From IMG/VR virus record IMGVR_UViG_3300020450_000018, positions 1 to 64,000 of that record: a stretch of 64,000 nt of DNA; one strand, given 5' to 3'. The notes beneath the pieces are model-generated. The model did not search any database and was not told where the DNA came from. It saw only the letters and a list, made by a program, of their open reading frames with translations. Of the stretch, positions 1-64,000 are shown one piece after another. Source of the stretch: a virus. Positions within the stretch are counted from its first letter, which is position 1, and the number at the start of each line of letters is the position of its first letter. Made by a program: the position numbers and the translations under genes.

Positions 1-1241
1 ACATCATGGAACATCTCACTAAACCTTTTGCGGAGACGACCAATGAACTTAGTAAATTTAAGTTCATCGCGAAGAACCTCTGTTGTCTTACCAAGATTAA
101 ATCCTTTGTTGTCATCTGTAAGACGAGATGGAGGTAGGTTTAAACTATTGAATAGTTTCTTTTTAAAATACTCAACATCCTTGAGTTCACCTAGGTTTTG
201 ACCACCTGGCAATGTAGTAATCTCTGTACCTCTGCCACCCTCTCTACGAGGTAACCAGAAATCCTCAAGCATACTCATATGTTTTTTGTCATCACGCATC
301 TCACCAGTGTTTGCGTCATAGACTAGCTTGTTACGATAACGACTCATAACGTCGCGGAGATATTGTTCTGCCTTTACCTTTGGAAGGTTGCCAACATCAA
401 TGTAAAATATTCTTCTTTCTGGTGCACGAGAAAGTCTGTAGATAACAAGAGAATCCTCAATCATTCTGAGTTGATTGAGTGACTTGATTGCCTTGTGTAG
501 GAAACCAAGAGTCATTCTTTTGTTTAAATCTTGCAGACCTGACGGACAAAATGTAATAGAATCTAGTGCCATCTTGACACCTTGTGACAATGACATATCA
601 CCAATAGGTCCTAAAACACCACCTTTATAAAAACCTTTTGGATTATACAAATAATAATCAATAAATGTTCCGTACTCATGCTCTAGTGCGGTTCCTTTCA
701 CTGCCTGTCTTTGCAGTGAATCCATGTTCTTTTTATTATCAATCTTTTGACGAATCTTCTTGATCTTCATAGGATCAATATAACGAAGTTCTGTGATACC
801 TTTCTTTGGATTATCTAAATCAATAACCTTATGGTAGTATAATCTTCCGTCAATATACCAAGATCTAACAATCTCATGTGCACGATTGTCAAAGTTTAGC
901 AGGCGTTTAAGATATTCAAACTCTTCTCTAACTTTTTTCTTAATCCCCATGCCAGCATCTAGGTTATCTAGATTTATTTCTACTGGAGTATCATGAGAAT
1001 CACTTACAATGAATTCGTTTACTACTTCATCTACTGCACTATCAACCTCTGGATGTAGTGCCATATCACGATAACGACGGATCATTTCATACTCATTACG
1101 AGCTTGATTTTCCGTGTCAACATACGTTCCATAATAACCGCCAGCTGCTACAGCGATTGCCTCATCAGCATTAGGAGGGACGGGGGATTGACCCTTCCGA
1201 CCCTCCTTGCGATTTATCTGAAAGCCAAATAATTGACTCAT
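1..1241 (-). CDS. 20: Portal vertex protein gp20, C-terminus cut by window edge
   Basis: The reading frame is open from the ATG at 1241 (MSQLFGFQINRK) to base 1, giving about 413 residues. T4-type portals are longer than this, so the C-terminus lies outside the window. The portal forms the dodecameric DNA-entry ring of the prohead and docks the terminase. Segments typical of T4-like gp20 are visible: YEMIRRYRDMALHPEVDSAV near residue 60, VIYRLSRAPERRIFYIDVG in the middle, and NKLVYDANTGE followed by LEDFWLPRREGGRGTEI. It follows gp19 in the usual late order and has its own CTAAATA late box upstream. No clear Shine-Dalgarno is seen beyond a weak ACTAGGTAA. The identity is very secure. Confidence 0.96.
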   Translation of the reverse strand, partial: MSQLFGFQINRKEGRKGQSPVPPNADEAIAVAAGGYYGTYVDTENQARNEYEMIRRYRDMALHPEVDSAVDEVVNEFIVSDSHDTPVEINLDNLDAGMGIKKKVREEFEYLKRLLNFDNRAHEIVRSWYIDGRLYYHKVIDLDNPKKGITELRYIDPMKIKKIRQKIDNKKNMDSLQRQAVKGTALEHEYGTFIDYYLYNPKGFYKGGVLGPIGDMSLSQGVKMALDSITFCPSGLQDLNKRMTLGFLHKAIKSLNQLRMIEDSLVIYRLSRAPERRIFYIDVGNLPKVKAEQYLRDVMSRYRNKLVYDANTGEMRDDKKHMSMLEDFWLPRREGGRGTEITTLPGGQNLGELKDVEYFKKKLFNSLNLPPSRLTDDNKGFNLGKTTEVLRDELKFTKFIGRLRKRFSEMFHD

Positions 1242-1269
1242 TTACCTAGTCATATAGTTCTCTTGCTTA

Positions 1270-1276
1270 TATTTAG
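1270..1276 (-). promoter_or_regulatory. T4-type late promoter upstream of gp20
   Basis: The minus strand reads GCTAAATATAAG about 30 bases before the gp20 start, in the 44-base gap after gp19. CTAAATA is the cyanophage version of the T4 late box TATAAATA, read by gp55-programmed host polymerase. Confidence 0.7.
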
Positions 1277-1285
1277 CAGAGTTAA

Positions 1286-1903
1286 TTATACGACATCACG
1301 AGAGGTTGCTCCGTCAGATACTGGAGCTCCTCCTGCCCTTGCGCTTTGACCTTGACCAGCTGTAAAGAATGAGTATTGCCACTCAACTGTAAATTCAGAG
1401 ATCTGATCGTTACTATCATAAGCAAGATCAATTGCTGATACGTTAGTTGGGAAGCAGTGATGCAACTGATAAGTTCTAATTACAGAACCACCTTGCTCTG
1501 CATCCTTCTCTAATTGAGAGACATAAAGATCTGCCATGTAACCCTCTGCACTCTGATTAGGTAGGAACCTAGTTGCAGTGTTACCCTCATGAGAGTTGAT
1601 ACTGTTTGCCCAATCCTCAAATAGACCACGAACTTCCATGTTCGCATCTGCAAAGAAGGTTGCAGTCCAAGTATCAAAGGTACGATCACCTGCGATCTTG
1701 ACTGTTCTTCCTCTAAAAGGAACCTCAATTACACCCAAGTTAGAACCTGGTAATGCAGCAGACTTACAAAGAATGTTTGTAAGATCCCTATCATTGTTTG
1801 CAAATTGTCCTCCGCCAGGAAAACTAATATCAACCGAGAACATATTAGGCTTAATGCCCTGATTGATAGTTGAAAGAAATTGACTTACGTTGTTTGATGC
1901 CAT
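1286..1903 (-). CDS. 19: Tail tube protein gp19
   Basis: 205 residues, starting MASNNVSQFLSTINQG. T4-like gp19 polymerises into the inner tail tube through which DNA is ejected. The segments FSVDISFPGG near residue 22, VPFRGRTVKIAGDRTFDTW near 61-80 and FTVEWQYSFF near 170 are characteristic of the gp19/phage tail tube family. The start is preceded by AGAGGTAAAAAACA, a good ribosome binding site, in a 22-base gap after gp18, so the two are probably co-transcribed. It lies between sheath and portal as in other T4-like phages. The length is normal for cyanophage gp19. Confidence 0.95.
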   Translation of the reverse strand: MASNNVSQFLSTINQGIKPNMFSVDISFPGGGQFANNDRDLTNILCKSAALPGSNLGVIEVPFRGRTVKIAGDRTFDTWTATFFADANMEVRGLFEDWANSINSHEGNTATRFLPNQSAEGYMADLYVSQLEKDAEQGGSVIRTYQLHHCFPTNVSAIDLAYDSNDQISEFTVEWQYSFFTAGQGQSARAGGAPVSDGATSRDVV

Positions 1904-1925
1904 TGTTTTTTACCTCTTGTTTTTA

Positions 1926-3839
1926 TTATCTACCAACAACTTCGCTGAAGGAAACTCCAGACTTGGTTGCTGTTACTGTAACAGTGACATAGTTGATAGA
2001 ACGTGTTGGTTTTACAAATACTTCAGCAACAAATTCATTTCTATCAATAACCTCAGGAGTGTTGTTTGTATCATCGCAAACAACTAAGTAATCCGTAACA
2101 CCTCTACGTGCTTGAACTTCGGATAGGTAACCAGAAAGTGCAGCGTTAAATCCAGAACGAGTTACAGAATCATTCTGTTCAAAAAGCACGCCTTCTGCAA
2201 GTCCTCTTATTCTCTTCTCAATATTGAGGAAAAGACGACGGACGTTGATTCTGTCAAATGCGGATGGAGATGCAAGAGCAGTCTTGTCACCGAATAAAAC
2301 AGGACCTGAGCCAGGAAATGAAACTACAGGATTAATTGCAGCAGTATATAGATCGTCTCTAGCTGCCTTGTTAGGATTGAAAGCAAGTTTTACAACGTTC
2401 TGTAATCCACCACGAGAATTACCCGCAGGAGAAATCCAATCATCACTAATGGATGAAACAGAAACGCATAGACCTGCAATGTCTCCGTTTGTACCAATGT
2501 AACGATACTTGTCGTTAAAACGATCATACACATATTTGATTCCACTGTCCTTAACAACATAAGAACTAGAACCAATACTAGAGAAGAAATCAATAGTATT
2601 TTCTAACTGTTGTGCTTCTGTTAATGCAGCACCACCAGATGTTGCGATCTGATTTCCGTTGTATGGAGAAATAAAAGCAATACAATCTTTTCTTGCATTG
2701 GCAACACCAGCAACTGCTCCTGCCTTAGAAAGAGTATCTGCTTCACTACCCATTGATCCACCCATAAGGAGGAAGTCTATTGATGTTTGCTCTGTGTCTT
2801 GGAACAATGTATATCCTGCTTGAACTTCACCAGCAGTATATGCGTAATCATCAGTACCACCTGATAGTGCTCCACCAGCAGTTGAAAGAATATATGCTAA
2901 TGTTAAAGGACTAGCTGCGGTAGCACCATAAGATGCAGCAGTTCCGCCAGGTGCTTCACCAACTGGAGAATACTCAGCAGATGTTAATGCACTTGCGTAA
3001 ATAAACTGAGAAAATTCATTGATAGAATCTTTCCAGTATGAAGATGCTCCCTCTGGAGTTTTACCATCTGACAACTTAGAAAGATATAATGATCTTTCAA
3101 CAATTGTATTTGTGCTCTCGTCAACAACTGCAACATGAAGTTCATCACCAGATAGATTACGTTCTGATGCAAATGCAGAAGTACCAGGTCTAGGACCTAC
3201 ATTCTTGTATGTTAAACCAGTGTCACCAATTGGAAGTGCGTTCCAATCAGAATTAGTAAATGATGATTGAGTGAATCCATTACCAGACACCGCACCAGCA
3301 GCACCATGTTTAATACCAACTGTGTTAGCATCAATCACAACAGTAACTTCATGATCGCTTGTTGAACCATCATCAAGTGTGGCACCAACTGCAAGTCCAT
3401 GACCTGCCTTAACCATTTTACTGTCAGCAACTTTATCCACGATAACAACGCGAAGGTTATTACCTGCAGCTCCTGCAGTACGTGCTACAAATTTTTTAGA
3501 TGATCCAGCACCAGCTTCATAATCTTCTTTAGTTCCTACTAATACTCCTCCTCCTTCACTTGCTGCGTTAAGCACTCCAGTTACTACACGCACAACAGCG
3601 AGTGAACCACCGTAACGAAGAAACTCGGATGCTACTAACCAATCAGAAGCATTTGCCTCATCTGGTGCACCGAAAGTATTAATGAGTTCTCTTTCGGATC
3701 CGATATTTACAATTTTGCCTACAGGTCCCTTGGTGAAAGTAGAAGCAATTGCACCCCTAAGTGGAGATACTCCTGTGATAACACCAGTGGACAAATCACG
3801 TTCTCTAATAACAACACCAGGCGAGACTTGACTTGCCAT
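1926..3839 (-). CDS. 18: Tail sheath protein gp18
   Basis: 637 residues, beginning MASQVSPGVVIRERDLSTG, the standard N-terminus of contractile-tail sheath proteins. Sheath subunits stack around the gp19 tube and contract on infection. The C-terminal part shows the conserved handshake core: NVRRLFLNIEKRIRGLAEGV, a VLFEQND motif and the final FVKPTRSINYVTVTVTAT strand. The central 150-350 region is low-complexity and variable, as expected for the surface-exposed insertion. An AAGAGGTAAAA ribosome binding site and a CTAAATA late box lie upstream. Its neighbours are gp17 upstream (after one small gene) and gp19 downstream. Confidence 0.96.
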   Translation of the reverse strand: MASQVSPGVVIRERDLSTGVITGVSPLRGAIASTFTKGPVGKIVNIGSERELINTFGAPDEANASDWLVASEFLRYGGSLAVVRVVTGVLNAASEGGGVLVGTKEDYEAGAGSSKKFVARTAGAAGNNLRVVIVDKVADSKMVKAGHGLAVGATLDDGSTSDHEVTVVIDANTVGIKHGAAGAVSGNGFTQSSFTNSDWNALPIGDTGLTYKNVGPRPGTSAFASERNLSGDELHVAVVDESTNTIVERSLYLSKLSDGKTPEGASSYWKDSINEFSQFIYASALTSAEYSPVGEAPGGTAASYGATAASPLTLAYILSTAGGALSGGTDDYAYTAGEVQAGYTLFQDTEQTSIDFLLMGGSMGSEADTLSKAGAVAGVANARKDCIAFISPYNGNQIATSGGAALTEAQQLENTIDFFSSIGSSSYVVKDSGIKYVYDRFNDKYRYIGTNGDIAGLCVSVSSISDDWISPAGNSRGGLQNVVKLAFNPNKAARDDLYTAAINPVVSFPGSGPVLFGDKTALASPSAFDRINVRRLFLNIEKRIRGLAEGVLFEQNDSVTRSGFNAALSGYLSEVQARRGVTDYLVVCDDTNNTPEVIDRNEFVAEVFVKPTRSINYVTVTVTATKSGVSFSEVVGR

Positions 3840-3876
3840 GTTTTTTTACCTCTTAGATATCAAATTTATCTAAAAG

Positions 3877-3883
3877 TATTTAG
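3877..3883 (-). promoter_or_regulatory. Late promoter upstream of gp18
   Basis: The minus strand reads TCTAAATAC about 40 bases before the gp18 ATG. It matches the CTAAATA late box found repeatedly in this window and is the only promoter-like signal in the gap between 3839 and 3925. Confidence 0.65.
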
Positions 3884-3924
3884 AATTTCCTATCTCTTAA
3901 GAGGGGAAACAATGCATGAACAAC

Positions 3925-4155
3925 CTACCAGTCTGGATATTTCCAATCAGCTAAAGGTCTTTTTTTATTTCTATTATTTAAAATTCTAGTAATCGTACAA
4001 TCCTTACACTCATATGAATATGCTGATGGTAAACCTCTTTTTGTTTTCCTAGTCATGTAAAAATCTTCAATCAGATTTTTAGTCTTATTGCAAATTCTAC
4101 ATTTCCTTTCCTTGAAAAGAAGATGTTCAAGACTAAACTGATCTCCAATATCCAT
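3925..4155 (-). CDS. Small putative zinc-binding protein coupled to terminase
   Basis: 76 residues from an ATG at 4155 that shares a base with the gp17 stop codon (TGATG). An upstream TTG start is also possible but would lie inside gp17. Two CxxC pairs are visible (CRIC near residue 19 and CKDC near 51), separated by about 28 residues containing DFYMTRKTKRG. This spacing suggests a treble-clef or zinc-ribbon fold, as in HNH-nuclease N-termini, but no HNH catalytic His-Asn-His follows. The termination-reinitiation overlap implies expression with the terminase. No function is assigned. It could be a packaging accessory or an HNH-derived remnant. Confidence 0.75.
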   Translation of the reverse strand: MDIGDQFSLEHLLFKERKCRICNKTKNLIEDFYMTRKTKRGLPSAYSYECKDCTITRILNNRNKKRPLADWKYPDW

Positions 4156-5804
4156 CAATATTCTGGAAGCATATATGTAACTTCACTTTCTTTATCTCCA
4201 TACCAGAAAGATCCCTCAGCGTCTACAAATGAATCATCTCCTAAACCATCATCTACAAAACCAAAAGGTGCCATGTCTTGTTCTATTTGATTTCTTTGTT
4301 CCTCATATATTCTTCTACGAATATCCTGATCGGTCATTTCCTTAAAGTAATCCTGCATGACCAACCATGCAAACAATACCATACACATTACAAGGTCATC
4401 ATGGTAACCCTCGTCTGCCTCCCACGCTTGTTTCTTTTGTACAAAGGTGGTTAACTCTTGGAAGATCTGAAAGTCATTGAACAATAACTTGTCTTCCTCA
4501 ATGATAGCTTTAAGATTAGCACATCCTATCTTCTTGACAGTGATACTCATCTTTACACCTAACTGTGTCTTTGTTCCTGAGAATCCCTGTCCTACTACCT
4601 GTCCTGCTCTACCACGCATAGCACACATCAATACGTTAGGATATTCCAAATCGTAATTAAGTGTAGCTGCTATACTATCTCCTATGTCATTTACTTCTAC
4701 GAGTATGTAAGGATTATTATATTCCTTTGCTACTTGGAAGATGACGGAGGGAAACAGTACAGGTTTAATCTCATTATTTCTGTACTTCGCAACGATCTGA
4801 TACGGGACACTGGTGATATCAAACACGAGGAAAGCAGAGTAGTCGCCACCGATACCTCTGGCAACATCAACAGTAATAATGTATTCGTGATCTTTTTCTG
4901 CTCTCTTATAAACGTCAAGTCCTGCATTGCTAGTTATGGGGTCATGAAACGGTATGGTTTGAAGTTTTGAAGGACTGATAAGTGTATCAGCTGAACCTAG
5001 GAAGTCACACTCAAACTCCTGTGCAAACTGCCTCTTGGATGTATTCTTTAATGTCTCCTCTTTCCATTTAGCATCTCTGCCTGGCACTTGAGACCAATGT
5101 ACCTCATTTGTAACATATCCATTATTACCACGTCTAGCATCCTCCCACATTTTATAGAAGTGGTTCATACCATTAGGTGTAGATATGATTATGACTTTTG
5201 TTGATTTACCAGAAGTAATAGTAGGATAAACAGAGGCAAAGAATTGCTCTGCAACATGGTTCGGAACGAAAGCGAATTCGTCAAGAAAGAGGATATTAAA
5301 GGACATACCTCGGACAGCACTTGCAGATGTAGAAGCTGCCAATATCTTTGATCCGTTTTCAAGTTCAACATTACCTTTATTCCATACTAGGATACCATGT
5401 TGCATCCATTTAGGCAAGTTTTCATAGGCAAGTTGTAATCTACCTAAAAGTTCGCGTGCGGTGCTAGCTTTGTTAGCAAGAATACCAATGTTAACACTAT
5501 CGTAGAAGATAGAATAGTAAAGCAAGTAAGCAACAACAGTGGTTGACTTGCCAGTTTGTCTAGGAAGTTTTGCAATGTTAAACCTATTGTTATGGAAATC
5601 TGTTAGAATATCTTTCTGAAAGTCATACATGTTAAAAGGAACTAGACCTTCATCAAGAGAAATAATTTGCATGTAGTTACACGCAAAATACAATGGATCT
5701 TTTTTACATTTGATCCATTCATTAACTTGTTTTTTTGTAAATTGTATTGGCGTCCCTGCTTTTTTTAAATTAGGATTACCAAGATATACATCGTTAGTTG
5801 CCAT
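4155..5804 (-). CDS. 17: Terminase large subunit gp17
   Basis: 549 residues from the ATG at 5804 (MATNDVYLGNPN). A longer in-frame TTG start exists, but the ATG has a GGAGGAT ribosome binding site and a TAATG overlap with the upstream stop. It is the ATP-driven motor that pumps DNA into the prohead and cuts the concatemer. The ATPase motifs are intact: Walker A LPRQTGKST at 80-88, Walker B ILFLDEF at 171-177 and the coupling motif STPNG at 208-212. The RNase H-like nuclease acids are D313 in VDVARG, the VEVND strand near 369-373 and HDD at 468-470. No intein or intron interrupts it. Confidence 0.97.
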   Translation of the reverse strand: MATNDVYLGNPNLKKAGTPIQFTKKQVNEWIKCKKDPLYFACNYMQIISLDEGLVPFNMYDFQKDILTDFHNNRFNIAKLPRQTGKSTTVVAYLLYYSIFYDSVNIGILANKASTARELLGRLQLAYENLPKWMQHGILVWNKGNVELENGSKILAASTSASAVRGMSFNILFLDEFAFVPNHVAEQFFASVYPTITSGKSTKVIIISTPNGMNHFYKMWEDARRGNNGYVTNEVHWSQVPGRDAKWKEETLKNTSKRQFAQEFECDFLGSADTLISPSKLQTIPFHDPITSNAGLDVYKRAEKDHEYIITVDVARGIGGDYSAFLVFDITSVPYQIVAKYRNNEIKPVLFPSVIFQVAKEYNNPYILVEVNDIGDSIAATLNYDLEYPNVLMCAMRGRAGQVVGQGFSGTKTQLGVKMSITVKKIGCANLKAIIEEDKLLFNDFQIFQELTTFVQKKQAWEADEGYHDDLVMCMVLFAWLVMQDYFKEMTDQDIRRRIYEEQRNQIEQDMAPFGFVDDGLGDDSFVDAEGSFWYGDKESEVTYMLPEY

Positions 5805-6136
5805 TATCCTCCACTCCAATCCCAATTCCAAGGTAGAATTGCTAGACCAAAATAAGGCATAAGAAAATAGTGATCCATTAAGATTAATACAGGCATACCA
5901 ACACCTAATTCAATAGCAATCTTCTTTTTCATAGGCAATGTTTCTAACCATCGTCTATATGGATTATCAGCAACTCTATCTAATTTTAATTTATAGAATA
6001 TTTTTTCTGCCCACCATTGTGGATCAATTATATCCTTAAACCAAATAAGAGGTGTCAGCAACCACTTAACTTGTTTATTGAATTTGATTATTACTGCTAT
6101 GAATAGAATTATTATTAAAATTAAAATTATGTCCAT
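5804..6136 (-). CDS. Small membrane protein upstream of terminase
   Basis: 110 residues. The N-terminal 20 residues (MDIILILIIILFIAVIIKF) form a strongly hydrophobic span. A second hydrophobic stretch (IELGVGMPVLILMDHYFLM) lies near 77-95, and the C-terminus ends WNWDWSGG. Between them is a basic/aromatic segment rich in W, K and R. It overlaps both neighbours by one base (TAATG at each end), so it is translated in line with the nuclease and gp17. I do not recognise a named family. A two-span inner-membrane protein is the best description. Confidence 0.8.
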   Translation of the reverse strand: MDIILILIIILFIAVIIKFNKQVKWLLTPLIWFKDIIDPQWWAEKIFYKLKLDRVADNPYRRWLETLPMKKKIAIELGVGMPVLILMDHYFLMPYFGLAILPWNWDWSGG

Positions 6137-6597
6137 TACTCTACTAATGTGCCTCTTGATCTACGGAGAACTCTTAGTTCTTCAAAGTCTTTTTGTTTTG
6201 TACCACCATCATAAGGCCAAGCGTATCCCTCACCAATCATTTGTTCGTTGAGAGATACATTATCATCACCAACATATAACCACCCAAGCAAACGACCATA
6301 CTTACCAACCCCTCCTTTGAGTTCAGTTCGTATAGTAAGCTCAGACTCTCCATTGATAGCGTCCTCTAATTCTTTTTTTAACCAGTTAGTAGCATCTATT
6401 CCCAGTGCCTTCTCTTCCAGATCTCGTGTTCTCTTCTCTGGCGTATCAACGCCTGCAACTCTAACTCTTTCTTTCTTGTATAAGTCAAACCCAAGATCAA
6501 TGGTGACATCAATAGTATCCCCGTCAACAACACGATTAATCTCCGTTACTCTAAAATTATAGCAGCTCTTTCTGCTAGGTGGAACCATTACTCCCAT
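6136..6597 (-). CDS. Staphylococcal-nuclease-like (thermonuclease) protein
   Basis: 153 residues matching the SNase/TNase OB-fold. VDGDTIDV at 24-31 supplies the calcium-binding aspartates D25 and D27. RVAGVDTPE at 46-54 supplies R46, D51 and E54, the counterparts of SNase R35, D40 and E43. KYGRLLGW at 99-106 supplies R102 (SNase R87). All key residues are present, so it should be an active Ca2+-dependent DNase/RNase. It has no signal peptide, unlike secreted bacterial forms, and would act in the infected cell, possibly in host DNA degradation or DNA processing near the terminase. The ATG at 6597 follows GGAGATATAAC and lies below a late box. Confidence 0.9.
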   Translation of the reverse strand: MGVMVPPSRKSCYNFRVTEINRVVDGDTIDVTIDLGFDLYKKERVRVAGVDTPEKRTRDLEEKALGIDATNWLKKELEDAINGESELTIRTELKGGVGKYGRLLGWLYVGDDNVSLNEQMIGEGYAWPYDGGTKQKDFEELRVLRRSRGTLVE

Positions 6598-6620
6598 GTT
6601 ATATCTCCATATAGAGTATA

Positions 6621-6628
6621 TATTTATT
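6621..6628 (-). promoter_or_regulatory. Late promoter AATAAATA upstream of nuclease gene
   Basis: The minus strand reads AAAATAAATATATAC about 25-30 bases before the ATG at 6597. It is a one-mismatch form of TATAAATA. It lies in the gap 6598-6699 after pyrE, which holds no gene. Confidence 0.6.
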
Positions 6629-6699
6629 TTTTAAACACACCTATTTTAGTCAACACGTATAGTGACAAGACTGTCCAAAAAATAATTTCTAATCCAAGG

Positions 6700-7239
6700 T
6701 TATTCAATTAAATCCTCCAATCTGAATAGTGAAACAAATTCAAGTTCGTTGTTATTCCAAACCTTATGGTTCTCCATCCTATCAACAATAGCAACCACAC
6801 GATTTACAACGTAACCTGCATTACGCAATACATTGACAGCCTTAATCGCACTACTACCTGTTGTGGTTACATCTTCTAAAACTGTAACTATAGAACCTTT
6901 AGGTGGTTTATGACCTTCTATAACTTCCTTTGTTCCATGTCCTTTTGGATTTCTCCTTATAATCAGTGCATCAATATGCTTACCATCATAGTATGCTCTC
7001 TGTGCAATACCACAAACTAATGGGTCAGCACCAAGTGTAAGACCACCAACCGCTTTCGCATCATCCTCTACGTGATGCATCATCAAATGCGAACACAATG
7101 CATTACCCTCACAACATAATGTAACTGGTTTGCAATTAATATAATGTTCTGATTCTTTACCAGACGATAAAGTAAAGTGCCCATTTTTGTACGCTCTTTC
7201 CTTTAAGAGCATACGTAGAGTATTTCTATGTGTTTCCAT
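6700..7239 (-). CDS. pyrE: Orotate phosphoribosyltransferase
   Basis: 179 residues of a type I phosphoribosyltransferase. The PRPP-binding loop reads VLEDVTTTGSS at 120-130. The flexible catalytic loop RRNPKGHGT at 95-103 matches the RKxxKxHG pattern of OPRTases, with K99 and H101. The N-terminal HFTLSSGKESEHYIN is the orotate-side signature. It converts orotate and PRPP to OMP in pyrimidine synthesis, supporting phage DNA replication in a nutrient-poor host. pyrE is a known cyanophage auxiliary gene. It starts two bases after the stop of a small membrane gene. It is slightly shorter than bacterial PyrE (about 200 or more residues) but keeps all the motifs. Confidence 0.92.
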   Translation of the reverse strand: METHRNTLRMLLKERAYKNGHFTLSSGKESEHYINCKPVTLCCEGNALCSHLMMHHVEDDAKAVGGLTLGADPLVCGIAQRAYYDGKHIDALIIRRNPKGHGTKEVIEGHKPPKGSIVTVLEDVTTTGSSAIKAVNVLRNAGYVVNRVVAIVDRMENHKVWNNNELEFVSLFRLEDLIE

Positions 7240-7241
7240 AA

Positions 7242-7415
7242 TTAAATTCGTTTTCTTTTTCTTCTGGTTGATAGAAGAAATATTATACCACCCATTGCAA
7301 TAGCTACGGATGTACCAATGATTAACAGTGTTGAATCATACATTACATCTGGTTGGGGTTCCCATGTACCAGGTAAAGTATACACCGATGGGTGTGATGC
7401 AAAAATAGATTTCAT
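7242..7415 (-). CDS. Single-span membrane micro-protein (57 aa) before pyrE
   Basis: 57 residues. The protein opens MKSIFASHPSVYTLPGTW, then a polar linker, then one hydrophobic span (STLLIIGTSVAIAMGGIIFL, about 31-50) and a very basic tail (STRRKRKRI). This predicts a lumenal or periplasmic N-terminus and a cytoplasmic positive tail. The stop is two bases before the pyrE ATG, and the preceding 48-residue gene ends three bases upstream, so it sits in a compact operon. The layout resembles low-molecular-weight subunits of thylakoid complexes, but I cannot place it in a named family (NdhP-, Psa- or Pet-type small subunits are possibilities only). Confidence 0.78.
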   Translation of the reverse strand: MKSIFASHPSVYTLPGTWEPQPDVMYDSTLLIIGTSVAIAMGGIIFLLSTRRKRKRI

Positions 7416-7418
7416 AAC

Positions 7419-7565
7419 TCAATCTGTGGAGTACTGATCTTGATAAACCTCAAGTTTATTGATCAAAGATTCGTATTGTTCCCACATCCATTCACTACCT
7501 GTCTGTTCTTGATAGACCTTACAGGCAGTAATACAACGTAGGATATCGCTGTCATTCAGACGCAT
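7419..7565 (-). CDS. Small soluble hypothetical protein (48 aa)
   Basis: 48 residues. It opens MRLNDSDILRCITACKVYQE, followed by a TGSEWMWEQYESL segment and a helical, acidic end. It looks like a short all-helical soluble protein with two cysteines (positions 11 and 15). It is followed after three bases by the 57-residue membrane gene and then pyrE, so all three are likely co-transcribed. Upstream lies a perfect 10-bp inverted repeat. TATAAG and TATAAT-like boxes lie immediately before the start. The small size, good fit between neighbours and ATG start support it as a gene. Its function is unknown. Confidence 0.7.
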   Translation of the reverse strand: MRLNDSDILRCITACKVYQEQTGSEWMWEQYESLINKLEVYQDQYSTD

Positions 7566-7582
7566 TATTATACCAAACTTAT

Positions 7583-7611
7583 ACACTAATTATAGTTGAA
7601 TTAATTAGTGT
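7583..7611. repeat. Perfect 10-bp inverted repeat in intergenic region
   Basis: ACACTAATTA at 7583-7592 and its exact complement TAATTAGTGT at 7602-7611 flank a 9-base loop. It lies between the stop of the basic protein gene (7646) and the start at 7565. No U-tract follows on the minus strand, so it fits an operator or RNA-processing hairpin better than an intrinsic terminator. Confidence 0.7.
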
Positions 7612-7645
7612 TGACACATTTTTTTACATATTTTATTAACTTATG

Positions 7646-7957
7646 TTAGCAATTCCACTTACGTAGTGATTTGTTGATCCTACTATCAGGATCTCTGGCA
7701 GTTTTTGCAGAAGTTAATTTCTTTTTCATTCCTTTCATTCGTTTACAAAATGACGTCCTACGGGGATTTCCAACCTTCTTTGTAGGTGCTTTAAGGTCAG
7801 ATCCAGGATTTTCTCTTTCGTAAGACTTCCTTCCTTTCTCGTTAAGTCCACCTTCTTTGTTCTTGCCAGCCTTCTTTGTCCAGGCTGCTTCATCCAAATT
7901 CTCGTATTCCTGTTTGGCGGTCTCTGTGAGACCTTTAAATTCTTTGTAGCTTATCAT
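7646..7957 (-). CDS. Conserved basic phage protein (DUF6321-like)
   Basis: 103 residues from the ATG at 7957 (MISYKEFKGLTE). An upstream in-frame TTG would extend it through a late promoter box and is less likely. The protein is lysine/arginine-rich and has the recognisable pattern WTKKAGKNKEGGLNEKGRKS, then YERENPGSDLKAPTKKVGNP and RRTSFCKRMKGMK. This pattern recurs in many T4-like cyanophage and marine phage genomes, and from memory it corresponds to DUF6321. Its function is unknown. Its charge suggests nucleic-acid or virion binding. It follows the 23-residue membrane micro-gene. Confidence 0.85.
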   Translation of the reverse strand: MISYKEFKGLTETAKQEYENLDEAAWTKKAGKNKEGGLNEKGRKSYERENPGSDLKAPTKKVGNPRRTSFCKRMKGMKKKLTSAKTARDPDSRINKSLRKWNC

Positions 7958-7980
7958 ACCAATCACAGGGTTTACCACAT

Positions 7981-7988
7981 TATTTATA
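7981..7988 (-). promoter_or_regulatory. Canonical late promoter TATAAATA
   Basis: The minus strand reads TTTATAAATAATG. This exact T4 late box lies about 25 bases before the ATG at 7957 and just after the 23-residue micro-gene. It probably starts a late transcript for the basic protein and genes downstream. Confidence 0.72.
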
Positions 7989-7992
7989 AAAA

Positions 7993-8064
7993 TTACCAAT
8001 CAGGATAGAGTTTATTAGCAATAATTATAATTAAAACGAATATCATTATGTAAATTATTATCAT
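7993..8064 (-). CDS. 23-residue hydrophobic micro-protein
   Basis: The ATG at 8064 overlaps the stop of the 35-residue gene (ATGA). The product is almost entirely one hydrophobic span: [16 protein letters not shown] followed by NKLYPDW. At 23 residues it is smaller than PetN or PsbM, yet the coupled start and the polar capped tail argue against chance. It is the last of the micro-genes that overlap around ndhI. Alternatively it is a fortuitous frame in A+T-rich DNA. Family unknown. Confidence 0.5.
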   Translation of the reverse strand: MIIIYIMIFVLIIIIANKLYPDW

Positions 8065-8168
8065 ATCATTCCAAAAAATATTAATCCAAAAGCAACAAAC
8101 ACCATAATCCCCATAGAGATCACGGTGTTATAAAACCATTTTGGTATCTTATCTATTTTGTCATCCAA
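8061..8168 (-). CDS. 35-residue single-span membrane micro-protein overlapping ndhI
   Basis: The proposed start is the TTG at 8168, inside the 3' end of ndhI, with AGAGGT about 10 bases upstream. An internal ATG is possible but would remove the amphipathic head. The product is polar ([14 protein letters not shown]) and then carries one span ([20 protein letters not shown]). The DKIPKW-F head followed by a hydrophobic helix resembles the small stromal-anchored subunits of photosynthetic complexes. Given its overlap with ndhI, an NDH-1 small-subunit role (for example NdhP-like) is a reasonable inference but is not shown by any motif I can name. Confidence 0.62.
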
Positions 8169-8728
8169 TCCAATACCTCTGATGGAAGTCTTCCAACTCT
8201 TGGGTCACTGTCCTTGACTGTGTGTGGATCCATCTCACCTTTGGGTAGATAAGCAAGTTCACGCAATGACCTAACTGCGGGATTGCTTGTAACATTAGTG
8301 GGAAGTCGTCCAAGAGCGACATTATCATAGTTAAGTTGATGCCTGTCAAATGTAGCGAGTTCATATTCTTCAGTCATAGATAAACAATTTGTAGGGCAGT
8401 ATTCTACGCAGTTACCACAGAATATACATGCTCCAAAATCTATTGAGTAATTTCTTAGTTCCTTTTTCTTAGTCTCCTTGTTCATCACCCAGTCTACCAC
8501 AGGTAGATTAATTGGGCATACTCTCACACACACTTCACAAGCTATGCATTTATCAAACTCATAGTGTATGCGACCACGATACCTTTCGGATGGTATGAGT
8601 TTTTCATATGGATACTGTACCGTTACAGGTCTCCTCCCCATATGATCTAAAGTAACAGAAAAACCTTGCAACAGATATTTTGCTGCGTCTTTAATTTCTT
8701 TTAGATAACTAAGAACTCCTTTAATCAT
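8153..8728 (-). CDS. ndhI: NAD(P)H-quinone oxidoreductase subunit I (viral NdhI)
   Basis: 191 residues from the ATG at 8728, which overlaps the preceding 28-residue gene (ATGA). An alternative TTG lies two codons upstream. It is the peripheral-arm iron-sulfur subunit of cyanobacterial NDH-1, which accepts electrons from ferredoxin in cyclic electron flow and respiration. Two complete 4Fe-4S motifs are present: [12 protein letters not shown] (Cys 61, 64, 67, 71) and [12 protein letters not shown] (Cys 101, 104, 107, 111). [20 protein letters not shown] is near-identical to cyanobacterial NdhI. It is shorter at the C-terminus than host proteins. ndhI has been reported in marine cyanophages. Acquisition from a cyanobacterium is clear. 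Confidence 0.96.
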
Positions 8729-8811
8729 ACCCAAGCGTATTGTGAGAGTAAAAGTGCAACACTAATTGTTCCGAATAAGATGCAAGATGAAGTGATTGGT
8801 AAATCTTTCAT
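8725..8811 (-). CDS. 28-residue single-span micro-protein immediately before ndhI
   Basis: The ATG at 8811 lies about 20 bases after a canonical late promoter box. The stop overlaps the ndhI ATG (ATGA), so it would be translationally coupled to ndhI. The product has a short polar head (MKDLPITSS) and one hydrophobic helix ([19 protein letters not shown]). Its size is that of PetL/PetN/Psb-type subunits. The AAAAAGGTTT ribosome binding site is modest. No family is identified. It could also act only as a leader that couples ndhI translation. Confidence 0.62.
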
Positions 8812-8832
8812 AAACCTTTTTAACTCTGTAGG

Positions 8833-8840
8833 TATTTATA
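8833..8840 (-). promoter_or_regulatory. Canonical late promoter TATAAATA before the ndhI nest
   Basis: The minus strand reads AGTATAAATACC about 22 bases before the 28-residue gene. This places ndhI and its micro-genes under late control. The 8812-8864 gap holds no gene. Confidence 0.75.
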
Positions 8841-8864
8841 CTATAAGTCTTTTTACCTACTTTG

Positions 8865-9014
8865 TCAAATGCTGGTTTCATCATCTATCAAAACTTTGTG
8901 TGCTGTTCCATGACCATCATAGTCACCACTGTCATAATAACCACCCTTTGTGCCAAAGTAAAGTGTCAAAGCTACAAAAGGAAGTGCCGAAAATATCAAA
9001 GCAGTTTCTAACAT
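8865..9014 (-). CDS. 49-residue membrane-anchored micro-protein downstream of gp16
   Basis: The ATG at 9014 shares a base with the gp16 stop (TAATG), and GGAGGAAAAAG precedes it, a strong ribosome binding site lying within the end of gp16. The protein has an N-terminal span (MLETALIFSALPFVALTLYF) and then a Gly/Tyr/Asp-rich soluble part (GTKGGYYDSGDYDGHGTAHK) ending in VLIDDETSI. The strong ribosome binding site and coupling make it a confident gene. It precedes the late promoter of the ndhI nest. I do not recognise its family. A thylakoid or NDH/photosystem-associated role is inferred only from location. Confidence 0.78.
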   Translation of the reverse strand: MLETALIFSALPFVALTLYFGTKGGYYDSGDYDGHGTAHKVLIDDETSI

Positions 9015-9415
9015 TATCTTTTTCCTCCACCCATTTGTTTAAGCATTTTTTGTAATTCTGATGTAGAACCTACGAACATAGCATTGTTGGTAACTTTACT
9101 AGGACCTTTTTGTTCTTCATCAAGATCCTTCATTTTTTTATGTAGATCTTGGAGTTTTTCAGTCATATCAGCGACGTGTTTCATTGCTGCTACAGCGACT
9201 TCGTATGCTCTAGGGTGACCACTTTCCTGTGCTACCTCTAAGGCACCTTTGACCGCCTCCTGACCCTGATCTATCAATGAGTATAACTCACCACGAGTAT
9301 ACTCGTAGTCCTTTTGTTGATCATCATCTTTTGATTTTACTTTAGGTGCTGGTGGTTTGTCAACATGTTCTACATCAATGTTGAGAAGTTCCTCCATATT
9401 ATCTTCTAGGTTCAT
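9014..9415 (-). CDS. 16: Terminase small subunit gp16
   Basis: 133 residues. The start overlaps the gp15 stop (ATGA). T4-like gp16 forms an oligomer that regulates gp17 and recognises packaging DNA. The layout fits the family: an acidic/variable N-terminus (MEELLNIDVEHVDKP), a central helix pair including GELYSLIDQGQEAVKGALEV and RAYEVAVAAMKHVADMTEKL, and then a charged coiled-coil tail with KLQDLHKKMKDLDEE. In this genome gp16 and gp17 are separated by about 3.2 kb holding ndhI, pyrE and the nuclease, which is the usual cyanophage plastic region. Confidence 0.93.
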   Translation of the reverse strand: MNLEDNMEELLNIDVEHVDKPPAPKVKSKDDDQQKDYEYTRGELYSLIDQGQEAVKGALEVAQESGHPRAYEVAVAAMKHVADMTEKLQDLHKKMKDLDEEQKGPSKVTNNAMFVGSTSELQKMLKQMGGGKR

Positions 9416-10212
9416 AAGAATTCTATCCCTTCATTAAATCCAAAGTCATCACCAGCATCCACTAACACATCATCAGCTGCATCAACCTGACCGTCTTGAT
9501 TGATATCTGTTTTTGCTTTAGGTGTATATGTTCTGGTAATAGTCCTACGATTAATTGCTCTATCACCAAGTGTCTCATGTATGATTGCCTTCTTAATAAC
9601 ATCTGATGTATTGTAAGGACCGTATAGATAAGACTTCATCGTAAAGTTTAGAGTATAGATGATGTATCTACGTTCATAGAAACTATCATCCCATGCATCC
9701 TCATATCCAACGTTATTTAAAACTACTGCAATATCACGTTTTTCATTCATGTCAGGAATCATGTTAAGCGTGATGCTAAATGATGGTTGGAAATATGGTA
9801 GGATTTGTTCCGTAATCTGTAAGGCGTCGTCTTGTGACTTAGCGATTACGCCAAGTTCAAATGACAGATTGTATGGCACTGGCACATACTGCACTCTTAC
9901 CTCACCACCATTACCATCAATAATAGTTTTGTATTTTTGAATTGGAGATGTTTTACGAGTAGCATCATAATCAATACTTGTCATTTCAAAGTACAGACGT
10001 GGTAAAGTAATTGCTACTTTTTTATTAGATGTATTTTCTTCTAGTCTAACAATAAATTTTTGTTTAGGACCGTAAGCTAGAGGAACTTTTAGTTCTTCCA
10101 ATACAGTTCCGTCACTTGGATCCGTACTCTTCATTGTAATATTATTGAAGAGCGTACCAAATGCAACAATGTTCTTACGAACAATTTGATTGTAAAAGTG
10201 TGATCCTAACAT
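9412..10212 (-). CDS. 15: Tail completion / sheath stabiliser gp15
   Basis: 266 residues, beginning MLGSHFYNQIVRKNIVAFGT, the conserved N-terminus of T4-like gp15, which caps the tail and joins it to the neck. IKYxx-type segments typical of the family are seen: ITLPRLYFEMTSIDYDATRK near 69-88 and VQYVPVPYNLSFELGVIAKS near 108-127. Its start overlaps the gp14 stop by one base (TAATG), and it overlaps gp16 downstream. The late structural order gp13-gp14-gp15-gp16 is preserved. The DINQDGQVDAADD stretch near residue 240 looks like a dockerin/EF-type calcium loop, which is unusual in gp15. Confidence 0.93.
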   Translation of the reverse strand: MLGSHFYNQIVRKNIVAFGTLFNNITMKSTDPSDGTVLEELKVPLAYGPKQKFIVRLEENTSNKKVAITLPRLYFEMTSIDYDATRKTSPIQKYKTIIDGNGGEVRVQYVPVPYNLSFELGVIAKSQDDALQITEQILPYFQPSFSITLNMIPDMNEKRDIAVVLNNVGYEDAWDDSFYERRYIIYTLNFTMKSYLYGPYNTSDVIKKAIIHETLGDRAINRRTITRTYTPKAKTDINQDGQVDAADDVLVDAGDDFGFNEGIEFL

Positions 10213-11336
10213 TAGATACTACCTGTAAAATTACCAAATTCACCAAATGGATTACCCTCAGTCCAATCCACTATGTTATCAGCATCATCTTCAATCTCTC
10301 TATTCTGATCGTAGCTGCTGTTGACATTATTTAGAGTGTCAAATGTCTCAGGACTCCATTGAGCACCAGAGGTCAATCCAGTAATGACCTCAGCAGTGGT
10401 AAAGGTTCCTGTCCTGTTGATGACTTGGAGCGATCTAGTTGCACTATCCCAAGACTTGACTTCTGCTCTATTGTCCTTAGGTGAATAATCAATGGTGACA
10501 GTAGGAGCAGATGTGTAACCTGTCCCACCAGCAGTAATAGTAATCCCGTTAACGATACCTGTGCTGCTAACCGTCGCAGTTGCTGTTGCTCCACTTCCTC
10601 CACCTCCTGTAATAGTAACTGTTGGTGGTGTGGCAACTTTATAGTGAGCACCACCGTCTGTAACTGTAACACTTGTAACAGCATCTCCTGTTATAGTAGA
10701 TGTTGCTTTTGCTAGGAACTCATCACCAACAACTTCCTCACCTACGGTAAAGTCTCCAGAACCGCCAGGATCCATGACTAATTTGATTGCATTGTCAAAC
10801 AATCTCTCTACTGAATCAATTGTCTCAACACCAGTGTCAAAGTCATCTTGACCAACCTCATAGATCTCAGCAGTGATAGCATAAAACTGGATCTTACCAA
10901 ACTGGAAGAATGGTTCTTCCTTACCTACAAATTTAATTTCATATATATCTTCTGTTAATGGAAAGTATAGTAAGTCTCCCTCATTAGGTCTTTCTGGCAC
11001 AGTCAAGGTAGGATTATGTTCTGTTACCTCTTCTGTCCATCGTCTTGTAGAGACACGGAATATAATTTCGTCCGTAATTCTTAATCCAAACTTTGAGATA
11101 AACTCAGCATTGTCACCAAAACCCATGACGTTCTGTAGTATCATCTCTATCTGAAATTGTTCCTGATACTTAGAGTATCTAACTTCATCCAAAGTGCTAT
11201 CCTGCAGGACTATTCTAGGGATATAGTAAATGTCTGAACCAAACAGTTTGATTTGCTCATCCACAAGATCCTGAACGAGATTCTGTTCGCCACTGTGACC
11301 TGAGTAATAAGTTGGAAAATAGGGACTTGTAGGCAT
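10212..11336 (-). CDS. 14: Neck protein gp14 with inserted repeat modules
   Basis: 374 residues, starting MPTSPYFPTYYSGHSGEQNL, the gp14 signature. Gp14 is a neck protein sealing the filled head. The N-terminal 160 residues (QDLVDEQIKLFGSDIYYIPR, DEIIFRVSTRRW) are conserved. Residues about 215-282 hold two copies of the Gly/Thr-rich module seen in the fibre giants (YKVATPPTVTITGGGGSGAT and GITITAGGTGYTSAPTVTI), making the protein longer than T4 gp14 (256 residues). The C-terminus resumes with NREIEDDADNIVDWTEGNPF. It is coupled to gp15 by TAATG and follows a small membrane gene. Confidence 0.93.
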   Translation of the reverse strand: MPTSPYFPTYYSGHSGEQNLVQDLVDEQIKLFGSDIYYIPRIVLQDSTLDEVRYSKYQEQFQIEMILQNVMGFGDNAEFISKFGLRITDEIIFRVSTRRWTEEVTEHNPTLTVPERPNEGDLLYFPLTEDIYEIKFVGKEEPFFQFGKIQFYAITAEIYEVGQDDFDTGVETIDSVERLFDNAIKLVMDPGGSGDFTVGEEVVGDEFLAKATSTITGDAVTSVTVTDGGAHYKVATPPTVTITGGGGSGATATATVSSTGIVNGITITAGGTGYTSAPTVTIDYSPKDNRAEVKSWDSATRSLQVINRTGTFTTAEVITGLTSGAQWSPETFDTLNNVNSSYDQNREIEDDADNIVDWTEGNPFGEFGNFTGSI

Positions 11337-11483
11337 TTATTTTGTGGGTGTAATTTGACGACAGATTAAATATGGATTAACCATTTTACATTGCAGTGCC
11401 TTATCTGCTCTAATTGAAATAATTATAATAAAAAGTTGTACAATTATAGTTATTGGTATAACGTACTTAAATAATTTTTTCAT
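11337..11483 (-). CDS. 48-residue signal-anchor micro-protein between gp13 and gp14
   Basis: The ATG at 11483 shares a base with the gp13 stop (TAATG), and its own stop abuts the gp14 start. The product begins MKKLFKYVIPITIIVQLFII, a classic positive head plus hydrophobic core, then IISIRADKALQCKMVNPYLI and a basic end. Two cysteines (about positions 32 and 41) follow the span, so a periplasmic or lumenal domain with a possible disulfide is plausible. No lipobox is present. The exact fit between gp13 and gp14 makes it a likely real gene. Function unknown. Confidence 0.75.
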   Translation of the reverse strand: MKKLFKYVIPITIIVQLFIIIISIRADKALQCKMVNPYLICRQITPTK

Positions 11484-12307
11484 TATCCTATCATATCCAT
11501 TGGTGGTATTGCGTACTTGCTAAGAACCTCAGATTCAATTTTCTCAATTTCTGCAAGTGCGTCTGTGTAGATTTCTCTACCGTTAAGTGTAACTCCGCCA
11601 GGTAACTGAACATTGTTATACTTAATTAAATTCATACCCCACTGTCTCTTCATGAGAGATGTGGCATATTTTTTAACAAAAACATCATTGTTCATCTGTA
11701 CAGCTTCCGTAGGATCTATAAAACGATGACATTCAATAAGAATGTTAGTTCCTTCTTTAAGAAAATCTTTGTCAATATCCAAGTACAGACGATCATTACG
11801 TGCTGTAAATCTAAACTGCTGGAAAGATCCATTGTTTAGAACCATATCTAGAGTTTCTAGATACTGTTTAGTCATGTAGTAGTTGAGGATATCAAGTGAT
11901 CCAAATGCATATAAGTCATTTAAGAACAACTGATACTCAACACCGAAGAGATTAGAACGAATTGAGTTACTAACAAGACCAAATACTTTAGAAATACCAA
12001 CTACATGATCAGGAATCGGAATAAAATTTGTTGCCTCTAACCAAGTTCCAGTAGCATTTGGTGTGACATTAGTATCGGTAATTGTTTTAGTAGTTGTTGC
12101 TGCAAAACGAGTTTTATCATCTGCAGTAATTTCATGGTACAAATATGCACGCTCCATGCCATTGTAACAATTCTCTTGGAAGAACTGAAACGTGTCGTCT
12201 ATTACGTTGTTGACCTGTTCATCATCTATGTTAACTTGCAACACAGGTTCGCCAAGTTGCCTCTTACAATATGTGATGAGCTCAGCTCTAGAACTTGGAG
12301 ATGCCAT
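11483..12307 (-). CDS. 13: Neck protein gp13
   Basis: 274 residues from the ATG at 12307 (MASPSSRAELITYCKRQLGE). A TTG three codons upstream is less likely. Gp13 forms the head-completion connector with gp14. The family pattern is clear: LGEPVLQVNIDDEQVNNVID near 18-37, YLYHEI near 58, and a C-terminal SLMKRQWGMNLIKYNNVQL followed by PGGVTLNGREIYTDALAEIE. The gene begins directly after a terminator hairpin whose loop contains a late promoter box, so gp13 probably starts its own late transcript. No strong Shine-Dalgarno is seen. Confidence 0.95.
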   Translation of the reverse strand: MASPSSRAELITYCKRQLGEPVLQVNIDDEQVNNVIDDTFQFFQENCYNGMERAYLYHEITADDKTRFAATTTKTITDTNVTPNATGTWLEATNFIPIPDHVVGISKVFGLVSNSIRSNLFGVEYQLFLNDLYAFGSLDILNYYMTKQYLETLDMVLNNGSFQQFRFTARNDRLYLDIDKDFLKEGTNILIECHRFIDPTEAVQMNNDVFVKKYATSLMKRQWGMNLIKYNNVQLPGGVTLNGREIYTDALAEIEKIESEVLSKYAIPPMDMIG

Positions 12308-12314
12308 TATACAC

Positions 12315-12350
12315 AAAAAATCCCTTCTTACCTATTTAGGAAGAAGGGAT
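12315..12350 (-). terminator. Intrinsic terminator with late promoter in its loop
   Basis: On the minus strand ATCCCTTCTT (12350-12341) pairs perfectly with AAGAAGGGAT (12329-12320) around an 11-base loop and runs into TTTTTT (12320-12315). The loop reads CCTAAATAGGT, so it also contains the late box CTAAATA. It should stop transcripts coming from the oxygenase side just before gp13. Confidence 0.85.
12333..12339 (-). promoter_or_regulatory. Late promoter CTAAATA inside the terminator loop
   Basis: CTAAATA occupies the centre of the terminator loop about 26 bases before the gp13 ATG, a spacing similar to the other late boxes in this window. It is flanked by CC and GG, which could add three pairs to the hairpin. 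Confidence 0.65.
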
Positions 12351-12354
12351 CTGG

Positions 12355-12362
12355 TATTTATT
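12355..12362 (-). promoter_or_regulatory. Second late-like box AATAAATA
   Basis: The minus strand reads TGAATAAATACC, overlapping the stop codon of the 65-residue gene and about 20 bases before the CTAAATA box. Two tandem late-like boxes therefore precede gp13. Confidence 0.45.
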
Positions 12363-12555
12363 CAGATGGGGTTTCTGTTTCTGGTGGGGAAGTTTCTTCT
12401 GGTTTTTCTTCTAGAAGTTTCAAAGTTTCTAAACCACCCTCTAGTTTAATTTTATATTCTTTTGCTTTGACTAGGTTTTCCTCTAGTTCTCCAATTTGCT
12501 TTACTGTAGTAGCAATTTGGTCTTCAAAATTTTTCTTAAGTTGTGTTGGATCCAT
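12358..12555 (-). CDS. Small coiled-coil protein
   Basis: 65 residues. MDPTQLKKNFEDQIATTVKQ continues into an uninterrupted amphipathic helix (IGELEENLVKAKEYKIKLEG), then a Pro/Glu/Thr-rich tail (EEKPEETSPPETETPSE). Coiled-coil proteins of this size are common beside gp13 in cyanophages, with no assigned role. It is the last gene of the minus-strand unit that starts with the 2OG oxygenases and is followed directly by a terminator. The start ATG is 9 bases from the upstream stop codon. Confidence 0.8.
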   Translation of the reverse strand: MDPTQLKKNFEDQIATTVKQIGELEENLVKAKEYKIKLEGGLETLKLLEEKPEETSPPETETPSE

Positions 12556-12564
12556 AGTAATTAA

Positions 12565-13131
12565 TTATCTAAGTTGGTCATATGCATGTTGGACATAGTA
12601 TCCATCTGCTCTAACAAAATGAAAGAATGCTTGATGGAAACAAGAATCGGCGTTACCCTTCATTGGTTCTCGCCAATGATAGAGGTCACAACCACGATAT
12701 AGCACACCATCGCCAGGATTGCAAGTAATGCTTACTCTATCGCCTGCCTCGTTCTCAAAATATATAGGCCATTCGTAATTGAGGTTACTTGAGATATGAT
12801 AACTAACACTTATTTCACAAGCACCTCTATCAATATGTCTTTCTAATTGATTACCTTTAAAGTAGAACCGATCAAAATAATAAGATGGATATATTCTTTC
12901 ACCCATCATCTTTTCTAAGATGTCTCTAATTTTTAGATGTAACTCTTTCATTGATGGATGATTATATCTAGAGTAACTTCCTCCTACCTGTATCTCATCA
13001 CGAAAGGTTACATTGCCAGGCGCATTGTATTCATATGTTCCTCTCTCCCATGGAGTAGGAATGATAAATTCATCTGGAGGATGTATGTCTTTAATCTTTG
13101 TGACTTGCCAGTCTTTAGGTAACTTATTCAT
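12565..13131 (-). CDS. 2OG-Fe(II) oxygenase (prolyl-4-hydroxylase-like)
   Basis: 188 residues from the ATG at 13131, coupled to the upstream oxygenase by ATGA. The double-stranded beta-helix signature is visible. ERHIDRGACEISVSYHISS gives the H99-x-D101 pair and LYRGCDLYHWREP gives the distal H152. YPSYYFDRFYFKGNQLERH precedes the iron site, as in small P4H-type enzymes. It should bind Fe(II) and 2-oxoglutarate. Its substrate is unknown. Together with the next gene it forms the minus-strand arm of the oxygenase island. Confidence 0.85.
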   Translation of the reverse strand: MNKLPKDWQVTKIKDIHPPDEFIIPTPWERGTYEYNAPGNVTFRDEIQVGGSYSRYNHPSMKELHLKIRDILEKMMGERIYPSYYFDRFYFKGNQLERHIDRGACEISVSYHISSNLNYEWPIYFENEAGDRVSITCNPGDGVLYRGCDLYHWREPMKGNADSCFHQAFFHFVRADGYYVQHAYDQLR

Positions 13132-13742
13132 TTCCATCGCGGACCGCTCACCCAACCTACTAATGATTTTCTTAATCCAGAGTGAACCTCACAAGCTTGA
13201 TGCATCACTCTACTATCAAAAACAATTATAGTTCCTCTTTCTTTTGGTATAAAATATGAATTACCAGTATCCCTTTTAAATTCTACCTCTCCTCCAGAAT
13301 ATTCATCAGGATTAGATAGTTGCATAATAAAACTAAGTTTTCTCACCTTTTCAGAACCCTTCATTATAAAATTTTCTCGGTGGTCTATAAGGTTACCTTC
13401 ATTTTTAGGTGGCATTCCCATAGAATTTAAACTAGTATCCATGTGCCATCCATAATATTCACCACCCTCATATGATGTATATTGCATGGTTTCTCCATCC
13501 CAACCATCAATATCATATAAGAAATTTTCCCTATTTGCAAGCAAGACATAATGAAAACAAAGACCTGCAACCCAATGAGATGAACTAATCCAAGTAGTTT
13601 TACTATCTCTTTTTCTTAGATCAACACCACCTTGTGTATATGCTGTGTTTAAATTGGAATCAAATTGTTGTAAATCTTTCTCTACCGATGTAATCAACTC
13701 AGGTGGCATTTGTGTAAAATACCACAAACTATCCATTGACAT
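13128..13742 (-). CDS. 2OG-Fe(II) oxygenase (PKHD/P4H type)
   Basis: 204 residues. GEYYGWHMDTSLNS supplies H100 and D102. LSFIMQLSNPDEYSGGEVEF is the typical strand after the HxD. GTIIVFDSRVMHQACEV supplies H181, and the downstream R191/K192 in GLRKSLVGWVSGP is the likely 2-oxoglutarate anchor. It resembles PiuC-like hydroxylases common in cyanophages. It starts at the divergent promoter region shared with the plus-strand oxygenase run and is coupled to the next oxygenase. The second ATG (13736) is an alternative start. Confidence 0.9.
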   Translation of the reverse strand: MSMDSLWYFTQMPPELITSVEKDLQQFDSNLNTAYTQGGVDLRKRDSKTTWISSSHWVAGLCFHYVLLANRENFLYDIDGWDGETMQYTSYEGGEYYGWHMDTSLNSMGMPPKNEGNLIDHRENFIMKGSEKVRKLSFIMQLSNPDEYSGGEVEFKRDTGNSYFIPKERGTIIVFDSRVMHQACEVHSGLRKSLVGWVSGPRWK

Positions 13743-13746
13743 AATA

Positions 13747-13792
13747 CAATTTTCATACTAATATATACTATGTATACTAGCATATAAAATTG
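13747..13792. promoter_or_regulatory. Divergent promoter/operator region with ATACTA repeats
   Basis: The 53-base gap between diverging genes contains ATACTA three times on the plus strand (13755, 13765, 13774), about one helical turn apart, and a TATAC-TAT-GTATA palindrome at 13764-13776. CAATTTT and AAAATTG flank it symmetrically (13747-13753 and 13786-13792). TATACT and CATATAAAAT could serve as promoter boxes. Confidence 0.55.
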
Positions 13793-13795
13793 ATT

Positions 13796-14149
13796 ATGGC
13801 AATTACTGGTAAACTTGATGGTGAAGATTATACACTCGTAGCATCTGCAGGACAAACAACGGAAGCAGATATTGTTGTCGCAAATGACATCATTAGAATG
13901 TGTGAAGAACGAGGATTACAAGAACTTGTCTCAGCAATTAAAGTTCGCTATGGAATGGAAGAAGTAAAACATTATCCTTTGGATGGAAACCGTTTTGTAG
14001 AAGCATGTAAGGCATGTAACATTGCTGGCAATGTTCAAGGACATATTCATAGTGGAGATGAGGGTGCTGTAAGATATCCTATTATTGCTGTTGTTGAAGA
14101 CATCAGAAAATTTGAAGCACTATATGATTACATCAAAAATGATGCATAA
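13796..14149 (+). CDS. Hypothetical protein at head of plus-strand island
   Basis: 117 residues from the ATG at 13796 (MAITGKLDGEDYTLVASAGQ). An in-frame TTG six bases upstream is an alternative. No domain is recognised. It has a mixed alpha/beta composition, an LVSAIKVRYGMEEVKHYPLD helix-strand stretch, three Cys/His-rich spots (MCEERG, EACKACN, GHIHSGDEG) and an acidic end. It is the first gene after the divergent promoter, and the next gene starts inside its last codons, so it belongs to the oxygenase transcript. It may be a small accessory or substrate protein, but no function can be assigned. Confidence 0.8.
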   Translation: MAITGKLDGEDYTLVASAGQTTEADIVVANDIIRMCEERGLQELVSAIKVRYGMEEVKHYPLDGNRFVEACKACNIAGNVQGHIHSGDEGAVRYPIIAVVEDIRKFEALYDYIKNDA

Positions 14150-14744
14150 GGAACTAGCTTTTCCTACTCCCATCTACGTATTTGATTATGGTAATAGTTC
14201 TATTCTAGAATCTCCTCTTAATCATGTATTGAGATGTGATTCTATCTCATCAGAAACTTGTAGAACCACTGACGATAATCTAAATATTTTACCAATTTTT
14301 TCTGAACTTGTAAACGATTTAAAATTAAAAACAAAAATAGTTTTTGATGACATCAAGTTAAAATGTTCTGGAGAAAATATAACTTGCATGTGGGCAAATG
14401 TATCTTCTAAATTGAATAGACATAACATGCATCTACATCCAAATTCATTTTTTTCTGGAGTATTATATTTGAATGCTCCTAAAAATTGTGGTAACGTAGG
14501 GTTTAAAGATCCTAGATACGGATCAGAACTTTTAGCATTTGACTTTGAGGATGGTTCTATCTTCCAACATAGAACGATTGAAATAGAACCAATAACAGGA
14601 AGACTTATAATGTTCCCTAGCTGGTTATATCATGGCACTAGACAAGGAGAATTTGATCCACCAGAGGAGAGAGTATCTTTGAGTTTTAATGTTATGCCAA
14701 TTGCTAACATAAGAGATCATACTAGAAAACTAAATTTATTATGA
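14139..14744 (+). CDS. 2OG-Fe(II) oxygenase-like protein 1 of island (PF13759 type)
   Basis: About 201 residues from tandem ATG ATG at 14139/14142, overlapping the previous stop. Numbering here is from the second Met. TCMWANVSSKLNRHNMHLHP then SFFSGVLYLNAP is the 2OG-FeII_Oxy_5 pattern, with H97/H99. VGFKDPRYGSE gives D123, RLIMFPSWLYHGT gives H164, and EERVSLSFNV gives R177. All four elements of the cupin iron and 2-oxoglutarate site are therefore present. Members of this family are frequent in cyanophages with unknown substrates. The next gene overlaps by ATGA. Confidence 0.88.
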   Translation: MMHKELAFPTPIYVFDYGNSSILESPLNHVLRCDSISSETCRTTDDNLNILPIFSELVNDLKLKTKIVFDDIKLKCSGENITCMWANVSSKLNRHNMHLHPNSFFSGVLYLNAPKNCGNVGFKDPRYGSELLAFDFEDGSIFQHRTIEIEPITGRLIMFPSWLYHGTRQGEFDPPEERVSLSFNVMPIANIRDHTRKLNLL

Positions 14745-15304
14745 TATGTCAAGTTATAGATGGAATGTTTGACTCTAGATTTCTCACAGAACTAGATTAC
14801 AAACTTAGAGATTTACCAGTTCACACAAACAATGTGGCAAATAGATCATCTTGGCCATATCGTTATGAAGGCACTCACAGACTATTTGGAAAAACTATCT
14901 TTAGTAGAAAATCTATCAATAGAATCACAACCTTAGATGAAAACGCTAATGTTTTCTTTGATATTTTTGAAGAGATAGAAAAGAGATTTGATAAAAAATT
15001 ATATTTGTATGAGATAGCTATAAATTGCCAACACACAGGATGCAATGGTAGTACACATATAGATAGTGAAACTGAAGGAGAATATACTGTCATGCTGATG
15101 ACAAATTCTCATTGGGATCCTTCTTGGGGAGGACAGTTTCAATTAACTAAAGGTAATGAGGTTGTTGAGGAACATGAATATGTGCCAGGAAGACTTCTTA
15201 TAATTCCATCTAATCATGAACATAAAGGTCTAGGACCTACAAAAGAATATGTGTATAGATACACGGTGGTTTATAGAATTAGATATTTGGAGGAAATTTT
15301 GTGA
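14741..15304 (+). CDS. 2OG-Fe(II) oxygenase-like protein 2 of island (P4H type)
   Basis: 187 residues. STHIDSETEGEYTVMLM carries H106-x-D108, and the WDPSWGGQF strand follows, as in P4H enzymes. PGRLLIIPSNHEHKGL supplies the distal histidine (H161 or nearby H159), and YRYTVVYRI supplies R173. The subfamily differs from that of its neighbours (HxD rather than HxH, WGG motif), so the island is not a simple tandem duplication. Both ends overlap neighbours (ATGA upstream, GTGA downstream). Confidence 0.88.
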   Translation: MICQVIDGMFDSRFLTELDYKLRDLPVHTNNVANRSSWPYRYEGTHRLFGKTIFSRKSINRITTLDENANVFFDIFEEIEKRFDKKLYLYEIAINCQHTGCNGSTHIDSETEGEYTVMLMTNSHWDPSWGGQFQLTKGNEVVEEHEYVPGRLLIIPSNHEHKGLGPTKEYVYRYTVVYRIRYLEEIL

Positions 15305-15849
15305 TTAGTTTATTCTCTACTAAAATTGTTTACGTTGATAACTGCAATCTTAATTTAGAAAATTTAGAACGCAAGTGTAGAAATCACATGGTAACAGAAC
15401 CATCAAGCACGAGGTCTAATGTTGGAGGATATCAAGGACACTTCTTTGACGATAACGAATTATATAAGTTAATTGAAAGAAGCATTCCAAGTGTTCAAGA
15501 TAAACCTATTAAAAAATATAAGTATGGAGCTTGGGTAAATGTAAATGGATTTGGATCATATAATGAAAGACATCACCATGATCCACATTCAGGAACTTTT
15601 ATGAGTGGAGTTTTTTATGTGAAGTGTCCAGAAGGATCTGGTAGAATTAGATTCTATGATCCAAGACCACATATCAGCACTAGTGCTGATATGAAATATT
15701 ATAATGGTGGAGACACTTATCATTGGTTTCCTCCTATTCCAAACACATTAATTATGTTTCCTGGTTGGTTGGAACATGATGTAGAAATTAATAGATCACA
15801 AGAAGAAAGAATATCAATCTCTTTCAATATATTTGATGTAGAATATTAA
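15301..15849 (+). CDS. 2OG-Fe(II) oxygenase-like protein 3 of island (PF13759 type)
   Basis: 182 residues from a GTG start that overlaps the previous TGA (GTGA), preceded by GGAGGAAATTTT, a strong ribosome binding site. YNERHHHDPHSGTFMSGVF gives a His triplet (91-93) ahead of the SGVFYV strand. RIRFYDPRPH gives D120 and R122, MFPGWLEHDVE gives H159, and EERISISFNIF gives R170. A PF13759-type oxygenase is clear. The use of GTG with a strong ribosome binding site is notable. Confidence 0.87.
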   Translation: MISLFSTKIVYVDNCNLNLENLERKCRNHMVTEPSSTRSNVGGYQGHFFDDNELYKLIERSIPSVQDKPIKKYKYGAWVNVNGFGSYNERHHHDPHSGTFMSGVFYVKCPEGSGRIRFYDPRPHISTSADMKYYNGGDTYHWFPPIPNTLIMFPGWLEHDVEINRSQEERISISFNIFDVEY

Positions 15850-15851
15850 TT

Positions 15852-16409
15852 ATGGATACGTTGTATCAAGGATCTATGTTTCAAATTCCTTTTCTACATT
15901 TAAAGGTAAGGGATTGGATTACAAAAAAAGCATATCTTATAGATTCTGTTTCTAAAAACAAAGTGTTTGCAATGAATAATCCTCTACATGCACACACAGA
16001 TTTTCATAGTCAAAATGATCAAGAAATACACAACATCAAATCTGAGGATGTAGAGACATTATTCAAAGATGAGTTGAGTAGTCTTTTTAATTTTATTGGA
16101 ACCAATAAAGGAGAGGTAACAAATTCTTGGTTTGAGTTTGCTCAAGCTAATCAATTTCATAATGTTCATAACCACGGACCTACTGGATACAGTTGTGTTT
16201 GTTTTGTGGAGTATAATAAAGAACACCACACACCAACAAATTTTATTTGTCCATATAATGATGTTATGACTGGAGACATGATTCATTTTTCTCCAAAAAA
16301 TATTAAAGAGGGATCTATCATTTTCTTTCCTTCTTTAATACCACATTTTACAGATCCAAATGTAAGTGGAGTTCCTAGAATTATTTTTTCTTTTAATATT
16401 AGGTGGTAA
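15852..16409 (+). CDS. 2OG-Fe(II) oxygenase-like protein 4 of island
   Basis: 185 residues. NVHNHGPTGYSCVCFVEY carries H106/H108 at the position of the HxH of PF13759 enzymes. GSIIFFPSLIPHFTDPN gives H165 and PRIIFSFNIRW gives R176. The Asp seen in the DPR segment of its relatives is not obvious, so the iron ligand set may be His-only or may use another residue. It starts two bases after the preceding stop and is joined to the next gene by TAATG. Substrate unknown. Confidence 0.8.
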   Translation: MDTLYQGSMFQIPFLHLKVRDWITKKAYLIDSVSKNKVFAMNNPLHAHTDFHSQNDQEIHNIKSEDVETLFKDELSSLFNFIGTNKGEVTNSWFEFAQANQFHNVHNHGPTGYSCVCFVEYNKEHHTPTNFICPYNDVMTGDMIHFSPKNIKEGSIIFFPSLIPHFTDPNVSGVPRIIFSFNIRW

Positions 16410-17005
16410 TGTACTATAAAGTAATTGACGATGTAATCTCTAAAGATTATCAAAAATATATTCAGAGTGTAATATATGATATGATGTGGGCATATAAACA
16501 TACTCTATCTGCAAACACACCTTTAGGAGAGGAAGAAAATTTTGTTGATGTACCTGGTTTTTCTAAAGTTTTTTACAATCAGGAGGGAGTTCAAAACCAA
16601 TTGCTTTATAATACAGCAATGCCTTTAGCTCATATTTGTTGCTCAAAAATCAATGTTGAAATAGAAACTATATACTATGGAAGAAGTTTTCTGCAGGTTC
16701 CACTGCAAGATAAATCAGGTATCAGCAATCCACATATAGATATCACAAACTTTAATCATTTAGTTTGTCTATATTATGTTTTTGATTCTGATGGAGATAC
16801 TGTATTTTTTGATAAACGATCCGATAGTGAGGAAAGACCTTCTTTTAAAGATTATAAAATCATTGATAGAGTGACCCCAAAACAAGGAAGAGTTGTATTG
16901 TTTGATGGACGACAATACCACGCAAATTGTCTTCCAAGAAAATCTGATGTCCGTTCAGTAATAAACATGAATTTGGGAGCGAATTACACAAATGTATTAC
17001 AATGA
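16409..17005 (+). CDS. 2OG-Fe(II) oxygenase-like protein 5 of island
   Basis: 198 residues from the ATG at 16409 (MYYKVIDDVISKDYQ). A GTG six bases upstream is less likely given the TAATG overlap. SNPHIDITNFNHLVCLYYVF carries H109-x-D111. GDTVFFDKRSD follows, then GRVVLFDGRQYHANCLP with H171, and DVRSVINMNLG with R182. The signature is that of small phytanoyl/P4H-like oxygenases. The 3' end overlaps the next gene by 14 bases. Confidence 0.86.
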   Translation: MYYKVIDDVISKDYQKYIQSVIYDMMWAYKHTLSANTPLGEEENFVDVPGFSKVFYNQEGVQNQLLYNTAMPLAHICCSKINVEIETIYYGRSFLQVPLQDKSGISNPHIDITNFNHLVCLYYVFDSDGDTVFFDKRSDSEERPSFKDYKIIDRVTPKQGRVVLFDGRQYHANCLPRKSDVRSVINMNLGANYTNVLQ

Positions 17006-17573
17006 AGTTAATTTTTTAACAGACGAAGAAAAATCTAAAATTGATTCTGAAATCATGGGAAATAATTTTCCATGGTATTATCAAAATTATTCTACCTCAG
17101 ATAAATTTCCATTTTATTCTCATGTAGTAATTCCTAGATGTGAAGATGATGAAATTAATAATTCTAATTCTACAATGTATGATTTTTTTCTAAACATAGT
17201 TGATAGATTTAGAGAAAAAAATAACATGGAAAAAACTCCATTACTTAGAGCTTGTTTAAATTCAAGCAGTGGTTTTGATGATTATCCTCATAGTGATATT
17301 CATGTAGACCATCATTTTGGACATAAAACATTTATAATTTATCTTAATGATGATTTTGATGGTGGTGACACCATTTTGTTTAGTAGATACTGGGTTGAAG
17401 GTCTACAAACAAATTATAAACTTGAGTCTTATAACAAAGAAGAGTTCCCAGAATTAACTAGAATTACTCCAGAAAAACATAAAGTTGTTTGTTTTGATGG
17501 TAGAATTTTTCATGCAACAGAGTGGACTAAAAATAATAAAAGAAGAGTAATTTTTATTGCAACTTTTAAATAA
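16992..17573 (+). CDS. 2OG-Fe(II) oxygenase-like protein 6 of island
   Basis: 193 residues beginning MYYNEVNFLTDEEKSKIDSE, very similar in style to the previous protein (MYYKVIDDVISKDY), which suggests an old duplication. PHSDIHVDHHFGHKTFIIYL carries H104-x-D106, DGGDTILF is the following strand, VVCFDGRIFHATEW supplies H174, and NKRRVIFIATF supplies R184/R185. A GGGAGCG ribosome binding site lies inside the preceding gene. Confidence 0.86.
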   Translation: MYYNEVNFLTDEEKSKIDSEIMGNNFPWYYQNYSTSDKFPFYSHVVIPRCEDDEINNSNSTMYDFFLNIVDRFREKNNMEKTPLLRACLNSSSGFDDYPHSDIHVDHHFGHKTFIIYLNDDFDGGDTILFSRYWVEGLQTNYKLESYNKEEFPELTRITPEKHKVVCFDGRIFHATEWTKNNKRRVIFIATFK

Positions 17574-17574
17574 T

Positions 17575-18603
17575 ATGAAAAGTGAACAGGAGTGTATAGA
17601 ATATTTTGTCTCAAGTTTTTTAGATGAGCAACATGGCAATGATTACTTTATTGCACATTGCATGGGAGTGTATACAATTCTCAAACAGATGGGTTCACCA
17701 TTAGAAATTTGTATAGCTGGATTATATCACTCAGTTTATGGAACAGAACATTTTACACCTGTTACACGTTTAACAGAACATACTGTTAAAGAATACATTG
17801 GAGAGAGATCAGAAGATCTTGTATCTACTTTTTGTTCTTTGACAGATAGAGATACCTCTATACTAAAAAACTTAAATAACTATGATGAGAGAAAGAGAAA
17901 AGATCTTTTGTATATTAACTATGCAAATTTAGTAGACCAATCTCAATCTCTAGATGATCCTAAATTAAAATTGTTACTAACAGAGTATCAAAGTGCACTA
18001 GCATCAACATCTCCTGTTTTTAATGATACAAAAAATGTCATTGAAATTTATGATGATTTGATCAGTAGCAGTGATTTGGATTGGATGCACACGTATTGTT
18101 TAAATTCTACCTTTACATGTGGACATGCAAGTAATCCTTTAGGATATGAAAGGGACAGTAGATTTTCTTCTCAAATTACAAATAGTGATTTAGAAAGTTC
18201 TGGTGTTTTAAGTGTTGTTAAATCAGTGTCAAAACAATTACAACAAAAATTGTATATTGGTAAATGTTATATCAATCATTATCAGTTGATGACGTCAACT
18301 GGTAGACATACTGATAGTGCCTTACCAAATACTTTTACTATCCTTATTTTTTGTAATAAGTATTGGGAAGAACCTTGGGGTGGAGAGTTAAAAATTTACA
18401 AAGATAAATCAAAAACACATAGTATAATTGATTATATTGCAGGAAGAGTTGTAGTGTTTGATTCTAGAATAGAGCATAAGGTAATGCCTCTTACACATGC
18501 AGCTAAAAAAGATAGGTTTACAATAGCAGTAAAATGTAGTAATATAGAAGGACTACAACATTTAATTTCAATGTATGGAGATGAAATTGTAGATGTACAA
18601 TAA
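17575..18603 (+). CDS. HD-like (DUF6817-type) domain fused to 2OG-Fe(II) oxygenase
   Basis: 342 residues from the ATG at 17575. The N-terminal 150 residues are helical, with FIAHCMGVYTILKQMG (H28) and ICIAGLYHSVYGTEHF (H52). This is the layout of HD-superfamily-like DUF6817 domains, with ANLVDQ near 117-122 possibly supplying the C-terminal Asp. Residues about 155-320 form a P4H-type oxygenase: RHTDSALPNTFTILIF (H245, D247), WEEPWGGELKIY, RVVVFDSRIEHKV (H301) and KDRFTIAVK (R314). The two-domain fusion sets it apart from its single-domain neighbours and suggests a sequential or regulated reaction. The stop overlaps the next gene. Confidence 0.84.
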   Translation: MKSEQECIEYFVSSFLDEQHGNDYFIAHCMGVYTILKQMGSPLEICIAGLYHSVYGTEHFTPVTRLTEHTVKEYIGERSEDLVSTFCSLTDRDTSILKNLNNYDERKRKDLLYINYANLVDQSQSLDDPKLKLLLTEYQSALASTSPVFNDTKNVIEIYDDLISSSDLDWMHTYCLNSTFTCGHASNPLGYERDSRFSSQITNSDLESSGVLSVVKSVSKQLQQKLYIGKCYINHYQLMTSTGRHTDSALPNTFTILIFCNKYWEEPWGGELKIYKDKSKTHSIIDYIAGRVVVFDSRIEHKVMPLTHAAKKDRFTIAVKCSNIEGLQHLISMYGDEIVDVQ

Positions 18604-19147
18604 TACATTATTTTCAATCGGTCTCTCTACCTTAGAATTGCAAGGTATGGATAATCAAATACTATGTAATTATGTAAAAGAAAATATTGGAAGACAAAAC
18701 AGACATGTGAACAGTGATGATGCAGAGTTATCAAAATTAAATGCAATAGTCTTACAACAAACTCAAAAAATACTTGATGGTACAATTTCAAATACCGATG
18801 TTAATAATCTAGAAACACAAATAAAACGTGTGTGGGTTAATCAAGATTTGAACACTGATATATCTACAACACATACACATAGAGATAGTTTTTTATCTGC
18901 AATATACTATCCAAAATCAACTGATGGTAAAATACATTTTTATATTCCTTCAGCTGATGTATATTTGTCTCATGTACCAATTTACAAATGTAAAGAGTAT
19001 AATGAGTACAATAGCACATTTTGGGAGTTTGATGTAAAGACAGGATATCTCCTCATCTTTAACTCTATGCTTCCACATGCTGCTCTACCCTCAAAAGAGG
19101 AAAGAGTATCCATTGTTTATGATATAGTAGTCAATGAAAACAATTAA
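18593..19147 (+). CDS. 2OG-Fe(II) oxygenase-like protein 7 of island (PF13759 type)
   Basis: 184 residues. VWVNQDLNTDISTTHTHRDS (H94, H96) leads into FLSAIYYPKSTDGKIHFYIP, the core of the PF13759 fold. GYLLIFNSMLPHAALPSKEE supplies H162 and ERVSIVYDIV supplies R171. The usual DPR Asp is replaced by IPSAD at 118-122, where D122 may substitute. It overlaps the flavin halogenase start by 14 bases, so the two are probably translated together. Confidence 0.84.
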   Translation: MYNNTLFSIGLSTLELQGMDNQILCNYVKENIGRQNRHVNSDDAELSKLNAIVLQQTQKILDGTISNTDVNNLETQIKRVWVNQDLNTDISTTHTHRDSFLSAIYYPKSTDGKIHFYIPSADVYLSHVPIYKCKEYNEYNSTFWEFDVKTGYLLIFNSMLPHAALPSKEERVSIVYDIVVNENN

Positions 19148-20594
19148 TTCTATTTGTATCATTGGTGGTGGGACTGCTGGATGGATGTCTGCTGCTTTTC
19201 TTTGCAACAAAAATCCAAAATTAAAAATAACCATTGTTGATAAAGAGATTGGAACTCCAGTCAGTGTAGGTGAAGCTACTATTTTAAACTTTGGTTTTTT
19301 TATGGATCAATGTGGATTTGATTCTGGTGAGTGGTTTAGTTCTTTAGATGCAACATATAAATCTGGAATTTTATTTCCTGATTGGGTAGAGGAAGGAAAA
19401 GATGTTTGGCATCCATTCTTCATGAACCCAACTCTTGATAGTGGAGAGACATCTCACGATGCTTGGTGTAAAAATAAAGATCTTGATTTTGTAGAGTATG
19501 CTCTACCAATGTATTACAACTCTATGGAAAATAAAGTTGATAAGAATGAAATTGGAGCATATGGGTTTCAGATTGATTGCGGAAAATTAGTTGAGTATCT
19601 AAGAAAAAAACTTGATAATAAAGTAACTTACATACCATCAGAAGCTGTTGAGATGTTTAAGTATAAGAATCATCTGATAAAACTTCTACTTAAAAATGAT
19701 ATGGAAATTACATCTGATTTCTTTATTGATTGTAGTGGATGGGAAAGTTTGTTAAAGGAATCTGATAAAGTTGATCTTACTGGTAGACTTTTCTGTGATA
19801 CTGCAATTGCTACCAGAGTTCCATACAATGATAGAAAAACAGAAATGAAACCTTATGTTGTTTCTAGATCTGTTGATTGTGGTTGGATTTGGGAGATTCC
19901 AATAAGAACTAGAATTGGATCAGGTTTAGTTTTTAACAAGTCTATAACTCCTATAGAAGAAGCTAAACAACATCTAATCAAACACTGGGACAATAGAATT
20001 ACAGAAGAAGATTTAAAAGTTCTTAACTGGACTCCATATTATTGTAAAAACATTTGGGAAGATAATGTAGTTTCAATTGGATTGTCCGCTGGTTTTATTG
20101 AACCATTAGAAAGCACTGGTCTTGCTTTAATGATTGATGGATTAAAAAAACTACAAACAAAAATTGCTGATGGTACGTGGAATAATCTAGATAAAGATCT
20201 TTATAATTTAGAAATGCAATCTGCATTTGAAGACTGTATTGATTTTGTTAGCATGCATTATTCTAAACCCTATAAGGATACTCCTTTCTGGAACCATGTA
20301 AGAGAGAATTATATCCCATCAGAAAGAATTAAATCTGTAGAAAATACACTATCCAAAAAATTATTGTATACTAATAACAGAAAAGAACATCACGTTTTCT
20401 CTGGTGCTAACTGGACAACGTGGATGATTCAAATGGGATATGATGTCAATTCAGATTCTACCTATATCAAAGAGATATCAAGAAAAAATTTACTTCGTTA
20501 TCATGAAAGAATTGAAAAGTATAGATCCTCATGGTCTGTGGATCATGAAAGTGATATAAGTAGAGTAGAATTATTTTATGAGTTAGGAAAATGA
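19134..20594 (+). CDS. Flavin-dependent halogenase (tryptophan-halogenase family)
   Basis: 486 residues with every hallmark of the family. The FAD-binding GGGTAGW is at 11-17. The catalytic lysine K76 lies in DATYKSGILFPDW (counterpart of PrnA K79). The halogenase-specific WIWEIP (WxWxIP) is at 251-256. FIEPLESTGL at 321-330 carries E326 and S327 (PrnA E346/S347). It should use FADH2, O2 and halide to halogenate an electron-rich, probably aromatic, substrate. It needs a flavin reductase partner, which is not seen here. A related cyanophage enzyme, VirX1, is a published iodinating halogenase. It is coupled to oxygenases on both sides (14-base overlap upstream, ATGA downstream). Confidence 0.95.
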   Translation: MKTINSICIIGGGTAGWMSAAFLCNKNPKLKITIVDKEIGTPVSVGEATILNFGFFMDQCGFDSGEWFSSLDATYKSGILFPDWVEEGKDVWHPFFMNPTLDSGETSHDAWCKNKDLDFVEYALPMYYNSMENKVDKNEIGAYGFQIDCGKLVEYLRKKLDNKVTYIPSEAVEMFKYKNHLIKLLLKNDMEITSDFFIDCSGWESLLKESDKVDLTGRLFCDTAIATRVPYNDRKTEMKPYVVSRSVDCGWIWEIPIRTRIGSGLVFNKSITPIEEAKQHLIKHWDNRITEEDLKVLNWTPYYCKNIWEDNVVSIGLSAGFIEPLESTGLALMIDGLKKLQTKIADGTWNNLDKDLYNLEMQSAFEDCIDFVSMHYSKPYKDTPFWNHVRENYIPSERIKSVENTLSKKLLYTNNRKEHHVFSGANWTTWMIQMGYDVNSDSTYIKEISRKNLLRYHERIEKYRSSWSVDHESDISRVELFYELGK

Positions 20595-21166
20595 TTGAGA
20601 GCTGGTTTCCAAGAACTATATTTGTAAAGAATAATATTCTTTTAGATAAACTTGAATACTATGAAAACTTTGTTGACCATATTGTAAATCAAGAGGGTTC
20701 AGAAAGAAATGGAATTCATTTTGTACAATCTACTCACAAATATTTTGATAGATTTCATGAGACTTCCCAGATGCAAGATCTAGTAAGAGAAATTAATACT
20801 AGTTCTCATGAATATCTAAGAGCACTAGGATATAATGATACCACAATAGCATCAACAAAAATTGCAAATATGTGGGCAAACGTTAGTGGTAAAGGAGATT
20901 ACCTCACTCCACACATACATGGTGAAAGTTTGCTTTCTGGTGCGTTTTATGTTTGTTCTGGTGAAGATGACAAACTTAGATTTTTTAATAACATAACAGA
21001 AAGTTTTTTAAAAGCACCAGACAATCCAAACCAATACAGTTATCAGTATTGTGAATATCCTTGTACGCCAGGAAGATTATTAATATTTAAAAGTAGTTTT
21101 ATGCATGGAACAGAGGCACAGAAATCAGATAAGAAAATTGTAATTTCTTTTAATATAACTACATAA
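20591..21166 (+). CDS. 2OG-Fe(II) oxygenase-like protein 8 of island (PF13759 type)
   Basis: 191 residues, coupled to the halogenase by ATGA. ANMWANVSGKGDYLTPHIHG gives H108/H110, followed by LLSGAFYVCSGEDDKLRFF. GRLLIFKSSFMHGTEAQKSD gives H172 and KKIVISFNIT places lysine (K181/K182) where relatives have the arginine that holds 2-oxoglutarate. It ends the plus-strand unit and overlaps the converging minus-strand gene by 8 bases, so no terminator fits between them. Confidence 0.88.
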   Translation: MIESWFPRTIFVKNNILLDKLEYYENFVDHIVNQEGSERNGIHFVQSTHKYFDRFHETSQMQDLVREINTSSHEYLRALGYNDTTIASTKIANMWANVSGKGDYLTPHIHGESLLSGAFYVCSGEDDKLRFFNNITESFLKAPDNPNQYSYQYCEYPCTPGRLLIFKSSFMHGTEAQKSDKKIVISFNITT

Positions 21167-21437
21167 CTTCTTTAACTCTATCTTTGCTCTGCGCCCATCT
21201 TTCACGCATTTCTTTAGTAAAATACTCAAGACAAACTGTTTTTACCTCTGGTGTTAACCACCAATTTTCTTCAGTTGCCTCTCCAGATATATCATCATCT
21301 GGAGTAATTAATCTTGTGTGATGTCCAATAAAAACTTCAACGCTTCCTACAACGCTAAAATCTTTTTTTCTTACTAATACAGTTCCGTCACCATTGAGTT
21401 CAATGTGATCAACTTTACTTTGTTCTGTAATTGCCAT
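21159..21437 (-). CDS. Small conserved protein downstream of fibre gene
   Basis: 92 residues, starting MAITEQSKVDHIELNGDGTV, with beta-rich KVDHIELNGDGTVLVRK and EVFIGHHTRLITPDDDISGE followed by a helical, charged C-terminus (EYFTKEMRERWAQSKDRVKE). The ATG has GGAGATATAAA upstream. Its position just after a fibre gene suggests a fibre assembly or attachment companion. No named family is recognised. It is the last gene of the minus-strand fibre unit and runs into the oxygenase island. Confidence 0.8.
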   Translation of the reverse strand: MAITEQSKVDHIELNGDGTVLVRKKDFSVVGSVEVFIGHHTRLITPDDDISGEATEENWWLTPEVKTVCLEYFTKEMRERWAQSKDRVKEVM

Positions 21438-21455
21438 GTTTTATATCTCCTGCTA

Positions 21456-22445
21456 TTAAGTATATTTAATAACAATTGTACCAGATCCACCAGAACCACC
21501 GTTACCAGAACCGTAGTCCCATCCAGCACCACCGCCTCCGCCAACACCAGATCCGCCAGGTTGACCTTGAGATCCTTGACAACCACCGCCACCACCTGAG
21601 CCAGGTGCAGGACCAGGATTTGCATACTGTGCTTGACCTCTTCCGCCACCACCAACAGAAAGTGGAGCACCTGCAAAGTCGGTTGTGATACCAGCACCAC
21701 CAGTGTTTTGACCAAAGGAAGCACCACCAGCAGCACCAACTCCGCCACCTCCACCAAAGTTTCCTGGTTCGCCAGGATTACCAGATCCATTAGAAGCAGA
21801 GAAACCAGGTGCCTGAGGTTGTGTTGAATTACCTGCAGGAAAAGATCCAGAAGGATATATAGCTCCTCCTCCTCCACATCCACCAGGTCTTCCAGTACCC
21901 TGTCTACCAGGATGAGAAGATCCACCGCCACCGCCACCATAAGCGACTAGAGTTCCGAAAGTTGTATTTCCACCTTGATATCCATAACCACCATTTGTGC
22001 CAGGTGAAGAACCACCTTGTCCAACACCATAAGAGACAGACTGGCCAGGAGTTACAGGGAAACTATTGACTTGAACCATGGCACCGCCACCGCCACCGCC
22101 TCCAGTTCCTGATCCACCAGAACCACCGCCACCTACGAGTAATACATCAACAGAGGTAATACCATCGGGGACACTCCAAGTTCCAGATTGTGCTGTCAAA
22201 GTTACCTGAGATGGTTCAGCGTCAACCTGCTTCCATCCAGTTACTCCTGTATAAAATTCTAATTTATAGTTTGAGGTGTTAACACGAATAGATCCTTCTG
22301 TTGGAGATCCAGGTCTATTTGATGTTGACCCTGAGGGGACAACAACCTGAGAGGCACCACTTAAATTGATACCAACACCAGGAGCGAAGTTAATATCGCC
22401 ACTTCCTGGAACGGTACTCAATTCATTTACTTTTAACGTACTCAT
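21456..22445 (-). CDS. Glycine-rich tail fibre / adhesin-like protein
   Basis: 329 residues. The N-terminus (MSTLKVNELSTVPGSGDINF) and the segment RPGSPTEGSIRVNTSNYKLE match the tail-fibre strand motif seen in the 1347-residue structural protein. From about residue 95 it becomes a Gly-rich domain opening with GTWSVPDGITSVDVLLVGGG and closing with SGTIVIKYT, with many GGGG runs. This resembles Gly-rich phage adhesin tips built from polyglycine II helices. It is likely a receptor-binding or fibre-tip protein. The late box TATAAATA lies about 35 bases upstream. Confidence 0.85.
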   Translation of the reverse strand: MSTLKVNELSTVPGSGDINFAPGVGINLSGASQVVVPSGSTSNRPGSPTEGSIRVNTSNYKLEFYTGVTGWKQVDAEPSQVTLTAQSGTWSVPDGITSVDVLLVGGGGSGGSGTGGGGGGGAMVQVNSFPVTPGQSVSYGVGQGGSSPGTNGGYGYQGGNTTFGTLVAYGGGGGGSSHPGRQGTGRPGGCGGGGAIYPSGSFPAGNSTQPQAPGFSASNGSGNPGEPGNFGGGGGVGAAGGASFGQNTGGAGITTDFAGAPLSVGGGGRGQAQYANPGPAPGSGGGGGCQGSQGQPGGSGVGGGGGAGWDYGSGNGGSGGSGTIVIKYT

Positions 22446-22477
22446 GAGTTAAACTTCTAAAGTCCTTTTGCTTTTTC

Positions 22478-22485
22478 TATTTATA
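22478..22485 (-). promoter_or_regulatory. Canonical late promoter TATAAATA before fibre gene
   Basis: The minus strand reads AGTATAAATAGAAA, starting right at the stop codon of the 3310-residue gene and about 35 bases before the ATG at 22445. AAAGGACTTT between them is a plausible ribosome binding site region. Confidence 0.75.
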
Positions 22486-25400
22486 CTACCTAACTGTCCA
22501 ACTAGCACCAGTTCCAATGGTTACTACATGACCACCACCTGCAACAATGGTTATAGGACCGTTTGAGGTAGCGATAGAACCATTGGGAATAGTGACAGAT
22601 TCAGCGATATCAGTGTTTGTTCCTCTGATAATTCCATAAGAGTCAAACCACTGAGCAGTGCCATTAACTCTCATAACTCCAGTCATGTTCAAGTCACCTG
22701 ATACATCTAATGTATATGCTGGACTTGGAACATTACCAATACCAACTTTAGAGTCTCTATAGATGTTAGCACCAGAATCATTTGCAGATTCTGTCCATCT
22801 AGAAGTAACAAACTCCTCATTATTCTGGAAGAACTGACCGTTAAGGTTCATATCACCTTCAACGTTCAAGATGTAATCTCTTTGTGTATTGGGAGTTGTA
22901 CTGGTATCAGTGCCAGAGAAACTGTTAGTATTAATACCAACTCTATTGTTAGCACCTTGAATAGCAAGTGCTGGTGCACCAGCAGGAGTTGCTAGACTCT
23001 TCCAGTTATCACTACCGTTTGTTTGTGATGCATAGATCTCAAAGAGATCAGGACCTCCACCAATATTAGTTCCTAAACGGAATCCTCTACCACCACCAGC
23101 ACCAGATCCACCACCCCTTAGTTGGATGTCTGCTTCTTGGTTTGCAGTTCCTTTCGCAATTCTTACACTATTAAGTGCGTGTGTGATATCACTGTAAATG
23201 TTCTGCCATCTTGTACCATCAGCACCAAGATCTTGGTCACTATCAGCACCAGCTAGAATATTACCACTACTATCAAATAGAATCTTGTAGTTTAAAGGAT
23301 CGTTTATTCCATCACTATATACAAATCCAAGGTTACCTTGTCCTGCCCAAGAAGATGAACCTCCATTGTAAATATTCCAATATTGTCCATTAGCATTCTT
23401 AAGTGCTATTGCAGCACCTGTAGTACTATTATCCTCTAATCTTAGTAGACCTGAACCAACTACATTAGATTCCCATCCATCTCCCTTAATATGGAGTTTT
23501 GTCTGTGGATCTGCATTACCAATTGCAACACGATTATCAGTAGAATCAACATATAATGTGTTTGTATCTACTGTTAGATCACCTCCAACAGTTGTGTTTG
23601 ATCCAACAGATAAAGTACCAGTGCTCTGAATACTAATTCCTGCTCCACCTGTTAAGGTAAGTGTACCAGTCATGGTATCACCAGACTTCAATACGTTAAG
23701 TGAAGCAGCACCTGTTAGTGATGCTGTAATTGTACCAGCAGAGAAGTTACCAGATGTGTCGCGTTGTACAGCAGATTTAAGTGACCCTGTAGAAACTACG
23801 TTTGCAGAGTTAAATGCAACATTACCTGCGTTCCAAATAATATTGTTATTAACCTTAAGTTCGTTTTCATTAACAACTTTAAATTCTAAAGTACCAGATC
23901 CCTCTGTTGCATTACCACCATCAGCAATGATGGCAGAGTTGTAACTAGGATTTCCATTAGTGTCTACAGCTTGTGCTTGTGATGAATTAAAATAGATGTA
24001 TGGATTTGTTGCACCATTACCATCATATCTACCAAGTCTTAGGAAACCAGTTCCAGAATTATTACCTAACTCTGCATATTGAATTGTGTTAGCATCGTAA
24101 ATCTCCCATTGTTCAAACTCTCTTTCATCACCAGCAACACCAAGGAATATAGCAGCAGTAATATTTCCACCAGAAGCAAGTCTTCCGATTAAAATTGTGT
24201 ATGTATTAGAAGAATCATTTTGATCTACAATTTGGTCAGTTGCAGTAATAGTAAAATCACCAACACTAATTTTATTAACATCAAAGAGGTCAATTGTATT
24301 GGTAGTCTCAAAGTCACCGCCAGGTGAAATGTCTAAATTTTGTCTTACTAAAATTCTATAGAAAACATCCGTTCCACCATATGATGAAACTTCAATTTTA
24401 TCTCTAAACTTAGTAGAACTTCTCCATACTGGAAGTCTAGTATCAAATATCTCATTAAGTTTAATATTTCTAGCATCTTGATACCATACACCTTGTTTGT
24501 TATCAAGTTTGTCAGCGTCTAAGCCTGAGTCTATACCTTGGTTTCCTGAGTTCCACACCTCATACCATGAACCATATGATGTTACAGCATCACCAGAACC
24601 ACGGAAGTATATTCTATCATCATTAGCAAAAGCAAGTTGTCTTACACCACCAAATGTAGCATCTCCACCAGTTTCTCCATTACGGAGAGTCATTACTAAA
24701 TGTTTGGCAGAGTTAGAGTTTCCAGTGTCTACACTTGGGAATGCAGATAACAAACCATTAGAGCTATTGAATAAAGTCTGTAATGTTATACCTTGTACAG
24801 CATCACTAGGACCAGGATTAGCATTAGCATTACTGGTACCAGTATCTAAACGAAGTGTGTTAGTAGATCTACCACTAATGTCAATACTGTATACTCCACT
24901 AGCAAGTTTGTCTGGAACAATACTACTGTCAACAAAGAATGCACCGTTAAGGTAGTAAGAACCTTGTTGACCATCTAACAAGTCAGCATCAAGTCCACTG
25001 TCAGGACCCATCTTAATAGAGACAGATCCATTTCCTTCATCACCAATATTAAATTGAGATTTCTTATATCTAGAAACACCAATAGTTCCAAATAGATCCT
25101 GAGAAATTGTTAGATCAGAAACTCTCTGAACATCTAATGCAATGTTAGCAAATTGTTTCTGAGTGGTAGCTACTTTTGCAAGTAGTACTAAGTTAGAACC
25201 AGATCCAATAATAGTTGGATTTGGAGTGACTTGGAAGTCTGCAGTATATCCACTACCTGCGTTTGTTACTGTACATGTAGTAACTACACCACTTTGACCA
25301 TTTTCACCAACAATAATATTTGCTCTAAGATCAACACCATTGTTTCCTGCTGGTGCATCTAGTGAGACGTCAAAGTATTGTCCATCTGTAAATCCTGTAC

Positions 25401-28400
25401 CACCGTTTGCAATAACAATAGAATCAATAAAGTCACCACCAGTGTTTGTGGAGTCAAAGATAAGTGGAGATGCACCACGATTAAATTCAATAACTGTTCC
25501 TAAAGGAATAGTTGCAGTAATTGGATTGTTAAAGGAGACAGTTGTTAATCCACCAACTACAGTAACTCCATTAACTGTTGTATCTGCAGCAATTCCAGCA
25601 ATTGAAGCTACGATGTCATGACCCTTAAGAACATCTGATAGTCCTTGGAAGATAAATGAACTTGAACCTGTAGATGCTTGAGCAGCAAGTCTTGCAAAGT
25701 ATCTTGTTTCTGCACCTTTCAGTGATTGAACAACCTTTGCATATCTTGAGTCACCTCTTAAGAAGGTAAAGGAGTTTGCAGCTTCAGAACCTAGTAAGGT
25801 TGTAGAAATAACGCCAGGACCTGTAAGAGATGAGACACCAACAGAGTCACTACTTAATGATACCCAGTTACTTGCAGTAAATCCAGATGTATTAACTACT
25901 CTGGTAATATTAATTGTATTTGCACTTGGAGAAGAACTATCATCAAAGGTATCAGTATCAAGCATCTTGATATTGTTGACGATGTTACCATACAATCTAC
26001 TTTCAATTAATGCATTTGCGGTTGCTTGTGTACCAGCGCCAGGTGGTGCTTGAATTGTAATTGTTGGTTGTGTTGTATATCCTAAACCACCAATGTAACT
26101 AGCATTTTCGTTAATTGTAATAGTAACAACTTCACCATTTGCAATCGTAGCGGTTGCAGTAGCTGCAACAGAACCTGAGGATGGGTTACCACCAGAGATG
26201 GTTACTGTTGGTGCAACAGTGTATCCAGAACCACCATCAGTAATATTGATTTTAAATAATACACCTTGTCTATATTCAGTAGACTGAATTCTACCTGTAG
26301 ATGGAGTACCAGTAAATACATCACCGATATTGAATGAGAGGGTAGAATCTACAGCAAATCCTAAGAATAAACTTGTTAGGTCATTGTTTAGAATGAAGGA
26401 AGTTTGTGTATCCTGTTGAATTGCGATGTCACCAGCAAGTGCTCCCTCTAGTGCTAGTCTAGCTGCTTCATCAGCAACTGTAAATACACTGAAAGGTCTT
26501 AGTGCTGGAATTTGATCAAGAGAGATTTTACCAGAATCAGTAAGTTCAACCAGTGCTCTAGGAACAGCGTTAGTAGAGAAAGGTTTGTTGATGTAAGGAC
26601 CTAAGTTGTTAGTAATATAATCCTTAACTGCCTTCTGAGTTGGTAGTTTGGAGTCACTAGCATTAGCACCACCAAGAGTGTTACTATTATCAAATCCAGT
26701 AACAACAACGTCACCACCTTTTAGTTTCAAGAACTCAACTTCAGAAATTGTAACTGTACCAGTAAAGGTAATGTTACCAGTTCTGTTCTCAATTCTAGCA
26801 AAAGTACCAACCTTGAAGTCTCCAAGTTCGTCAGTACCAGAAACATATACACGACCATAATTTTCAGAAACCTGTTCAAATGCCTCTACTTTTGTACCAC
26901 CGTTCTCAGGTAGTGCAAGGTAGTTTGTACCTGATCCTGCAAATTCCCAAGTATGTGATGAGGAGTTAACGATAGATGGTCTATGTAACTTAATGGTTGC
27001 ATTAGATGCACCAGAAGGTGTCAATGCAGCTTGTAATGCAGCAAGACCAGCAATAGTGTTTCCAGTTGCTTCCTCAATTAGAGTTAATCCATTACCAATA
27101 CCATCATCAATTGTAAGAGTTGCAGAGAAAGGAGGTCCTACAGTGACAGAAGAAACAGAATCAATGAAGAATTCTTTTTCTGGATCTGCATTTCTATATC
27201 CATCAAATTTAACGATGTAATGTTCAAGTGGTTCTCTACCAATGCCACCAATAGTAAGAGTAGTTCTACCAGTTGGAGTTTGTGAAACTACATTAACTGT
27301 ACCAACGTCAAATGTATAGCACTCTCTTCTAAATCCTGTTCCTCTTAATGCAAATGTACCGAAGTTGGTAGCAGAGTTAGTAATAGATGCATAACCACCA
27401 GATTCACAGAGAACACCATCTTGACAGAAGATAACGAACACAGAAACTAACTGCGTATATCCATCCTCTATAACTTTATATCCTGTACCACCAAACGACA
27501 CAATCGTGAACGCAGCAGCAACCATTGATTTACCCTGATTAGGGAATGATGCAGTTCCATCTGGTTCAAGACCAGGAAATGGACAGTTAGGTTGTTTAAC
27601 TTTAGATCCATCAACCAGTGCACCACCACCACCTCTAAAGGAGATAACAGATGCGTTTTGTGTATATGGAGATGCCTCAATGATTGGGAAATCATCAAAT
27701 ATACTACGAATCGCCATACGTTGACCAGAAGTATCATTGATGAAACTATCTGGATATGTAATGATATCAACAGTATTGTATAATGTTCCAAAAGTTTGAG
27801 TGGTGGAACCAGCTGCAGTTGTTCCATCTATAATATCTTCAAATAATTCTAATGCTGTATCAATACTAGATTCTACACCTGCACAAATAGCATTGTTTGC
27901 AGCACTTGTAGAGGAATAAGCACTTACAGCATCAGCAGTAGCACTTACAAATGCATGAGTTGACTGTGGAAGATGTGAAACTGCATTAGAAGTTGCAAAC
28001 TGGAATTGATGTGTATATTGATCACTCTGAGAGGATGCACCTACATTGACAGTAATTGAGGTAGCAGTTTTTCCTGTGATTGGAATAGACTTACCAGATA
28101 TAGGATCAGTTGATCTTGGATATGTATGATTAGTAGCAAAATTATCTTGAGAACATCTAAAGGTTAGAGAGTCGTCAGCAATAACAACACCTTCACCAAC
28201 ATCTAGAGTATGAGTACCAATCTCCAGTGTCATTATCCCCGTTGCAGGATCGTAAGTTGCAGCAGTTGGTGTAAACTGTACGTTAGGACCTGAAGTACCA
28301 ACATTAACAGTTACTGTATTTGTTGTTGTAGCAGTAATTACAAGATTATTTGCATATGCAGGTTGACCATCTTTTGGATACTTATGCTCTGTAGCATCGT

Positions 28401-31400
28401 TATCCATATCACAGGTAAATGTTAGTGATTCTGGTTGGAAACGAACTGAGTTGGATGTTGTTAAATTATGTGCAGATGCAGTGGTAAATGTAAGATCACC
28501 ATTTGATGGATCGTAAGTAGCATTGGTTGGAGTGAATATACCAATAGGAGCAGCACCAGGTCCGTTTAAAATACTCCAGTCCTCAAATTTAGGAATTGGT
28601 GTAGTTAACGTAATAGGACCATAGATAATTTTGGTTCCATTAGCAAGAGCACTTACAAACGTATGTGGATCAGTATTACTTCCTGCAGGACCAACATTAC
28701 ATGAAATAGTGGTATTACCGCCACTAGAAACTACATTAGTAATTAAGAAACTCTTACCAAATGCAACGTCAGTTCTGTAAGGACCTGCGTCATTACCACC
28801 ACCAGAGTAAGCACAACTAAATGTAAGTGCTTCCTCAGAAAAAGCAATCCTATCTGAGTTTGCTACAGGTGCTACTGCTGGATCTGGAATGACTACTGTC
28901 AATGATCCAGTTTGAGGAACATATGTAGATCCTGTTGGGGTTGTTTGTAAAACGTTTCCGTCTGACCAATTACGCATTGCGTAAATGGCATATAATTTTA
29001 CTCTTTGGAAAGCATAGATTGTTTGTGGTCTTTGTGCTTCTGAGATTCCAGAAAGAACAGTTCCACTGAAATAAGACTCAGCAGCAGAAACAACACCATG
29101 GTTTCCACCTAATACTAAATCTCTTACAAGACCTTTAAGAACAAGTTTAATATCTCTACGACATTTTCTCTGATGAAGATCAGAAAGATTAAGTGTTGGG
29201 TAAGCAGCTTCTGTATCAATAAGTGCTTGATCTGCAATTACATCAGCATTTCTTGCTATTAAATACGCAGCATCTATATATGTGCCAGATGCATTGTTGG
29301 TAATAACATCAACCCAGAGGAATGCTAGAGTGTCAATAGCAGCTGCTACGTTAGCACAAGCAGGAGTTCCTGCTGTAGTATTAACGATAGTTGGATCAGT
29401 ATATCTTGGTGTAGTAGCGTACTGTGTAGCATATAGAGGATCACTAAGAGTTCTATTCTTAATTCTCCAGTTACACATTGCATAAGTTGCTAACTCTCTG
29501 GCATACTCAATAGCACGAGCATTTTGGACAATTTCATCCTCAATGAAGGCAATCTTACCATCAACAATGTATTTTTTAGCTGCGTCAATGATATTATGGT
29601 TAGATCCAAATTCAAGGTCTCTTACTAGAGCGTTTAAGAAGTGAATAACATCTTGCTTACATTGCTCATCACCATCAGTGCCAGTATTATTTCCAGAAGT
29701 TGGGGAACTATATGATGGGTAAATTTTCTGACCTGCACTACAGGATATAAGAATATCTGCTAGTTTAACAACGTCATCCTCAGACAATGCAGAAATAGCA
29801 GCTGCTGTTGTAGTAATTGTAGCTACACCAGTTAAAGAATTATCATATACAAAATTACTGATTGCATATGAGGTTCCACCAAATGTTACTGTACCACCAC
29901 TAACATAGGTGTTTGCATGATCCGTTGTACCTAGATAAATGTCAAATGTGTTAGCAGAGGCGTTAAGATTATATACAGCAAAGTAGTCTTTTGAAAATTG
30001 TTCATTAATTCTACCAACTACCTCTTCTGCAATATAATCTCTATTGTTTCTAATTAACTGACAAGCATCTTGAAATCTTCTTTCTACAGGAGTTGATAAA
30101 GGAAACTTGTTTGGAGAGTTAAGTAGAGATAAAGTAACTACTTTTGAGTATGATTTTACTACAGCAAATTCACTAGGTTGATAATTAGCTGTTGATAATG
30201 AAGGAACCTTTTTAGGAATAACAAATCTTCTTGCTCTTCCATCAGCATCTTCTAATACCTTATAGATTCTTTGCTTTCCATTTAAGAAAGAAAGGTCTGG
30301 ATTAGAAATAGGCATGTTCTCAAGAACAATCTCCTGACCTTCTTTGAATTCATGTGTGTTTGTTCTACCTACAAGAGCACTTGTATAGAAAACAATACCA
30401 CCAAGATCCTCTGCATTACCAAATTGCTCATCTTGGAAACCACCTGTTGCAATACTAGGATCTCCTTGTAGAGAGAAATCAATTCTAGTAATTGGTAGAG
30501 TAGAAATTATATCATCATCATATGATACAACCTCACCCTCAGCTCTAATTGATTTTAGGTTAACAGTATCAATTGTGTTGGTTGTGGGTGTAGCATTATT
30601 AATTGTTACTGTTTCTGTTTGAGAGGTATCCCAACTTGGTGCTCCAAGAATAGGAACAAAAGTAACGTCCCAGTAAGTGGGAGCATTACTATTATTGATA
30701 ACAGAAACTTGATAAAAACCTGATGTGAAGGATGAGTTATCAGTATCGTTTAATTGTACAACATTTCCTACTGGAAGATCAGTTGATGGATCTGCGTTAA
30801 ATCTTAGTGTATTTTCACCAGAAGTAGATGCTACATACGCTCCTGCATCAATTCCTCCTATCGTCGCTGCTCCACCAGCAACTGCTGATGTGATGTAACT
30901 ATATTGATCACCCTCAATGAACGAACCAGAGGTTAATTGTACATCAATAGTACCAGAAACATAAGCATTGGCACCAGTTTCAGAGTTAAAAGTAACACCA
31001 AGAACATTTGCTCTAGCACCTGTGTTCAAACCTAAAACTTGAACTCCAGTTGCAAGAAGATTTAATCCTGTGTTGTTTTGGAAACTAATACGGAATCTAT
31101 CAGGTCCGAATATTTGATGACCAATTGGAAAGTCTACACCAAAATCTCCGTTAACTTCATTGTCAATACAGATTCTTTGCTTATCGTCAAAGACCATAGC
31201 GAAGTCCCATGTACCAACCGCATCACCATTGGAATCAATTTTGTCTCTATATGTTACTCCAGTAACGTAGTTTTTATCTCCAAACTTAAATATATGTTTT
31301 CCTATATTACCTGGTCTAATGATTACCAAACGAAGGTTATCACCAACAACTGAACAATCAGGTGGTAGTGATATTGGGTTGTCCTCTACATAGTCACCAC

Positions 31401-32418
31401 CAGAAACAATCAATGTTTCTTTTACACCAGGTGTTGACCATGCAATCTGCGCTGCCTTTTTAATAGTTCTAACTGGGTTTACAGCAGAACGACCATCATT
31501 AAGATCAGAACCAATTTGTTGAGAAACGTAAACACGACCACCAACATCATTTGTTGCTAGATTAAGGACGTATTCTGTAGTAGCAATTTTATCTGTTCTG
31601 TCACCTAATAGAGGTGTGATAGAACGAGGGAATGTACCAGCTTCTCCAGTCTCTAAGTAATTAAAATCATCTTGATTACTTACTCTGTAACCAATATGTT
31701 TAAAAAGAACTTCACCATTAGCTACAATACCATCTTTATGTTCTGGTGCTAATGATCCTGTAGTTCCTGTATTTGTCGCTTGATATACATTACCAACTGC
31801 ATATCTATATTGATCTTTCTGTACAATAACATTGGCAGCCCATGGCGTACCAGTTCCATTCATGAACGTTTTGAGGTTTGGTGCCCTCATATTCAAGTCT
31901 GGTGTAACAAAATTCTCAACATCAATATTCAGAATTCTCGCAGTATCTGAGATGATAGATGTTGATGTTCTTATAGCACCGTTAATATCAAGTTCAAAGT
32001 CAACAGAGTCAAGGAAAGCAGTTGCAGCTGCACCAGCACCATTACCACCAGTAAAAACTACATTTGGTGCTGTTGTATATCCATTACCAGGATCGTTAAC
32101 AACAACAGATGTCACTCTTCCATTAAAAATTGTAGCAGATGCTTGTGCTGTAGTTCCACCTGCTGGGGGAGCATCAACAACGACTAATGGTGCTTGTGTA
32201 TATCCCGTTCCACCCGTATCTAATTGGATCTTATCAATTCTTTGACCCGTTCTATTAATACCTACACGAGGAAGACCACTGTTAGGGTCTTTCTGAAGGC
32301 GCATAATTTCTTGTTCATCCGCTCCAGTACCTACCCTAATGGTAGCTTCATTATCACCGATAATCTTAGGGTTTACACCCCTAATTTTCTCTTTGTCGGA
32401 ATTAATATGAAAACTCAT
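22486..32418 (-). CDS. Giant virion fibre protein (3310 aa)
   Basis: A 3310-residue structural protein beginning MSFHINSDKEKIRGVNPKII. Several module types are visible: Gly-rich repeats (GGTGYTQAPLVVVDAP near 70-85, again near 2050-2130), a right-handed beta-helix/pectin-lyase-like segment near 290-420 (VSQQIGSDLNDGRSAVNPVR), paired helical modules near 919 and 1084 ending LEFGSNH and LVLGGNH, LDADLLDGQQGSYYLN-type fibre repeats near 2480, and LKSGDTMTGTLTL near 2909. The C-terminus (IAESVTIPNGSIATSNG) looks like a fibre tip. It is probably a long tail fibre or whisker involved in host attachment. It is preceded by CTAAATA and has no frameshift. Confidence 0.85.
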   Translation of the reverse strand: MSFHINSDKEKIRGVNPKIIGDNEATIRVGTGADEQEIMRLQKDPNSGLPRVGINRTGQRIDKIQLDTGGTGYTQAPLVVVDAPPAGGTTAQASATIFNGRVTSVVVNDPGNGYTTAPNVVFTGGNGAGAAATAFLDSVDFELDINGAIRTSTSIISDTARILNIDVENFVTPDLNMRAPNLKTFMNGTGTPWAANVIVQKDQYRYAVGNVYQATNTGTTGSLAPEHKDGIVANGEVLFKHIGYRVSNQDDFNYLETGEAGTFPRSITPLLGDRTDKIATTEYVLNLATNDVGGRVYVSQQIGSDLNDGRSAVNPVRTIKKAAQIAWSTPGVKETLIVSGGDYVEDNPISLPPDCSVVGDNLRLVIIRPGNIGKHIFKFGDKNYVTGVTYRDKIDSNGDAVGTWDFAMVFDDKQRICIDNEVNGDFGVDFPIGHQIFGPDRFRISFQNNTGLNLLATGVQVLGLNTGARANVLGVTFNSETGANAYVSGTIDVQLTSGSFIEGDQYSYITSAVAGGAATIGGIDAGAYVASTSGENTLRFNADPSTDLPVGNVVQLNDTDNSSFTSGFYQVSVINNSNAPTYWDVTFVPILGAPSWDTSQTETVTINNATPTTNTIDTVNLKSIRAEGEVVSYDDDIISTLPITRIDFSLQGDPSIATGGFQDEQFGNAEDLGGIVFYTSALVGRTNTHEFKEGQEIVLENMPISNPDLSFLNGKQRIYKVLEDADGRARRFVIPKKVPSLSTANYQPSEFAVVKSYSKVVTLSLLNSPNKFPLSTPVERRFQDACQLIRNNRDYIAEEVVGRINEQFSKDYFAVYNLNASANTFDIYLGTTDHANTYVSGGTVTFGGTSYAISNFVYDNSLTGVATITTTAAAISALSEDDVVKLADILISCSAGQKIYPSYSSPTSGNNTGTDGDEQCKQDVIHFLNALVRDLEFGSNHNIIDAAKKYIVDGKIAFIEDEIVQNARAIEYARELATYAMCNWRIKNRTLSDPLYATQYATTPRYTDPTIVNTTAGTPACANVAAAIDTLAFLWVDVITNNASGTYIDAAYLIARNADVIADQALIDTEAAYPTLNLSDLHQRKCRRDIKLVLKGLVRDLVLGGNHGVVSAAESYFSGTVLSGISEAQRPQTIYAFQRVKLYAIYAMRNWSDGNVLQTTPTGSTYVPQTGSLTVVIPDPAVAPVANSDRIAFSEEALTFSCAYSGGGNDAGPYRTDVAFGKSFLITNVVSSGGNTTISCNVGPAGSNTDPHTFVSALANGTKIIYGPITLTTPIPKFEDWSILNGPGAAPIGIFTPTNATYDPSNGDLTFTTASAHNLTTSNSVRFQPESLTFTCDMDNDATEHKYPKDGQPAYANNLVITATTTNTVTVNVGTSGPNVQFTPTAATYDPATGIMTLEIGTHTLDVGEGVVIADDSLTFRCSQDNFATNHTYPRSTDPISGKSIPITGKTATSITVNVGASSQSDQYTHQFQFATSNAVSHLPQSTHAFVSATADAVSAYSSTSAANNAICAGVESSIDTALELFEDIIDGTTAAGSTTQTFGTLYNTVDIITYPDSFINDTSGQRMAIRSIFDDFPIIEASPYTQNASVISFRGGGGALVDGSKVKQPNCPFPGLEPDGTASFPNQGKSMVAAAFTIVSFGGTGYKVIEDGYTQLVSVFVIFCQDGVLCESGGYASITNSATNFGTFALRGTGFRRECYTFDVGTVNVVSQTPTGRTTLTIGGIGREPLEHYIVKFDGYRNADPEKEFFIDSVSSVTVGPPFSATLTIDDGIGNGLTLIEEATGNTIAGLAALQAALTPSGASNATIKLHRPSIVNSSSHTWEFAGSGTNYLALPENGGTKVEAFEQVSENYGRVYVSGTDELGDFKVGTFARIENRTGNITFTGTVTISEVEFLKLKGGDVVVTGFDNSNTLGGANASDSKLPTQKAVKDYITNNLGPYINKPFSTNAVPRALVELTDSGKISLDQIPALRPFSVFTVADEAARLALEGALAGDIAIQQDTQTSFILNNDLTSLFLGFAVDSTLSFNIGDVFTGTPSTGRIQSTEYRQGVLFKINITDGGSGYTVAPTVTISGGNPSSGSVAATATATIANGEVVTITINENASYIGGLGYTTQPTITIQAPPGAGTQATANALIESRLYGNIVNNIKMLDTDTFDDSSSPSANTINITRVVNTSGFTASNWVSLSSDSVGVSSLTGPGVISTTLLGSEAANSFTFLRGDSRYAKVVQSLKGAETRYFARLAAQASTGSSSFIFQGLSDVLKGHDIVASIAGIAADTTVNGVTVVGGLTTVSFNNPITATIPLGTVIEFNRGASPLIFDSTNTGGDFIDSIVIANGGTGFTDGQYFDVSLDAPAGNNGVDLRANIIVGENGQSGVVTTCTVTNAGSGYTADFQVTPNPTIIGSGSNLVLLAKVATTQKQFANIALDVQRVSDLTISQDLFGTIGVSRYKKSQFNIGDEGNGSVSIKMGPDSGLDADLLDGQQGSYYLNGAFFVDSSIVPDKLASGVYSIDISGRSTNTLRLDTGTSNANANPGPSDAVQGITLQTLFNSSNGLLSAFPSVDTGNSNSAKHLVMTLRNGETGGDATFGGVRQLAFANDDRIYFRGSGDAVTSYGSWYEVWNSGNQGIDSGLDADKLDNKQGVWYQDARNIKLNEIFDTRLPVWRSSTKFRDKIEVSSYGGTDVFYRILVRQNLDISPGGDFETTNTIDLFDVNKISVGDFTITATDQIVDQNDSSNTYTILIGRLASGGNITAAIFLGVAGDEREFEQWEIYDANTIQYAELGNNSGTGFLRLGRYDGNGATNPYIYFNSSQAQAVDTNGNPSYNSAIIADGGNATEGSGTLEFKVVNENELKVNNNIIWNAGNVAFNSANVVSTGSLKSAVQRDTSGNFSAGTITASLTGAASLNVLKSGDTMTGTLTLTGGAGISIQSTGTLSVGSNTTVGGDLTVDTNTLYVDSTDNRVAIGNADPQTKLHIKGDGWESNVVGSGLLRLEDNSTTGAAIALKNANGQYWNIYNGGSSSWAGQGNLGFVYSDGINDPLNYKILFDSSGNILAGADSDQDLGADGTRWQNIYSDITHALNSVRIAKGTANQEADIQLRGGGSGAGGGRGFRLGTNIGGGPDLFEIYASQTNGSDNWKSLATPAGAPALAIQGANNRVGINTNSFSGTDTSTTPNTQRDYILNVEGDMNLNGQFFQNNEEFVTSRWTESANDSGANIYRDSKVGIGNVPSPAYTLDVSGDLNMTGVMRVNGTAQWFDSYGIIRGTNTDIAESVTIPNGSIATSNGPITIVAGGGHVVTIGTGASWTVR

Positions 32419-32453
32419 GGTGTTCCCGTGCTCTTGACTTTTTTCCTATCTTA

Positions 32454-32460
32454 TATTTAG
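32454..32460 (-). promoter_or_regulatory. Late promoter CTAAATA before the 3310-residue gene
   Basis: The minus strand reads TGCTAAATATAAG about 38 bases before the ATG at 32418, identical in its core to the box before gp20. Confidence 0.7.
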
Positions 32461-32462
32461 CA

Positions 32463-32963
32463 TCAAGACCAAGCAATGGTGATAACTTCAGTAGATACTG
32501 CCCATTTAATAGTTTGTACGGTTCCAGATCTAACAGTAGCATAACTAAAACGATTTACAGCTGTAAATGGTACAATCGTCCAAGACTCGCTAACTGGAAT
32601 ATCATCCTTAATGATTGTCAACATACTAGAAAGTTCAGACGTAGCACCAGATCCATTGCAATAAACAGCACTTTCAATTTTTCCAGTATAAACTATTCCT
32701 GATGGATTTACTCCAATAAAATGACCAGTAACAAAGTTCATTGTACTGTTATCAATTGTAATTGTTGTTCCAACTTGATCTAATTGAAGTGTTGCTGTAT
32801 TAACACCTCGTAAAATATAATTTACTGTTTTACTATCACTGTAAAAAGAATTCTTCATCTCAATTGAATTGAGATCTTGTGCATTTCTATCTTTATCAAT
32901 TACAGAAGTCTCTCCAACAGAAAAACCTCCTAATGATTCAAACTCTTTTAAGTTAATTGGCAT
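32463..32963 (-). CDS. Small virion-associated protein between fibre genes
   Basis: 166 residues, starting MPINLKEFESLGGFSVGETS and predominantly beta. TTITIDNSTMNFVTGHFIGV and SSMLTIIKDDIPVSESWTIV are visible strands, and the end is TEVITIAWS. It abuts the upstream 1347-residue gene (stop at 32964) and precedes a late promoter. The Leu-Gly-Gly-Phe-Ser-Val N-terminus also occurs in other cyanophage fibre-cluster proteins. Its role is unknown. A fibre-attachment or fibre-capping protein is plausible from its position. Confidence 0.8.
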   Translation of the reverse strand: MPINLKEFESLGGFSVGETSVIDKDRNAQDLNSIEMKNSFYSDSKTVNYILRGVNTATLQLDQVGTTITIDNSTMNFVTGHFIGVNPSGIVYTGKIESAVYCNGSGATSELSSMLTIIKDDIPVSESWTIVPFTAVNRFSYATVRSGTVQTIKWAVSTEVITIAWS

Positions 32964-35900
32964 TTACTTGATCTCCTGAACTAGTACGGTAAAGTTAATA
33001 ACATCAGAAGTTGCATGATCATTTGTCAAAGTTAAAGTGATCCTTGGTTCTGTGGAGGCAGTAAAATCAAATGTTGCTGTATACTGATCATCAGAAGTAT
33101 TCAAGGAGGCATACTCATTGTGGAAAATATCCGTTCCATTATCTATAACTGCATATTCAGACATAGATCTTTTTCCAGAACTAGATTTAGAAACTACAGT
33201 TACCTTACATCCTTTAGAATTTCCACTTGGATAAAGGATGACAGCAGATGATTCTAAACCACCCTTATCTAGTGCAAAAGTAGAGGATTTAATTTTGTAA
33301 TCTGCTAGCTCAAACTCTTTGAGGTCACCGTCAAGTATTTTAACACCATTAAAACTACCACTACCAAATGTAGTATTAAGATAGACATCACCTTGATTAT
33401 CTAATCTCAATACAGGATCCACATTCAAACCACTAGACAATCCTAAATCTAGATATTGTTTAGATGTATGAACAAATGTTCTAGACGTATCACTATTATC
33501 AATAGTGGTATCGTTAGAATTTAATGTAAAGACCTCTGTTTCAATCGCTAAATTATTTCCACCAGAAGTTGTAACGGTATCAACACCAGTAAAATCTAAT
33601 GCTGTCTCAGTTAATTGGATTGTATTGACATTGTTATTGTAGAAATATAATATATTTTCATTTGCTGCAGGAGAACTCTCAGGAATAATGTATGTGTTTC
33701 CATCAACATCCCTAACTCCACCAAGAGATGACCAGTTTGTTCCACTGTAACCTTCAAATTGTTGAATCTCTGTGTTAAATCTAATTGATCCAGCACCAGG
33801 TAAGGCGATTGATTTTTGATTATTATTACCAGCAGGAATTCTAAAATGAGTTACCGAATCAACAATAACTTGTTTTCCAGCATTTGGTTGAATAATTAAA
33901 TCTTGAACTTGTGTAGATATTTTATTGTCATCAAGTTTAAGTTCTTGACCAATAATTAAAGGACAGTTTTTAAAAGGACCTATTTGAACTTCTTCTGCAT
34001 TATTAAATGTGATTGGAGCTACTGCAAGTTGAGACCAAGTTAGTTCAGCAGTTCCATTGTTTAATGCTCCACTAGTATGTGTTGGTTCACTTCCAACTGA
34101 TGCTGTAGTACCACTTGATGTTACTTCATATAAATTATTTCTATACTTAACATATTGTCCAGTTGTTACAGGAGTGTTTGCTGCCCAAACTGTAAATGAT
34201 GGTATACCTAATTTTACAGAGGATAATTCTTTTACGCCATGAAATTCAAAAGATGATGGTGTAAATCTAACTGTGTTAACAGAATCATTATAGAACCATA
34301 ATGTATTGTCATTTGCACCAGCTGTTAGTTCTGCTAAAATATAAGTATTGCCATCAATATCACGAACACCACCAAGAGAAGACCATGAGGTTGTTGCAGA
34401 ATTATATCCTTCATATTGTCCATTATCTGTATTGAATCTGATCGCACCATCCTCTACCAATCCCGCGCCTGGTCTATCTAATGTAGTTCCTTTTGGAATA
34501 ATTAAAGAGGTCAATCCCTCAACTTTAGCAACTCTATTAGTTGCAGGAGCAAATACAAGATCACTAGTTCCTAATGATTTTATTTTACCAGTATCTTCAA
34601 TTGATACTAAATCATTTACGTTAATTTTATTAGTAGTTTTTATCTCTCCATTTGTATTAACATCTCCAGTAATTTTATTGACAGTAATTGATCCTATTGT
34701 CAAGTTGGAATCAACAGTAACTGATGTTGCTGCAATATTTAAGTTGGTTGAGTTAATTTCAGTGTCTACAGTTAAGATATTTGTAGAAACTGTCTGACTA
34801 GCATTTACTGTACCAACAGTTAGAGAAGATAAAGTTGCAGATGTTCCTGTAAAACTAGTTGAAGTAAAATCACCAGTGAAAACATTTGTCTTAATTGGTT
34901 CTGTCTCTAAAACACCATTAACAGTTAATGTAAATCCAGATCCAAAAGTTTTTGGGTTATTTGGATCTATTGTAATTGTAGCTTCATTATCATCCTCACT
35001 TCCCATATCTGGGTGAACCTCACAATAGTAATATAATGTTGATGGTGTTGATGAAGTTACAGATAAAGTAACATTTGTAGAACTAGTTACTACACCGTCA
35101 GTGTATGGAGCTCCAGTAAATTTAACATCTGATGTTCCTGAGGTATCTACGGGTTTTGATAAGGTAATTGTGTTACCATTGATGGATTGAACCTCAACTC
35201 CGAATGGTAATCCTCCTGTACCACCTGACTCAAGACTAACAAGCATTCCTACTAGAATACCAGTATTAGAAGCAACTGTAATTTGATTGCTATCTGCTGT
35301 TAGAGTAATATTTGATTTGGTTACTGTATTGTGTATACCATCTGGATGAATGGATAACTTAAATGGATGACCACTGTTTGAACCATCAGATATATTAAAA
35401 CTATATTTACTACCAACATAAAATGTTAGATCTGGAGTTAGTGCTTGCCCACTTCCAGTATCAAGAAAATATTTATTTTTATTATTGACAGTATTTGTAG
35501 TATATGGAACTGTAGGTGCAGCACTTCTTACTAGAGTGTCACCATTTGAAATTCCTGCTGGTTCTGTAATTAAGTAAGAAAGATTACCACCAGATTCAAC
35601 AACTTTATAAATGCCAACCGCTAAACCACCAGCAGATACTGTATCAATGGTTAGTGTAATATTATCAGCAGGAGAAGATCCACCTACTAAATTACCTGCA
35701 ATTGTAATCGCATCAGCTGCTGTATAGAAAGCACCACCTAAGTTAACAGTAACACCAACAATTGCTCCATCAAAACCTCTTGATACATCAAATGTGACAC
35801 CAGATCCCGTTCCACCAGTTCCAGCTACTGCTGTATATGTGTTGTTTGCCTCTCCAGCAATAGTTGTCTCAACTGTTACTGATAGAGTTTCAGCTACCCC

Positions 35901-37007
35901 ACCAGGCGTTTGTACAGTATCAGATGTAGTAAATGTTCCAGCAGATATAGCACCAGTAAAAGTAATTACAGAAACTGGATTAACATAGTTTACAATATTA
36001 ACTGGTTGAGTTAAATCACCAGGATTTACACTTAAGATATCATTTGGAGCGTAACCAATTCCAGAATTGTTTATTGTAACTGCTGTAATAAATCCAATAC
36101 TTCCTATAGTAAAAGAAAAATTAGAACCAGTATTATAACCATCAAAATTTGGATCTACTCCTAATACATCACCTGTTGTGTAACCAGATCCAGCAGAAAA
36201 TATAGTGCAATCGGTAATTACGCCAGGAAAAGTAGTTACAGTTACAGCAAAATTAGAACCAGAACCAACACCATCAAAAGCAGGATCTACTGATAATACA
36301 TCTCCGTTCGTATATCCAGTACCAGTGCTAGACAATGTTACTGCAGTGATCTCTCCATTACCAACAGAAAATCCTACTTCTGCTCCGTTTCCAGTACCAC
36401 CCGTCAGAGGAATATTACTATAAAAACCATCAGCGTAACCGCTACCACCATCAGTCAACTCAATTTCGGTATCATCAACTGTGATTGAAACTTCTAAACC
36501 AGAACCAGTTCCACCTGTTAAGGAAACACCATTGTATTGACCAGGATAATATCCAGAACCACCATTTGTAAGAGTTCCCTCAGCTCCAGTTACTGTAATA
36601 TCTCCTGTGCCAAGTTGACCAGAACCACCTGTGAAAGGAATGTCATTATAAGAACCTGCATCATAATTTTGACCAGCGTCAGTAATTGTAATTTGAGAAG
36701 ATGTTAATTCTTTTTTTACTAACTTGTAATCGTTATACCACTTACCTCCATCAAGAGTTAAATCTAATATATTTTTTTCTCCAGATACAAATCCTAGTGT
36801 ACCCAAACTAGGTCTGTAAATACCTAATTTTGTATCATTGACAAATCCTAATGATGGAGTAACTCGTGTACCATCACCAAGTTTTAAATTACCTGTGGAA
36901 AGATCACTTCCTCCTTGAGAAATGTTAAAAATTTGATCACCAATCTGGTTGATCTTTTGCCTCTGACGTTCAAAGGTATCAGTTTTTGCGACATTAATTG
37001 CTGGCAT
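32964..37007 (-). CDS. Fibre-like virion structural protein (1347 aa)
   Basis: 1347 residues, starting MPAINVAKTDTFERQRQKIN. Residues about 105-345 hold at least six Gly-rich repeats (LTDGGSGYADGFYSNIPLTG, LSSTGTGYTNGDVLSVDPAF). Two copies of a fibre module occur near 855-905 and 1072-1125, each with GGVRDIDGNTYI or GGVRDVDGNTYI followed by a FYNDSVNTV-like strand. The middle (540-700) contains a cupredoxin-like pattern with YYCEVHPDMGS near 660. It probably belongs to baseplate-linked fibres. Its start lies inside the end of the small upstream gene (14-base overlap). Confidence 0.85.
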   Translation of the reverse strand: MPAINVAKTDTFERQRQKINQIGDQIFNISQGGSDLSTGNLKLGDGTRVTPSLGFVNDTKLGIYRPSLGTLGFVSGEKNILDLTLDGGKWYNDYKLVKKELTSSQITITDAGQNYDAGSYNDIPFTGGSGQLGTGDITVTGAEGTLTNGGSGYYPGQYNGVSLTGGTGSGLEVSITVDDTEIELTDGGSGYADGFYSNIPLTGGTGNGAEVGFSVGNGEITAVTLSSTGTGYTNGDVLSVDPAFDGVGSGSNFAVTVTTFPGVITDCTIFSAGSGYTTGDVLGVDPNFDGYNTGSNFSFTIGSIGFITAVTINNSGIGYAPNDILSVNPGDLTQPVNIVNYVNPVSVITFTGAISAGTFTTSDTVQTPGGVAETLSVTVETTIAGEANNTYTAVAGTGGTGSGVTFDVSRGFDGAIVGVTVNLGGAFYTAADAITIAGNLVGGSSPADNITLTIDTVSAGGLAVGIYKVVESGGNLSYLITEPAGISNGDTLVRSAAPTVPYTTNTVNNKNKYFLDTGSGQALTPDLTFYVGSKYSFNISDGSNSGHPFKLSIHPDGIHNTVTKSNITLTADSNQITVASNTGILVGMLVSLESGGTGGLPFGVEVQSINGNTITLSKPVDTSGTSDVKFTGAPYTDGVVTSSTNVTLSVTSSTPSTLYYYCEVHPDMGSEDDNEATITIDPNNPKTFGSGFTLTVNGVLETEPIKTNVFTGDFTSTSFTGTSATLSSLTVGTVNASQTVSTNILTVDTEINSTNLNIAATSVTVDSNLTIGSITVNKITGDVNTNGEIKTTNKINVNDLVSIEDTGKIKSLGTSDLVFAPATNRVAKVEGLTSLIIPKGTTLDRPGAGLVEDGAIRFNTDNGQYEGYNSATTSWSSLGGVRDIDGNTYILAELTAGANDNTLWFYNDSVNTVRFTPSSFEFHGVKELSSVKLGIPSFTVWAANTPVTTGQYVKYRNNLYEVTSSGTTASVGSEPTHTSGALNNGTAELTWSQLAVAPITFNNAEEVQIGPFKNCPLIIGQELKLDDNKISTQVQDLIIQPNAGKQVIVDSVTHFRIPAGNNNQKSIALPGAGSIRFNTEIQQFEGYSGTNWSSLGGVRDVDGNTYIIPESSPAANENILYFYNNNVNTIQLTETALDFTGVDTVTTSGGNNLAIETEVFTLNSNDTTIDNSDTSRTFVHTSKQYLDLGLSSGLNVDPVLRLDNQGDVYLNTTFGSGSFNGVKILDGDLKEFELADYKIKSSTFALDKGGLESSAVILYPSGNSKGCKVTVVSKSSSGKRSMSEYAVIDNGTDIFHNEYASLNTSDDQYTATFDFTASTEPRITLTLTNDHATSDVINFTVLVQEIK

Positions 37008-37200
37008 TTTTAATTAACTCTCTAAGTAAAAATTTGATCTCAGAAACTTCATTCTTCAACATATTTATGTCGTCCAACGCGGAACCAAGCTGTTTTGACT
37101 TACGTCTTGCAGCTATTGCAGAATCGTCTAGATTGATTATGGCACCAGTGTTTTTGTCTCTTACAAGACCATCATGCCCTTCAACTTTAATAAAGTCCAT
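36994..37200 (-). CDS. Small conserved protein with C-terminal coiled coil
   Basis: 68 residues. MDFIKVEGHDGLVRDKNTGA is the N-terminus, then IINLDDSAIAARRKSKQLGS, and then a heptad helix (NMLKNEVSEIKFLLRELIKN). This arrangement (KVEGHxxLVRDxxTGAIIN) is repeatedly found in T4-like cyanophages upstream of fibre genes. A role in virion assembly is inferred only. It lies 8 bases after the 2698-residue gene and overlaps the next start by 14 bases, so the three are one unit. Confidence 0.85.
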   Translation of the reverse strand: MDFIKVEGHDGLVRDKNTGAIINLDDSAIAARRKSKQLGSALDDINMLKNEVSEIKFLLRELIKNASN

Positions 37201-37208
37201 ACGCGGAA

Positions 37209-40200
37209 TTAGAATGCAGCGACTGCACGAATATCTTGAATCTTAGGAACGAATGAAGGATCAACACCAAGCATTACAATTTTGATTGCAAATGATGAAT
37301 ATTCCTCAATATCAGATACACTATATTTCAAATCCTGATAAGAAGATTGTTTCTCAACAACACTTGAAATAGAATTTTCTGTGGTTGCTAATTCTAATGT
37401 ATCGGGTTCTCCATTTTCATTAAACAATACCCAATCAATATCCTCAAAGTTTTCTTGACTAGATGCTTTTTTAAATTTGTATAGAACTTGAATATTAGCA
37501 ATGTCTTTAACATTTGCCATTAAGTGCACATCAATAGCAGTTGCTGGATTGCTAATAACAATTTCCTTAGTTACATACTTAGCTATTGCAGAACCATTCT
37601 TAGAAGTATTCTCAGGAACAAAATCAATACCATTAGTGTAAGTAATTTTACCTACCTCTAAATAGTTTGCCTCCTCGTCTGGTTGATTAGGATATTTGAT
37701 AAAGTCTCCTACACGGAAGATGTCTGCAATTTGATCACCAACAACAGCATTTCTATTGTATAAAACATTATCAATAATTCTATCTGTATAATTATCATTG
37801 ATCGGATTTACATCTACCCTAGCAGTTAATTCTTGAGTTTGACTATTCCAGATAACTGCCTTACCAGTGATAGTATTGTCATATGTCTCAAGAATCACAG
37901 AGGGATTTCTTGCTACAATAGTTGCACCGTCATCAATAGATGCAAATACCTGTGATGGATTAGAATCAACAGTAACATTTGTTAATTGAGATTGATTACC
38001 TAAAGAAACAACTTCTCCTTTCTGGAAGAACTGACTTGTCTTAACCCTAACATATACAACTTGACCATTAACTCTAGCAATAGTTCCAGTTGTCTTAGAT
38101 GTTTGTCCCTCAATTGTTTGGTTAGCTTGTAGTTCAGTTCCTGCATTACCAGCAAGTTCAAACTGATATACTGGGAAGAATTCAATTATTTGATCTCTCC
38201 TACCAAACCTATTCTCTTCTCCTTTTGCATTTTCTATTCTATTGCTTACAGTCTTAACAGATGCACTGGAGAGATCAATGATTGGAGATAAGTTACTAGA
38301 AGTAGAAGATAGTTGCATCTTGTAAGTTAGAGATCTTTGTAAACTATTCAAAGTCTCATTGATCTCAGATGCAATCATCTTTTGATTTGTGAAGTAATGT
38401 GGTTCATTCAAGAATGTTCTTTCATATTCTGCCTGTGAATATGAAGTATAATTTGTTGTAGAAGAATCCACAGGAACTACGTTTGTAGTTTGTACAGAAA
38501 CATCAAGAGAGGTTCCTGTAAATGTTAGATAATGAATTTGTGGGTATAAAGTTTCAAACTTTCTATTGTGACTTGCATACACAGAAGTACCACCACCAAC
38601 AGAGTTTCCTGCAGCTTGAGATGGAAAAAGAATATTATAAGAATCAACACCAGAGTTGGTTACCTTAAATAGATTACTGTTAATAGTAGATGCAGTAATA
38701 CCACCAGTCTCAACAGCGGTTCTATAGAAAACATAAGATTTACCACTATCTTCAAAACCATTATCTCTATGATTTACTTTGATAACAGCGTTATTATTTT
38801 TAAATAGACTAGATGTAGAGGCAGAATTAGAACTTGCATTTGTTTCTATAGGATTTGCATCTAGGAGTTCATATCCAAGATCAACATTTTTAAGAAGAAG
38901 TTCTGCTGGTCTAGATGTATTAAATTCTGCACGATATAATATGAATTTAAGATCTTCAAATATATCCTCAGTCCAACTCTCAGTGTTTTGTGATCGGTAA
39001 ACCGAACCTAATGATGGTTGGGTGGTGATGACCGTACTTGTTGCTATATCGGTTTCTCCTAATTTAGATACCCAAAGTTCATAATCAGTGGAGTCTGTTT
39101 CTACCACCAATGCATATTCAGTGTCGTTCTGTAAGTATACAGGATAATCAAATGCAAAGTGTGTAGGTGTTGTAGAATTTGTTATTTCACCAGCATCAAC
39201 TGCTACTCCCATTCTAACTGATGGAGTATCAATCTCAATAAATGTTTGAATTTCACATCCACCAGCTCCATTTCCTACACCTTTTACAACCACAGATGGT
39301 GCCTCTGTATATCCAAAACCAGATAGTGATATCTCAGCATTATAAATCTGACCACCAGAAACTTCTATACTTGCTGTAGCAGTAGATCCGCCAGGTAATT
39401 GTGGACTCTCAACTGTAAGAATAGCACTGTCATAATTTTGACCAGTGTTGGTAATTCTCATTCTAGAAACTTTACCACTATCTTTTGCGATAGAAAGAAC
39501 TAAGTCAGTATTGTTTAATGCATTTGCTTCTGTAACAGATGGGATAATTAAATCCTCATTTTGCACAAAAGATTTACCATTATGATTGCTAAGAACAATT
39601 GTGTATACTTGCTCATTTGTAAGACTAAATTTACCAGATGCAGTAGCGACTAGTTTTACATTATTTTTATCAAAAATTTCAAGAATAGGACCTGATGCAG
39701 CAGAAGATGCACCTGTTACGTTCTCACCTACAAATACGGATACGTTACCACTAGCAAAACATTTTAAGAAGGTATTTGGAGATAGAGTTTTTTCAGAACC
39801 AGGCACAATATTTTTAGCTGGTTTTTCTGCATCTACATTAGAAATGTAAGTTTTAATTGGGATGTTAGTACTCTTCTTATTAAAATAAAGATCAACACCA
39901 GTTACAAAACATCCACCATCTAAATTCTCTACCTTAAATGTTTGTGCAAGAGGATTAGGTCTTACAGGATTGTCAGTATTACTTTCAATTAATTGAATAC
40001 CCTCGTTAGATTTGAAGATAGATGGTTTTGTAGATACGATGCTAGATGGATTTTCTGGGAGAAGACCAGTAGCATAGTATTTAATTTCTGTGTAACTATC
40101 AACTTGATCCTTAGTTTCATTAGTTGCACTAGAGGTGAATCTAAATGTTAATATACCAGAGGTAATTGATACCTCTTCAGCAGAAGTATCATATGGTAAT

Positions 40201-43200
40201 GTGTCCACATCACCAGACCAAGTTGCATTTTCAAGTGGTGGATTTCCTGCTGGTACGACAATCAACCCACTAGCGTTACCATATTCATCTGTGGTAATTT
40301 CACCATTAAATGCAGATAAAGAGTTACCAGCAATACCAGTAAATCTTAGATCAGGATTAACCCAACGACCAATATCTCTTCCTTCTAAGAAGACATATAA
40401 TTTTGTGTTGGGTTTCATTCTCCTAACCACATATCTAACAGGAATACTTCTAGCAAAGAATGCTAATGAAGTTGAGACTAGACTTTCGCCAATACTCTTA
40501 GTTTTAATTCCTTTTCCAACTTCATTATTTTGAGGACTAATATTAGATGTGCTTCCTACAGATGCATTAGTGACAGAAGTTACAGCTTGTTGTGTATTGA
40601 CATTACCTAATGAATTAATTGTAGTAAATGAAGTAGATGTACCTACCCAATTCACAACAAATGAATTGAATAGACTTGAAAAACTCTCTTTTACATTTTC
40701 TTTTGCTAGGAAAATATTGAACAGATCTGTATTAGTATCAACCACCAATGGTTCTTCAGTTTGATCGTACCAATGATCAATAGATGGTGAGATTTCACCA
40801 TCACCAACATACTGTAGAACAACAAATGGATTTGGATTTAAAGTCTTAGATGCAAAATCATTACCTAACAAATTTAAAGGAGAGAAAGGCAAAGTTACCA
40901 TATCTCCAGATTTTTTGTAACCAGAAACTGCTCTCTGATCTTCTCTTACATTAACCTCTTCTAAATTTACAGAATCTTCTTTTGCTTGAGGACGTAGGAC
41001 ACTTTGCTGACTGTCCACTGCACATCTGTAGTCAAGAGATTGTAAGTTACCCACTAAATGTGCTTCAAAATTATCCACAAAGAAACCAGACTTAAATCTA
41101 TCAAGACCAATCTCATCCTTGACTTGCATATTAAGGGCTTGTTGTTCTAAGATGCTAAGTGTAGTATAGTATTCTAATCTCTCAATACGTTTTTCTAGTT
41201 TACCAATATCACGCATTGTATAACGACGATTATCTACTGGTGTAATTCTTACATCTTTTGTTGTTTTAGTAAATGCAGGAATGTATGCATAGAAAAGAGG
41301 TACAGCATCATCAATAGGATCTGGTTTGCTTGGATTGAGAGAAGAGTTACCTTCTTTAACTATAAACTGACCTTTATTATCTAAGAAAATACCATCAATA
41401 CGATCTAAGTATTGTATTTGACTGAAGGAAAATGTAAATTCAAGATTTGAATCAGGAGCTGGTGTGCTTGACAATACAGCACCAGAACCAGCAAAAGATC
41501 CAGCAGTTGTTTCTAGAGAAGCAATGTTGAGGAAACCAGGAATGATAGCATCACTATCTACTTTAGGTCTAAAATCAATTGCATTTTTAAGTTCTAAGTT
41601 TCCATGTACGGAAGAATTGAAAGAAGGAATCTCATCTTCTGGAACTCCTGCTTCATGTAAATAACTGTCTATAGTTACAAAATCACCTTGAGATTGTTCA
41701 AAGTAATCAAATGCAATTAATAATTGTCCAGCTGCAGGTTCAAAACCTGGTTTCAATACGATTCTAGAAACATCGTACAATGTATCTCTTTGACCATTAT
41801 CAAATGTATATCTCGCAGTAACATCAGTTCCAGAAATTAAATTACCAGCTGTGTCTACATCAGGTGCTTGAGAGGATGTTCCTTCGTAGATATATCTCAA
41901 TCTAAAAGCATCAGCATATGATAAAGTCTCTACAATTTCTGTATCAAAATCTTGTCCTCTAAACGGTACAATACGATCACCAGCAGAGGCGATAACAATT
42001 CTCTTATTTCTTACTGCAGTTTTAAGTCTTGGTTTTGCATTAGATACTTCTAATGTAGCAGTCAATTTTAATTTAGGGAATGTACCATTAGTAGGAATAT
42101 TTCCAAAATATGATGATGGCAACTGTAAACTAATACTACCAGATGTAAGACCACTTGCAGTATCAGTGGCAGATGTGATTTCTACAGAATCCTCAGAGAC
42201 AAAAACAATATCACCTTTTACAATGTCAGGTGAATCGCCAGGATCTAAAACTGTAATAATAAAGTTATTTTCACTATAAGCTGCAAATCTTTGTGTACCG
42301 AATGGTAATTGTGCAGCAAATGTAATTGTACCACCACCAGAGGATGCAGTGGTTACAAAATCTCTACGGAAGAAATATTTAATTTTACTATCCTCACCAC
42401 CAGCAGATATTTGAGATACTTGTTTACTACCAGTTGGGAATAATAATGTTCCTGAGTTGGTGTTTTCTACTTTAGGACGTAAACGAACAATACTTGTATT
42501 TGTGACATCGCCAGGCAAAACAGTATCTAGATAGACTCTAGACTTAGAAGATCCCTCTTGTTTTGTGGCAAACTGTACTATTGCACGAACTAAGTTGTTT
42601 GAATCGTCAGAAAATTGCACAAGATCTCCTTGCTGTAATAAGATAGATGCATCAGCACTGAAACTTGTAGACTCAATAAAATTAGATCCTTGTGAACCAA
42701 AAAATGTAAAATTTGTTACTGCTTTTATTTCTGAGTTAACCTGACTATCTACAACAACATCTGCAGAGAAAGAGTTAGAGTTTCCAGAACCATAAGAGCA
42801 ACCAATAGATTTAACATTTTGTGGAGTGTATGTTGTAACTGTATTTCTAAACAGAATAGGTACAACAGCAGCTGCTGAACTAGGAGCAGATGCACCATCA
42901 GGAGATTTTACAGTAACAGCTGGTGGTTGTGCATACTCAATACTTACTGCTCTTCTATTAACAATAGTTGCATTATAAATGTTACCTGCAATAGTCTTAC
43001 CCAAATCAATTTTTGATGCATCAAACTCAAGACCGTTGATTAGTAAAGAACAACCGTCAGCATATCCTAGACCTCTATTTTGTACAACAAAATGTGAGAT
43101 TGTATTATCTTTTGCGATCTTTACAGTATTTCCATCTTCATCTCTAATTGTCTCACCAGATTGGAATTTACCAGATAAAGTCTTAATGAATAAAATTCTT

Positions 43201-45305
43201 CCTGTACTATAAACACCAGCTGATGATCCTTCCACAACACCATATGCATCACTATCAATACCAAATACATACTTACCCTCATCAAATGCATTAGCACCTG
43301 AAGGGATAGATTCTAAGATAATTTTAGTAAAGAACTGAGGATCAAAATATGAATAACCAAATGTAGTATTATATGCAGATGTTCCTGCTTCTAAACGACC
43401 TTTTGATAATACAATATCAGAATCAGAATTAAAACCAGATCCTCTACTTTTTAAGAAAAAGTTGCTTGGTTTTGTCTTACCAATAACAGGAGTAATAATT
43501 TCAGAGTAATCTACAATAAATCCAAACTCATCGTTTCCTGCAGCAGCATCAGCTTCTGTTAGATAAATTTTTCTCTTAAACTCACTATCAGATAAATCAT
43601 ATTCTAATGCAAGTAGTTCTAATTCACTCTTATTACCAAATACTGTTAATTCTAAAAATTGCACAGATTCAGATGAATTAATTAATGGTTTGTTTGACGT
43701 TGCAAAAGATAAAGTTTTGAAAGAACTGATTGCAGTTGGTGTTCCTACATCACTTCTAGTTTTAATATAGAACAATTCACCAAATTGAGTCTGGAATGTA
43801 GAATCTGTTACAGCACCAATAAGAGTTGTAGTATTAGTAATCTGTAGAGTAATGGTTTTGATTCCATCATCAGTATTAAAAATTTTACCTCTTCTATCAA
43901 TAGTTTGTCTATGATCAGTTGGTAACTCTGTATTGTTTAATCCAATAGATCCATCGTTAAAGGTAGCATACAAGAATACATCTGGGTATGCAGTTAATTC
44001 GGATCCTTCTTTGTTTAGAGGAACACTACCAAAAACATTAGTAACACTATAAGTAGGAAGACCTTTACTCTTTAGATTTACATTATCACTGGATAAACTT
44101 TCTCTAGCTTTGTTAATTTCAAGATACTTAGTTTCTTTATTAACAATCTCATATCCTTTAATATATGCTTTGCCAGGACCAATACTGGCAACCATTTTTC
44201 TTGCTGCTTCAGAAGCATTCTTTCCATTAAAGAGACCAAACTCATCAACACCGTAGATACCTCTATTACCATCTTTCTGTGCCCACTCTCTAATATCTAC
44301 AGAAAAATTATCTACAACATAATCTCCAGACTCATCAAAAGTTCTACGAGCTAATGTTTGTTCTAAAACACTGAAATCTGTAGAGGAAATTTTACTCTGA
44401 ATTTGACCTCTAGAGACACTTAGTAATTGGATAAAATTCTTATCAGTAATTGCATTTAGAGCGAACTCTTTTAACTCTAAACTAATTTTTAATCTATGTG
44501 CGCCTGGTGCAGTATAGTTTGCAGACCCAATAGAATTGTCATATAAACTTGCATCCTCTTCTGGTGTTATAACTTCTTCCTTAATTGTAAAACCTACCTT
44601 TGCAGATGGTTTGTTAAAATATTCATCAATAACAAGTAATGCCTCGTCATTACGAACAAAGTAACCATTTACAAAGTAAATACCCTCTTCTACTTTTACA
44701 GCAGAACCAAATCCCATTGCAGGACTTTCTAAAGATGTTACCTCTCCTGTATCAGGATTAGTAATCTCAATACTAGTAGGAAGAACACTACCATCTGTCC
44801 CTACAACTAGCAAAGGAGTATTGACACCATCAACTACCTCTAGAGTCTCACCCTGTCTAAAAGTAGTCTCAGTATTGGAATTACCACTATTAATGTAATT
44901 AACAAACAAAGTATCTGCAGAAGATTCAGTTGCTAACTTTGTTGAAAGAATGGTTCCGATGACGCCAGAGGTAAGACCTACAACCTGTTGTCCTACTAAT
45001 TGAGTAATATCATATTTCTTAAAAACAATATCGTCTCCCTCTGAGACAGCGACCTCAGAAACAGACGATAATTTTACGTAATCTAATTTTGTGTTAAGAC
45101 CTACCTCGCCAGGAATTACAAGTTCACCTTGCTTGAATGCGTATTTTCCAAAATTCTCAATCTGATTCTGTAGAATAGATTGTACTTGCGTTAATTCCCT
45201 ACTTTGAATAGAGTAGCCAGGACGGAATAGAATCTTATAAAAATTCTTACTCGCGTCAAAGTCCTCGTAATAAGGAGTTACATTTAGGTTTGTCTTCTGA
45301 GGCAT
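37209..45305 (-). CDS. Giant baseplate/fibre structural protein (2698 aa, DUF4815-like N-terminus)
   Basis: 2698 residues. The N-terminus MPQKTNLNVTPYYEDFDASK followed by KILFRPGYSIQSRELTQVQS is the DUF4815-type start found in cyanophage baseplate proteins. Near 1365-1385 the motif RRYTMRDIGKLEKRIERLEY is a conserved coiled segment. Residues about 1970-2010 carry two Gly/Ser modules (SLSGFGYTEAPSVVVKG). The rest is beta-rich. By position after gp8 it could be the functional counterpart of T4 gp9/gp10 linking fibres to the wedge, but this is inferred from order. A CTAAATA box lies upstream. Confidence 0.86.
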   Translation of the reverse strand: MPQKTNLNVTPYYEDFDASKNFYKILFRPGYSIQSRELTQVQSILQNQIENFGKYAFKQGELVIPGEVGLNTKLDYVKLSSVSEVAVSEGDDIVFKKYDITQLVGQQVVGLTSGVIGTILSTKLATESSADTLFVNYINSGNSNTETTFRQGETLEVVDGVNTPLLVVGTDGSVLPTSIEITNPDTGEVTSLESPAMGFGSAVKVEEGIYFVNGYFVRNDEALLVIDEYFNKPSAKVGFTIKEEVITPEEDASLYDNSIGSANYTAPGAHRLKISLELKEFALNAITDKNFIQLLSVSRGQIQSKISSTDFSVLEQTLARRTFDESGDYVVDNFSVDIREWAQKDGNRGIYGVDEFGLFNGKNASEAARKMVASIGPGKAYIKGYEIVNKETKYLEINKARESLSSDNVNLKSKGLPTYSVTNVFGSVPLNKEGSELTAYPDVFLYATFNDGSIGLNNTELPTDHRQTIDRRGKIFNTDDGIKTITLQITNTTTLIGAVTDSTFQTQFGELFYIKTRSDVGTPTAISSFKTLSFATSNKPLINSSESVQFLELTVFGNKSELELLALEYDLSDSEFKRKIYLTEADAAAGNDEFGFIVDYSEIITPVIGKTKPSNFFLKSRGSGFNSDSDIVLSKGRLEAGTSAYNTTFGYSYFDPQFFTKIILESIPSGANAFDEGKYVFGIDSDAYGVVEGSSAGVYSTGRILFIKTLSGKFQSGETIRDEDGNTVKIAKDNTISHFVVQNRGLGYADGCSLLINGLEFDASKIDLGKTIAGNIYNATIVNRRAVSIEYAQPPAVTVKSPDGASAPSSAAAVVPILFRNTVTTYTPQNVKSIGCSYGSGNSNSFSADVVVDSQVNSEIKAVTNFTFFGSQGSNFIESTSFSADASILLQQGDLVQFSDDSNNLVRAIVQFATKQEGSSKSRVYLDTVLPGDVTNTSIVRLRPKVENTNSGTLLFPTGSKQVSQISAGGEDSKIKYFFRRDFVTTASSGGGTITFAAQLPFGTQRFAAYSENNFIITVLDPGDSPDIVKGDIVFVSEDSVEITSATDTASGLTSGSISLQLPSSYFGNIPTNGTFPKLKLTATLEVSNAKPRLKTAVRNKRIVIASAGDRIVPFRGQDFDTEIVETLSYADAFRLRYIYEGTSSQAPDVDTAGNLISGTDVTARYTFDNGQRDTLYDVSRIVLKPGFEPAAGQLLIAFDYFEQSQGDFVTIDSYLHEAGVPEDEIPSFNSSVHGNLELKNAIDFRPKVDSDAIIPGFLNIASLETTAGSFAGSGAVLSSTPAPDSNLEFTFSFSQIQYLDRIDGIFLDNKGQFIVKEGNSSLNPSKPDPIDDAVPLFYAYIPAFTKTTKDVRITPVDNRRYTMRDIGKLEKRIERLEYYTTLSILEQQALNMQVKDEIGLDRFKSGFFVDNFEAHLVGNLQSLDYRCAVDSQQSVLRPQAKEDSVNLEEVNVREDQRAVSGYKKSGDMVTLPFSPLNLLGNDFASKTLNPNPFVVLQYVGDGEISPSIDHWYDQTEEPLVVDTNTDLFNIFLAKENVKESFSSLFNSFVVNWVGTSTSFTTINSLGNVNTQQAVTSVTNASVGSTSNISPQNNEVGKGIKTKSIGESLVSTSLAFFARSIPVRYVVRRMKPNTKLYVFLEGRDIGRWVNPDLRFTGIAGNSLSAFNGEITTDEYGNASGLIVVPAGNPPLENATWSGDVDTLPYDTSAEEVSITSGILTFRFTSSATNETKDQVDSYTEIKYYATGLLPENPSSIVSTKPSIFKSNEGIQLIESNTDNPVRPNPLAQTFKVENLDGGCFVTGVDLYFNKKSTNIPIKTYISNVDAEKPAKNIVPGSEKTLSPNTFLKCFASGNVSVFVGENVTGASSAASGPILEIFDKNNVKLVATASGKFSLTNEQVYTIVLSNHNGKSFVQNEDLIIPSVTEANALNNTDLVLSIAKDSGKVSRMRITNTGQNYDSAILTVESPQLPGGSTATASIEVSGGQIYNAEISLSGFGYTEAPSVVVKGVGNGAGGCEIQTFIEIDTPSVRMGVAVDAGEITNSTTPTHFAFDYPVYLQNDTEYALVVETDSTDYELWVSKLGETDIATSTVITTQPSLGSVYRSQNTESWTEDIFEDLKFILYRAEFNTSRPAELLLKNVDLGYELLDANPIETNASSNSASTSSLFKNNNAVIKVNHRDNGFEDSGKSYVFYRTAVETGGITASTINSNLFKVTNSGVDSYNILFPSQAAGNSVGGGTSVYASHNRKFETLYPQIHYLTFTGTSLDVSVQTTNVVPVDSSTTNYTSYSQAEYERTFLNEPHYFTNQKMIASEINETLNSLQRSLTYKMQLSSTSSNLSPIIDLSSASVKTVSNRIENAKGEENRFGRRDQIIEFFPVYQFELAGNAGTELQANQTIEGQTSKTTGTIARVNGQVVYVRVKTSQFFQKGEVVSLGNQSQLTNVTVDSNPSQVFASIDDGATIVARNPSVILETYDNTITGKAVIWNSQTQELTARVDVNPINDNYTDRIIDNVLYNRNAVVGDQIADIFRVGDFIKYPNQPDEEANYLEVGKITYTNGIDFVPENTSKNGSAIAKYVTKEIVISNPATAIDVHLMANVKDIANIQVLYKFKKASSQENFEDIDWVLFNENGEPDTLELATTENSISSVVEKQSSYQDLKYSVSDIEEYSSFAIKIVMLGVDPSFVPKIQDIRAVAAF

Positions 45306-45341
45306 CTTACTTCGCCAAAATACTAAGTATCTAGTCCCTAG

Positions 45342-45348
45342 TATTTAG
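45342..45348 (-). promoter_or_regulatory. Late promoter CTAAATA before the 2698-residue gene
   Basis: The minus strand reads GCGCTAAATACTAG, about 40 bases before the ATG at 45305. AAATACTA here pairs with TAGTATTT closer to the gene, so promoter and hairpin overlap in this 51-base gap. Confidence 0.68.
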
Positions 45349-45356
45349 CGCAGTTT

Positions 45357-47171
45357 TTAGAATTCAATAACTAACTTGATATCTTCAATCTGGTCAGGTG
45401 CACGAGTGATTAGTCTTCTGTTCTCAACATAGATGACATCACCAGAATTATTTTCAATCTCAGGCGCTGCTAAACCACTTGCAAAAGTAACACCTAATGT
45501 TGTAGAACCATAGGATGTATCTACGTTACCAGATGCAGTAGATTGCTCTCCAGTAATAGCATTAGAACCATTAGACTCAAACGCTCTCACAACACCATTG
45601 TCTGTATGAGCATCATTTGTTTGGATATACTTAAGAACTCCAGCAGTAGTTGAACCACTATCCAATGTCCATGATACAACTGTACCATAAGCTGTACCAC
45701 CAGTTACAGTCTGAGTAATTTTTTCATCAACTGAGTAATCTGCAGAAGCACCTGTAATTTTAACAGATTTTAATCCAGATAATGTGTCCGCAGTTGAAAA
45801 TGTTGTTGTTCCCCAATTGAATGGATCAGCAATAATACCAATACGACGGAAGTCATTGTCTACTGGGAAGTCACCAGATCCCTCTGAGTATGTAAGACGG
45901 ATGTTTGTCATAACACGCTTACCGTTTAGTTCTGTTTCATGATCAGAACCATGTCCACCAGTAGGAGGAAGAATAACTTCAATAGCACCGACAGCAGATG
46001 CACCAGTTGTGACTGCAGAAGATAAACCAGAATCAGAGAATAGATTACCATTACCTAACAATACATTACCATAAGTATAACCTGATCCACGATTTTGAAT
46101 ACTTGCTGAAGTGATTGTTCCAGAACCATTTGTTACGAGTTCTACGACACCATTAGATCCATCACCCTTAATGCCTGTGTATAGAGTTTGTGACGCAGGA
46201 AGACCACTTCCAGCGTCTTCAATAACTGCCACATCAACAGCACCCTCTACAGCTTGTGCTACAACAGCAGTTCTAGAAGCGTTAGCAGGAAGAACGATTG
46301 GTAAAAAGTCAGATGAAAGGAATTTTAAAACATCGTCAGTTGGAATAGTATACATATACTTCCAAATATAACCAGCACCAGTTGTTTCTGTATAGATGCC
46401 AGTTGATGAATCATAGTTACCACCTGCAGTGCTTGGTTCTTCAGTTGCGTTCTGTCCTGTGCTATTAGAAGGACTTTCTCCATTATAGAGACATTTAAAG
46501 ACTTCGTATGTGGAATTCATCACATAAAATTTTGCGTCTGCAATTGTGTTTGCACCAGTTGCAGTTTGCTTACCAATTTGACCACCGCCACCAGGTGTAG
46601 CAGAGTAATCAGGTTTCCACATATCATACTTAGGGTTAGCAACTAGATCCCAATTATAACGACGGATAACTGTTCTTGCAAAAGCATCAGTAATACGCTT
46701 AGCTGCAATTAGTTCGTCATAAAGATTAATTTTTTCTCTCTGGTTATCAAGAGGAAGGGGAGGAACGTCTTCGGTTGCATAACGATAAACGCCAGATTTA
46801 GCAGTAGCACCTGTATCAGAACCACCAGCACCACCTGTTCTACCCTTCAGAGAAGAACCAAGAGGAGGAGCAGAGTTAACGCCATTGCTGCCAAAAACGT
46901 CGGTCAAAAGAAGGGCACTATCATAAACTTGAGCAATGGTGGCGCGGAAAGCAGTGGAACCATATGTCCCGACGTATACCTCGTCACCAACAGCAAAAGC
47001 TGTGGAACCTTTTGAATAAATTTCTAAATATGCTTTCCAAGGTTGCGGTCTACCCACAAAGAAGTACATCCTAGATCGTTCCGCGCTCGTATCGTTTGCG
47101 CCCTCTGTAAGTGATTCTAGGAATTGTTTCGCGTTGAAAATACGAAACTTATCAGAAATGATAGCAGCCAT
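45357..47171 (-). CDS. 8: Baseplate wedge protein gp8
   Basis: 604 residues. MAAIISDKFRIFNAKQFLES and SRMYFFVGRPQPWKAYLEIY are typical of cyanophage gp8. YDELIAAKRITDAFARTVIR followed by RYNWDLVANPKYDMWKPDYS near 155-195, and GYIWKYMYTIPTDDVLKFLS near 268-287, are further conserved segments. It is longer than T4 gp8 (334 residues) because of inserted Gly-rich modules, one near 347-370 (SASIQNRGSGYTYGNVLLGN). It follows the giant gp7-position gene and has two tandem late promoters upstream. Confidence 0.9.
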   Translation of the reverse strand: MAAIISDKFRIFNAKQFLESLTEGANDTSAERSRMYFFVGRPQPWKAYLEIYSKGSTAFAVGDEVYVGTYGSTAFRATIAQVYDSALLLTDVFGSNGVNSAPPLGSSLKGRTGGAGGSDTGATAKSGVYRYATEDVPPLPLDNQREKINLYDELIAAKRITDAFARTVIRRYNWDLVANPKYDMWKPDYSATPGGGGQIGKQTATGANTIADAKFYVMNSTYEVFKCLYNGESPSNSTGQNATEEPSTAGGNYDSSTGIYTETTGAGYIWKYMYTIPTDDVLKFLSSDFLPIVLPANASRTAVVAQAVEGAVDVAVIEDAGSGLPASQTLYTGIKGDGSNGVVELVTNGSGTITSASIQNRGSGYTYGNVLLGNGNLFSDSGLSSAVTTGASAVGAIEVILPPTGGHGSDHETELNGKRVMTNIRLTYSEGSGDFPVDNDFRRIGIIADPFNWGTTTFSTADTLSGLKSVKITGASADYSVDEKITQTVTGGTAYGTVVSWTLDSGSTTAGVLKYIQTNDAHTDNGVVRAFESNGSNAITGEQSTASGNVDTSYGSTTLGVTFASGLAAPEIENNSGDVIYVENRRLITRAPDQIEDIKLVIEF

Positions 47172-47208
47172 GGTTTTATTTGTCCAACGTTGTAGTTTGT
47201 GCCTGAGT

Positions 47209-47229
47209 TATTTATATTGTTTATTTATA
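47209..47229 (-). promoter_or_regulatory. Two tandem late promoters before gp8
   Basis: Exact TATAAATA boxes occur at 47222-47229 and 47209-47216 (minus strand), 13 bases apart. The outer one overlaps the stop codon of the giant gene. They lie about 40 and 55 bases before the gp8 ATG. Confidence 0.75.
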
Positions 47230-50200
47230 CTGGTGAAAATGGAATTATTTCAGATCCAGAAGCAATCGTGGTACTGCCTCTATAATGTGAGCATCCAGTA
47301 AATGAAGTTGCTGTTTTTCCAGTGTATTGTATGACACCAGAGTTAGATGGAATTGGAGTATCAAAATTATCATATGATGTAGTGTAATTATCAGGAAGAA
47401 CCCTTGCAGTAGGTGGTGTAAAACTAGATGTATATCTGGCGATGTTGCTTATGTGAACCTCATCTATATAACCATTAAAACAATCTAAACCAGTAGAGTA
47501 GTTACTACTACCAATAGAAAACAAAGCTTGTCCACCTGTTCCCCATGCATTGCCAGAAGCAATAGCACCAGCTTGTGTATAATCCTGAGTATTAGTTTTA
47601 GATGCTTTCTCTACACCATTAACAAAAACTTTAATAGTTCCACTTGAACGAGTGATTGCAAAATGAGTCCAATTTGTACTCAAGTTTCCGCAGTTGGTAT
47701 ATGAATCATCTCCACCATTCCAAAATATTATACTTGACAAATTAAAGCTCCATACACTATTCACATAAATTGAGAAACCAAACATAGGTAAGAAGTAATC
47801 TAAAGCACCAGATGAGACTTTCCACGATGCACCTGATTGTAAATTAGTTCCATAGTATAATAATCCAGCACTGGTATCACCACTAGAACTACTAATCTCT
47901 TTCTTAGCCCAGAAGTCAATTGTAAAATCTCCTGCTCCAAGATGAGTTCCGATAGGAGCAGTTATTTTACTACCATCTACACTACCAGCAGTCTCATCAA
48001 GGAATACAGATCTATCTCCAAACTTTTTATTAGCAGTGGTTTCTAGATTTTGAGCACCAGATAATCCATATGTGTCTTGTGTCCATGTGTATCCTTGAGT
48101 AGAAGAAACTCCAGCTGTATTGTGGAAAAGATATCCTGAGTCAGGGAAATGAGTTGTATCAGCAACAACTATAGGACCACCAATAGTACCACTAGATTGT
48201 GAAGTTGTCACAGGATTTTGTATTGATGGAGGCATCATTACGAATTTATTACCTGCTAGTGTGTAACTAGATTTACCTCTTTCTTCAAAATCTCTGATAG
48301 TAAGAGATCCAAAGTAAAGATCAAGTTCTCCAAGTGATAAACCAGATACACCAGCAGCACCATCATCAAAGATACCCTCAAAATGACTGATAGTGTGTCC
48401 TACATTTGTTTTAGTATATTGTCCAATATATTCAGCGGTTCTTCCAAATATTGAGTTAACAATGAGAACCTCAGTTGCATTTCTCTTAGCAACATGGTAA
48501 CCACCATTGATCTCAATAAGATCAACCTCACCATCATGTCCACCAGTTGTATTACCAGATCTAACGGGAATTGGATCTGTTAAGAATATTTCTTCTGCAT
48601 ATCCATCAACAACACCGCCTGGTGGTGGAGTTAAGACAACTTCAAGTGCTGATTTAGTAATTTCTAAATCATCAAATGATGTTACTTGTCTTTGTACCTT
48701 CCTTTCAAATCCAGAATCTACAAATCCAATGCTAATCATTGTAACATCACTTTCAGTTTGTATCTGAACGACACCAACAGGAGCAACAGATACAAGTTCT
48801 GGAATCTGTCTCAAGAAAGTACCAGCAGTCCAATTTTGTTCTGTAGTTCCTTTTTGACCTCTGAGGATATTGGTAAATCTATCAGAGAGTTTACGATTGT
48901 AGTATACAACCTCATCACCAACCAATAGTAGACCCATTAGATCAAATTTAGTGGTGTCTGGAATGTAAGCAATAGAATCACCAATATTAAAGTCAACATC
49001 AAGATATGCAGCAGTCTCAAAGAAGTTAATATTAGACAGAGCATCATTAGGAATAATTTTCTGTATGTTACTTGTAACTGCCCTACTTACAGTAGAAATA
49101 GAATTGAGAGAAACAATATCTTGAACTTCTGCAGAAACAACACTTACAGAACCTTGAAGTCTCAATACACCACCAACTCCCTCAATCTCAACAGGTTGTG
49201 GTTCAATGAATACAATTTGAGCAGGACCAGGTTGATCAATACCTGCTGGCATATCAAATCCAGATTCACCATCTACAATATTATCTTTGTCAATTTGAAT
49301 TTCAGCTGTTATCTTACGATCAGCATCTGCTGGACTTCGTAGATCTACAGAAGAATAAGAATTTACATCAACTAATCTATTACCAAGAATATCAATAGTT
49401 GATATAATTAAACCAGTTTGAGAAACATTTAAGTAAGGTCTAATAGCGACATTAATTAATGATATTCCAATATCCCTATCAGAAAGAATATCAAACCTTC
49501 TTGTTGTAATAACTTTTGGAGCTTTAGTGTAACCAGAACCACCATCAATAAGATCAACACTAATAACTTGACCCTTGCTTACAAGAACATTTGCTCTTGC
49601 ACCACCACCCTCACCATTCTCAGGTATAAATTTAAGAACTGGTGGTGTGAAATATTGATACGCAGTTGGTTGCGTAATAGGATCGTAACTACGTTGATTC
49701 CAAGTTAATTTGACAACACTACCATTTTGAATAGTAGCGACTACAGATAAACCCTCTCCTCTCGTAGTTCCAGTATAAGACTCAACTGAGACTGAACTGA
49801 ATATATCGTCAGTTAATTGCTCCCCGTCTCTACCATCTTTACTGGTAGCTTCTGATGGTAATCTTTTAATATTACGGAATCCCTCTTCTCCATCTACACG
49901 AATTCTATCTCCATTTGATAGTGATACAAATGGTTTTTTATAGGTTATTCCATAGTTACTTCCTGACCATATACCATTGTCATCTTTAAGAATTTTTCTT
50001 CCAGAGTCGTCTTGTACATATGATACAGTTACATTAGAAATATCAGCATCTGCAATTACAAATGTTCTCTCATAATATCCTTTTGGTACAAAGGTATAAT
50101 CTAAACCACTCTCAGGAGAACCATTTTGACCTTTGATGTCAAACACTACATTGTTTCCATTGGACACTGGATTTCTAATTTCACCAATAACATTGTATGT

Positions 50201-53200
50201 TCCATTTGCTCTTTGTTGCCAAACTTGGATTGAAGATCCAACAGCATCACCCATCCAATCATATTTTAATAGAGCACTCAATACAGTAGAATCAAAAGAG
50301 AATGTTCCTTGTGCAAAATATGTGTCAGGTGCATAATCATAAATGTTAAGAACTTGTCCAACATCTCTACCATAAAGATATCTAATATCAATAATCATCT
50401 CACTTTGAATAGGAGAGTGGAATGTGATATTAGGACCTGACACTGTATACGCCTTTCCTTTTACTTGTAATACACCATCTAAGAACACATAGAGACTATC
50501 TTCAGATTCTATGTTTTGTACAGTGTTATCCTCTACATCTAAAATTAAGAAAGGACCGTTTCTTACACCATCAACTAAGTTGTAGTCAATAGTAAGTCTC
50601 TTATAATTACCAACACCAATACCTGCAACTTTTTCTACTGCAGTTGGTTCACCAATAGTTTTAGCTCCAAGATCCTGATCCCAAATAGGAGCAACATCAA
50701 ATTTAATTTTATTAGGAATTACAGTTTTATCAATAACATAAGAGTCTCCTAAAGGAAATACTTCTGTAAACTTAGGTCTTTGTAATACAGCATTGATAGT
50801 GAGGAATAAGTTCTCATCTTTTTCTGTGTTCACAACTGTATTGTCATCCCAATATAATTCAAATTCTTTATTCTCACCATCAATGTAATCAGGAAGAGTT
50901 CTGGTAACTTCTTCTTCTTTTAAAACATCGCTCAAGTTTTCATATAAAGAATCCATTGCAGAAATTACATTGTTACATTCCTGTGCTGGTAGTAAAGGAT
51001 CTCCTAAAATATTATAATTTGAATATGTAAGAGTAGGAGTCCAATTACCTGCTTTATTTTCATTTTGTTTGGTTTTTTCTACAAGACCTCTACCCTCTGT
51101 AAGAATAGTAGTAACAATGCTATGATATGTGTTAAGTGTGCTCGCTACCTCTACACATGCAGGGGATTGTGAATCAACTAATACATCAGGATCCTGACCA
51201 GGCAATAGATTTCTCATTGCTTGGATCATTAGATCTTTTGCATATTCAAATGTAGCAATAGTTTCAGCTAACTGTCCAGTGATATAGTATAATTCTTCGC
51301 CATATGGGTAATCATTTTTCTGATAGTATAGTTGTGCTGCTTCAACAATCTTAAAGTTACCACCTAACTTAAGATGGTAAACGTATGCATCTATGATAAG
51401 ACCAATGTCTCTACCACACTTAGTTGCGAGAGATCCCCAGTTTAATGAAGGATATTGTGCTTGTGCCCAGTTTAAGGACTCAGTTACAATGAATGTTCTA
51501 TTAAGATCAATTAACTCACCTGCTTTATAGAACATACCATTGTTCAATGCACTCCAACCAAATTTTGCTTGATCAGTTCCTGAGAAGGATACAGGAACAC
51601 CAAATGTAGAACCAACAGGAACGTCAAATGTTGTTCCTGTGGTAACTCTTGCAACGTCTGTTGGGTTGTTAGTTTGTCCAGCACCAGCAGTCCCACTAAT
51701 CTCAGTGAGACCAGAAGCAACACCACCACTAGTACCAGAGTTTGCAAGTGCAGAACTACTTACTGTTACTTGAGTTTCACTGTCAATAGATACAATTTTA
51801 GTTCCAGATGAAAATGCCTTACCAGAACTTACAAACAAACCAATAGCAAGATTTTCAGTGCTTGTAACTTTAATTGTATTTTGTCCTAAAATATACTCAA
51901 CATCAACATCAATAAAGTCCCAATTCCTGATAGCTAGTTTTGCTAACCTTGTAGCATAAGCAAAAATTGCATTAGAATTTGTTTTATTATTTTGAATGTA
52001 CAAATACTCATCATTTGAATTGAAGATAGAAGAGTAGTCAATTGTTTTTATATTTCCACCAAATCTAATATCATGTTGGTAAGCATCTAAGATTGCACGA
52101 ATATTTCTTTCATAGTCATCTTGTTTAGTTGCCCAGTCTAATGTAGGATATGTTGCTTTTCCATACCCAATAGTTTCATTTACAATAAACTCTACGTTTC
52201 TTTCAATTTGATTTGCTGCATCAATCCAAGTTCCACCACGTTGGAAAATATTTCTAATTTTTCTTAGATGTTTAGTGTTATATTGATTATCTTTAAACTG
52301 GAATACCTTACCATAGAATGTAACACCTTTGTATGCAGTAGTCTCACCAGCATCACCAGTTAGTTTTGCTCCATTTCCAAGAGGGGGAGCAGAAAATACA
52401 ATTTGATCTCCAGAAATAGTATATGAGATGCCAGGTTCTTGAATGACACCATCTAGAGTTACGATAATACCTTTTTCTGAAGATGGGAAGAAAGGTGTCC
52501 CATTGCTTAAAATTTGGAATGATTTAGTTCCTTGTAATTTCCCATCTGTGTCATAGTAACCGTCAAACGATGCACCAAGTGTAAACTCAAATGCACTAAC
52601 CTCATTGAATAAGAATTCACTAGTTGCAGCAGTTCCAAACGCTTTACGAATTCTTTGACTTTCTACAGATTGAATTGTCTGTGTTGTTACCTGCTTTGTG
52701 CTCTCAACGGTAATTTTATTTTTATCAGGATCCCAGAGTTGTATAACACTAAAATGAGATGCTTTTGGCAGTTCAGCTGCCATCTCACTACTGGCAATTG
52801 ACTCTACATCAACTTGTCCAAACAACTTAAATCCTGCAGGATGAGTTGTAGACTTGATAAGATCACGCCATTCATCAATGGGTGTTTTTGATTTTATAAC
52901 ATATGAATAATCTTGATAGAAGAAACTATCAATAAGTTTTTGATTAGATACACCTAAACGACCTTTATCAGAAGTATAGAATCCTGCATTATCATAGAAA
53001 CTAGAAATATCTTCTGTAAATGTGCTGACAAAAATTGAATGTACAATACCAGACACAGTGGTATTATAAGATTCAATTGCAATGTCCTCACGAATAATTC
53101 CAACTACAGATTCTAATTTTAATAATCTTGAACCAAATCTCCACTCAGAAACTCTTGCTCTTAATACCTCTATACCATTTACTCTCTGTACTACTAACTC

Positions 53201-56200
53201 ACCTTTTCTAAAATCTCCATTATAATTTTTAAGAACAGCAACATAGTTTGATGTAAAGGAGGATGATACTGTTTTATCTAAATGGAATGCACCACCATTT
53301 CTAACAAATGACACACTTTGAGGAACACCAATAGAAGTGCTATTTGCAAAAGCTTCTACATCACCCTCAATGATTTGAATAACTGGTGCTTTTGTATATC
53401 CTCTTCCCACCTTAGATACAACTAACGAGAAAATTTCTCCATTTCTAACAACAATATCAAACTCTGCATCAACACCATCACCCTCTACAATTACAACTTT
53501 TGGATTTACGTAATTTGAACCTTTCTTATCTACCCTAACACCAGTAATAGTTTGAGAGGCAACATCAAACAATACTGTGGCAGATGCTCTAAAACTTTCT
53601 GATGCATCAACACCAATAATAGATGGAACCTTTTTATAATTTAATCCAAGGTTGATGATGTTGACCTTATCAATCTCTCCGATTGCGAACTGACCAGTAG
53701 TAGTATAAGAAATGGATCCAGAACCATCCCAAAGAGGCTCGCTAGTAACATCATAAACAAAACGATTTGGTGTAACATAATTGATTGTTTTAATTCCTTG
53801 TAGTGGATCTGTTATAATCTTAAAAAATGCTCCACCAGCATTTACCACATTCTTTCTATCAAAATAATAGAAGTTTGTAAAATCTGTGCCAATCTTTTTA
53901 CCATAAGAATTTGATGCATCTCTGTAACCAAATCCAAACTTAACATCTGTAAATGATCCTGTATTGCCAGGTAAAATTTCGGATTCTTGTTTTTCTGTAG
54001 TGATTAAATTAAAGTTACTACTTGGACTAATATCAAAATAAGTCCCAGTGAGACTAGAATGAGACGTATCAAACTTATACTTGTAAAACTCTTGTAAATT
54101 TATGTTTGGGTTAGGTGTGAATGTACTATTGTCTTCTGAAAACTCAAATTTGTAAATTAACTCTTCAGCAGATTTGACAGAAACTAATCTTGATGGATTA
54201 CTAGAATCAAAGAAACTAGAGCTCAATGTAATTTCATTTGCATTAAGTTTTATTGTTCCATAATCATATACAATAACAATCTTATGTGTTACAGGATCAT
54301 ATGATTGAATATATCCAGAACCAGACCCCGTAAAAATCTGGTAATTGTTTACAAAGTTATATTGTGCTTTATAAAGAGATACCTCTTGTCCATCAAAATG
54401 ATCTACATCATCAGTTCCTTCCTGTCCTCTGATTACGGAAATATCTTTTCCATTGATACCTACAATTTTTAATATTTCTTCACCAATTTGAATCAAATCA
54501 TCAACAGCAAATCCTAAAGCATCCTTAACTGTAACTTTTGTTACACCAGATGCAAAACCAACGTGTCCCACATAAATGGTAAATCTTGCAGTAGATTGTG
54601 ATGCACCAGATCTTACTAAATCCTCATCAGCAACAGATAAGAAGTCTCCTCTAGCATATCCTGTGCCAGCATCTTGTATTTGTATACCAGATACTATGCC
54701 AGCATCAGATACAGTAAATGTAGCAGTGGCACCAGTACCCGATCCGCCAGTAAGAGCAACACTAGTGTAAGTTCCAGCAGTATAATCTGCTCCTCCATTG
54801 AGTATGTCATAACGTCCTATTCCAGTGAAATCAATAGTAGTTTTATTATTAGGTGGAATCAGAATAGCTTCTTGATATAACCTCTTTCTTAAATAATAAG
54901 TCTTAGTTGTTGTATTGTCATTAGGATTGATATCAACTGTTACTTTATCACCAATACCTAATCCATGAGGTGTTGATGTCTCTATCAAAGCAACACTCTG
55001 ATTAACCTCAAATGGATTGAGTCCATCACTAAGAGAGGTTAGTGTTACTATTTTTGTTCCAGAAGTATTGAATAGATTACTTGACTGTAAGAAATAATTA
55101 TCATCAACGATCCATGTGCCTGTAAGAACCTTGATCTGAACTGTGTTTTGAGAGGATGTTCCTTCTAATACCTCAGCAGTGGCAATAGGAGCATTGACAC
55201 CATCAGTAAGACTTAATGTGGCACCTTTGGTGTAAGAACTTCTTTGGTCTAACAAAATTAAGAAAGTCTTAATTGCAGCAGAGAAAGTTCCAGTCTCATC
55301 AAAGGTTCCGTTAACATTTCTAAGAACAATAGTATTGTCATTTCTAACTGTACCAACAATTGTGCCAAATGCACCAGATGATGGTTGTGACAATGTATCA
55401 TCTGCAAACAAATATGCATTTTGAATTGTTGTTAGCTTTACAACTTTATTTTCTTTACACTCTAAGTAATTGACACTCTTTCCCTTTACAGAAGAGATAA
55501 TAGATTCAACCTCAGATCCCTCTGTTCCTCTATTATCAAAATATAATTGTGAATTGATAGAAAAATTATCAGAAGATCTAATTACATCAATACTATCAAC
55601 AGTTCCAGATTTTACCTCATTAATAGATGCAATAACACCTTCACCATTTCCTTGCATTCCATCAATAAAATATTTTTTAGAATTTTTAGGAATATCATCT
55701 TGATTGATATTGGAATTGTAATTACTATCAACAGGTAAGGAGTAGAAGTTCTCTCCTAAAATGTATGGATATTGCGGTACTTGATTGCTATCAATAGTAA
55801 TGAAATAAGCATAAGTTCCTTTCGGAAAGTCGGGGGTAATACAAAATCTTCCATTGTTTTGATCTAGTGTGCCACTCTTATGAGTGTATGTGTAATCATT
55901 GTTAAACGATCCAAGAGGATACTTGGAAAGTGAAGGTCCTTCTCTACGAGTTCCGTTCAAAGAATAACTAGATGTCATTCTAATAATAGATGACGTAGAA
56001 TCCAAAGGATCCTCATAACCAAAAGCACCATAAATTGGATTGCCATCATAGGCAAAACCAATAATGGGAGAATGAATTTTTGTAGCAGGTTCAGTGCCAG
56101 CATTGTTTATGTTGTCACCAAGAGAAATACGTAAAGCTTTTGGATTACCAACATGTCCATAACCATATTCTAATACATTATTAAAATTTTGAAAAATGTA

Positions 56201-58342
56201 ACCATACTCTGTATCAAGTTTATTTTCAAGTTTATTAAATCTGTTAAAATTCCATTCTTTTAATAATGGGATACCTGTTGCATCTTCTCCAACAGGAATG
56301 ATGTCTACAATAACAGTGTTCTGATTATAAAAATTACCCTCGTCAATTTTTTCAAAACCAGTGATATTACCATCAGTGTTTACGATTGCATTATAGTTTG
56401 CAAATCTTCCTCTACCAGCATTGTCTCTGATTCTTACGATTGGTGGAGATGAGTAAAATTCTCCATCATTATCAATAACGAGACTTGTTACTTTACCACC
56501 AGTTACAATTGCACGAACCACTGCACCTCTACCAGAAGTAATAGTAACATCTGGAGTTCTTGGAAAAACATCTTGAGTATCAACAATAATTCTCTCTACG
56601 ACTTGTCCAATTAGGACTGCTCTAGCTTTATTAGGAACTTGATCAATCAACACAAAAGGTGGTTTTGCATAACCTCTACCTTGTGTATTAATTTTTATCT
56701 CTTCTAGTTTACCAAAACGAACACTATCATGATCTCTGAAACCGTAGACAGGGACACCGTTTAGAAGGATGCCTACATCTCTATTTGGAGTCTTATATGT
56801 TTCTGTAGTTCTTGTTGCCTCTCTTCTAATAATACGAAGAATTTTTTGATCTAGTAATTCTTCATTTACTGTAGATCCATCAAGAATTTTATATGATGGA
56901 AATGATGAGGAAGTAATATAGTAATATTGTTCGTCTGCAAAAATAGATGATACATCTGTAGTTAATTCACTTACAGATGATTGAATACTTGGTAATGTTG
57001 GGATCACTGGTGCAGTCCCTTGATTCAATAACCATCTTGTTTGATTTGTGCCAGTCTGTACAATCTTAGGATCTGCAGTCTCAAAACCAGGTCTAGATAC
57101 AAGAATTTTATCACCAGAACTAGAATATGGTTGAGCAGATTTTGGTCTTAAATTATAGACCACACCAAATGTAAGTAATGTTACATTAGAATTAGAAATT
57201 GTTACTGGTTTATATACAGCTGTTCCTACTGGATATGAAATAGCTCCAGATGGTTGTCTATCGTCAATGATAAACTGAGTTACAGTTTTCTCCTTAAATG
57301 TGATTGTCTCGGTTCCAATTAAAATAGAACCTGTCTTACCCCAACCAAGAGTGGATGAGACATTGATTCTATTACCAGTGCTATCTGTTCCAGATACTGT
57401 TTTCTCAAGTTTAGTCTTAGTTGAGATTGCAAATTCACCATTAACAGTTTCTGGTGCGAGTACAATATTAAAAATCTGTTCGTTATCTGCTGTACCATCA
57501 GCATATACGTTATCTACGGTAGCATCGGCATATCCATACTCATCTGTTTCAGTCTGAACAATCTTCTTTCCAACCAGATTGTAAATGTCACCAGATATGA
57601 CCTTACACTTAAGAGCATATACATTGATCCAATCAGATTCAGATACCTTGTATGTAAAATCTCTTGGTTTATAAACTTCTGGTTTATTGTCTACTTCTTT
57701 AGCAACAATAGTGTTGAATACAAACTTAATGGAACTAGTGGTTCCCTTAGCTTTGTAAAACTTCTGAATATTTTTAATCAGAGTTCTTTTATCTACCTCA
57801 CCCTTGAGATATTTTTCTGGAAAAGAACCAAGGTATTGATTCTCAAAATTCTTTACTAACGCATAGAGAAAGAGATTACTTACATTAAGAACTCTCTGAC
57901 CAGCGTTATGTGGTCTCGCATCTGTGCTGGTGTAGCTTGACGAGTTATAAAGATCACCAAGAGTTGTGTTACCGCTAACACCTCTAACTGCTCCTGATAA
58001 AGTTGTTGTTGTTCTTGATTCATAGAAAATTATTTCGTCGTCTATTCTTACGTATCCGTTTCTTTTTGGAAAACTCGTTGCATCTTGTAATACAATTGTA
58101 TCATCAGTATCAGAGATACTAACGTCCAAAGTATCATGTTGTCTAAGTAAGTTTTTTTCATAATAATCAATGTCTGCATATTTTTGGATATTATTAATAA
58201 TATCTAACGTGCCACCTTGTACCTCCTGATGTTCATAATACTTTGTAATAAACTTACTAAACAGTTCATACTCTGTACTGATGAATTCGGGAAGCTGCGA
58301 TTCAATGAGAGTTGATATTCTCTTAGTCTTTACAGCAGGCAT
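47225..58342 (-). CDS. Giant baseplate wedge-position protein (3705 aa) with LamG-like C-terminus
   Basis: 3705 residues between gp6 and gp8, the place of T4 gp7. The N-terminus (MPAVKTKRISTLIESQLPEF) followed by YEHQEVQGGTLDIINNIQKY is conserved in cyanophages. YGFRDHDSVRFGKLEEIKIN near 540 precedes Gly-rich modules. The DGVIQEPGISYTISGDQIVF fibre repeat appears near 2000, and helical modules occur near 2076 and 2307 (AILDAYQHDIRFGGN, LIIDAYVYHLKLGGN). Residues about 3460-3650 form a concanavalin/LamG-like domain (DFTIDFWAKKEISS, WTHFAITRSSGTIKVFVNGV). It is probably the wedge scaffold with glycan-binding outer domains. One uninterrupted frame of 11.1 kb. Confidence 0.88.
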   Translation of the reverse strand: MPAVKTKRISTLIESQLPEFISTEYELFSKFITKYYEHQEVQGGTLDIINNIQKYADIDYYEKNLLRQHDTLDVSISDTDDTIVLQDATSFPKRNGYVRIDDEIIFYESRTTTTLSGAVRGVSGNTTLGDLYNSSSYTSTDARPHNAGQRVLNVSNLFLYALVKNFENQYLGSFPEKYLKGEVDKRTLIKNIQKFYKAKGTTSSIKFVFNTIVAKEVDNKPEVYKPRDFTYKVSESDWINVYALKCKVISGDIYNLVGKKIVQTETDEYGYADATVDNVYADGTADNEQIFNIVLAPETVNGEFAISTKTKLEKTVSGTDSTGNRINVSSTLGWGKTGSILIGTETITFKEKTVTQFIIDDRQPSGAISYPVGTAVYKPVTISNSNVTLLTFGVVYNLRPKSAQPYSSSGDKILVSRPGFETADPKIVQTGTNQTRWLLNQGTAPVIPTLPSIQSSVSELTTDVSSIFADEQYYYITSSSFPSYKILDGSTVNEELLDQKILRIIRREATRTTETYKTPNRDVGILLNGVPVYGFRDHDSVRFGKLEEIKINTQGRGYAKPPFVLIDQVPNKARAVLIGQVVERIIVDTQDVFPRTPDVTITSGRGAVVRAIVTGGKVTSLVIDNDGEFYSSPPIVRIRDNAGRGRFANYNAIVNTDGNITGFEKIDEGNFYNQNTVIVDIIPVGEDATGIPLLKEWNFNRFNKLENKLDTEYGYIFQNFNNVLEYGYGHVGNPKALRISLGDNINNAGTEPATKIHSPIIGFAYDGNPIYGAFGYEDPLDSTSSIIRMTSSYSLNGTRREGPSLSKYPLGSFNNDYTYTHKSGTLDQNNGRFCITPDFPKGTYAYFITIDSNQVPQYPYILGENFYSLPVDSNYNSNINQDDIPKNSKKYFIDGMQGNGEGVIASINEVKSGTVDSIDVIRSSDNFSINSQLYFDNRGTEGSEVESIISSVKGKSVNYLECKENKVVKLTTIQNAYLFADDTLSQPSSGAFGTIVGTVRNDNTIVLRNVNGTFDETGTFSAAIKTFLILLDQRSSYTKGATLSLTDGVNAPIATAEVLEGTSSQNTVQIKVLTGTWIVDDNYFLQSSNLFNTSGTKIVTLTSLSDGLNPFEVNQSVALIETSTPHGLGIGDKVTVDINPNDNTTTKTYYLRKRLYQEAILIPPNNKTTIDFTGIGRYDILNGGADYTAGTYTSVALTGGSGTGATATFTVSDAGIVSGIQIQDAGTGYARGDFLSVADEDLVRSGASQSTARFTIYVGHVGFASGVTKVTVKDALGFAVDDLIQIGEEILKIVGINGKDISVIRGQEGTDDVDHFDGQEVSLYKAQYNFVNNYQIFTGSGSGYIQSYDPVTHKIVIVYDYGTIKLNANEITLSSSFFDSSNPSRLVSVKSAEELIYKFEFSEDNSTFTPNPNINLQEFYKYKFDTSHSSLTGTYFDISPSSNFNLITTEKQESEILPGNTGSFTDVKFGFGYRDASNSYGKKIGTDFTNFYYFDRKNVVNAGGAFFKIITDPLQGIKTINYVTPNRFVYDVTSEPLWDGSGSISYTTTGQFAIGEIDKVNIINLGLNYKKVPSIIGVDASESFRASATVLFDVASQTITGVRVDKKGSNYVNPKVVIVEGDGVDAEFDIVVRNGEIFSLVVSKVGRGYTKAPVIQIIEGDVEAFANSTSIGVPQSVSFVRNGGAFHLDKTVSSSFTSNYVAVLKNYNGDFRKGELVVQRVNGIEVLRARVSEWRFGSRLLKLESVVGIIREDIAIESYNTTVSGIVHSIFVSTFTEDISSFYDNAGFYTSDKGRLGVSNQKLIDSFFYQDYSYVIKSKTPIDEWRDLIKSTTHPAGFKLFGQVDVESIASSEMAAELPKASHFSVIQLWDPDKNKITVESTKQVTTQTIQSVESQRIRKAFGTAATSEFLFNEVSAFEFTLGASFDGYYDTDGKLQGTKSFQILSNGTPFFPSSEKGIIVTLDGVIQEPGISYTISGDQIVFSAPPLGNGAKLTGDAGETTAYKGVTFYGKVFQFKDNQYNTKHLRKIRNIFQRGGTWIDAANQIERNVEFIVNETIGYGKATYPTLDWATKQDDYERNIRAILDAYQHDIRFGGNIKTIDYSSIFNSNDEYLYIQNNKTNSNAIFAYATRLAKLAIRNWDFIDVDVEYILGQNTIKVTSTENLAIGLFVSSGKAFSSGTKIVSIDSETQVTVSSSALANSGTSGGVASGLTEISGTAGAGQTNNPTDVARVTTGTTFDVPVGSTFGVPVSFSGTDQAKFGWSALNNGMFYKAGELIDLNRTFIVTESLNWAQAQYPSLNWGSLATKCGRDIGLIIDAYVYHLKLGGNFKIVEAAQLYYQKNDYPYGEELYYITGQLAETIATFEYAKDLMIQAMRNLLPGQDPDVLVDSQSPACVEVASTLNTYHSIVTTILTEGRGLVEKTKQNENKAGNWTPTLTYSNYNILGDPLLPAQECNNVISAMDSLYENLSDVLKEEEVTRTLPDYIDGENKEFELYWDDNTVVNTEKDENLFLTINAVLQRPKFTEVFPLGDSYVIDKTVIPNKIKFDVAPIWDQDLGAKTIGEPTAVEKVAGIGVGNYKRLTIDYNLVDGVRNGPFLILDVEDNTVQNIESEDSLYVFLDGVLQVKGKAYTVSGPNITFHSPIQSEMIIDIRYLYGRDVGQVLNIYDYAPDTYFAQGTFSFDSTVLSALLKYDWMGDAVGSSIQVWQQRANGTYNVIGEIRNPVSNGNNVVFDIKGQNGSPESGLDYTFVPKGYYERTFVIADADISNVTVSYVQDDSGRKILKDDNGIWSGSNYGITYKKPFVSLSNGDRIRVDGEEGFRNIKRLPSEATSKDGRDGEQLTDDIFSSVSVESYTGTTRGEGLSVVATIQNGSVVKLTWNQRSYDPITQPTAYQYFTPPVLKFIPENGEGGGARANVLVSKGQVISVDLIDGGSGYTKAPKVITTRRFDILSDRDIGISLINVAIRPYLNVSQTGLIISTIDILGNRLVDVNSYSSVDLRSPADADRKITAEIQIDKDNIVDGESGFDMPAGIDQPGPAQIVFIEPQPVEIEGVGGVLRLQGSVSVVSAEVQDIVSLNSISTVSRAVTSNIQKIIPNDALSNINFFETAAYLDVDFNIGDSIAYIPDTTKFDLMGLLLVGDEVVYYNRKLSDRFTNILRGQKGTTEQNWTAGTFLRQIPELVSVAPVGVVQIQTESDVTMISIGFVDSGFERKVQRQVTSFDDLEITKSALEVVLTPPPGGVVDGYAEEIFLTDPIPVRSGNTTGGHDGEVDLIEINGGYHVAKRNATEVLIVNSIFGRTAEYIGQYTKTNVGHTISHFEGIFDDGAAGVSGLSLGELDLYFGSLTIRDFEERGKSSYTLAGNKFVMMPPSIQNPVTTSQSSGTIGGPIVVADTTHFPDSGYLFHNTAGVSSTQGYTWTQDTYGLSGAQNLETTANKKFGDRSVFLDETAGSVDGSKITAPIGTHLGAGDFTIDFWAKKEISSSSGDTSAGLLYYGTNLQSGASWKVSSGALDYFLPMFGFSIYVNSVWSFNLSSIIFWNGGDDSYTNCGNLSTNWTHFAITRSSGTIKVFVNGVEKASKTNTQDYTQAGAIASGNAWGTGGQALFSIGSSNYSTGLDCFNGYIDEVHISNIARYTSSFTPPTARVLPDNYTTSYDNFDTPIPSNSGVIQYTGKTATSFTGCSHYRGSTTIASGSEIIPFSPV

Positions 58343-58346
58343 TTAC

Positions 58347-60143
58347 TTACTCTTTGAATGCGGTGAACGATGAATTTGCAACATCAACATCAAGATAAAC
58401 CTCACGGAGTGCCTTGATATCATTAGAAAGCGGTTTGACTCTAACAGAGATGCGATTGTCAAAGAAACTACCCTTGATGATAGTTAGATCATACAATTTA
58501 AGTTCACCTTTTTCATATTCAATGTCTCCAACATCACTGTCAAGGACAACCTTTTCGCCAGTTACGCTATCTAGTCTATATAGGACAATTTTACCATTCC
58601 TATCTTCTAGAAAAACGTCAAAGTTGGGATACTCAGTAACTCTAAATCCAGTGCTTGCAAGGACTGGTTCGTCACAATCTTTATCAAACTCATTTTGGAA
58701 ACATAACTCATAATAGAAGGTAGAATTTAAGGAAGGATAAAAATCCTTTCTCATCGTTACCTCAGTCAAATTAGAATTGATTGAGATATCTGCATCATCA
58801 ATCACACCAACCATTTTACTATATCTAAACTTACCATTGAACTTTTCAGTATCACTAGTATCAAGATAAGACTGTACACCACCAATAACCTTATCTCTAA
58901 TCTGTGATGGTGTTTGATCTGTTGCCTGACTATTATAGAAAATTTTACTTGTCAGTTCAACAAAAAGGATTGATGGATCTATCAATCGTGGTTCTACAGA
59001 TGCAACTATAAACTTCTTCAATTCATCTATAATACTCTTTTTCGTAAATGATGTTAGGTAGCTGGCATCCTTCGGTTTTAACGCAATGAATACCTTTCCA
59101 TATTCTGGTGGTTCTTGATCTTCTCCACCAAATATAATGATGTCACTAGTTGCTGGATATATTTGGCGAACGATTGCCTCATAGTCCTGTGCGGTGACTG
59201 CACGGTCTTGTGTTCCATATGACTTAGGTGCGGTAAATTTTATCTTAGCAGTGCTTTCAATCTCCTCACCGCCTGCTGAAGGCGTGGTAGAGGTGATAGA
59301 TGTGGTGAATGCATTAGGAGATACACCATTAGGGTTCTCAAGAACTCCAGAGAAGACGAATGTACGAACTCCATTACTCTCAGGACCTGATGTTGTTAAA
59401 TATGATACTTCAATACGTGCATTGTTATCAAGTTTCTTACCCAAGACACCATCGCCCATGAGAATCTCATATCTCTCATCCTCAATCTCATCAAGGAAGA
59501 ATACTTTTGATGTTGCATCAACACCTAGAATATTATCTGCTACAAGGTATGGTTCACTGAAGCTACCTCCAGTAGGAAATACCTTTACTCTAATTGTGTT
59601 AGTGTCAATATTCTGATTATCAAGAATAAATCTTTGATTTTTTGACGAGGCGTTAACGGTAAAGGTATTGACAAGTTGTGTCCCCTCCTTTACTTCAATA
59701 TCAGTAAATGTTGCAACGTCATTGATGACCTGTGCCTTTACATCATCAATTACAACATACTGATATATGTTATTATCAAAAGAAGAAATAAATCCTGTTC
59801 CTTTCTTTAGGATGAGTTCTGTATCGGTTGTTGAATTTGTATAATTTACGGTAAACGAGACAGATGCTGTAGGAGATGTAGCACTCTTGGGTCTGTACCC
59901 TAGTTGCTTGGCAATCGCTACTACGTTGTCTCTCAAGGTGGCAGAATCAATGAATAGTTCATTGACTACCATGTTAGTGTTAAACGCTGTATAGTAGGTG
60001 TTATAGGCGAGTGTGTCAATTAAGGTAGATAATGCTGATCCATCAAAATCGTAATCAGTAAAATCTGATTGTGCTCTCATATATTCTTTGAGAGAAGCTT
60101 TGATATCTTCAAAGTCTAAATTGGCAACCTGAGTATAAGGCAT
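58347..60143 (-). CDS. 6: Baseplate wedge protein gp6
   Basis: 598 residues. MPYTQVANLDFEDIKASLKE and LIDTLAYNTYYTAFNTNMVV followed by NELFIDSATLRDNVVAIAKQ are the conserved N-terminal elements of T4-like gp6 (baseplate J-like superfamily). The middle carries RAVTAQDYEAIVRQIYPATS, the hallmark of J-type proteins. Gp6 dimers form the inner ring of the baseplate wedge with gp25 and gp7. The ATG overlaps the gp25 stop (TAATG), and the next gene starts after 4 bases. Confidence 0.94.
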   Translation of the reverse strand: MPYTQVANLDFEDIKASLKEYMRAQSDFTDYDFDGSALSTLIDTLAYNTYYTAFNTNMVVNELFIDSATLRDNVVAIAKQLGYRPKSATSPTASVSFTVNYTNSTTDTELILKKGTGFISSFDNNIYQYVVIDDVKAQVINDVATFTDIEVKEGTQLVNTFTVNASSKNQRFILDNQNIDTNTIRVKVFPTGGSFSEPYLVADNILGVDATSKVFFLDEIEDERYEILMGDGVLGKKLDNNARIEVSYLTTSGPESNGVRTFVFSGVLENPNGVSPNAFTTSITSTTPSAGGEEIESTAKIKFTAPKSYGTQDRAVTAQDYEAIVRQIYPATSDIIIFGGEDQEPPEYGKVFIALKPKDASYLTSFTKKSIIDELKKFIVASVEPRLIDPSILFVELTSKIFYNSQATDQTPSQIRDKVIGGVQSYLDTSDTEKFNGKFRYSKMVGVIDDADISINSNLTEVTMRKDFYPSLNSTFYYELCFQNEFDKDCDEPVLASTGFRVTEYPNFDVFLEDRNGKIVLYRLDSVTGEKVVLDSDVGDIEYEKGELKLYDLTIIKGSFFDNRISVRVKPLSNDIKALREVYLDVDVANSSFTAFKE

Positions 60144-60535
60144 TATCGTGTACGCTCTAAGATGAACTCTACTCCTACTGGTGCGTCTTCCCTTCCAACA
60201 ATAATATACTGAAGTTGCACATCGTAACCATTATTATCAAAATCTGGTGTACATGTGATTTCTGTTACAGATACTCTTGGTTCGTAACGATCAATACATT
60301 CTCTGATTTCTTGTTTAATAGTACCAGCAGATGCAAAATCTAATGGTTCAAATAATAAATCCTGTACATCACAACCTAACTCAGGTTGAAATGGTCTTTC
60401 ACCTTTCCTTGTAAGTAATAAACCAGTGATTGCTTGAACAATCGCAGCTTTATCCTTTACCTGCACCAAATCATTGGTAACAGGGTGACTTTTAAATGTA
60501 ACACTCAAATCCTTGAATGTCTGAAAGGAAGGCAT
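60143..60535 (-). CDS. 25: Baseplate wedge protein gp25
   Basis: 130 residues of the GPW/gp25 family. AAIVQAITGLLLTRKGERPF then QPELGCDVQDLLFEPLDF contains the conserved R-GERP-x5-G segment, and IRECIDRYEPRVSVTEI is the second conserved block. Gp25 nucleates wedge and sheath assembly. A hairpin (ACAGC/GCTGT) and a late-like box ATAAATA lie in the 23-base gap before the start. No strong ribosome binding site is seen. It is coupled to gp6. Confidence 0.95.
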   Translation of the reverse strand: MPSFQTFKDLSVTFKSHPVTNDLVQVKDKAAIVQAITGLLLTRKGERPFQPELGCDVQDLLFEPLDFASAGTIKQEIRECIDRYEPRVSVTEITCTPDFDNNGYDVQLQYIIVGREDAPVGVEFILERTR

Positions 60536-60558
60536 TTAGAGACAGCAATAGGCTGTTT

Positions 60559-60753
60559 TTATTTATCCAGATTATCCCAATGTTCTTGTCTTGCACTCCA
60601 TTCATCTAGATATTCTCTCTTTCTTTCCATCTCAAATAATTCTCTGTCATCATTCTTCTTTATCTTATCAGACCACTTATCACCATCATACTCTGAGATA
60701 AGTTTCTTACCACTCTTCTTAAATTCTTCTGATTTGTCTACTTTAATCACCAT
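60559..60753 (-). CDS. Small highly charged hypothetical protein
   Basis: 64 residues, mostly K, E, D and R in helical arrangement. MVIKVDKSEEFKKSGKKLIS, then EYDGDKWSDKIKKNDDRELF, then ERKREYLDEWSARQEHWDNL. A GGAGACAGACA ribosome binding site and a CTAAATA late box lie upstream, so it is expressed late. Its stop overlaps the late box ahead of gp25. No family is recognised. Small charged proteins at this location recur in cyanophages. Confidence 0.8.
   Translation of the reverse strand: MVIKVDKSEEFKKSGKKLISEYDGDKWSDKIKKNDDRELFEMERKREYLDEWSARQEHWDNLDK
60560..60567 (-). promoter_or_regulatory. Late promoter GATAAATA before gp25
   Basis: The minus strand reads TGGATAAATAAAAACAG. The box overlaps the stop codon of the 64-residue gene and sits about 27 bases before the gp25 ATG. 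Confidence 0.62.
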
Positions 60754-60776
60754 TGTCTGTCTCCGTATGTATATTA

Positions 60777-60783
60777 TATTTAG
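60777..60783 (-). promoter_or_regulatory. Late promoter CTAAATA before the 64-residue gene
   Basis: The minus strand reads GTCTAAATATAATATAC about 25 bases before the ATG at 60753, directly following an inverted repeat. Confidence 0.68.
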
Positions 60784-60819
60784 ACCTTGATCGCGGAAAA
60801 CACATTCAAGGTCGCGGAA
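60783..60819. repeat. Inverted repeat plus direct repeat next to a late promoter
   Basis: GACCTTGA (60783-60790) and TCAAGGTC (60806-60813) form a perfect 8-bp inverted repeat. TCGCGGAA occurs twice in direct orientation (60791-60798 and 60812-60819), the second copy touching the stop codon of the upstream gene. No U-run follows on the minus strand. Confidence 0.65.
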
Positions 60820-61503
60820 TTATGCAAGGAAATCCACGTTCCCAGTTTTTTTACTCTGTTCCTTCTCTTTTGGTGTTTCCCAAAAATAATCATCCGTATC
60901 TCCCAGACGTCCCCAGTCGGTTCCTGACTCTACCTGATATTCTATGGTAGAAACTTTAAAGTCTGGTACTTTTGGTTCCTGTGGCGTAATAGAGAGGTCA
61001 TACAGACGTGTCCTGTTGTTAGGATACAATGCAAACTGTCCATTCTGTAACATAATGCAGTTATGACTCTTATGCTCCTGTGGAACCTCACTCACATTAT
61101 TATCCACAACATCTGGATTCGCATGATAGTTATCCAAGGTAAACAAATACTGCCCACGCATCAACCCGTGGTCTCTTGTGCGGATCTCAGCATCCATGGA
61201 GGCTACAAAACCCTTATTAATACACATCACACCATAATCCATACAATTCCAAAATTGCAGATTCTCTAGACTCATATCGGGCGTCGGCGTTTTCGGTGCT
61301 CGGAGAAAAGCACTTATGGGTAGTTTATCAAACATCGCACCATACTCAGGTAGATACGTCTCAAAGTAGAATGCCCTGCCAGGTATACTCTTCGCAGCTA
61401 CCCAGACACCCTCCACGAATTCTCCATGACCATCCTGATGATCCCTTAGGTATTCCTTACGCACCCATACCTTCTCACATGGTAAATTACAAATCAGATT
61501 CAT
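60820..61503 (-). CDS. Conserved late protein of unknown function (227 aa)
   Basis: 227 residues from the ATG at 61503, coupled to the upstream zinc-ribbon gene (ATGA). A TTG three codons upstream is less likely. MNLICNLPCEKVWVRKEYLR, then GVWVAAKSIPGRAFYFETYL, DNLPxxAFLRAPKTPTP-like and LEFWNCMDYGVxxI-like segments, and a QFALYPNNRTRLYDLSITP block are visible. Conserved W, Y and Pro-rich stretches recur in T4-like cyanophages at this place ahead of gp25. It has no enzyme motif. A virion or assembly role is inferred from location only. Confidence 0.82.
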   Translation of the reverse strand: MNLICNLPCEKVWVRKEYLRDHQDGHGEFVEGVWVAAKSIPGRAFYFETYLPEYGAMFDKLPISAFLRAPKTPTPDMSLENLQFWNCMDYGVMCINKGFVASMDAEIRTRDHGLMRGQYLFTLDNYHANPDVVDNNVSEVPQEHKSHNCIMLQNGQFALYPNNRTRLYDLSITPQEPKVPDFKVSTIEYQVESGTDWGRLGDTDDYFWETPKEKEQSKKTGNVDFLA

Positions 61504-61661
61504 TGCCAACAACCCCTATCCTGTTTTGGATAGTACACCTCCACATATGAGTCGCATCTGGGACAGTGTAGATTTGTCACAAAGGAATACTCCTCCGTGA
61601 TATCCCTACAGTCATTGTCACCACCCCAGATGAGTTCTGTGTCGCAATGCCAACACTTCAT
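61500..61661 (-). CDS. 53-residue zinc-ribbon-like micro-protein
   Basis: ATG at 61661, overlapping the preceding stop by ATGA. The stop overlaps the next ATG in the same way. MKCWHCDTELIWGGDNDCRD opens with one CxxC pair, LHCPRCDSYVEVYY supplies a second (CPRC near 33-36), and an extra Cys lies near 18 and near the end. The CxxC/CxxC arrangement over about 31 residues is a rubredoxin/zinc-ribbon layout. Double coupling makes it a secure gene. Its function may be structural metal binding or DNA/RNA contact. Confidence 0.8.
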   Translation of the reverse strand: MKCWHCDTELIWGGDNDCRDITEEYSFVTNLHCPRCDSYVEVYYPKQDRGCWQ

Positions 61662-61804
61662 TTACCCTGCCCACGGTAACGCTTACCCTTTGCATTACGA
61701 GATGTTGCACCATACTTTGTATGTTTCCCAGAACCCTGTCGGGTCTTCTTGGGTTTAGACTCAATACTGACACCTCCAGAGATGCCTCCTGTCATTTTTG
61801 CCAT
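61658..61804 (-). CDS. 48-residue basic micro-protein
   Basis: ATG at 61804. MAKMTGGISGGVSIESKPKK then TRQGSGKHTKYGATSRNAKG and KRYRGQGK. It is strongly basic with Gly/Ser/Thr and a C-terminal TKYGATSRNAKGKRYRGQGK pattern that I have seen repeatedly as a small conserved cyanophage protein. Its start lies three bases after the PAAR-like gene stop and its end is coupled to the zinc-ribbon gene. Probable nucleic-acid or virion-binding peptide. Function unknown. Confidence 0.8.
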   Translation of the reverse strand: MAKMTGGISGGVSIESKPKKTRQGSGKHTKYGATSRNAKGKRYRGQGK

Positions 61805-61807
61805 ATT

Positions 61808-62164
61808 CTATAATCTTGATCCAATTAGTATCTTAGCATGTTGGAACGGTCCTGTCAATGGTCTGGGTGAACCTCCTATAACCAACTGAGTTTGATCACC
61901 AGTAACAGCAGGTAACTTCCCATCAATAAAGACAGTCGTGTTCACTGTGGGTTGAATTGTCCTTCCACTCGGTTGGCAAGGTGGATTCGGTGCACCAGGT
62001 ACAATATCACATTGATACGGTGTTCCTGCAATAATCTTGAGAGGTTGGTTACCTACCACGACGGATGTTGACACTGGACTACCTCCAATAGGCGTAGCAG
62101 TATAACCACAGGATCCAACAGTTGATGCTGTATCCACCGTATCCTTTGAAGCTAGGTTAGGCAT
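61808..62164 (-). CDS. PAAR-like baseplate spike tip protein
   Basis: 118 residues rich in Pro, Gly and Thr. MPNLASKDTVDTASTVGSCG, then Pro/Gly-rich turns (GAPNPPCQPSGRTIQPTVNT), VFIDGKLPAVTGDQTQLVIG, and a final HAKILIGSRL. This is the layout of PAAR-like proteins that cap the membrane-piercing spike of contractile tails (T4 gp5.4 counterpart). Cysteines/His that could coordinate the tip metal occur near 19, 52 and 63. Its position just upstream of baseplate genes fits. The first 8 bases overlap the upstream gene. Confidence 0.85.
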   Translation of the reverse strand: MPNLASKDTVDTASTVGSCGYTATPIGGSPVSTSVVVGNQPLKIIAGTPYQCDIVPGAPNPPCQPSGRTIQPTVNTTVFIDGKLPAVTGDQTQLVIGGSPRPLTGPFQHAKILIGSRL

Positions 62165-62387
62165 AACCCTCTTTCTTTAATTTCTTATAATTGTAACAAC
62201 TACCTAGAGGAGCGATCTTGGGTTCTTCCTTCTCTACGTGACAATCATCAACGTATGTAGGATGATCGTGCAGAAAGGGCACATCCTCCTTGGCATGTTG
62301 AATTGCTTCAAATGCGTCCTCTGCGTATTCACCAATCTCATGGTGTTTTCTTTCTTGGTCGTGATAACCTACGATATAATGTGACAT
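62157..62387 (-). CDS. Small His/Glu-rich hypothetical protein
   Basis: 76 residues. MSHYIVGYHDQERKHHEIGE followed by YAEDAFEAIQHAKEDVPFLH, then DHPTYVDDCHVEKEEPKIA. The IVGYxD...YAEDAFEAIQHAKED pattern is common in small phage proteins. At least seven histidines and paired acidic residues could bind metal. The 3' end overlaps the PAAR-like gene by 8 bases, so the two are co-expressed. No function assigned. Confidence 0.75.
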   Translation of the reverse strand: MSHYIVGYHDQERKHHEIGEYAEDAFEAIQHAKEDVPFLHDHPTYVDDCHVEKEEPKIAPLGSCYNYKKLKKEGYA

Positions 62388-62388
62388 G

Positions 62389-62622
62389 TTAGTATGCTAC
62401 CGATTTTGCAATTTTAACAAAGTCTTCTTTGAGACCTTCCACATTATTATGTAGATAATCTAGGGTCTGTGCGATTGTCTCGTAATCCTCACCCGTCGGA
62501 CGCTTGTACATCAACGATGGATTTGCCAGCCTCTCCAAAGTTTTCTCTAGGGTGTTCAATTTCTCTGACTGCCATAGGAGTGTTCTCTCCAACTCGTTCA
62601 ATCTCACTGACAACTCTTCCAT
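62389..62622 (-). CDS. Coiled-coil hypothetical protein
   Basis: 77 residues from the ATG at 62622 (MEELSVRLNELERTLLWQSE), which has AGGAGATCAAAAT upstream. A much longer upstream start would conflict with this good site and with the overlapping gene. The protein is a heptad-repeat helix (LNTLEKTLERLANPSLMYKR), then GEDYETIAQTLDYLHNNVEG and a short amphipathic tail. Probable small structural or assembly protein. Its last codons precede the 76-residue gene by one base. Confidence 0.78.
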   Translation of the reverse strand: MEELSVRLNELERTLLWQSEKLNTLEKTLERLANPSLMYKRPTGEDYETIAQTLDYLHNNVEGLKEDFVKIAKSVAY

Positions 62623-62755
62623 TATTTTGATCTCCTGTATGATATGCTTTTGATGCACGATCTTCAAATTGGTCACAGAAGCTGTCAAAGTTACTCAACA
62701 TGTCTTCATAATCTAAACCATCATCTTCAAAGAAATCGTGTGCGACTTTTTTCAT
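62489..62755 (-). CDS. Acidic hypothetical protein overlapping the coiled-coil gene
   Basis: 88 residues from the ATG at 62755, with MKKVAHDFFEDDGLDYEDML and SNFDSFCDQFEDRASKAYHT in the part not shared with any other gene. The last 44 residues overlap the coiled-coil gene in another frame (134 bases). A late box lies about 60 bases upstream, which supports a start here. The Shine-Dalgarno is weak. The gene may end earlier in related phages, and the long overlap could signal a frameshift here. Moderate confidence. Confidence 0.5.
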   Translation of the reverse strand: MKKVAHDFFEDDGLDYEDMLSNFDSFCDQFEDRASKAYHTGDQNNGRVVSEIERVGENTPMAVREIEHPRENFGEAGKSIVDVQASDG

Positions 62756-62814
62756 GATTTTTTACCAGAAAAATTTTTTTGGATTTGAGGTTTTCAAAAA
62801 ACCATTTTCAAAAT

Positions 62815-62822
62815 TATTTATC
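62815..62822 (-). promoter_or_regulatory. Late promoter GATAAATA at the head of the late block
   Basis: The minus strand reads AGCGATAAATAATTTTG. It is the first late box downstream of the early-gene terminator and probably marks the start of the late region read leftwards. The stretch 62756-63044 otherwise holds a terminator and a structured element but no convincing gene. Confidence 0.6.
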
Positions 62823-62893
62823 GCTCGTCTGGATACTTTTGTAGGTTAGGGAAGTATGCAATTTTCAGATCGCTTGGCGACCCTTAAGGATAC

Positions 62894-62919
62894 AAAAAAA
62901 GGGCATATTACTGCCCTTT
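62894..62919 (-). terminator. Intrinsic terminator closing the early unit
   Basis: On the minus strand AAAGGGCA pairs perfectly with TGCCCTTT (8 bp, plus-strand arms 62898-62905 and 62912-62919) around a 6-base loop and continues as TTTTTTT. This separates the small early genes on the right from the late region. Confidence 0.88.
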
Positions 62920-62929
62920 CTCTGTCTTT

Positions 62930-63036
62930 CTCTGTGTTATGGGTGCGGTAGAGATTCGGTTTAAAAAGCATGTTCCGCTGGGGTCGCTTACTCTTGCCTA
63001 CCGCGATGGGACTTATTGGCATTGCCCAACACAGAG
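62930..63036. ncRNA. Nested-stem structured element, possible noncoding RNA
   Basis: An outer 9-bp perfect stem (62930-62938 CTCTGTGTT with 63028-63036 AACACAGAG) is continued by GGG/CCC after a 2-base bulge. An inner 7-bp perfect stem GCGGTAG/CTACCGC (62945-62951 with 62998-63004) encloses a third short AAGC/GCTT stem. It lies between an early gene stop (63045) and the terminator, so the minus-strand transcript would carry it in its 3' end. It matches no RNA family I can name. A riboswitch-like leader is unlikely because it follows genes. The strand is uncertain. Confidence 0.5.
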
Positions 63037-63044
63037 CTAGAGGT

Positions 63045-63296
63045 TTACATTTCCTCTAGCATTTCGTTCATTTCAACTTGGTTGATCTTTGGATCAGTCC
63101 ATCTTACACCGTCGCCAGTTGCCTGTATGTCGTATGACTCAAAGATTTCTAGTAAGTGGTCGTAGTCCATAGCAGTGCGAGCAATATTATATAATCCCTC
63201 ATCTGCGCCTAACCATAGAGCAGCGTTCCAAGTTTCGTAGTTTGTCCAACCGTTGTACTCTGTGTCGGTTAGTGTTGTTTGGTAGCAAGTAGTCAT
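63045..63296 (-). CDS. Small early protein with NYETWN motif
   Basis: 83 residues. GWTNYETWNAALWLGADEGL near 16-35 is a strong signature of a family common in cyanophages and other phages (I recall it as DUF7249). The rest is acidic and helical (MDYDHLLEIFESYDIQATGD, EMNEMLEEM). A sigma70-type promoter (TTGCAT, 16 bases, TATAAT) lies upstream, so it is an early gene. The transcript ends at the terminator near 62900. Function unknown, probably a host-interaction protein. Confidence 0.85.
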   Translation of the reverse strand: MTTCYQTTLTDTEYNGWTNYETWNAALWLGADEGLYNIARTAMDYDHLLEIFESYDIQATGDGVRWTDPKINQVEMNEMLEEM

Positions 63297-63332
63297 AAGA
63301 GAGAAAGAAAGACGTTTGTTTGTTATGTTCTT

Positions 63333-63360
63333 ATTATAGTGGATAGGGCGATCAATGCAA
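63333..63360 (-). promoter_or_regulatory. Early sigma70-type promoter
   Basis: The minus strand reads TTGCAT (63360-63355), 16 bases, TATAAT (63338-63333), located about 37 bases before the ATG at 63296. The 63297-63386 gap has no gene. Confidence 0.78.
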
Positions 63361-63386
63361 CCGCCCGTGTGCCACTAATTGAACTG

Positions 63387-63626
63387 TCACATGAAGCTGG
63401 TTAGGGCGTGTGGTCTATTCTTTTCATATGATAGACTAGTAAGGTAGACGCCCATATGGTCTTGCACCATGTCAAAAAGTCCCGCCTCGCATGCATCTTT
63501 GGTTTTACCCTCGGTAAACCATACGCCCTCTGCATTAAGTGCCTTAAATTCTAAGTCTTTGATTTCTTGCTCTGACTTGAACTTAGTGTCAAATTGAATG
63601 TCAGTAACGATAAAAGATTTTTTCAT
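63387..63626 (-). CDS. Small early hypothetical protein
   Basis: 79 residues from the ATG at 63626 (MKKSFIVTDIQFDTKFKSEQ). A longer in-frame start exists inside the upstream gene but is less likely. The protein is alpha/beta with a strand (FIVTDIQFD), then EIKDLEFKALNAEGVWFTEG, KTKDACEAGLFDMVQDHMG and a C-terminal strand VYLTSLSYEKNRPHALTSF. It starts two bases after the upstream stop, so it shares the promoter at 63821-63849. Function unknown; likely an early takeover gene. Confidence 0.78.
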   Translation of the reverse strand: MKKSFIVTDIQFDTKFKSEQEIKDLEFKALNAEGVWFTEGKTKDACEAGLFDMVQDHMGVYLTSLSYEKNRPHALTSFM

Positions 63627-63628
63627 GA

Positions 63629-63814
63629 TTAGTGCCTGTCTGAGATGTACCATCTGCCAATAGGTGCTTCAAGTGTTTTGAAGTCCCTTAGTGCCATTGC
63701 GTCAAGTACTGCAATTAAAACAGGATCATTCGCTGCTGTATCGTTCATTAAAACACGTCCCTGATAATAGGGTTTTAAGTTGTTGTCTGACATAGAGAAA
63801 GTTGTTTTGTTCAT
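63629..63814 (-). CDS. Small early hypothetical protein, possibly leaderless
   Basis: 61 residues from the ATG at 63814, or 54 from the ATG at 63793 (MSDNNLKPYYQGRVLMNDTA). The TATAAT box ends about 6 bases before the first ATG, so a transcript would begin about at that ATG (leaderless), or the second ATG is used with a short leader. The sequence shows VLIAVLDAMALRDFKTLEAP and GRWYISDRH, giving a small alpha/beta protein. The next gene starts two bases downstream. Function unknown. Confidence 0.68.
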   Translation of the reverse strand: MNKTTFSMSDNNLKPYYQGRVLMNDTAANDPVLIAVLDAMALRDFKTLEAPIGRWYISDRH

Positions 63815-63820
63815 GTCTTT

Positions 63821-63849
63821 ATTATAAAGGGTTAGATGTGAGAGGTCAA
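63821..63849 (-). promoter_or_regulatory. Near-consensus early promoter
   Basis: The minus strand reads TTGACC (63849-63844), a 17-base spacer, and TATAAT (63826-63821). It is one of the best sigma70 matches in the window, typical of T4-like cyanophage early genes. Confidence 0.85.
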
Positions 63850-63857
63850 TAGGGTGT

Positions 63858-63879
63858 GTGACAGTTTATAGACTGTCAC
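63858..63879. repeat. Perfect 7-bp inverted repeat over a stop codon
   Basis: GTGACAG (63858-63864) and CTGTCAC (63873-63879) flank an 8-base loop containing the stop of the gene entering from the right edge. It lies just upstream of the early promoter on the minus strand. It could end the upstream transcript or be an operator. No U-run follows. Confidence 0.6.
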
Positions 63880-64000
63880 GATAATACTCACCCTCTATAA
63901 CTCTCTTTCCGTTGAGAGCGTACCATACTAACTGAGCATGACCATATTCTAGGGCGAACTCATAGAGTAGATCATAAGCGAAAGAACCTTGAGAGACTGG
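63866..64000 (-). CDS. Early hypothetical protein, N-terminus beyond window
   Basis: The minus-strand frame is open from the right edge to a TAA at 63866-63868, showing 44 residues: PVSQGSFAYDLLYEFALEYG, then HAQLVWYALNGKRVIEGEYY and RDSL. It is probably a small helical protein with an aromatic-rich end. It precedes the early promoter at 63821-63849 and so belongs to an upstream early unit. No family is recognised from this fragment. Confidence 0.68.
   Translation of the reverse strand, partial: PVSQGSFAYDLLYEFALEYGHAQLVWYALNGKRVIEGEYYRDSL

Follow-up and report, generated by a model that had tools for sequence, protein, structure and literature searches.

Recurrence of an oxygenase-halogenase array beside glycine-rich tail-tip genes suggests chemical decoration of the host-gripping protein in marine phages

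Since 2010, the 2OG oxygenases and "tryptophan halogenases" of cyanophages have figured in the literature as auxiliary metabolic genes (AMGs), with guessed roles in nitrogen, repair, or antibiotic functions (PMC3037559, PMC9964418, PMC9602691). In S-CREM1 (OP535465) and Syn9/Syn10, a halogenase followed by a packed 2OG/JmjC run adjoins Gly-rich or "collagen-like" tail genes, and array genes of this type are listed as separate AMGs (PMC9964418). The published work that we found treats array genes as scattered AMGs, and our literature search returned no link between arrays and tail fibres. The island described here resembles those of S-CREM1 and Syn9/Syn10, but there the run points the same way as the tail genes and has fewer 2OG genes, and the matched proteins that we compared are <40% identical.

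The island occupies positions 12565-21166 of the window, by which we mean the whole 64,000-nucleotide stretch analysed (positions 1 to 64,000 of IMG/VR record IMGVR_UViG_3300020450_000018), and the virus that carries it is marine and cyanophage-like. It holds eleven 2OG-Fe(II)-oxygenase-fold genes, two on the minus strand and nine on the plus strand, and one flavin-dependent halogenase (Table 1). An earlier note on this DNA had recognized the same kinds of gene and both minus-strand oxygenases, but counted ten oxygenases in all, eight of them in the plus run; apart from such corrections, its genes and coordinates match ours. The coupling of plus-strand neighbours that it described is also borne out, with overlaps of 4 to 14 bases and a single gap of 2. 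Overlaps are 4 bases at 14741/14744, 15301/15304, and 20591/20594, 7 at 16403/16409, 11 at 18593/18603, and 14 at 16992/17005 and 19134/19147; the gap is at 15849/15852. For B1, TTG 14085 was the start listed first, and ATG 14142 is likelier.

Table 1. Features of the island and its flanks.
Feature	Positions	Strand	Description	Profile or residues
gp13	11483..12316	-	neck / head-tail adaptor Ad2, other flank of the slot	
A1	12565..13155	-	2OG oxygenase fold	phrog_2954; H107-x-D109...H160
A2	13128..13742	-	2OG-FeII_Oxy_3	PF13640; H100-x-D102...H181...R191
Divergent intergenic region	13736..13795	+	candidate promoter (consensus match only)	sigma70-like TTGACA-17-TAATAT at 13736-13764
X	13796..14149	+	small protein, not 2OG, heads plus run	phrog_10937
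B1	14142..14744	+	2OG	PF13759/TIGR02466; HxH...H
B2	14741..15304	+	2OG	PF13640; H106-x-D108...H161
B3	15301..15849	+	2OG	PF13759/TIGR02466; HHHD...H159
B4	15852..16409	+	2OG	PF13759; H106-x-H108...H165...R176
B5	16403..17005	+	2OG	phrog_274; H111-x-D113...H173...R184
B6	16992..17573	+	2OG	phrog_274; H104-x-D106...H174...R185
B7	17557..18603	+	DUF6817 (residues 25-95) fused to 2OG domain (240-324)	PF13640
B8	18593..19147	+	2OG	PF13759; H94-x-H96...H162...R171
HAL	19134..20594	+	predicted flavin-dependent (tryptophan-type) halogenase	PF04820/phrog_2928
B9	20591..21166	+	2OG	PF13759/TIGR02466; H108-x-H110...H172...K182
Small protein	21159..21437	-	between array and adhesin	phrog_6228
Adhesin	21456..22445	-	glycine-rich tail-tip adhesin, proposed substrate	PF21722 Gly_rich_2, phrog_2295
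Tail fibre	22486..32418	-	giant tail-fibre protein	phrog_5342

The 2OG fold is assigned to all eleven oxygenase genes on one or more of three grounds: a family profile, a conserved H-x-D/H...H triad, or an AlphaFold model (two proteins). Eight exceed a Pfam cut-off, either for PF13640 (13128 [A2], 14741 [B2], and 17557 [B7]) or for PF13759 (14085 [B1], 15301 [B3], 15852 [B4], 18593 [B8], and 20591 [B9]), and phrog profiles place the rest. B5 (16403) and B6 (16992), which fall under the Pfam cut-off, match phrog_274 at 4e-35 and 8e-31, and their HxD...H...R is invariant in a 43-row alignment of relatives. A1 (12565) has no Pfam match; it matches phrog_2954 at 1.6e-62, and H107/D109/H160 are invariant across 101 relatives. 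Among the 50 PDB matches that Foldseek listed for its AlphaFold model (pLDDT 90.9), all are 2OG enzymes, including FtmOx1 and SnoN. The B6 model matches 6N1F, PHD2, collagen P3H1, and OGFOD1, and protein prolyl hydroxylases dominate among the PDB matches listed. The double-stranded beta-helix is thus indicated by models for A1 and B6, and for most others by Pfam or by sequence match to 2RG4/3BVC. According to the earlier note, most proteins falling outside 2OG families, or lacking this helix, would speak against the assignment; we made this check, and the assignment stood. All eleven are predicted 2OG/Fe(II)-dependent enzymes.

The iron triad begins with HxD in A1, A2, B2, B5, B6, and B7, with HxH in B1, B4, B8, and B9, and with HHHD in B3. 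Since the HxH form is also present in the solved relatives 2RG4/3BVC, we read six or seven genes as carrying the strict HxD/E triad and the rest as carrying the HxH variant. A candidate 2OG-binding Arg/Lys ∼10 to 12 residues past the distal His is clear in A2, B3, B4, B5, B6, B8, and B9 and ambiguous in B1, B2, and B7; A1 lacks one at the usual spacing and conserves R162 and Q175 instead. Aliphatic halogenases of the SyrB2/WelO5-like 2OG type were rejected, because the triad has D or H in all eleven proteins and never the Ala/Gly variant. We also set aside two profile names: "DNA endonuclease V" (T4 DenV fold, DNA modification) is a misannotation of phrog_274, given that the B6 model matches 2OG enzymes, and "ferrochelatase" for phrog_2954 fits neither the A1 model, which matches 2OG enzymes, nor its want of a Pfam match.

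HAL matches PF04820 (E=1.1e-83) and keeps GGGTAGW (GxGxxG), WIWEIP (W251/W253/P256), and the catalytic K76 and E326. By these signature motifs it is a predicted flavin-dependent halogenase, PF04820 variant A, as the earlier note had proposed in placing a tryptophan-halogenase-family gene inside the plus run. Its best PDB match is PrnA, which outscores VirX1, and its nearest named relative is the halogenase of cyanophage S-SSM7 (38%). VirX1 (cyanophage Syn10, PDB 6QGM) shares the fold family and motifs of HAL, and its gene, too, lies on the tail-fibre side of a 2OG run, but the two proteins are only about 27% identical.

A sibling contig, L013 (∼92% DNA identity), retains the entire island plus two extra 2OG genes, both inserted where one gene meets the next. 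Purifying selection acts on all twelve enzymes (dN/dS 0.05 to 0.32), by which decay or noncoding status was rejected. Recent tandem duplication was rejected as well, given that island paralogues are at most about 35% identical and several genes have 40 to 60% relatives in other phages. No close phage relative was found by DNA, the only matches being to gp13 and a small gene (77 to 83% identity). The 64 kb has 36 other called ORFs, none of them 2OG-like, and all PF13759 matches across the whole 72-kb record lie inside the island. This confinement, together with the conservation of the array and the selection on it, argues that the array is more than chance.

The plus run appears to be controlled apart from the late block, as had been suggested from its orientation. 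T4-late-like motifs lie 26 to 51 bp ahead of several minus-strand structural genes, and the late-like motif TATAAATA is found 33 bp upstream of the adhesin gene. Our scan for T4-late-like motifs found no late promoter before the plus-strand array; the sigma70-like hexamers there are identical in L013. Judged from these motifs, co-ordinate but nonlate control probably offers the best explanation.

Islands of this sort recur in cyanophages and pelagiphages (Syn10, S-CREM1, S-RIM50, and HTVC008M among them), with tail-fibre-tip genes on one side and neck or downstream genes on the other; the one described here is an expanded form. Its own neighbouring adhesin scores 55.1 bits against PF21722 (cut-off, 24.3). 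Across 177 marine loci, which are not independent by kinship and were mostly found via array genes, and with Gly content as a proxy for the adhesin, a Gly-rich tail-tip adhesin lay within 3 kb of 34 of 41 clusters with at least five 2OG genes, 29 of 53 with three or four, 8 of 82 loci with one or two, and none of 40 halogenase-only loci (Fisher 6e-15 and 1.5e-15). In the whole genomes of 13 named phages, 48 of 157 2OG hits fell within 8 kb of a PF21722 gene, compared with 14.6 ± 5.3 in rotated genomes (P=0.0002). Proximity to the adhesin is not a specific trait of 2OG genes, about two thirds of the phrog_81/phrog_274 genes in these genomes being located elsewhere. In a less biased, gp13-anchored set, limited to contigs with about 10 kb upstream, the link was weak (Gly-rich gene in 5/11 contigs with 2OG genes and 1/15 without). 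Two contigs binned as SAR11 with podovirus-like structural genes (L291 and L312) have the order adhesin, small gene, 2OG array. Glycan and regulator genes are few among the array guests, which instead bring JmjC/cupin domains and a single family of tail-assembly chaperones. This recurrence beside glycine-rich tail-tip genes suggests that marine phages chemically decorate their host-gripping protein.

We therefore tentatively favour, at somewhat short of even confidence, the reading that the island is a posttranslational tailoring module for the tail-tip adhesin. The tailoring cluster with one substrate envisaged by the earlier note is upheld in its enzymes and their coupling, while the single substrate remains a plausible conjecture; of the candidates it listed (peptide, virion protein, host protein, or glycan), synteny points towards a virion protein, the adhesin. 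A host-type promoter would switch on the plus run ahead of the late genes, and each oxygenase would hydroxylate one type of site (Pro, Asn, Lys, His, or aromatic residues). The halogenase could halogenate exposed Trp/Tyr/His of newly made adhesin or fibre, the enzymes drawing on the cell's 2OG, O2, and reduced flavin and on sea-water halide. Receptor-binding loops might thereby gain nonstandard side chains beyond the reach of genetic change alone. Trp in peptides and proteins is a substrate of flavin halogenases (PMC10286304, PMC12518702), and receptor loops are borne by gp38-type PGII tips (PMC12892980). Tailoring is supported by the folds and catalytic residues, the selection, the recurrent slot beside the tail-fibre tip, the link of array size to Gly-rich adhesins, the 13-genome rotation test, the podovirus-like contigs, the scarcity of glycan and regulator guests, and the prolyl hydroxylases among the B6 matches. 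It is weakened by halogenases outside arrays, which are not near adhesins, by the weak gp13-anchored link, and by the number of hydroxylases, since eleven are hardly needed for one protein unless it has many sites. The island's adhesin also counts against it, being low in His and Trp, unlike adhesins of several halogenase-rich loci. Adhesins at halogenase-bearing loci have more His and Tyr, and perhaps Trp (His 1.45% versus 0.45%), a suggestive enrichment in a comparison that ignores phylogeny and that the island's own adhesin does not fit.

More speculatively still, two virion types of marine phage may share a mobile, expandable cassette that writes a combinatorial hydroxyl/halogen code on the glycine-rich tail tip, with host recognition shifting by gain and loss of modifying enzymes as well as by adhesin mutation. 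Its 2OG oxygenases would number as many as about a dozen, and its flavin halogenases one to five.

It is unlikely, in our judgement, that the slot is instead an AMG hotspot where recombination gathers independent genes that each act on host metabolism (2OG/nitrogen balance, repair, or antibiotic protection by PrnA) and share no substrate. This is the published view (PMC3037559, PMC9964418, PMC9602691), and 2OG genes are indeed spread over cyanophage genomes, with up to 24 in S-SCSM1, while in L013 whole genes have been gained or lost at the borders of others. Yet a hotspot fails to predict the dose-dependent Gly-rich adhesin link, the podovirus-like recurrence, or selection on each of eleven divergent oxygenases, and one enzyme would be enough to drain 2OG. 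We also give little credence to glycan tailoring, in which neighbouring sugar genes would make, and the enzymes would oxidize and halogenate, sugars or lipids that belong to the host envelope or to a virion glycan. In its favour, the same slot in S-SSM7 has carbamoyltransferases, a kinase, phosphoheptose isomerase, an epimerase, and nucleotidyltransferases beside a 2OG gene and halogenase, and a few arrays include epimerase, sulfotransferase, or radical-SAM genes. However, the island and most arrays have no glycosyltransferase or sugar-nucleotide gene, and glycan tailoring does not predict a tie to one class of adhesin protein. We know of no halogenated glycans from this halogenase class. Least probable is biosynthesis of a halogenated, hydroxylated small molecule or peptide (toxin, signal, or siderophore-like), for although natural-product tailoring commonly pairs 2OG enzymes with an FDH, HAL finds its best PDB match in PrnA, and FtmOx1 and SnoN lie near the A1 fold, no NRPS, PKS, RiPP precursor, leader peptidase, or transporter is present in or next to the island, and scaffold enzymes are not common among array guests.

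The island can be set beside further described systems. In the S-RIM50/ACG-2014g/ACG-2014b group, S-RIM50 has the same relative strands as the island (B run opposite in direction to the tail fibre and the A2-A1 pair) and the identical order B5-B6-DUF6817, with identities of 59% for B5, 58% for A1, 45% for B6, and 39% for DUF6817; unlike the island, this group has only four or five 2OG genes, a separate DUF6817 gene, and an array without a halogenase. In RiPP clusters (marine brominase, ChlH; PMC10286304, PMC12518702), a flavin halogenase acts on Trp of an encoded polypeptide alongside other tailoring enzymes. The island differs in that its proposed substrate is a virion protein, and no RiPP precursor with leader, recognition element, protease, or exporter was found in or next to it; the module would act like such a cluster with a structural adhesin as the "precursor." No modifying enzymes were found described for the S16/PP01 gp38 PGII tail tip (PMC12892980), and the island's tip is matched by Pfam PF21722 alone, but the glycine-rich gp38 tip presents variable receptor loops, as the proposed tip would. 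The Gly-rich tail-tip link offers 2OG oxygenases and halogenases one testable substrate and, if right, would mean enzyme-written chemistry on phage receptor-binding proteins, a layer of host recognition invisible to sequence alone.

The earlier note's assignment of the island's enzymes to the 2OG-Fe(II) oxygenases held up, but its count of ten did not: eleven genes encode proteins with this fold. Eight of the eleven scored above Pfam cut-offs (PF13640 or PF13759), while the other three were assigned through PHROG profiles and alignments, two of them also through structure. Two plus-strand genes, B5 and B6, belong to phrog_274, and the AlphaFold model of B6 (pLDDT 89.9) matched 6N1F, PHD2, collagen P3H1, and OGFOD1; judging from this model, the name "DNA endonuclease V" is wrong for this family. 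For the minus-strand protein A1, a member of phrog_2954 ("ferrochelatase"), the model (pLDDT 90.9) matched AlkB, FtmOx1, P4H, and PHD2, a predicted 2OG oxygenase fold that makes this family name misleading, and the A1 residues H107, D109, H160, and R162 were invariant in an alignment across 101 relatives. Both misnomers propagate through cyanophage records. The island halogenase retains the PrnA and VirX1 motifs.

The metal motif of B1, B4, B8, and B9 is HxH rather than HxD/E, as it is in roughly half of the 2OG-like census proteins and in the solved relatives 2RG4/3BVC. A three-His iron site is possible for PF13759.

Features of the island and its surroundings (window positions unless a contig is named)
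Feature	Position	Strand	Remark
Gene X, phrog_10937	13796-14149	plus	heads plus run; conserved in sibling contig L013
B7, DUF6817 (weakly HD-like) fused to 2OG oxygenase domain	17557-18603	plus	
Glycine-rich protein (adhesin), PF21722	21456-22445	minus	adjoins island; giant tail-fibre gene next after
T4-late-promoter-like TATAAATA/CTAAATA	12339, 22485, 32460, 45348, 47216, 47229, 3883	minus	upstream of structural genes
Extra 2OG genes of L013, missing from window	L013 3112-3734 and 10752-11252		at gene borders

The sibling contig L013 keeps every gene of the island, in unchanged order, with DNA about 92% identical and one 7-kb stretch without gaps. It has two additional 2OG genes, one between X and B1 and one downstream of B9, for a total of thirteen; these look like cassette-like gain or loss of whole genes. 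Between window and sibling, dN/dS was 0.046-0.319 across the 2OG genes, 0.149 in the halogenase, and 0.076 in the neck gene gp13, and every gene is strongly constrained against nonsynonymous change. No two island paralogues exceed about 35% identity, and several of the genes have 40-60% relatives in other phages. From sibling conservation, low dN/dS, and paralogue divergence, therefore, the array is a set of old, distinct enzymes that have stayed together while entire genes came and went at gene borders.

The IMG/VR virus record totals 72,176 bases, 64 kb of which form the window. The virus is T4-like and of cyanophage type, as shown by its genes for tail sheath, giant tail fibre, baseplate wedge, large terminase, and head-tail adaptor gp13. 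A phosphoribosyl transferase gene (phrog_32468; 6700-7239) sits within the terminase/gp13 block. Seven of 15 matches to TATAAATA or CTAAATA lie 26-51 bp upstream of minus-strand structural genes (p=1.3e-8); gp13, the adhesin, and the tail fibre are among these genes. The motif scan of the window found none upstream of plus-run genes. TTGACA-17-TAATAT, identical in L013, precedes the plus-run start, a candidate promoter that we treat as a lead only because chance matches are common in this AT-rich region.

To what might these enzymes be linked? We counted glycine-rich ORFs (150-700 aa, with a Gly content of 22% or more) within 3 kb of each cluster and found them at 34 of 41 clusters containing at least five 2OG genes, 29 of 53 with three or four, 8 of 82 with one or two, and none of 40 halogenase-only loci. 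Across 13 complete genomes of named phages, 157 2OG matches included 48 that lay no more than 8 kb from a PF21722 gene; the rotation expectation was 14.6. In cellular genome collections, a glycine-rich ORF was present at 6 of 13 loci with at least three 2OG genes versus 3 of 67 with fewer. Two contigs from the former group, binned as SAR11 yet with podovirus-like structural genes (L291 5532-8450; L312 3540-5923), have the order glycine-rich adhesin, small gene, and four or five consecutive 2OG genes. The gp13-anchored set gave a weak signal, and sampling bias, relatedness among contigs, and the use of composition as a proxy for adhesins limit the counts as a whole.

Post-translational tailoring of the tail tip is the most likely reading, although we put it slightly below an even chance. 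Several hydroxylases of differing specificity, together with the halogenase, would modify the glycine-rich adhesin or the fibre; we infer this substrate from position alone. As precedents, PGII tips serve as receptor-binding platforms (PMC12892980), and flavin halogenases are reported to modify Trp within both peptides and proteins (PMC10286304, PMC12518702). Glycan tailoring seems unlikely. A role in 2OG/nitrogen balance has been proposed for cyanophage 2OG genes (PMC3037559); we consider it similarly doubtful that the array is an AMG hotspot. A small-molecule pathway is improbable.

Large 2OG complements are known from S-SCSM1 (24 genes; PMC9602691) and S-CREM1 (ten plus PrnA; PMC9964418). 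Within the literature searched, it is new that the array recurs as a unit linked to tail tips, reaches this size in this virus, and grows gene by gene; the corrections to the two misleading family names are new there too. Our census of 177 loci held 594 2OG-like and 159 halogenase ORFs; L013 had the most 2OG genes, followed by the window, L163, and L084 with eleven apiece. Five viral contigs (L107, L109, L114, L161, and L163) combine four or five flavin halogenases with 8-11 2OG genes within 21 kb, and several paralogous tail-tip genes lie beside these sets. Related runs occupy a slot bounded by tail-fibre-tip genes on one side and neck or downstream genes on the other in S-RIM44, Sf-CH11, Sf-CH3, Syn10, S-CREM1, P-TIM40, S-RIM50, ACG-2014b, and S-MS29, as well as in pelagiphages HTVC008M and Mosig. 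S-RIM50 shares the window's strand pattern and B5-B6-DUF6817 core, but its DUF6817 and 2OG oxygenase are separate genes, whereas contig L105 has the fusion. The arrays of Syn10 and S-CREM1 are codirectional with the tail genes, unlike the window's plus run, which opposes the minus-strand structural genes. The slot in S-SSM7 holds one 2OG gene and a halogenase amid sugar genes, while the halogenases of S-B64 and S-MbCM6 are located elsewhere, without arrays.
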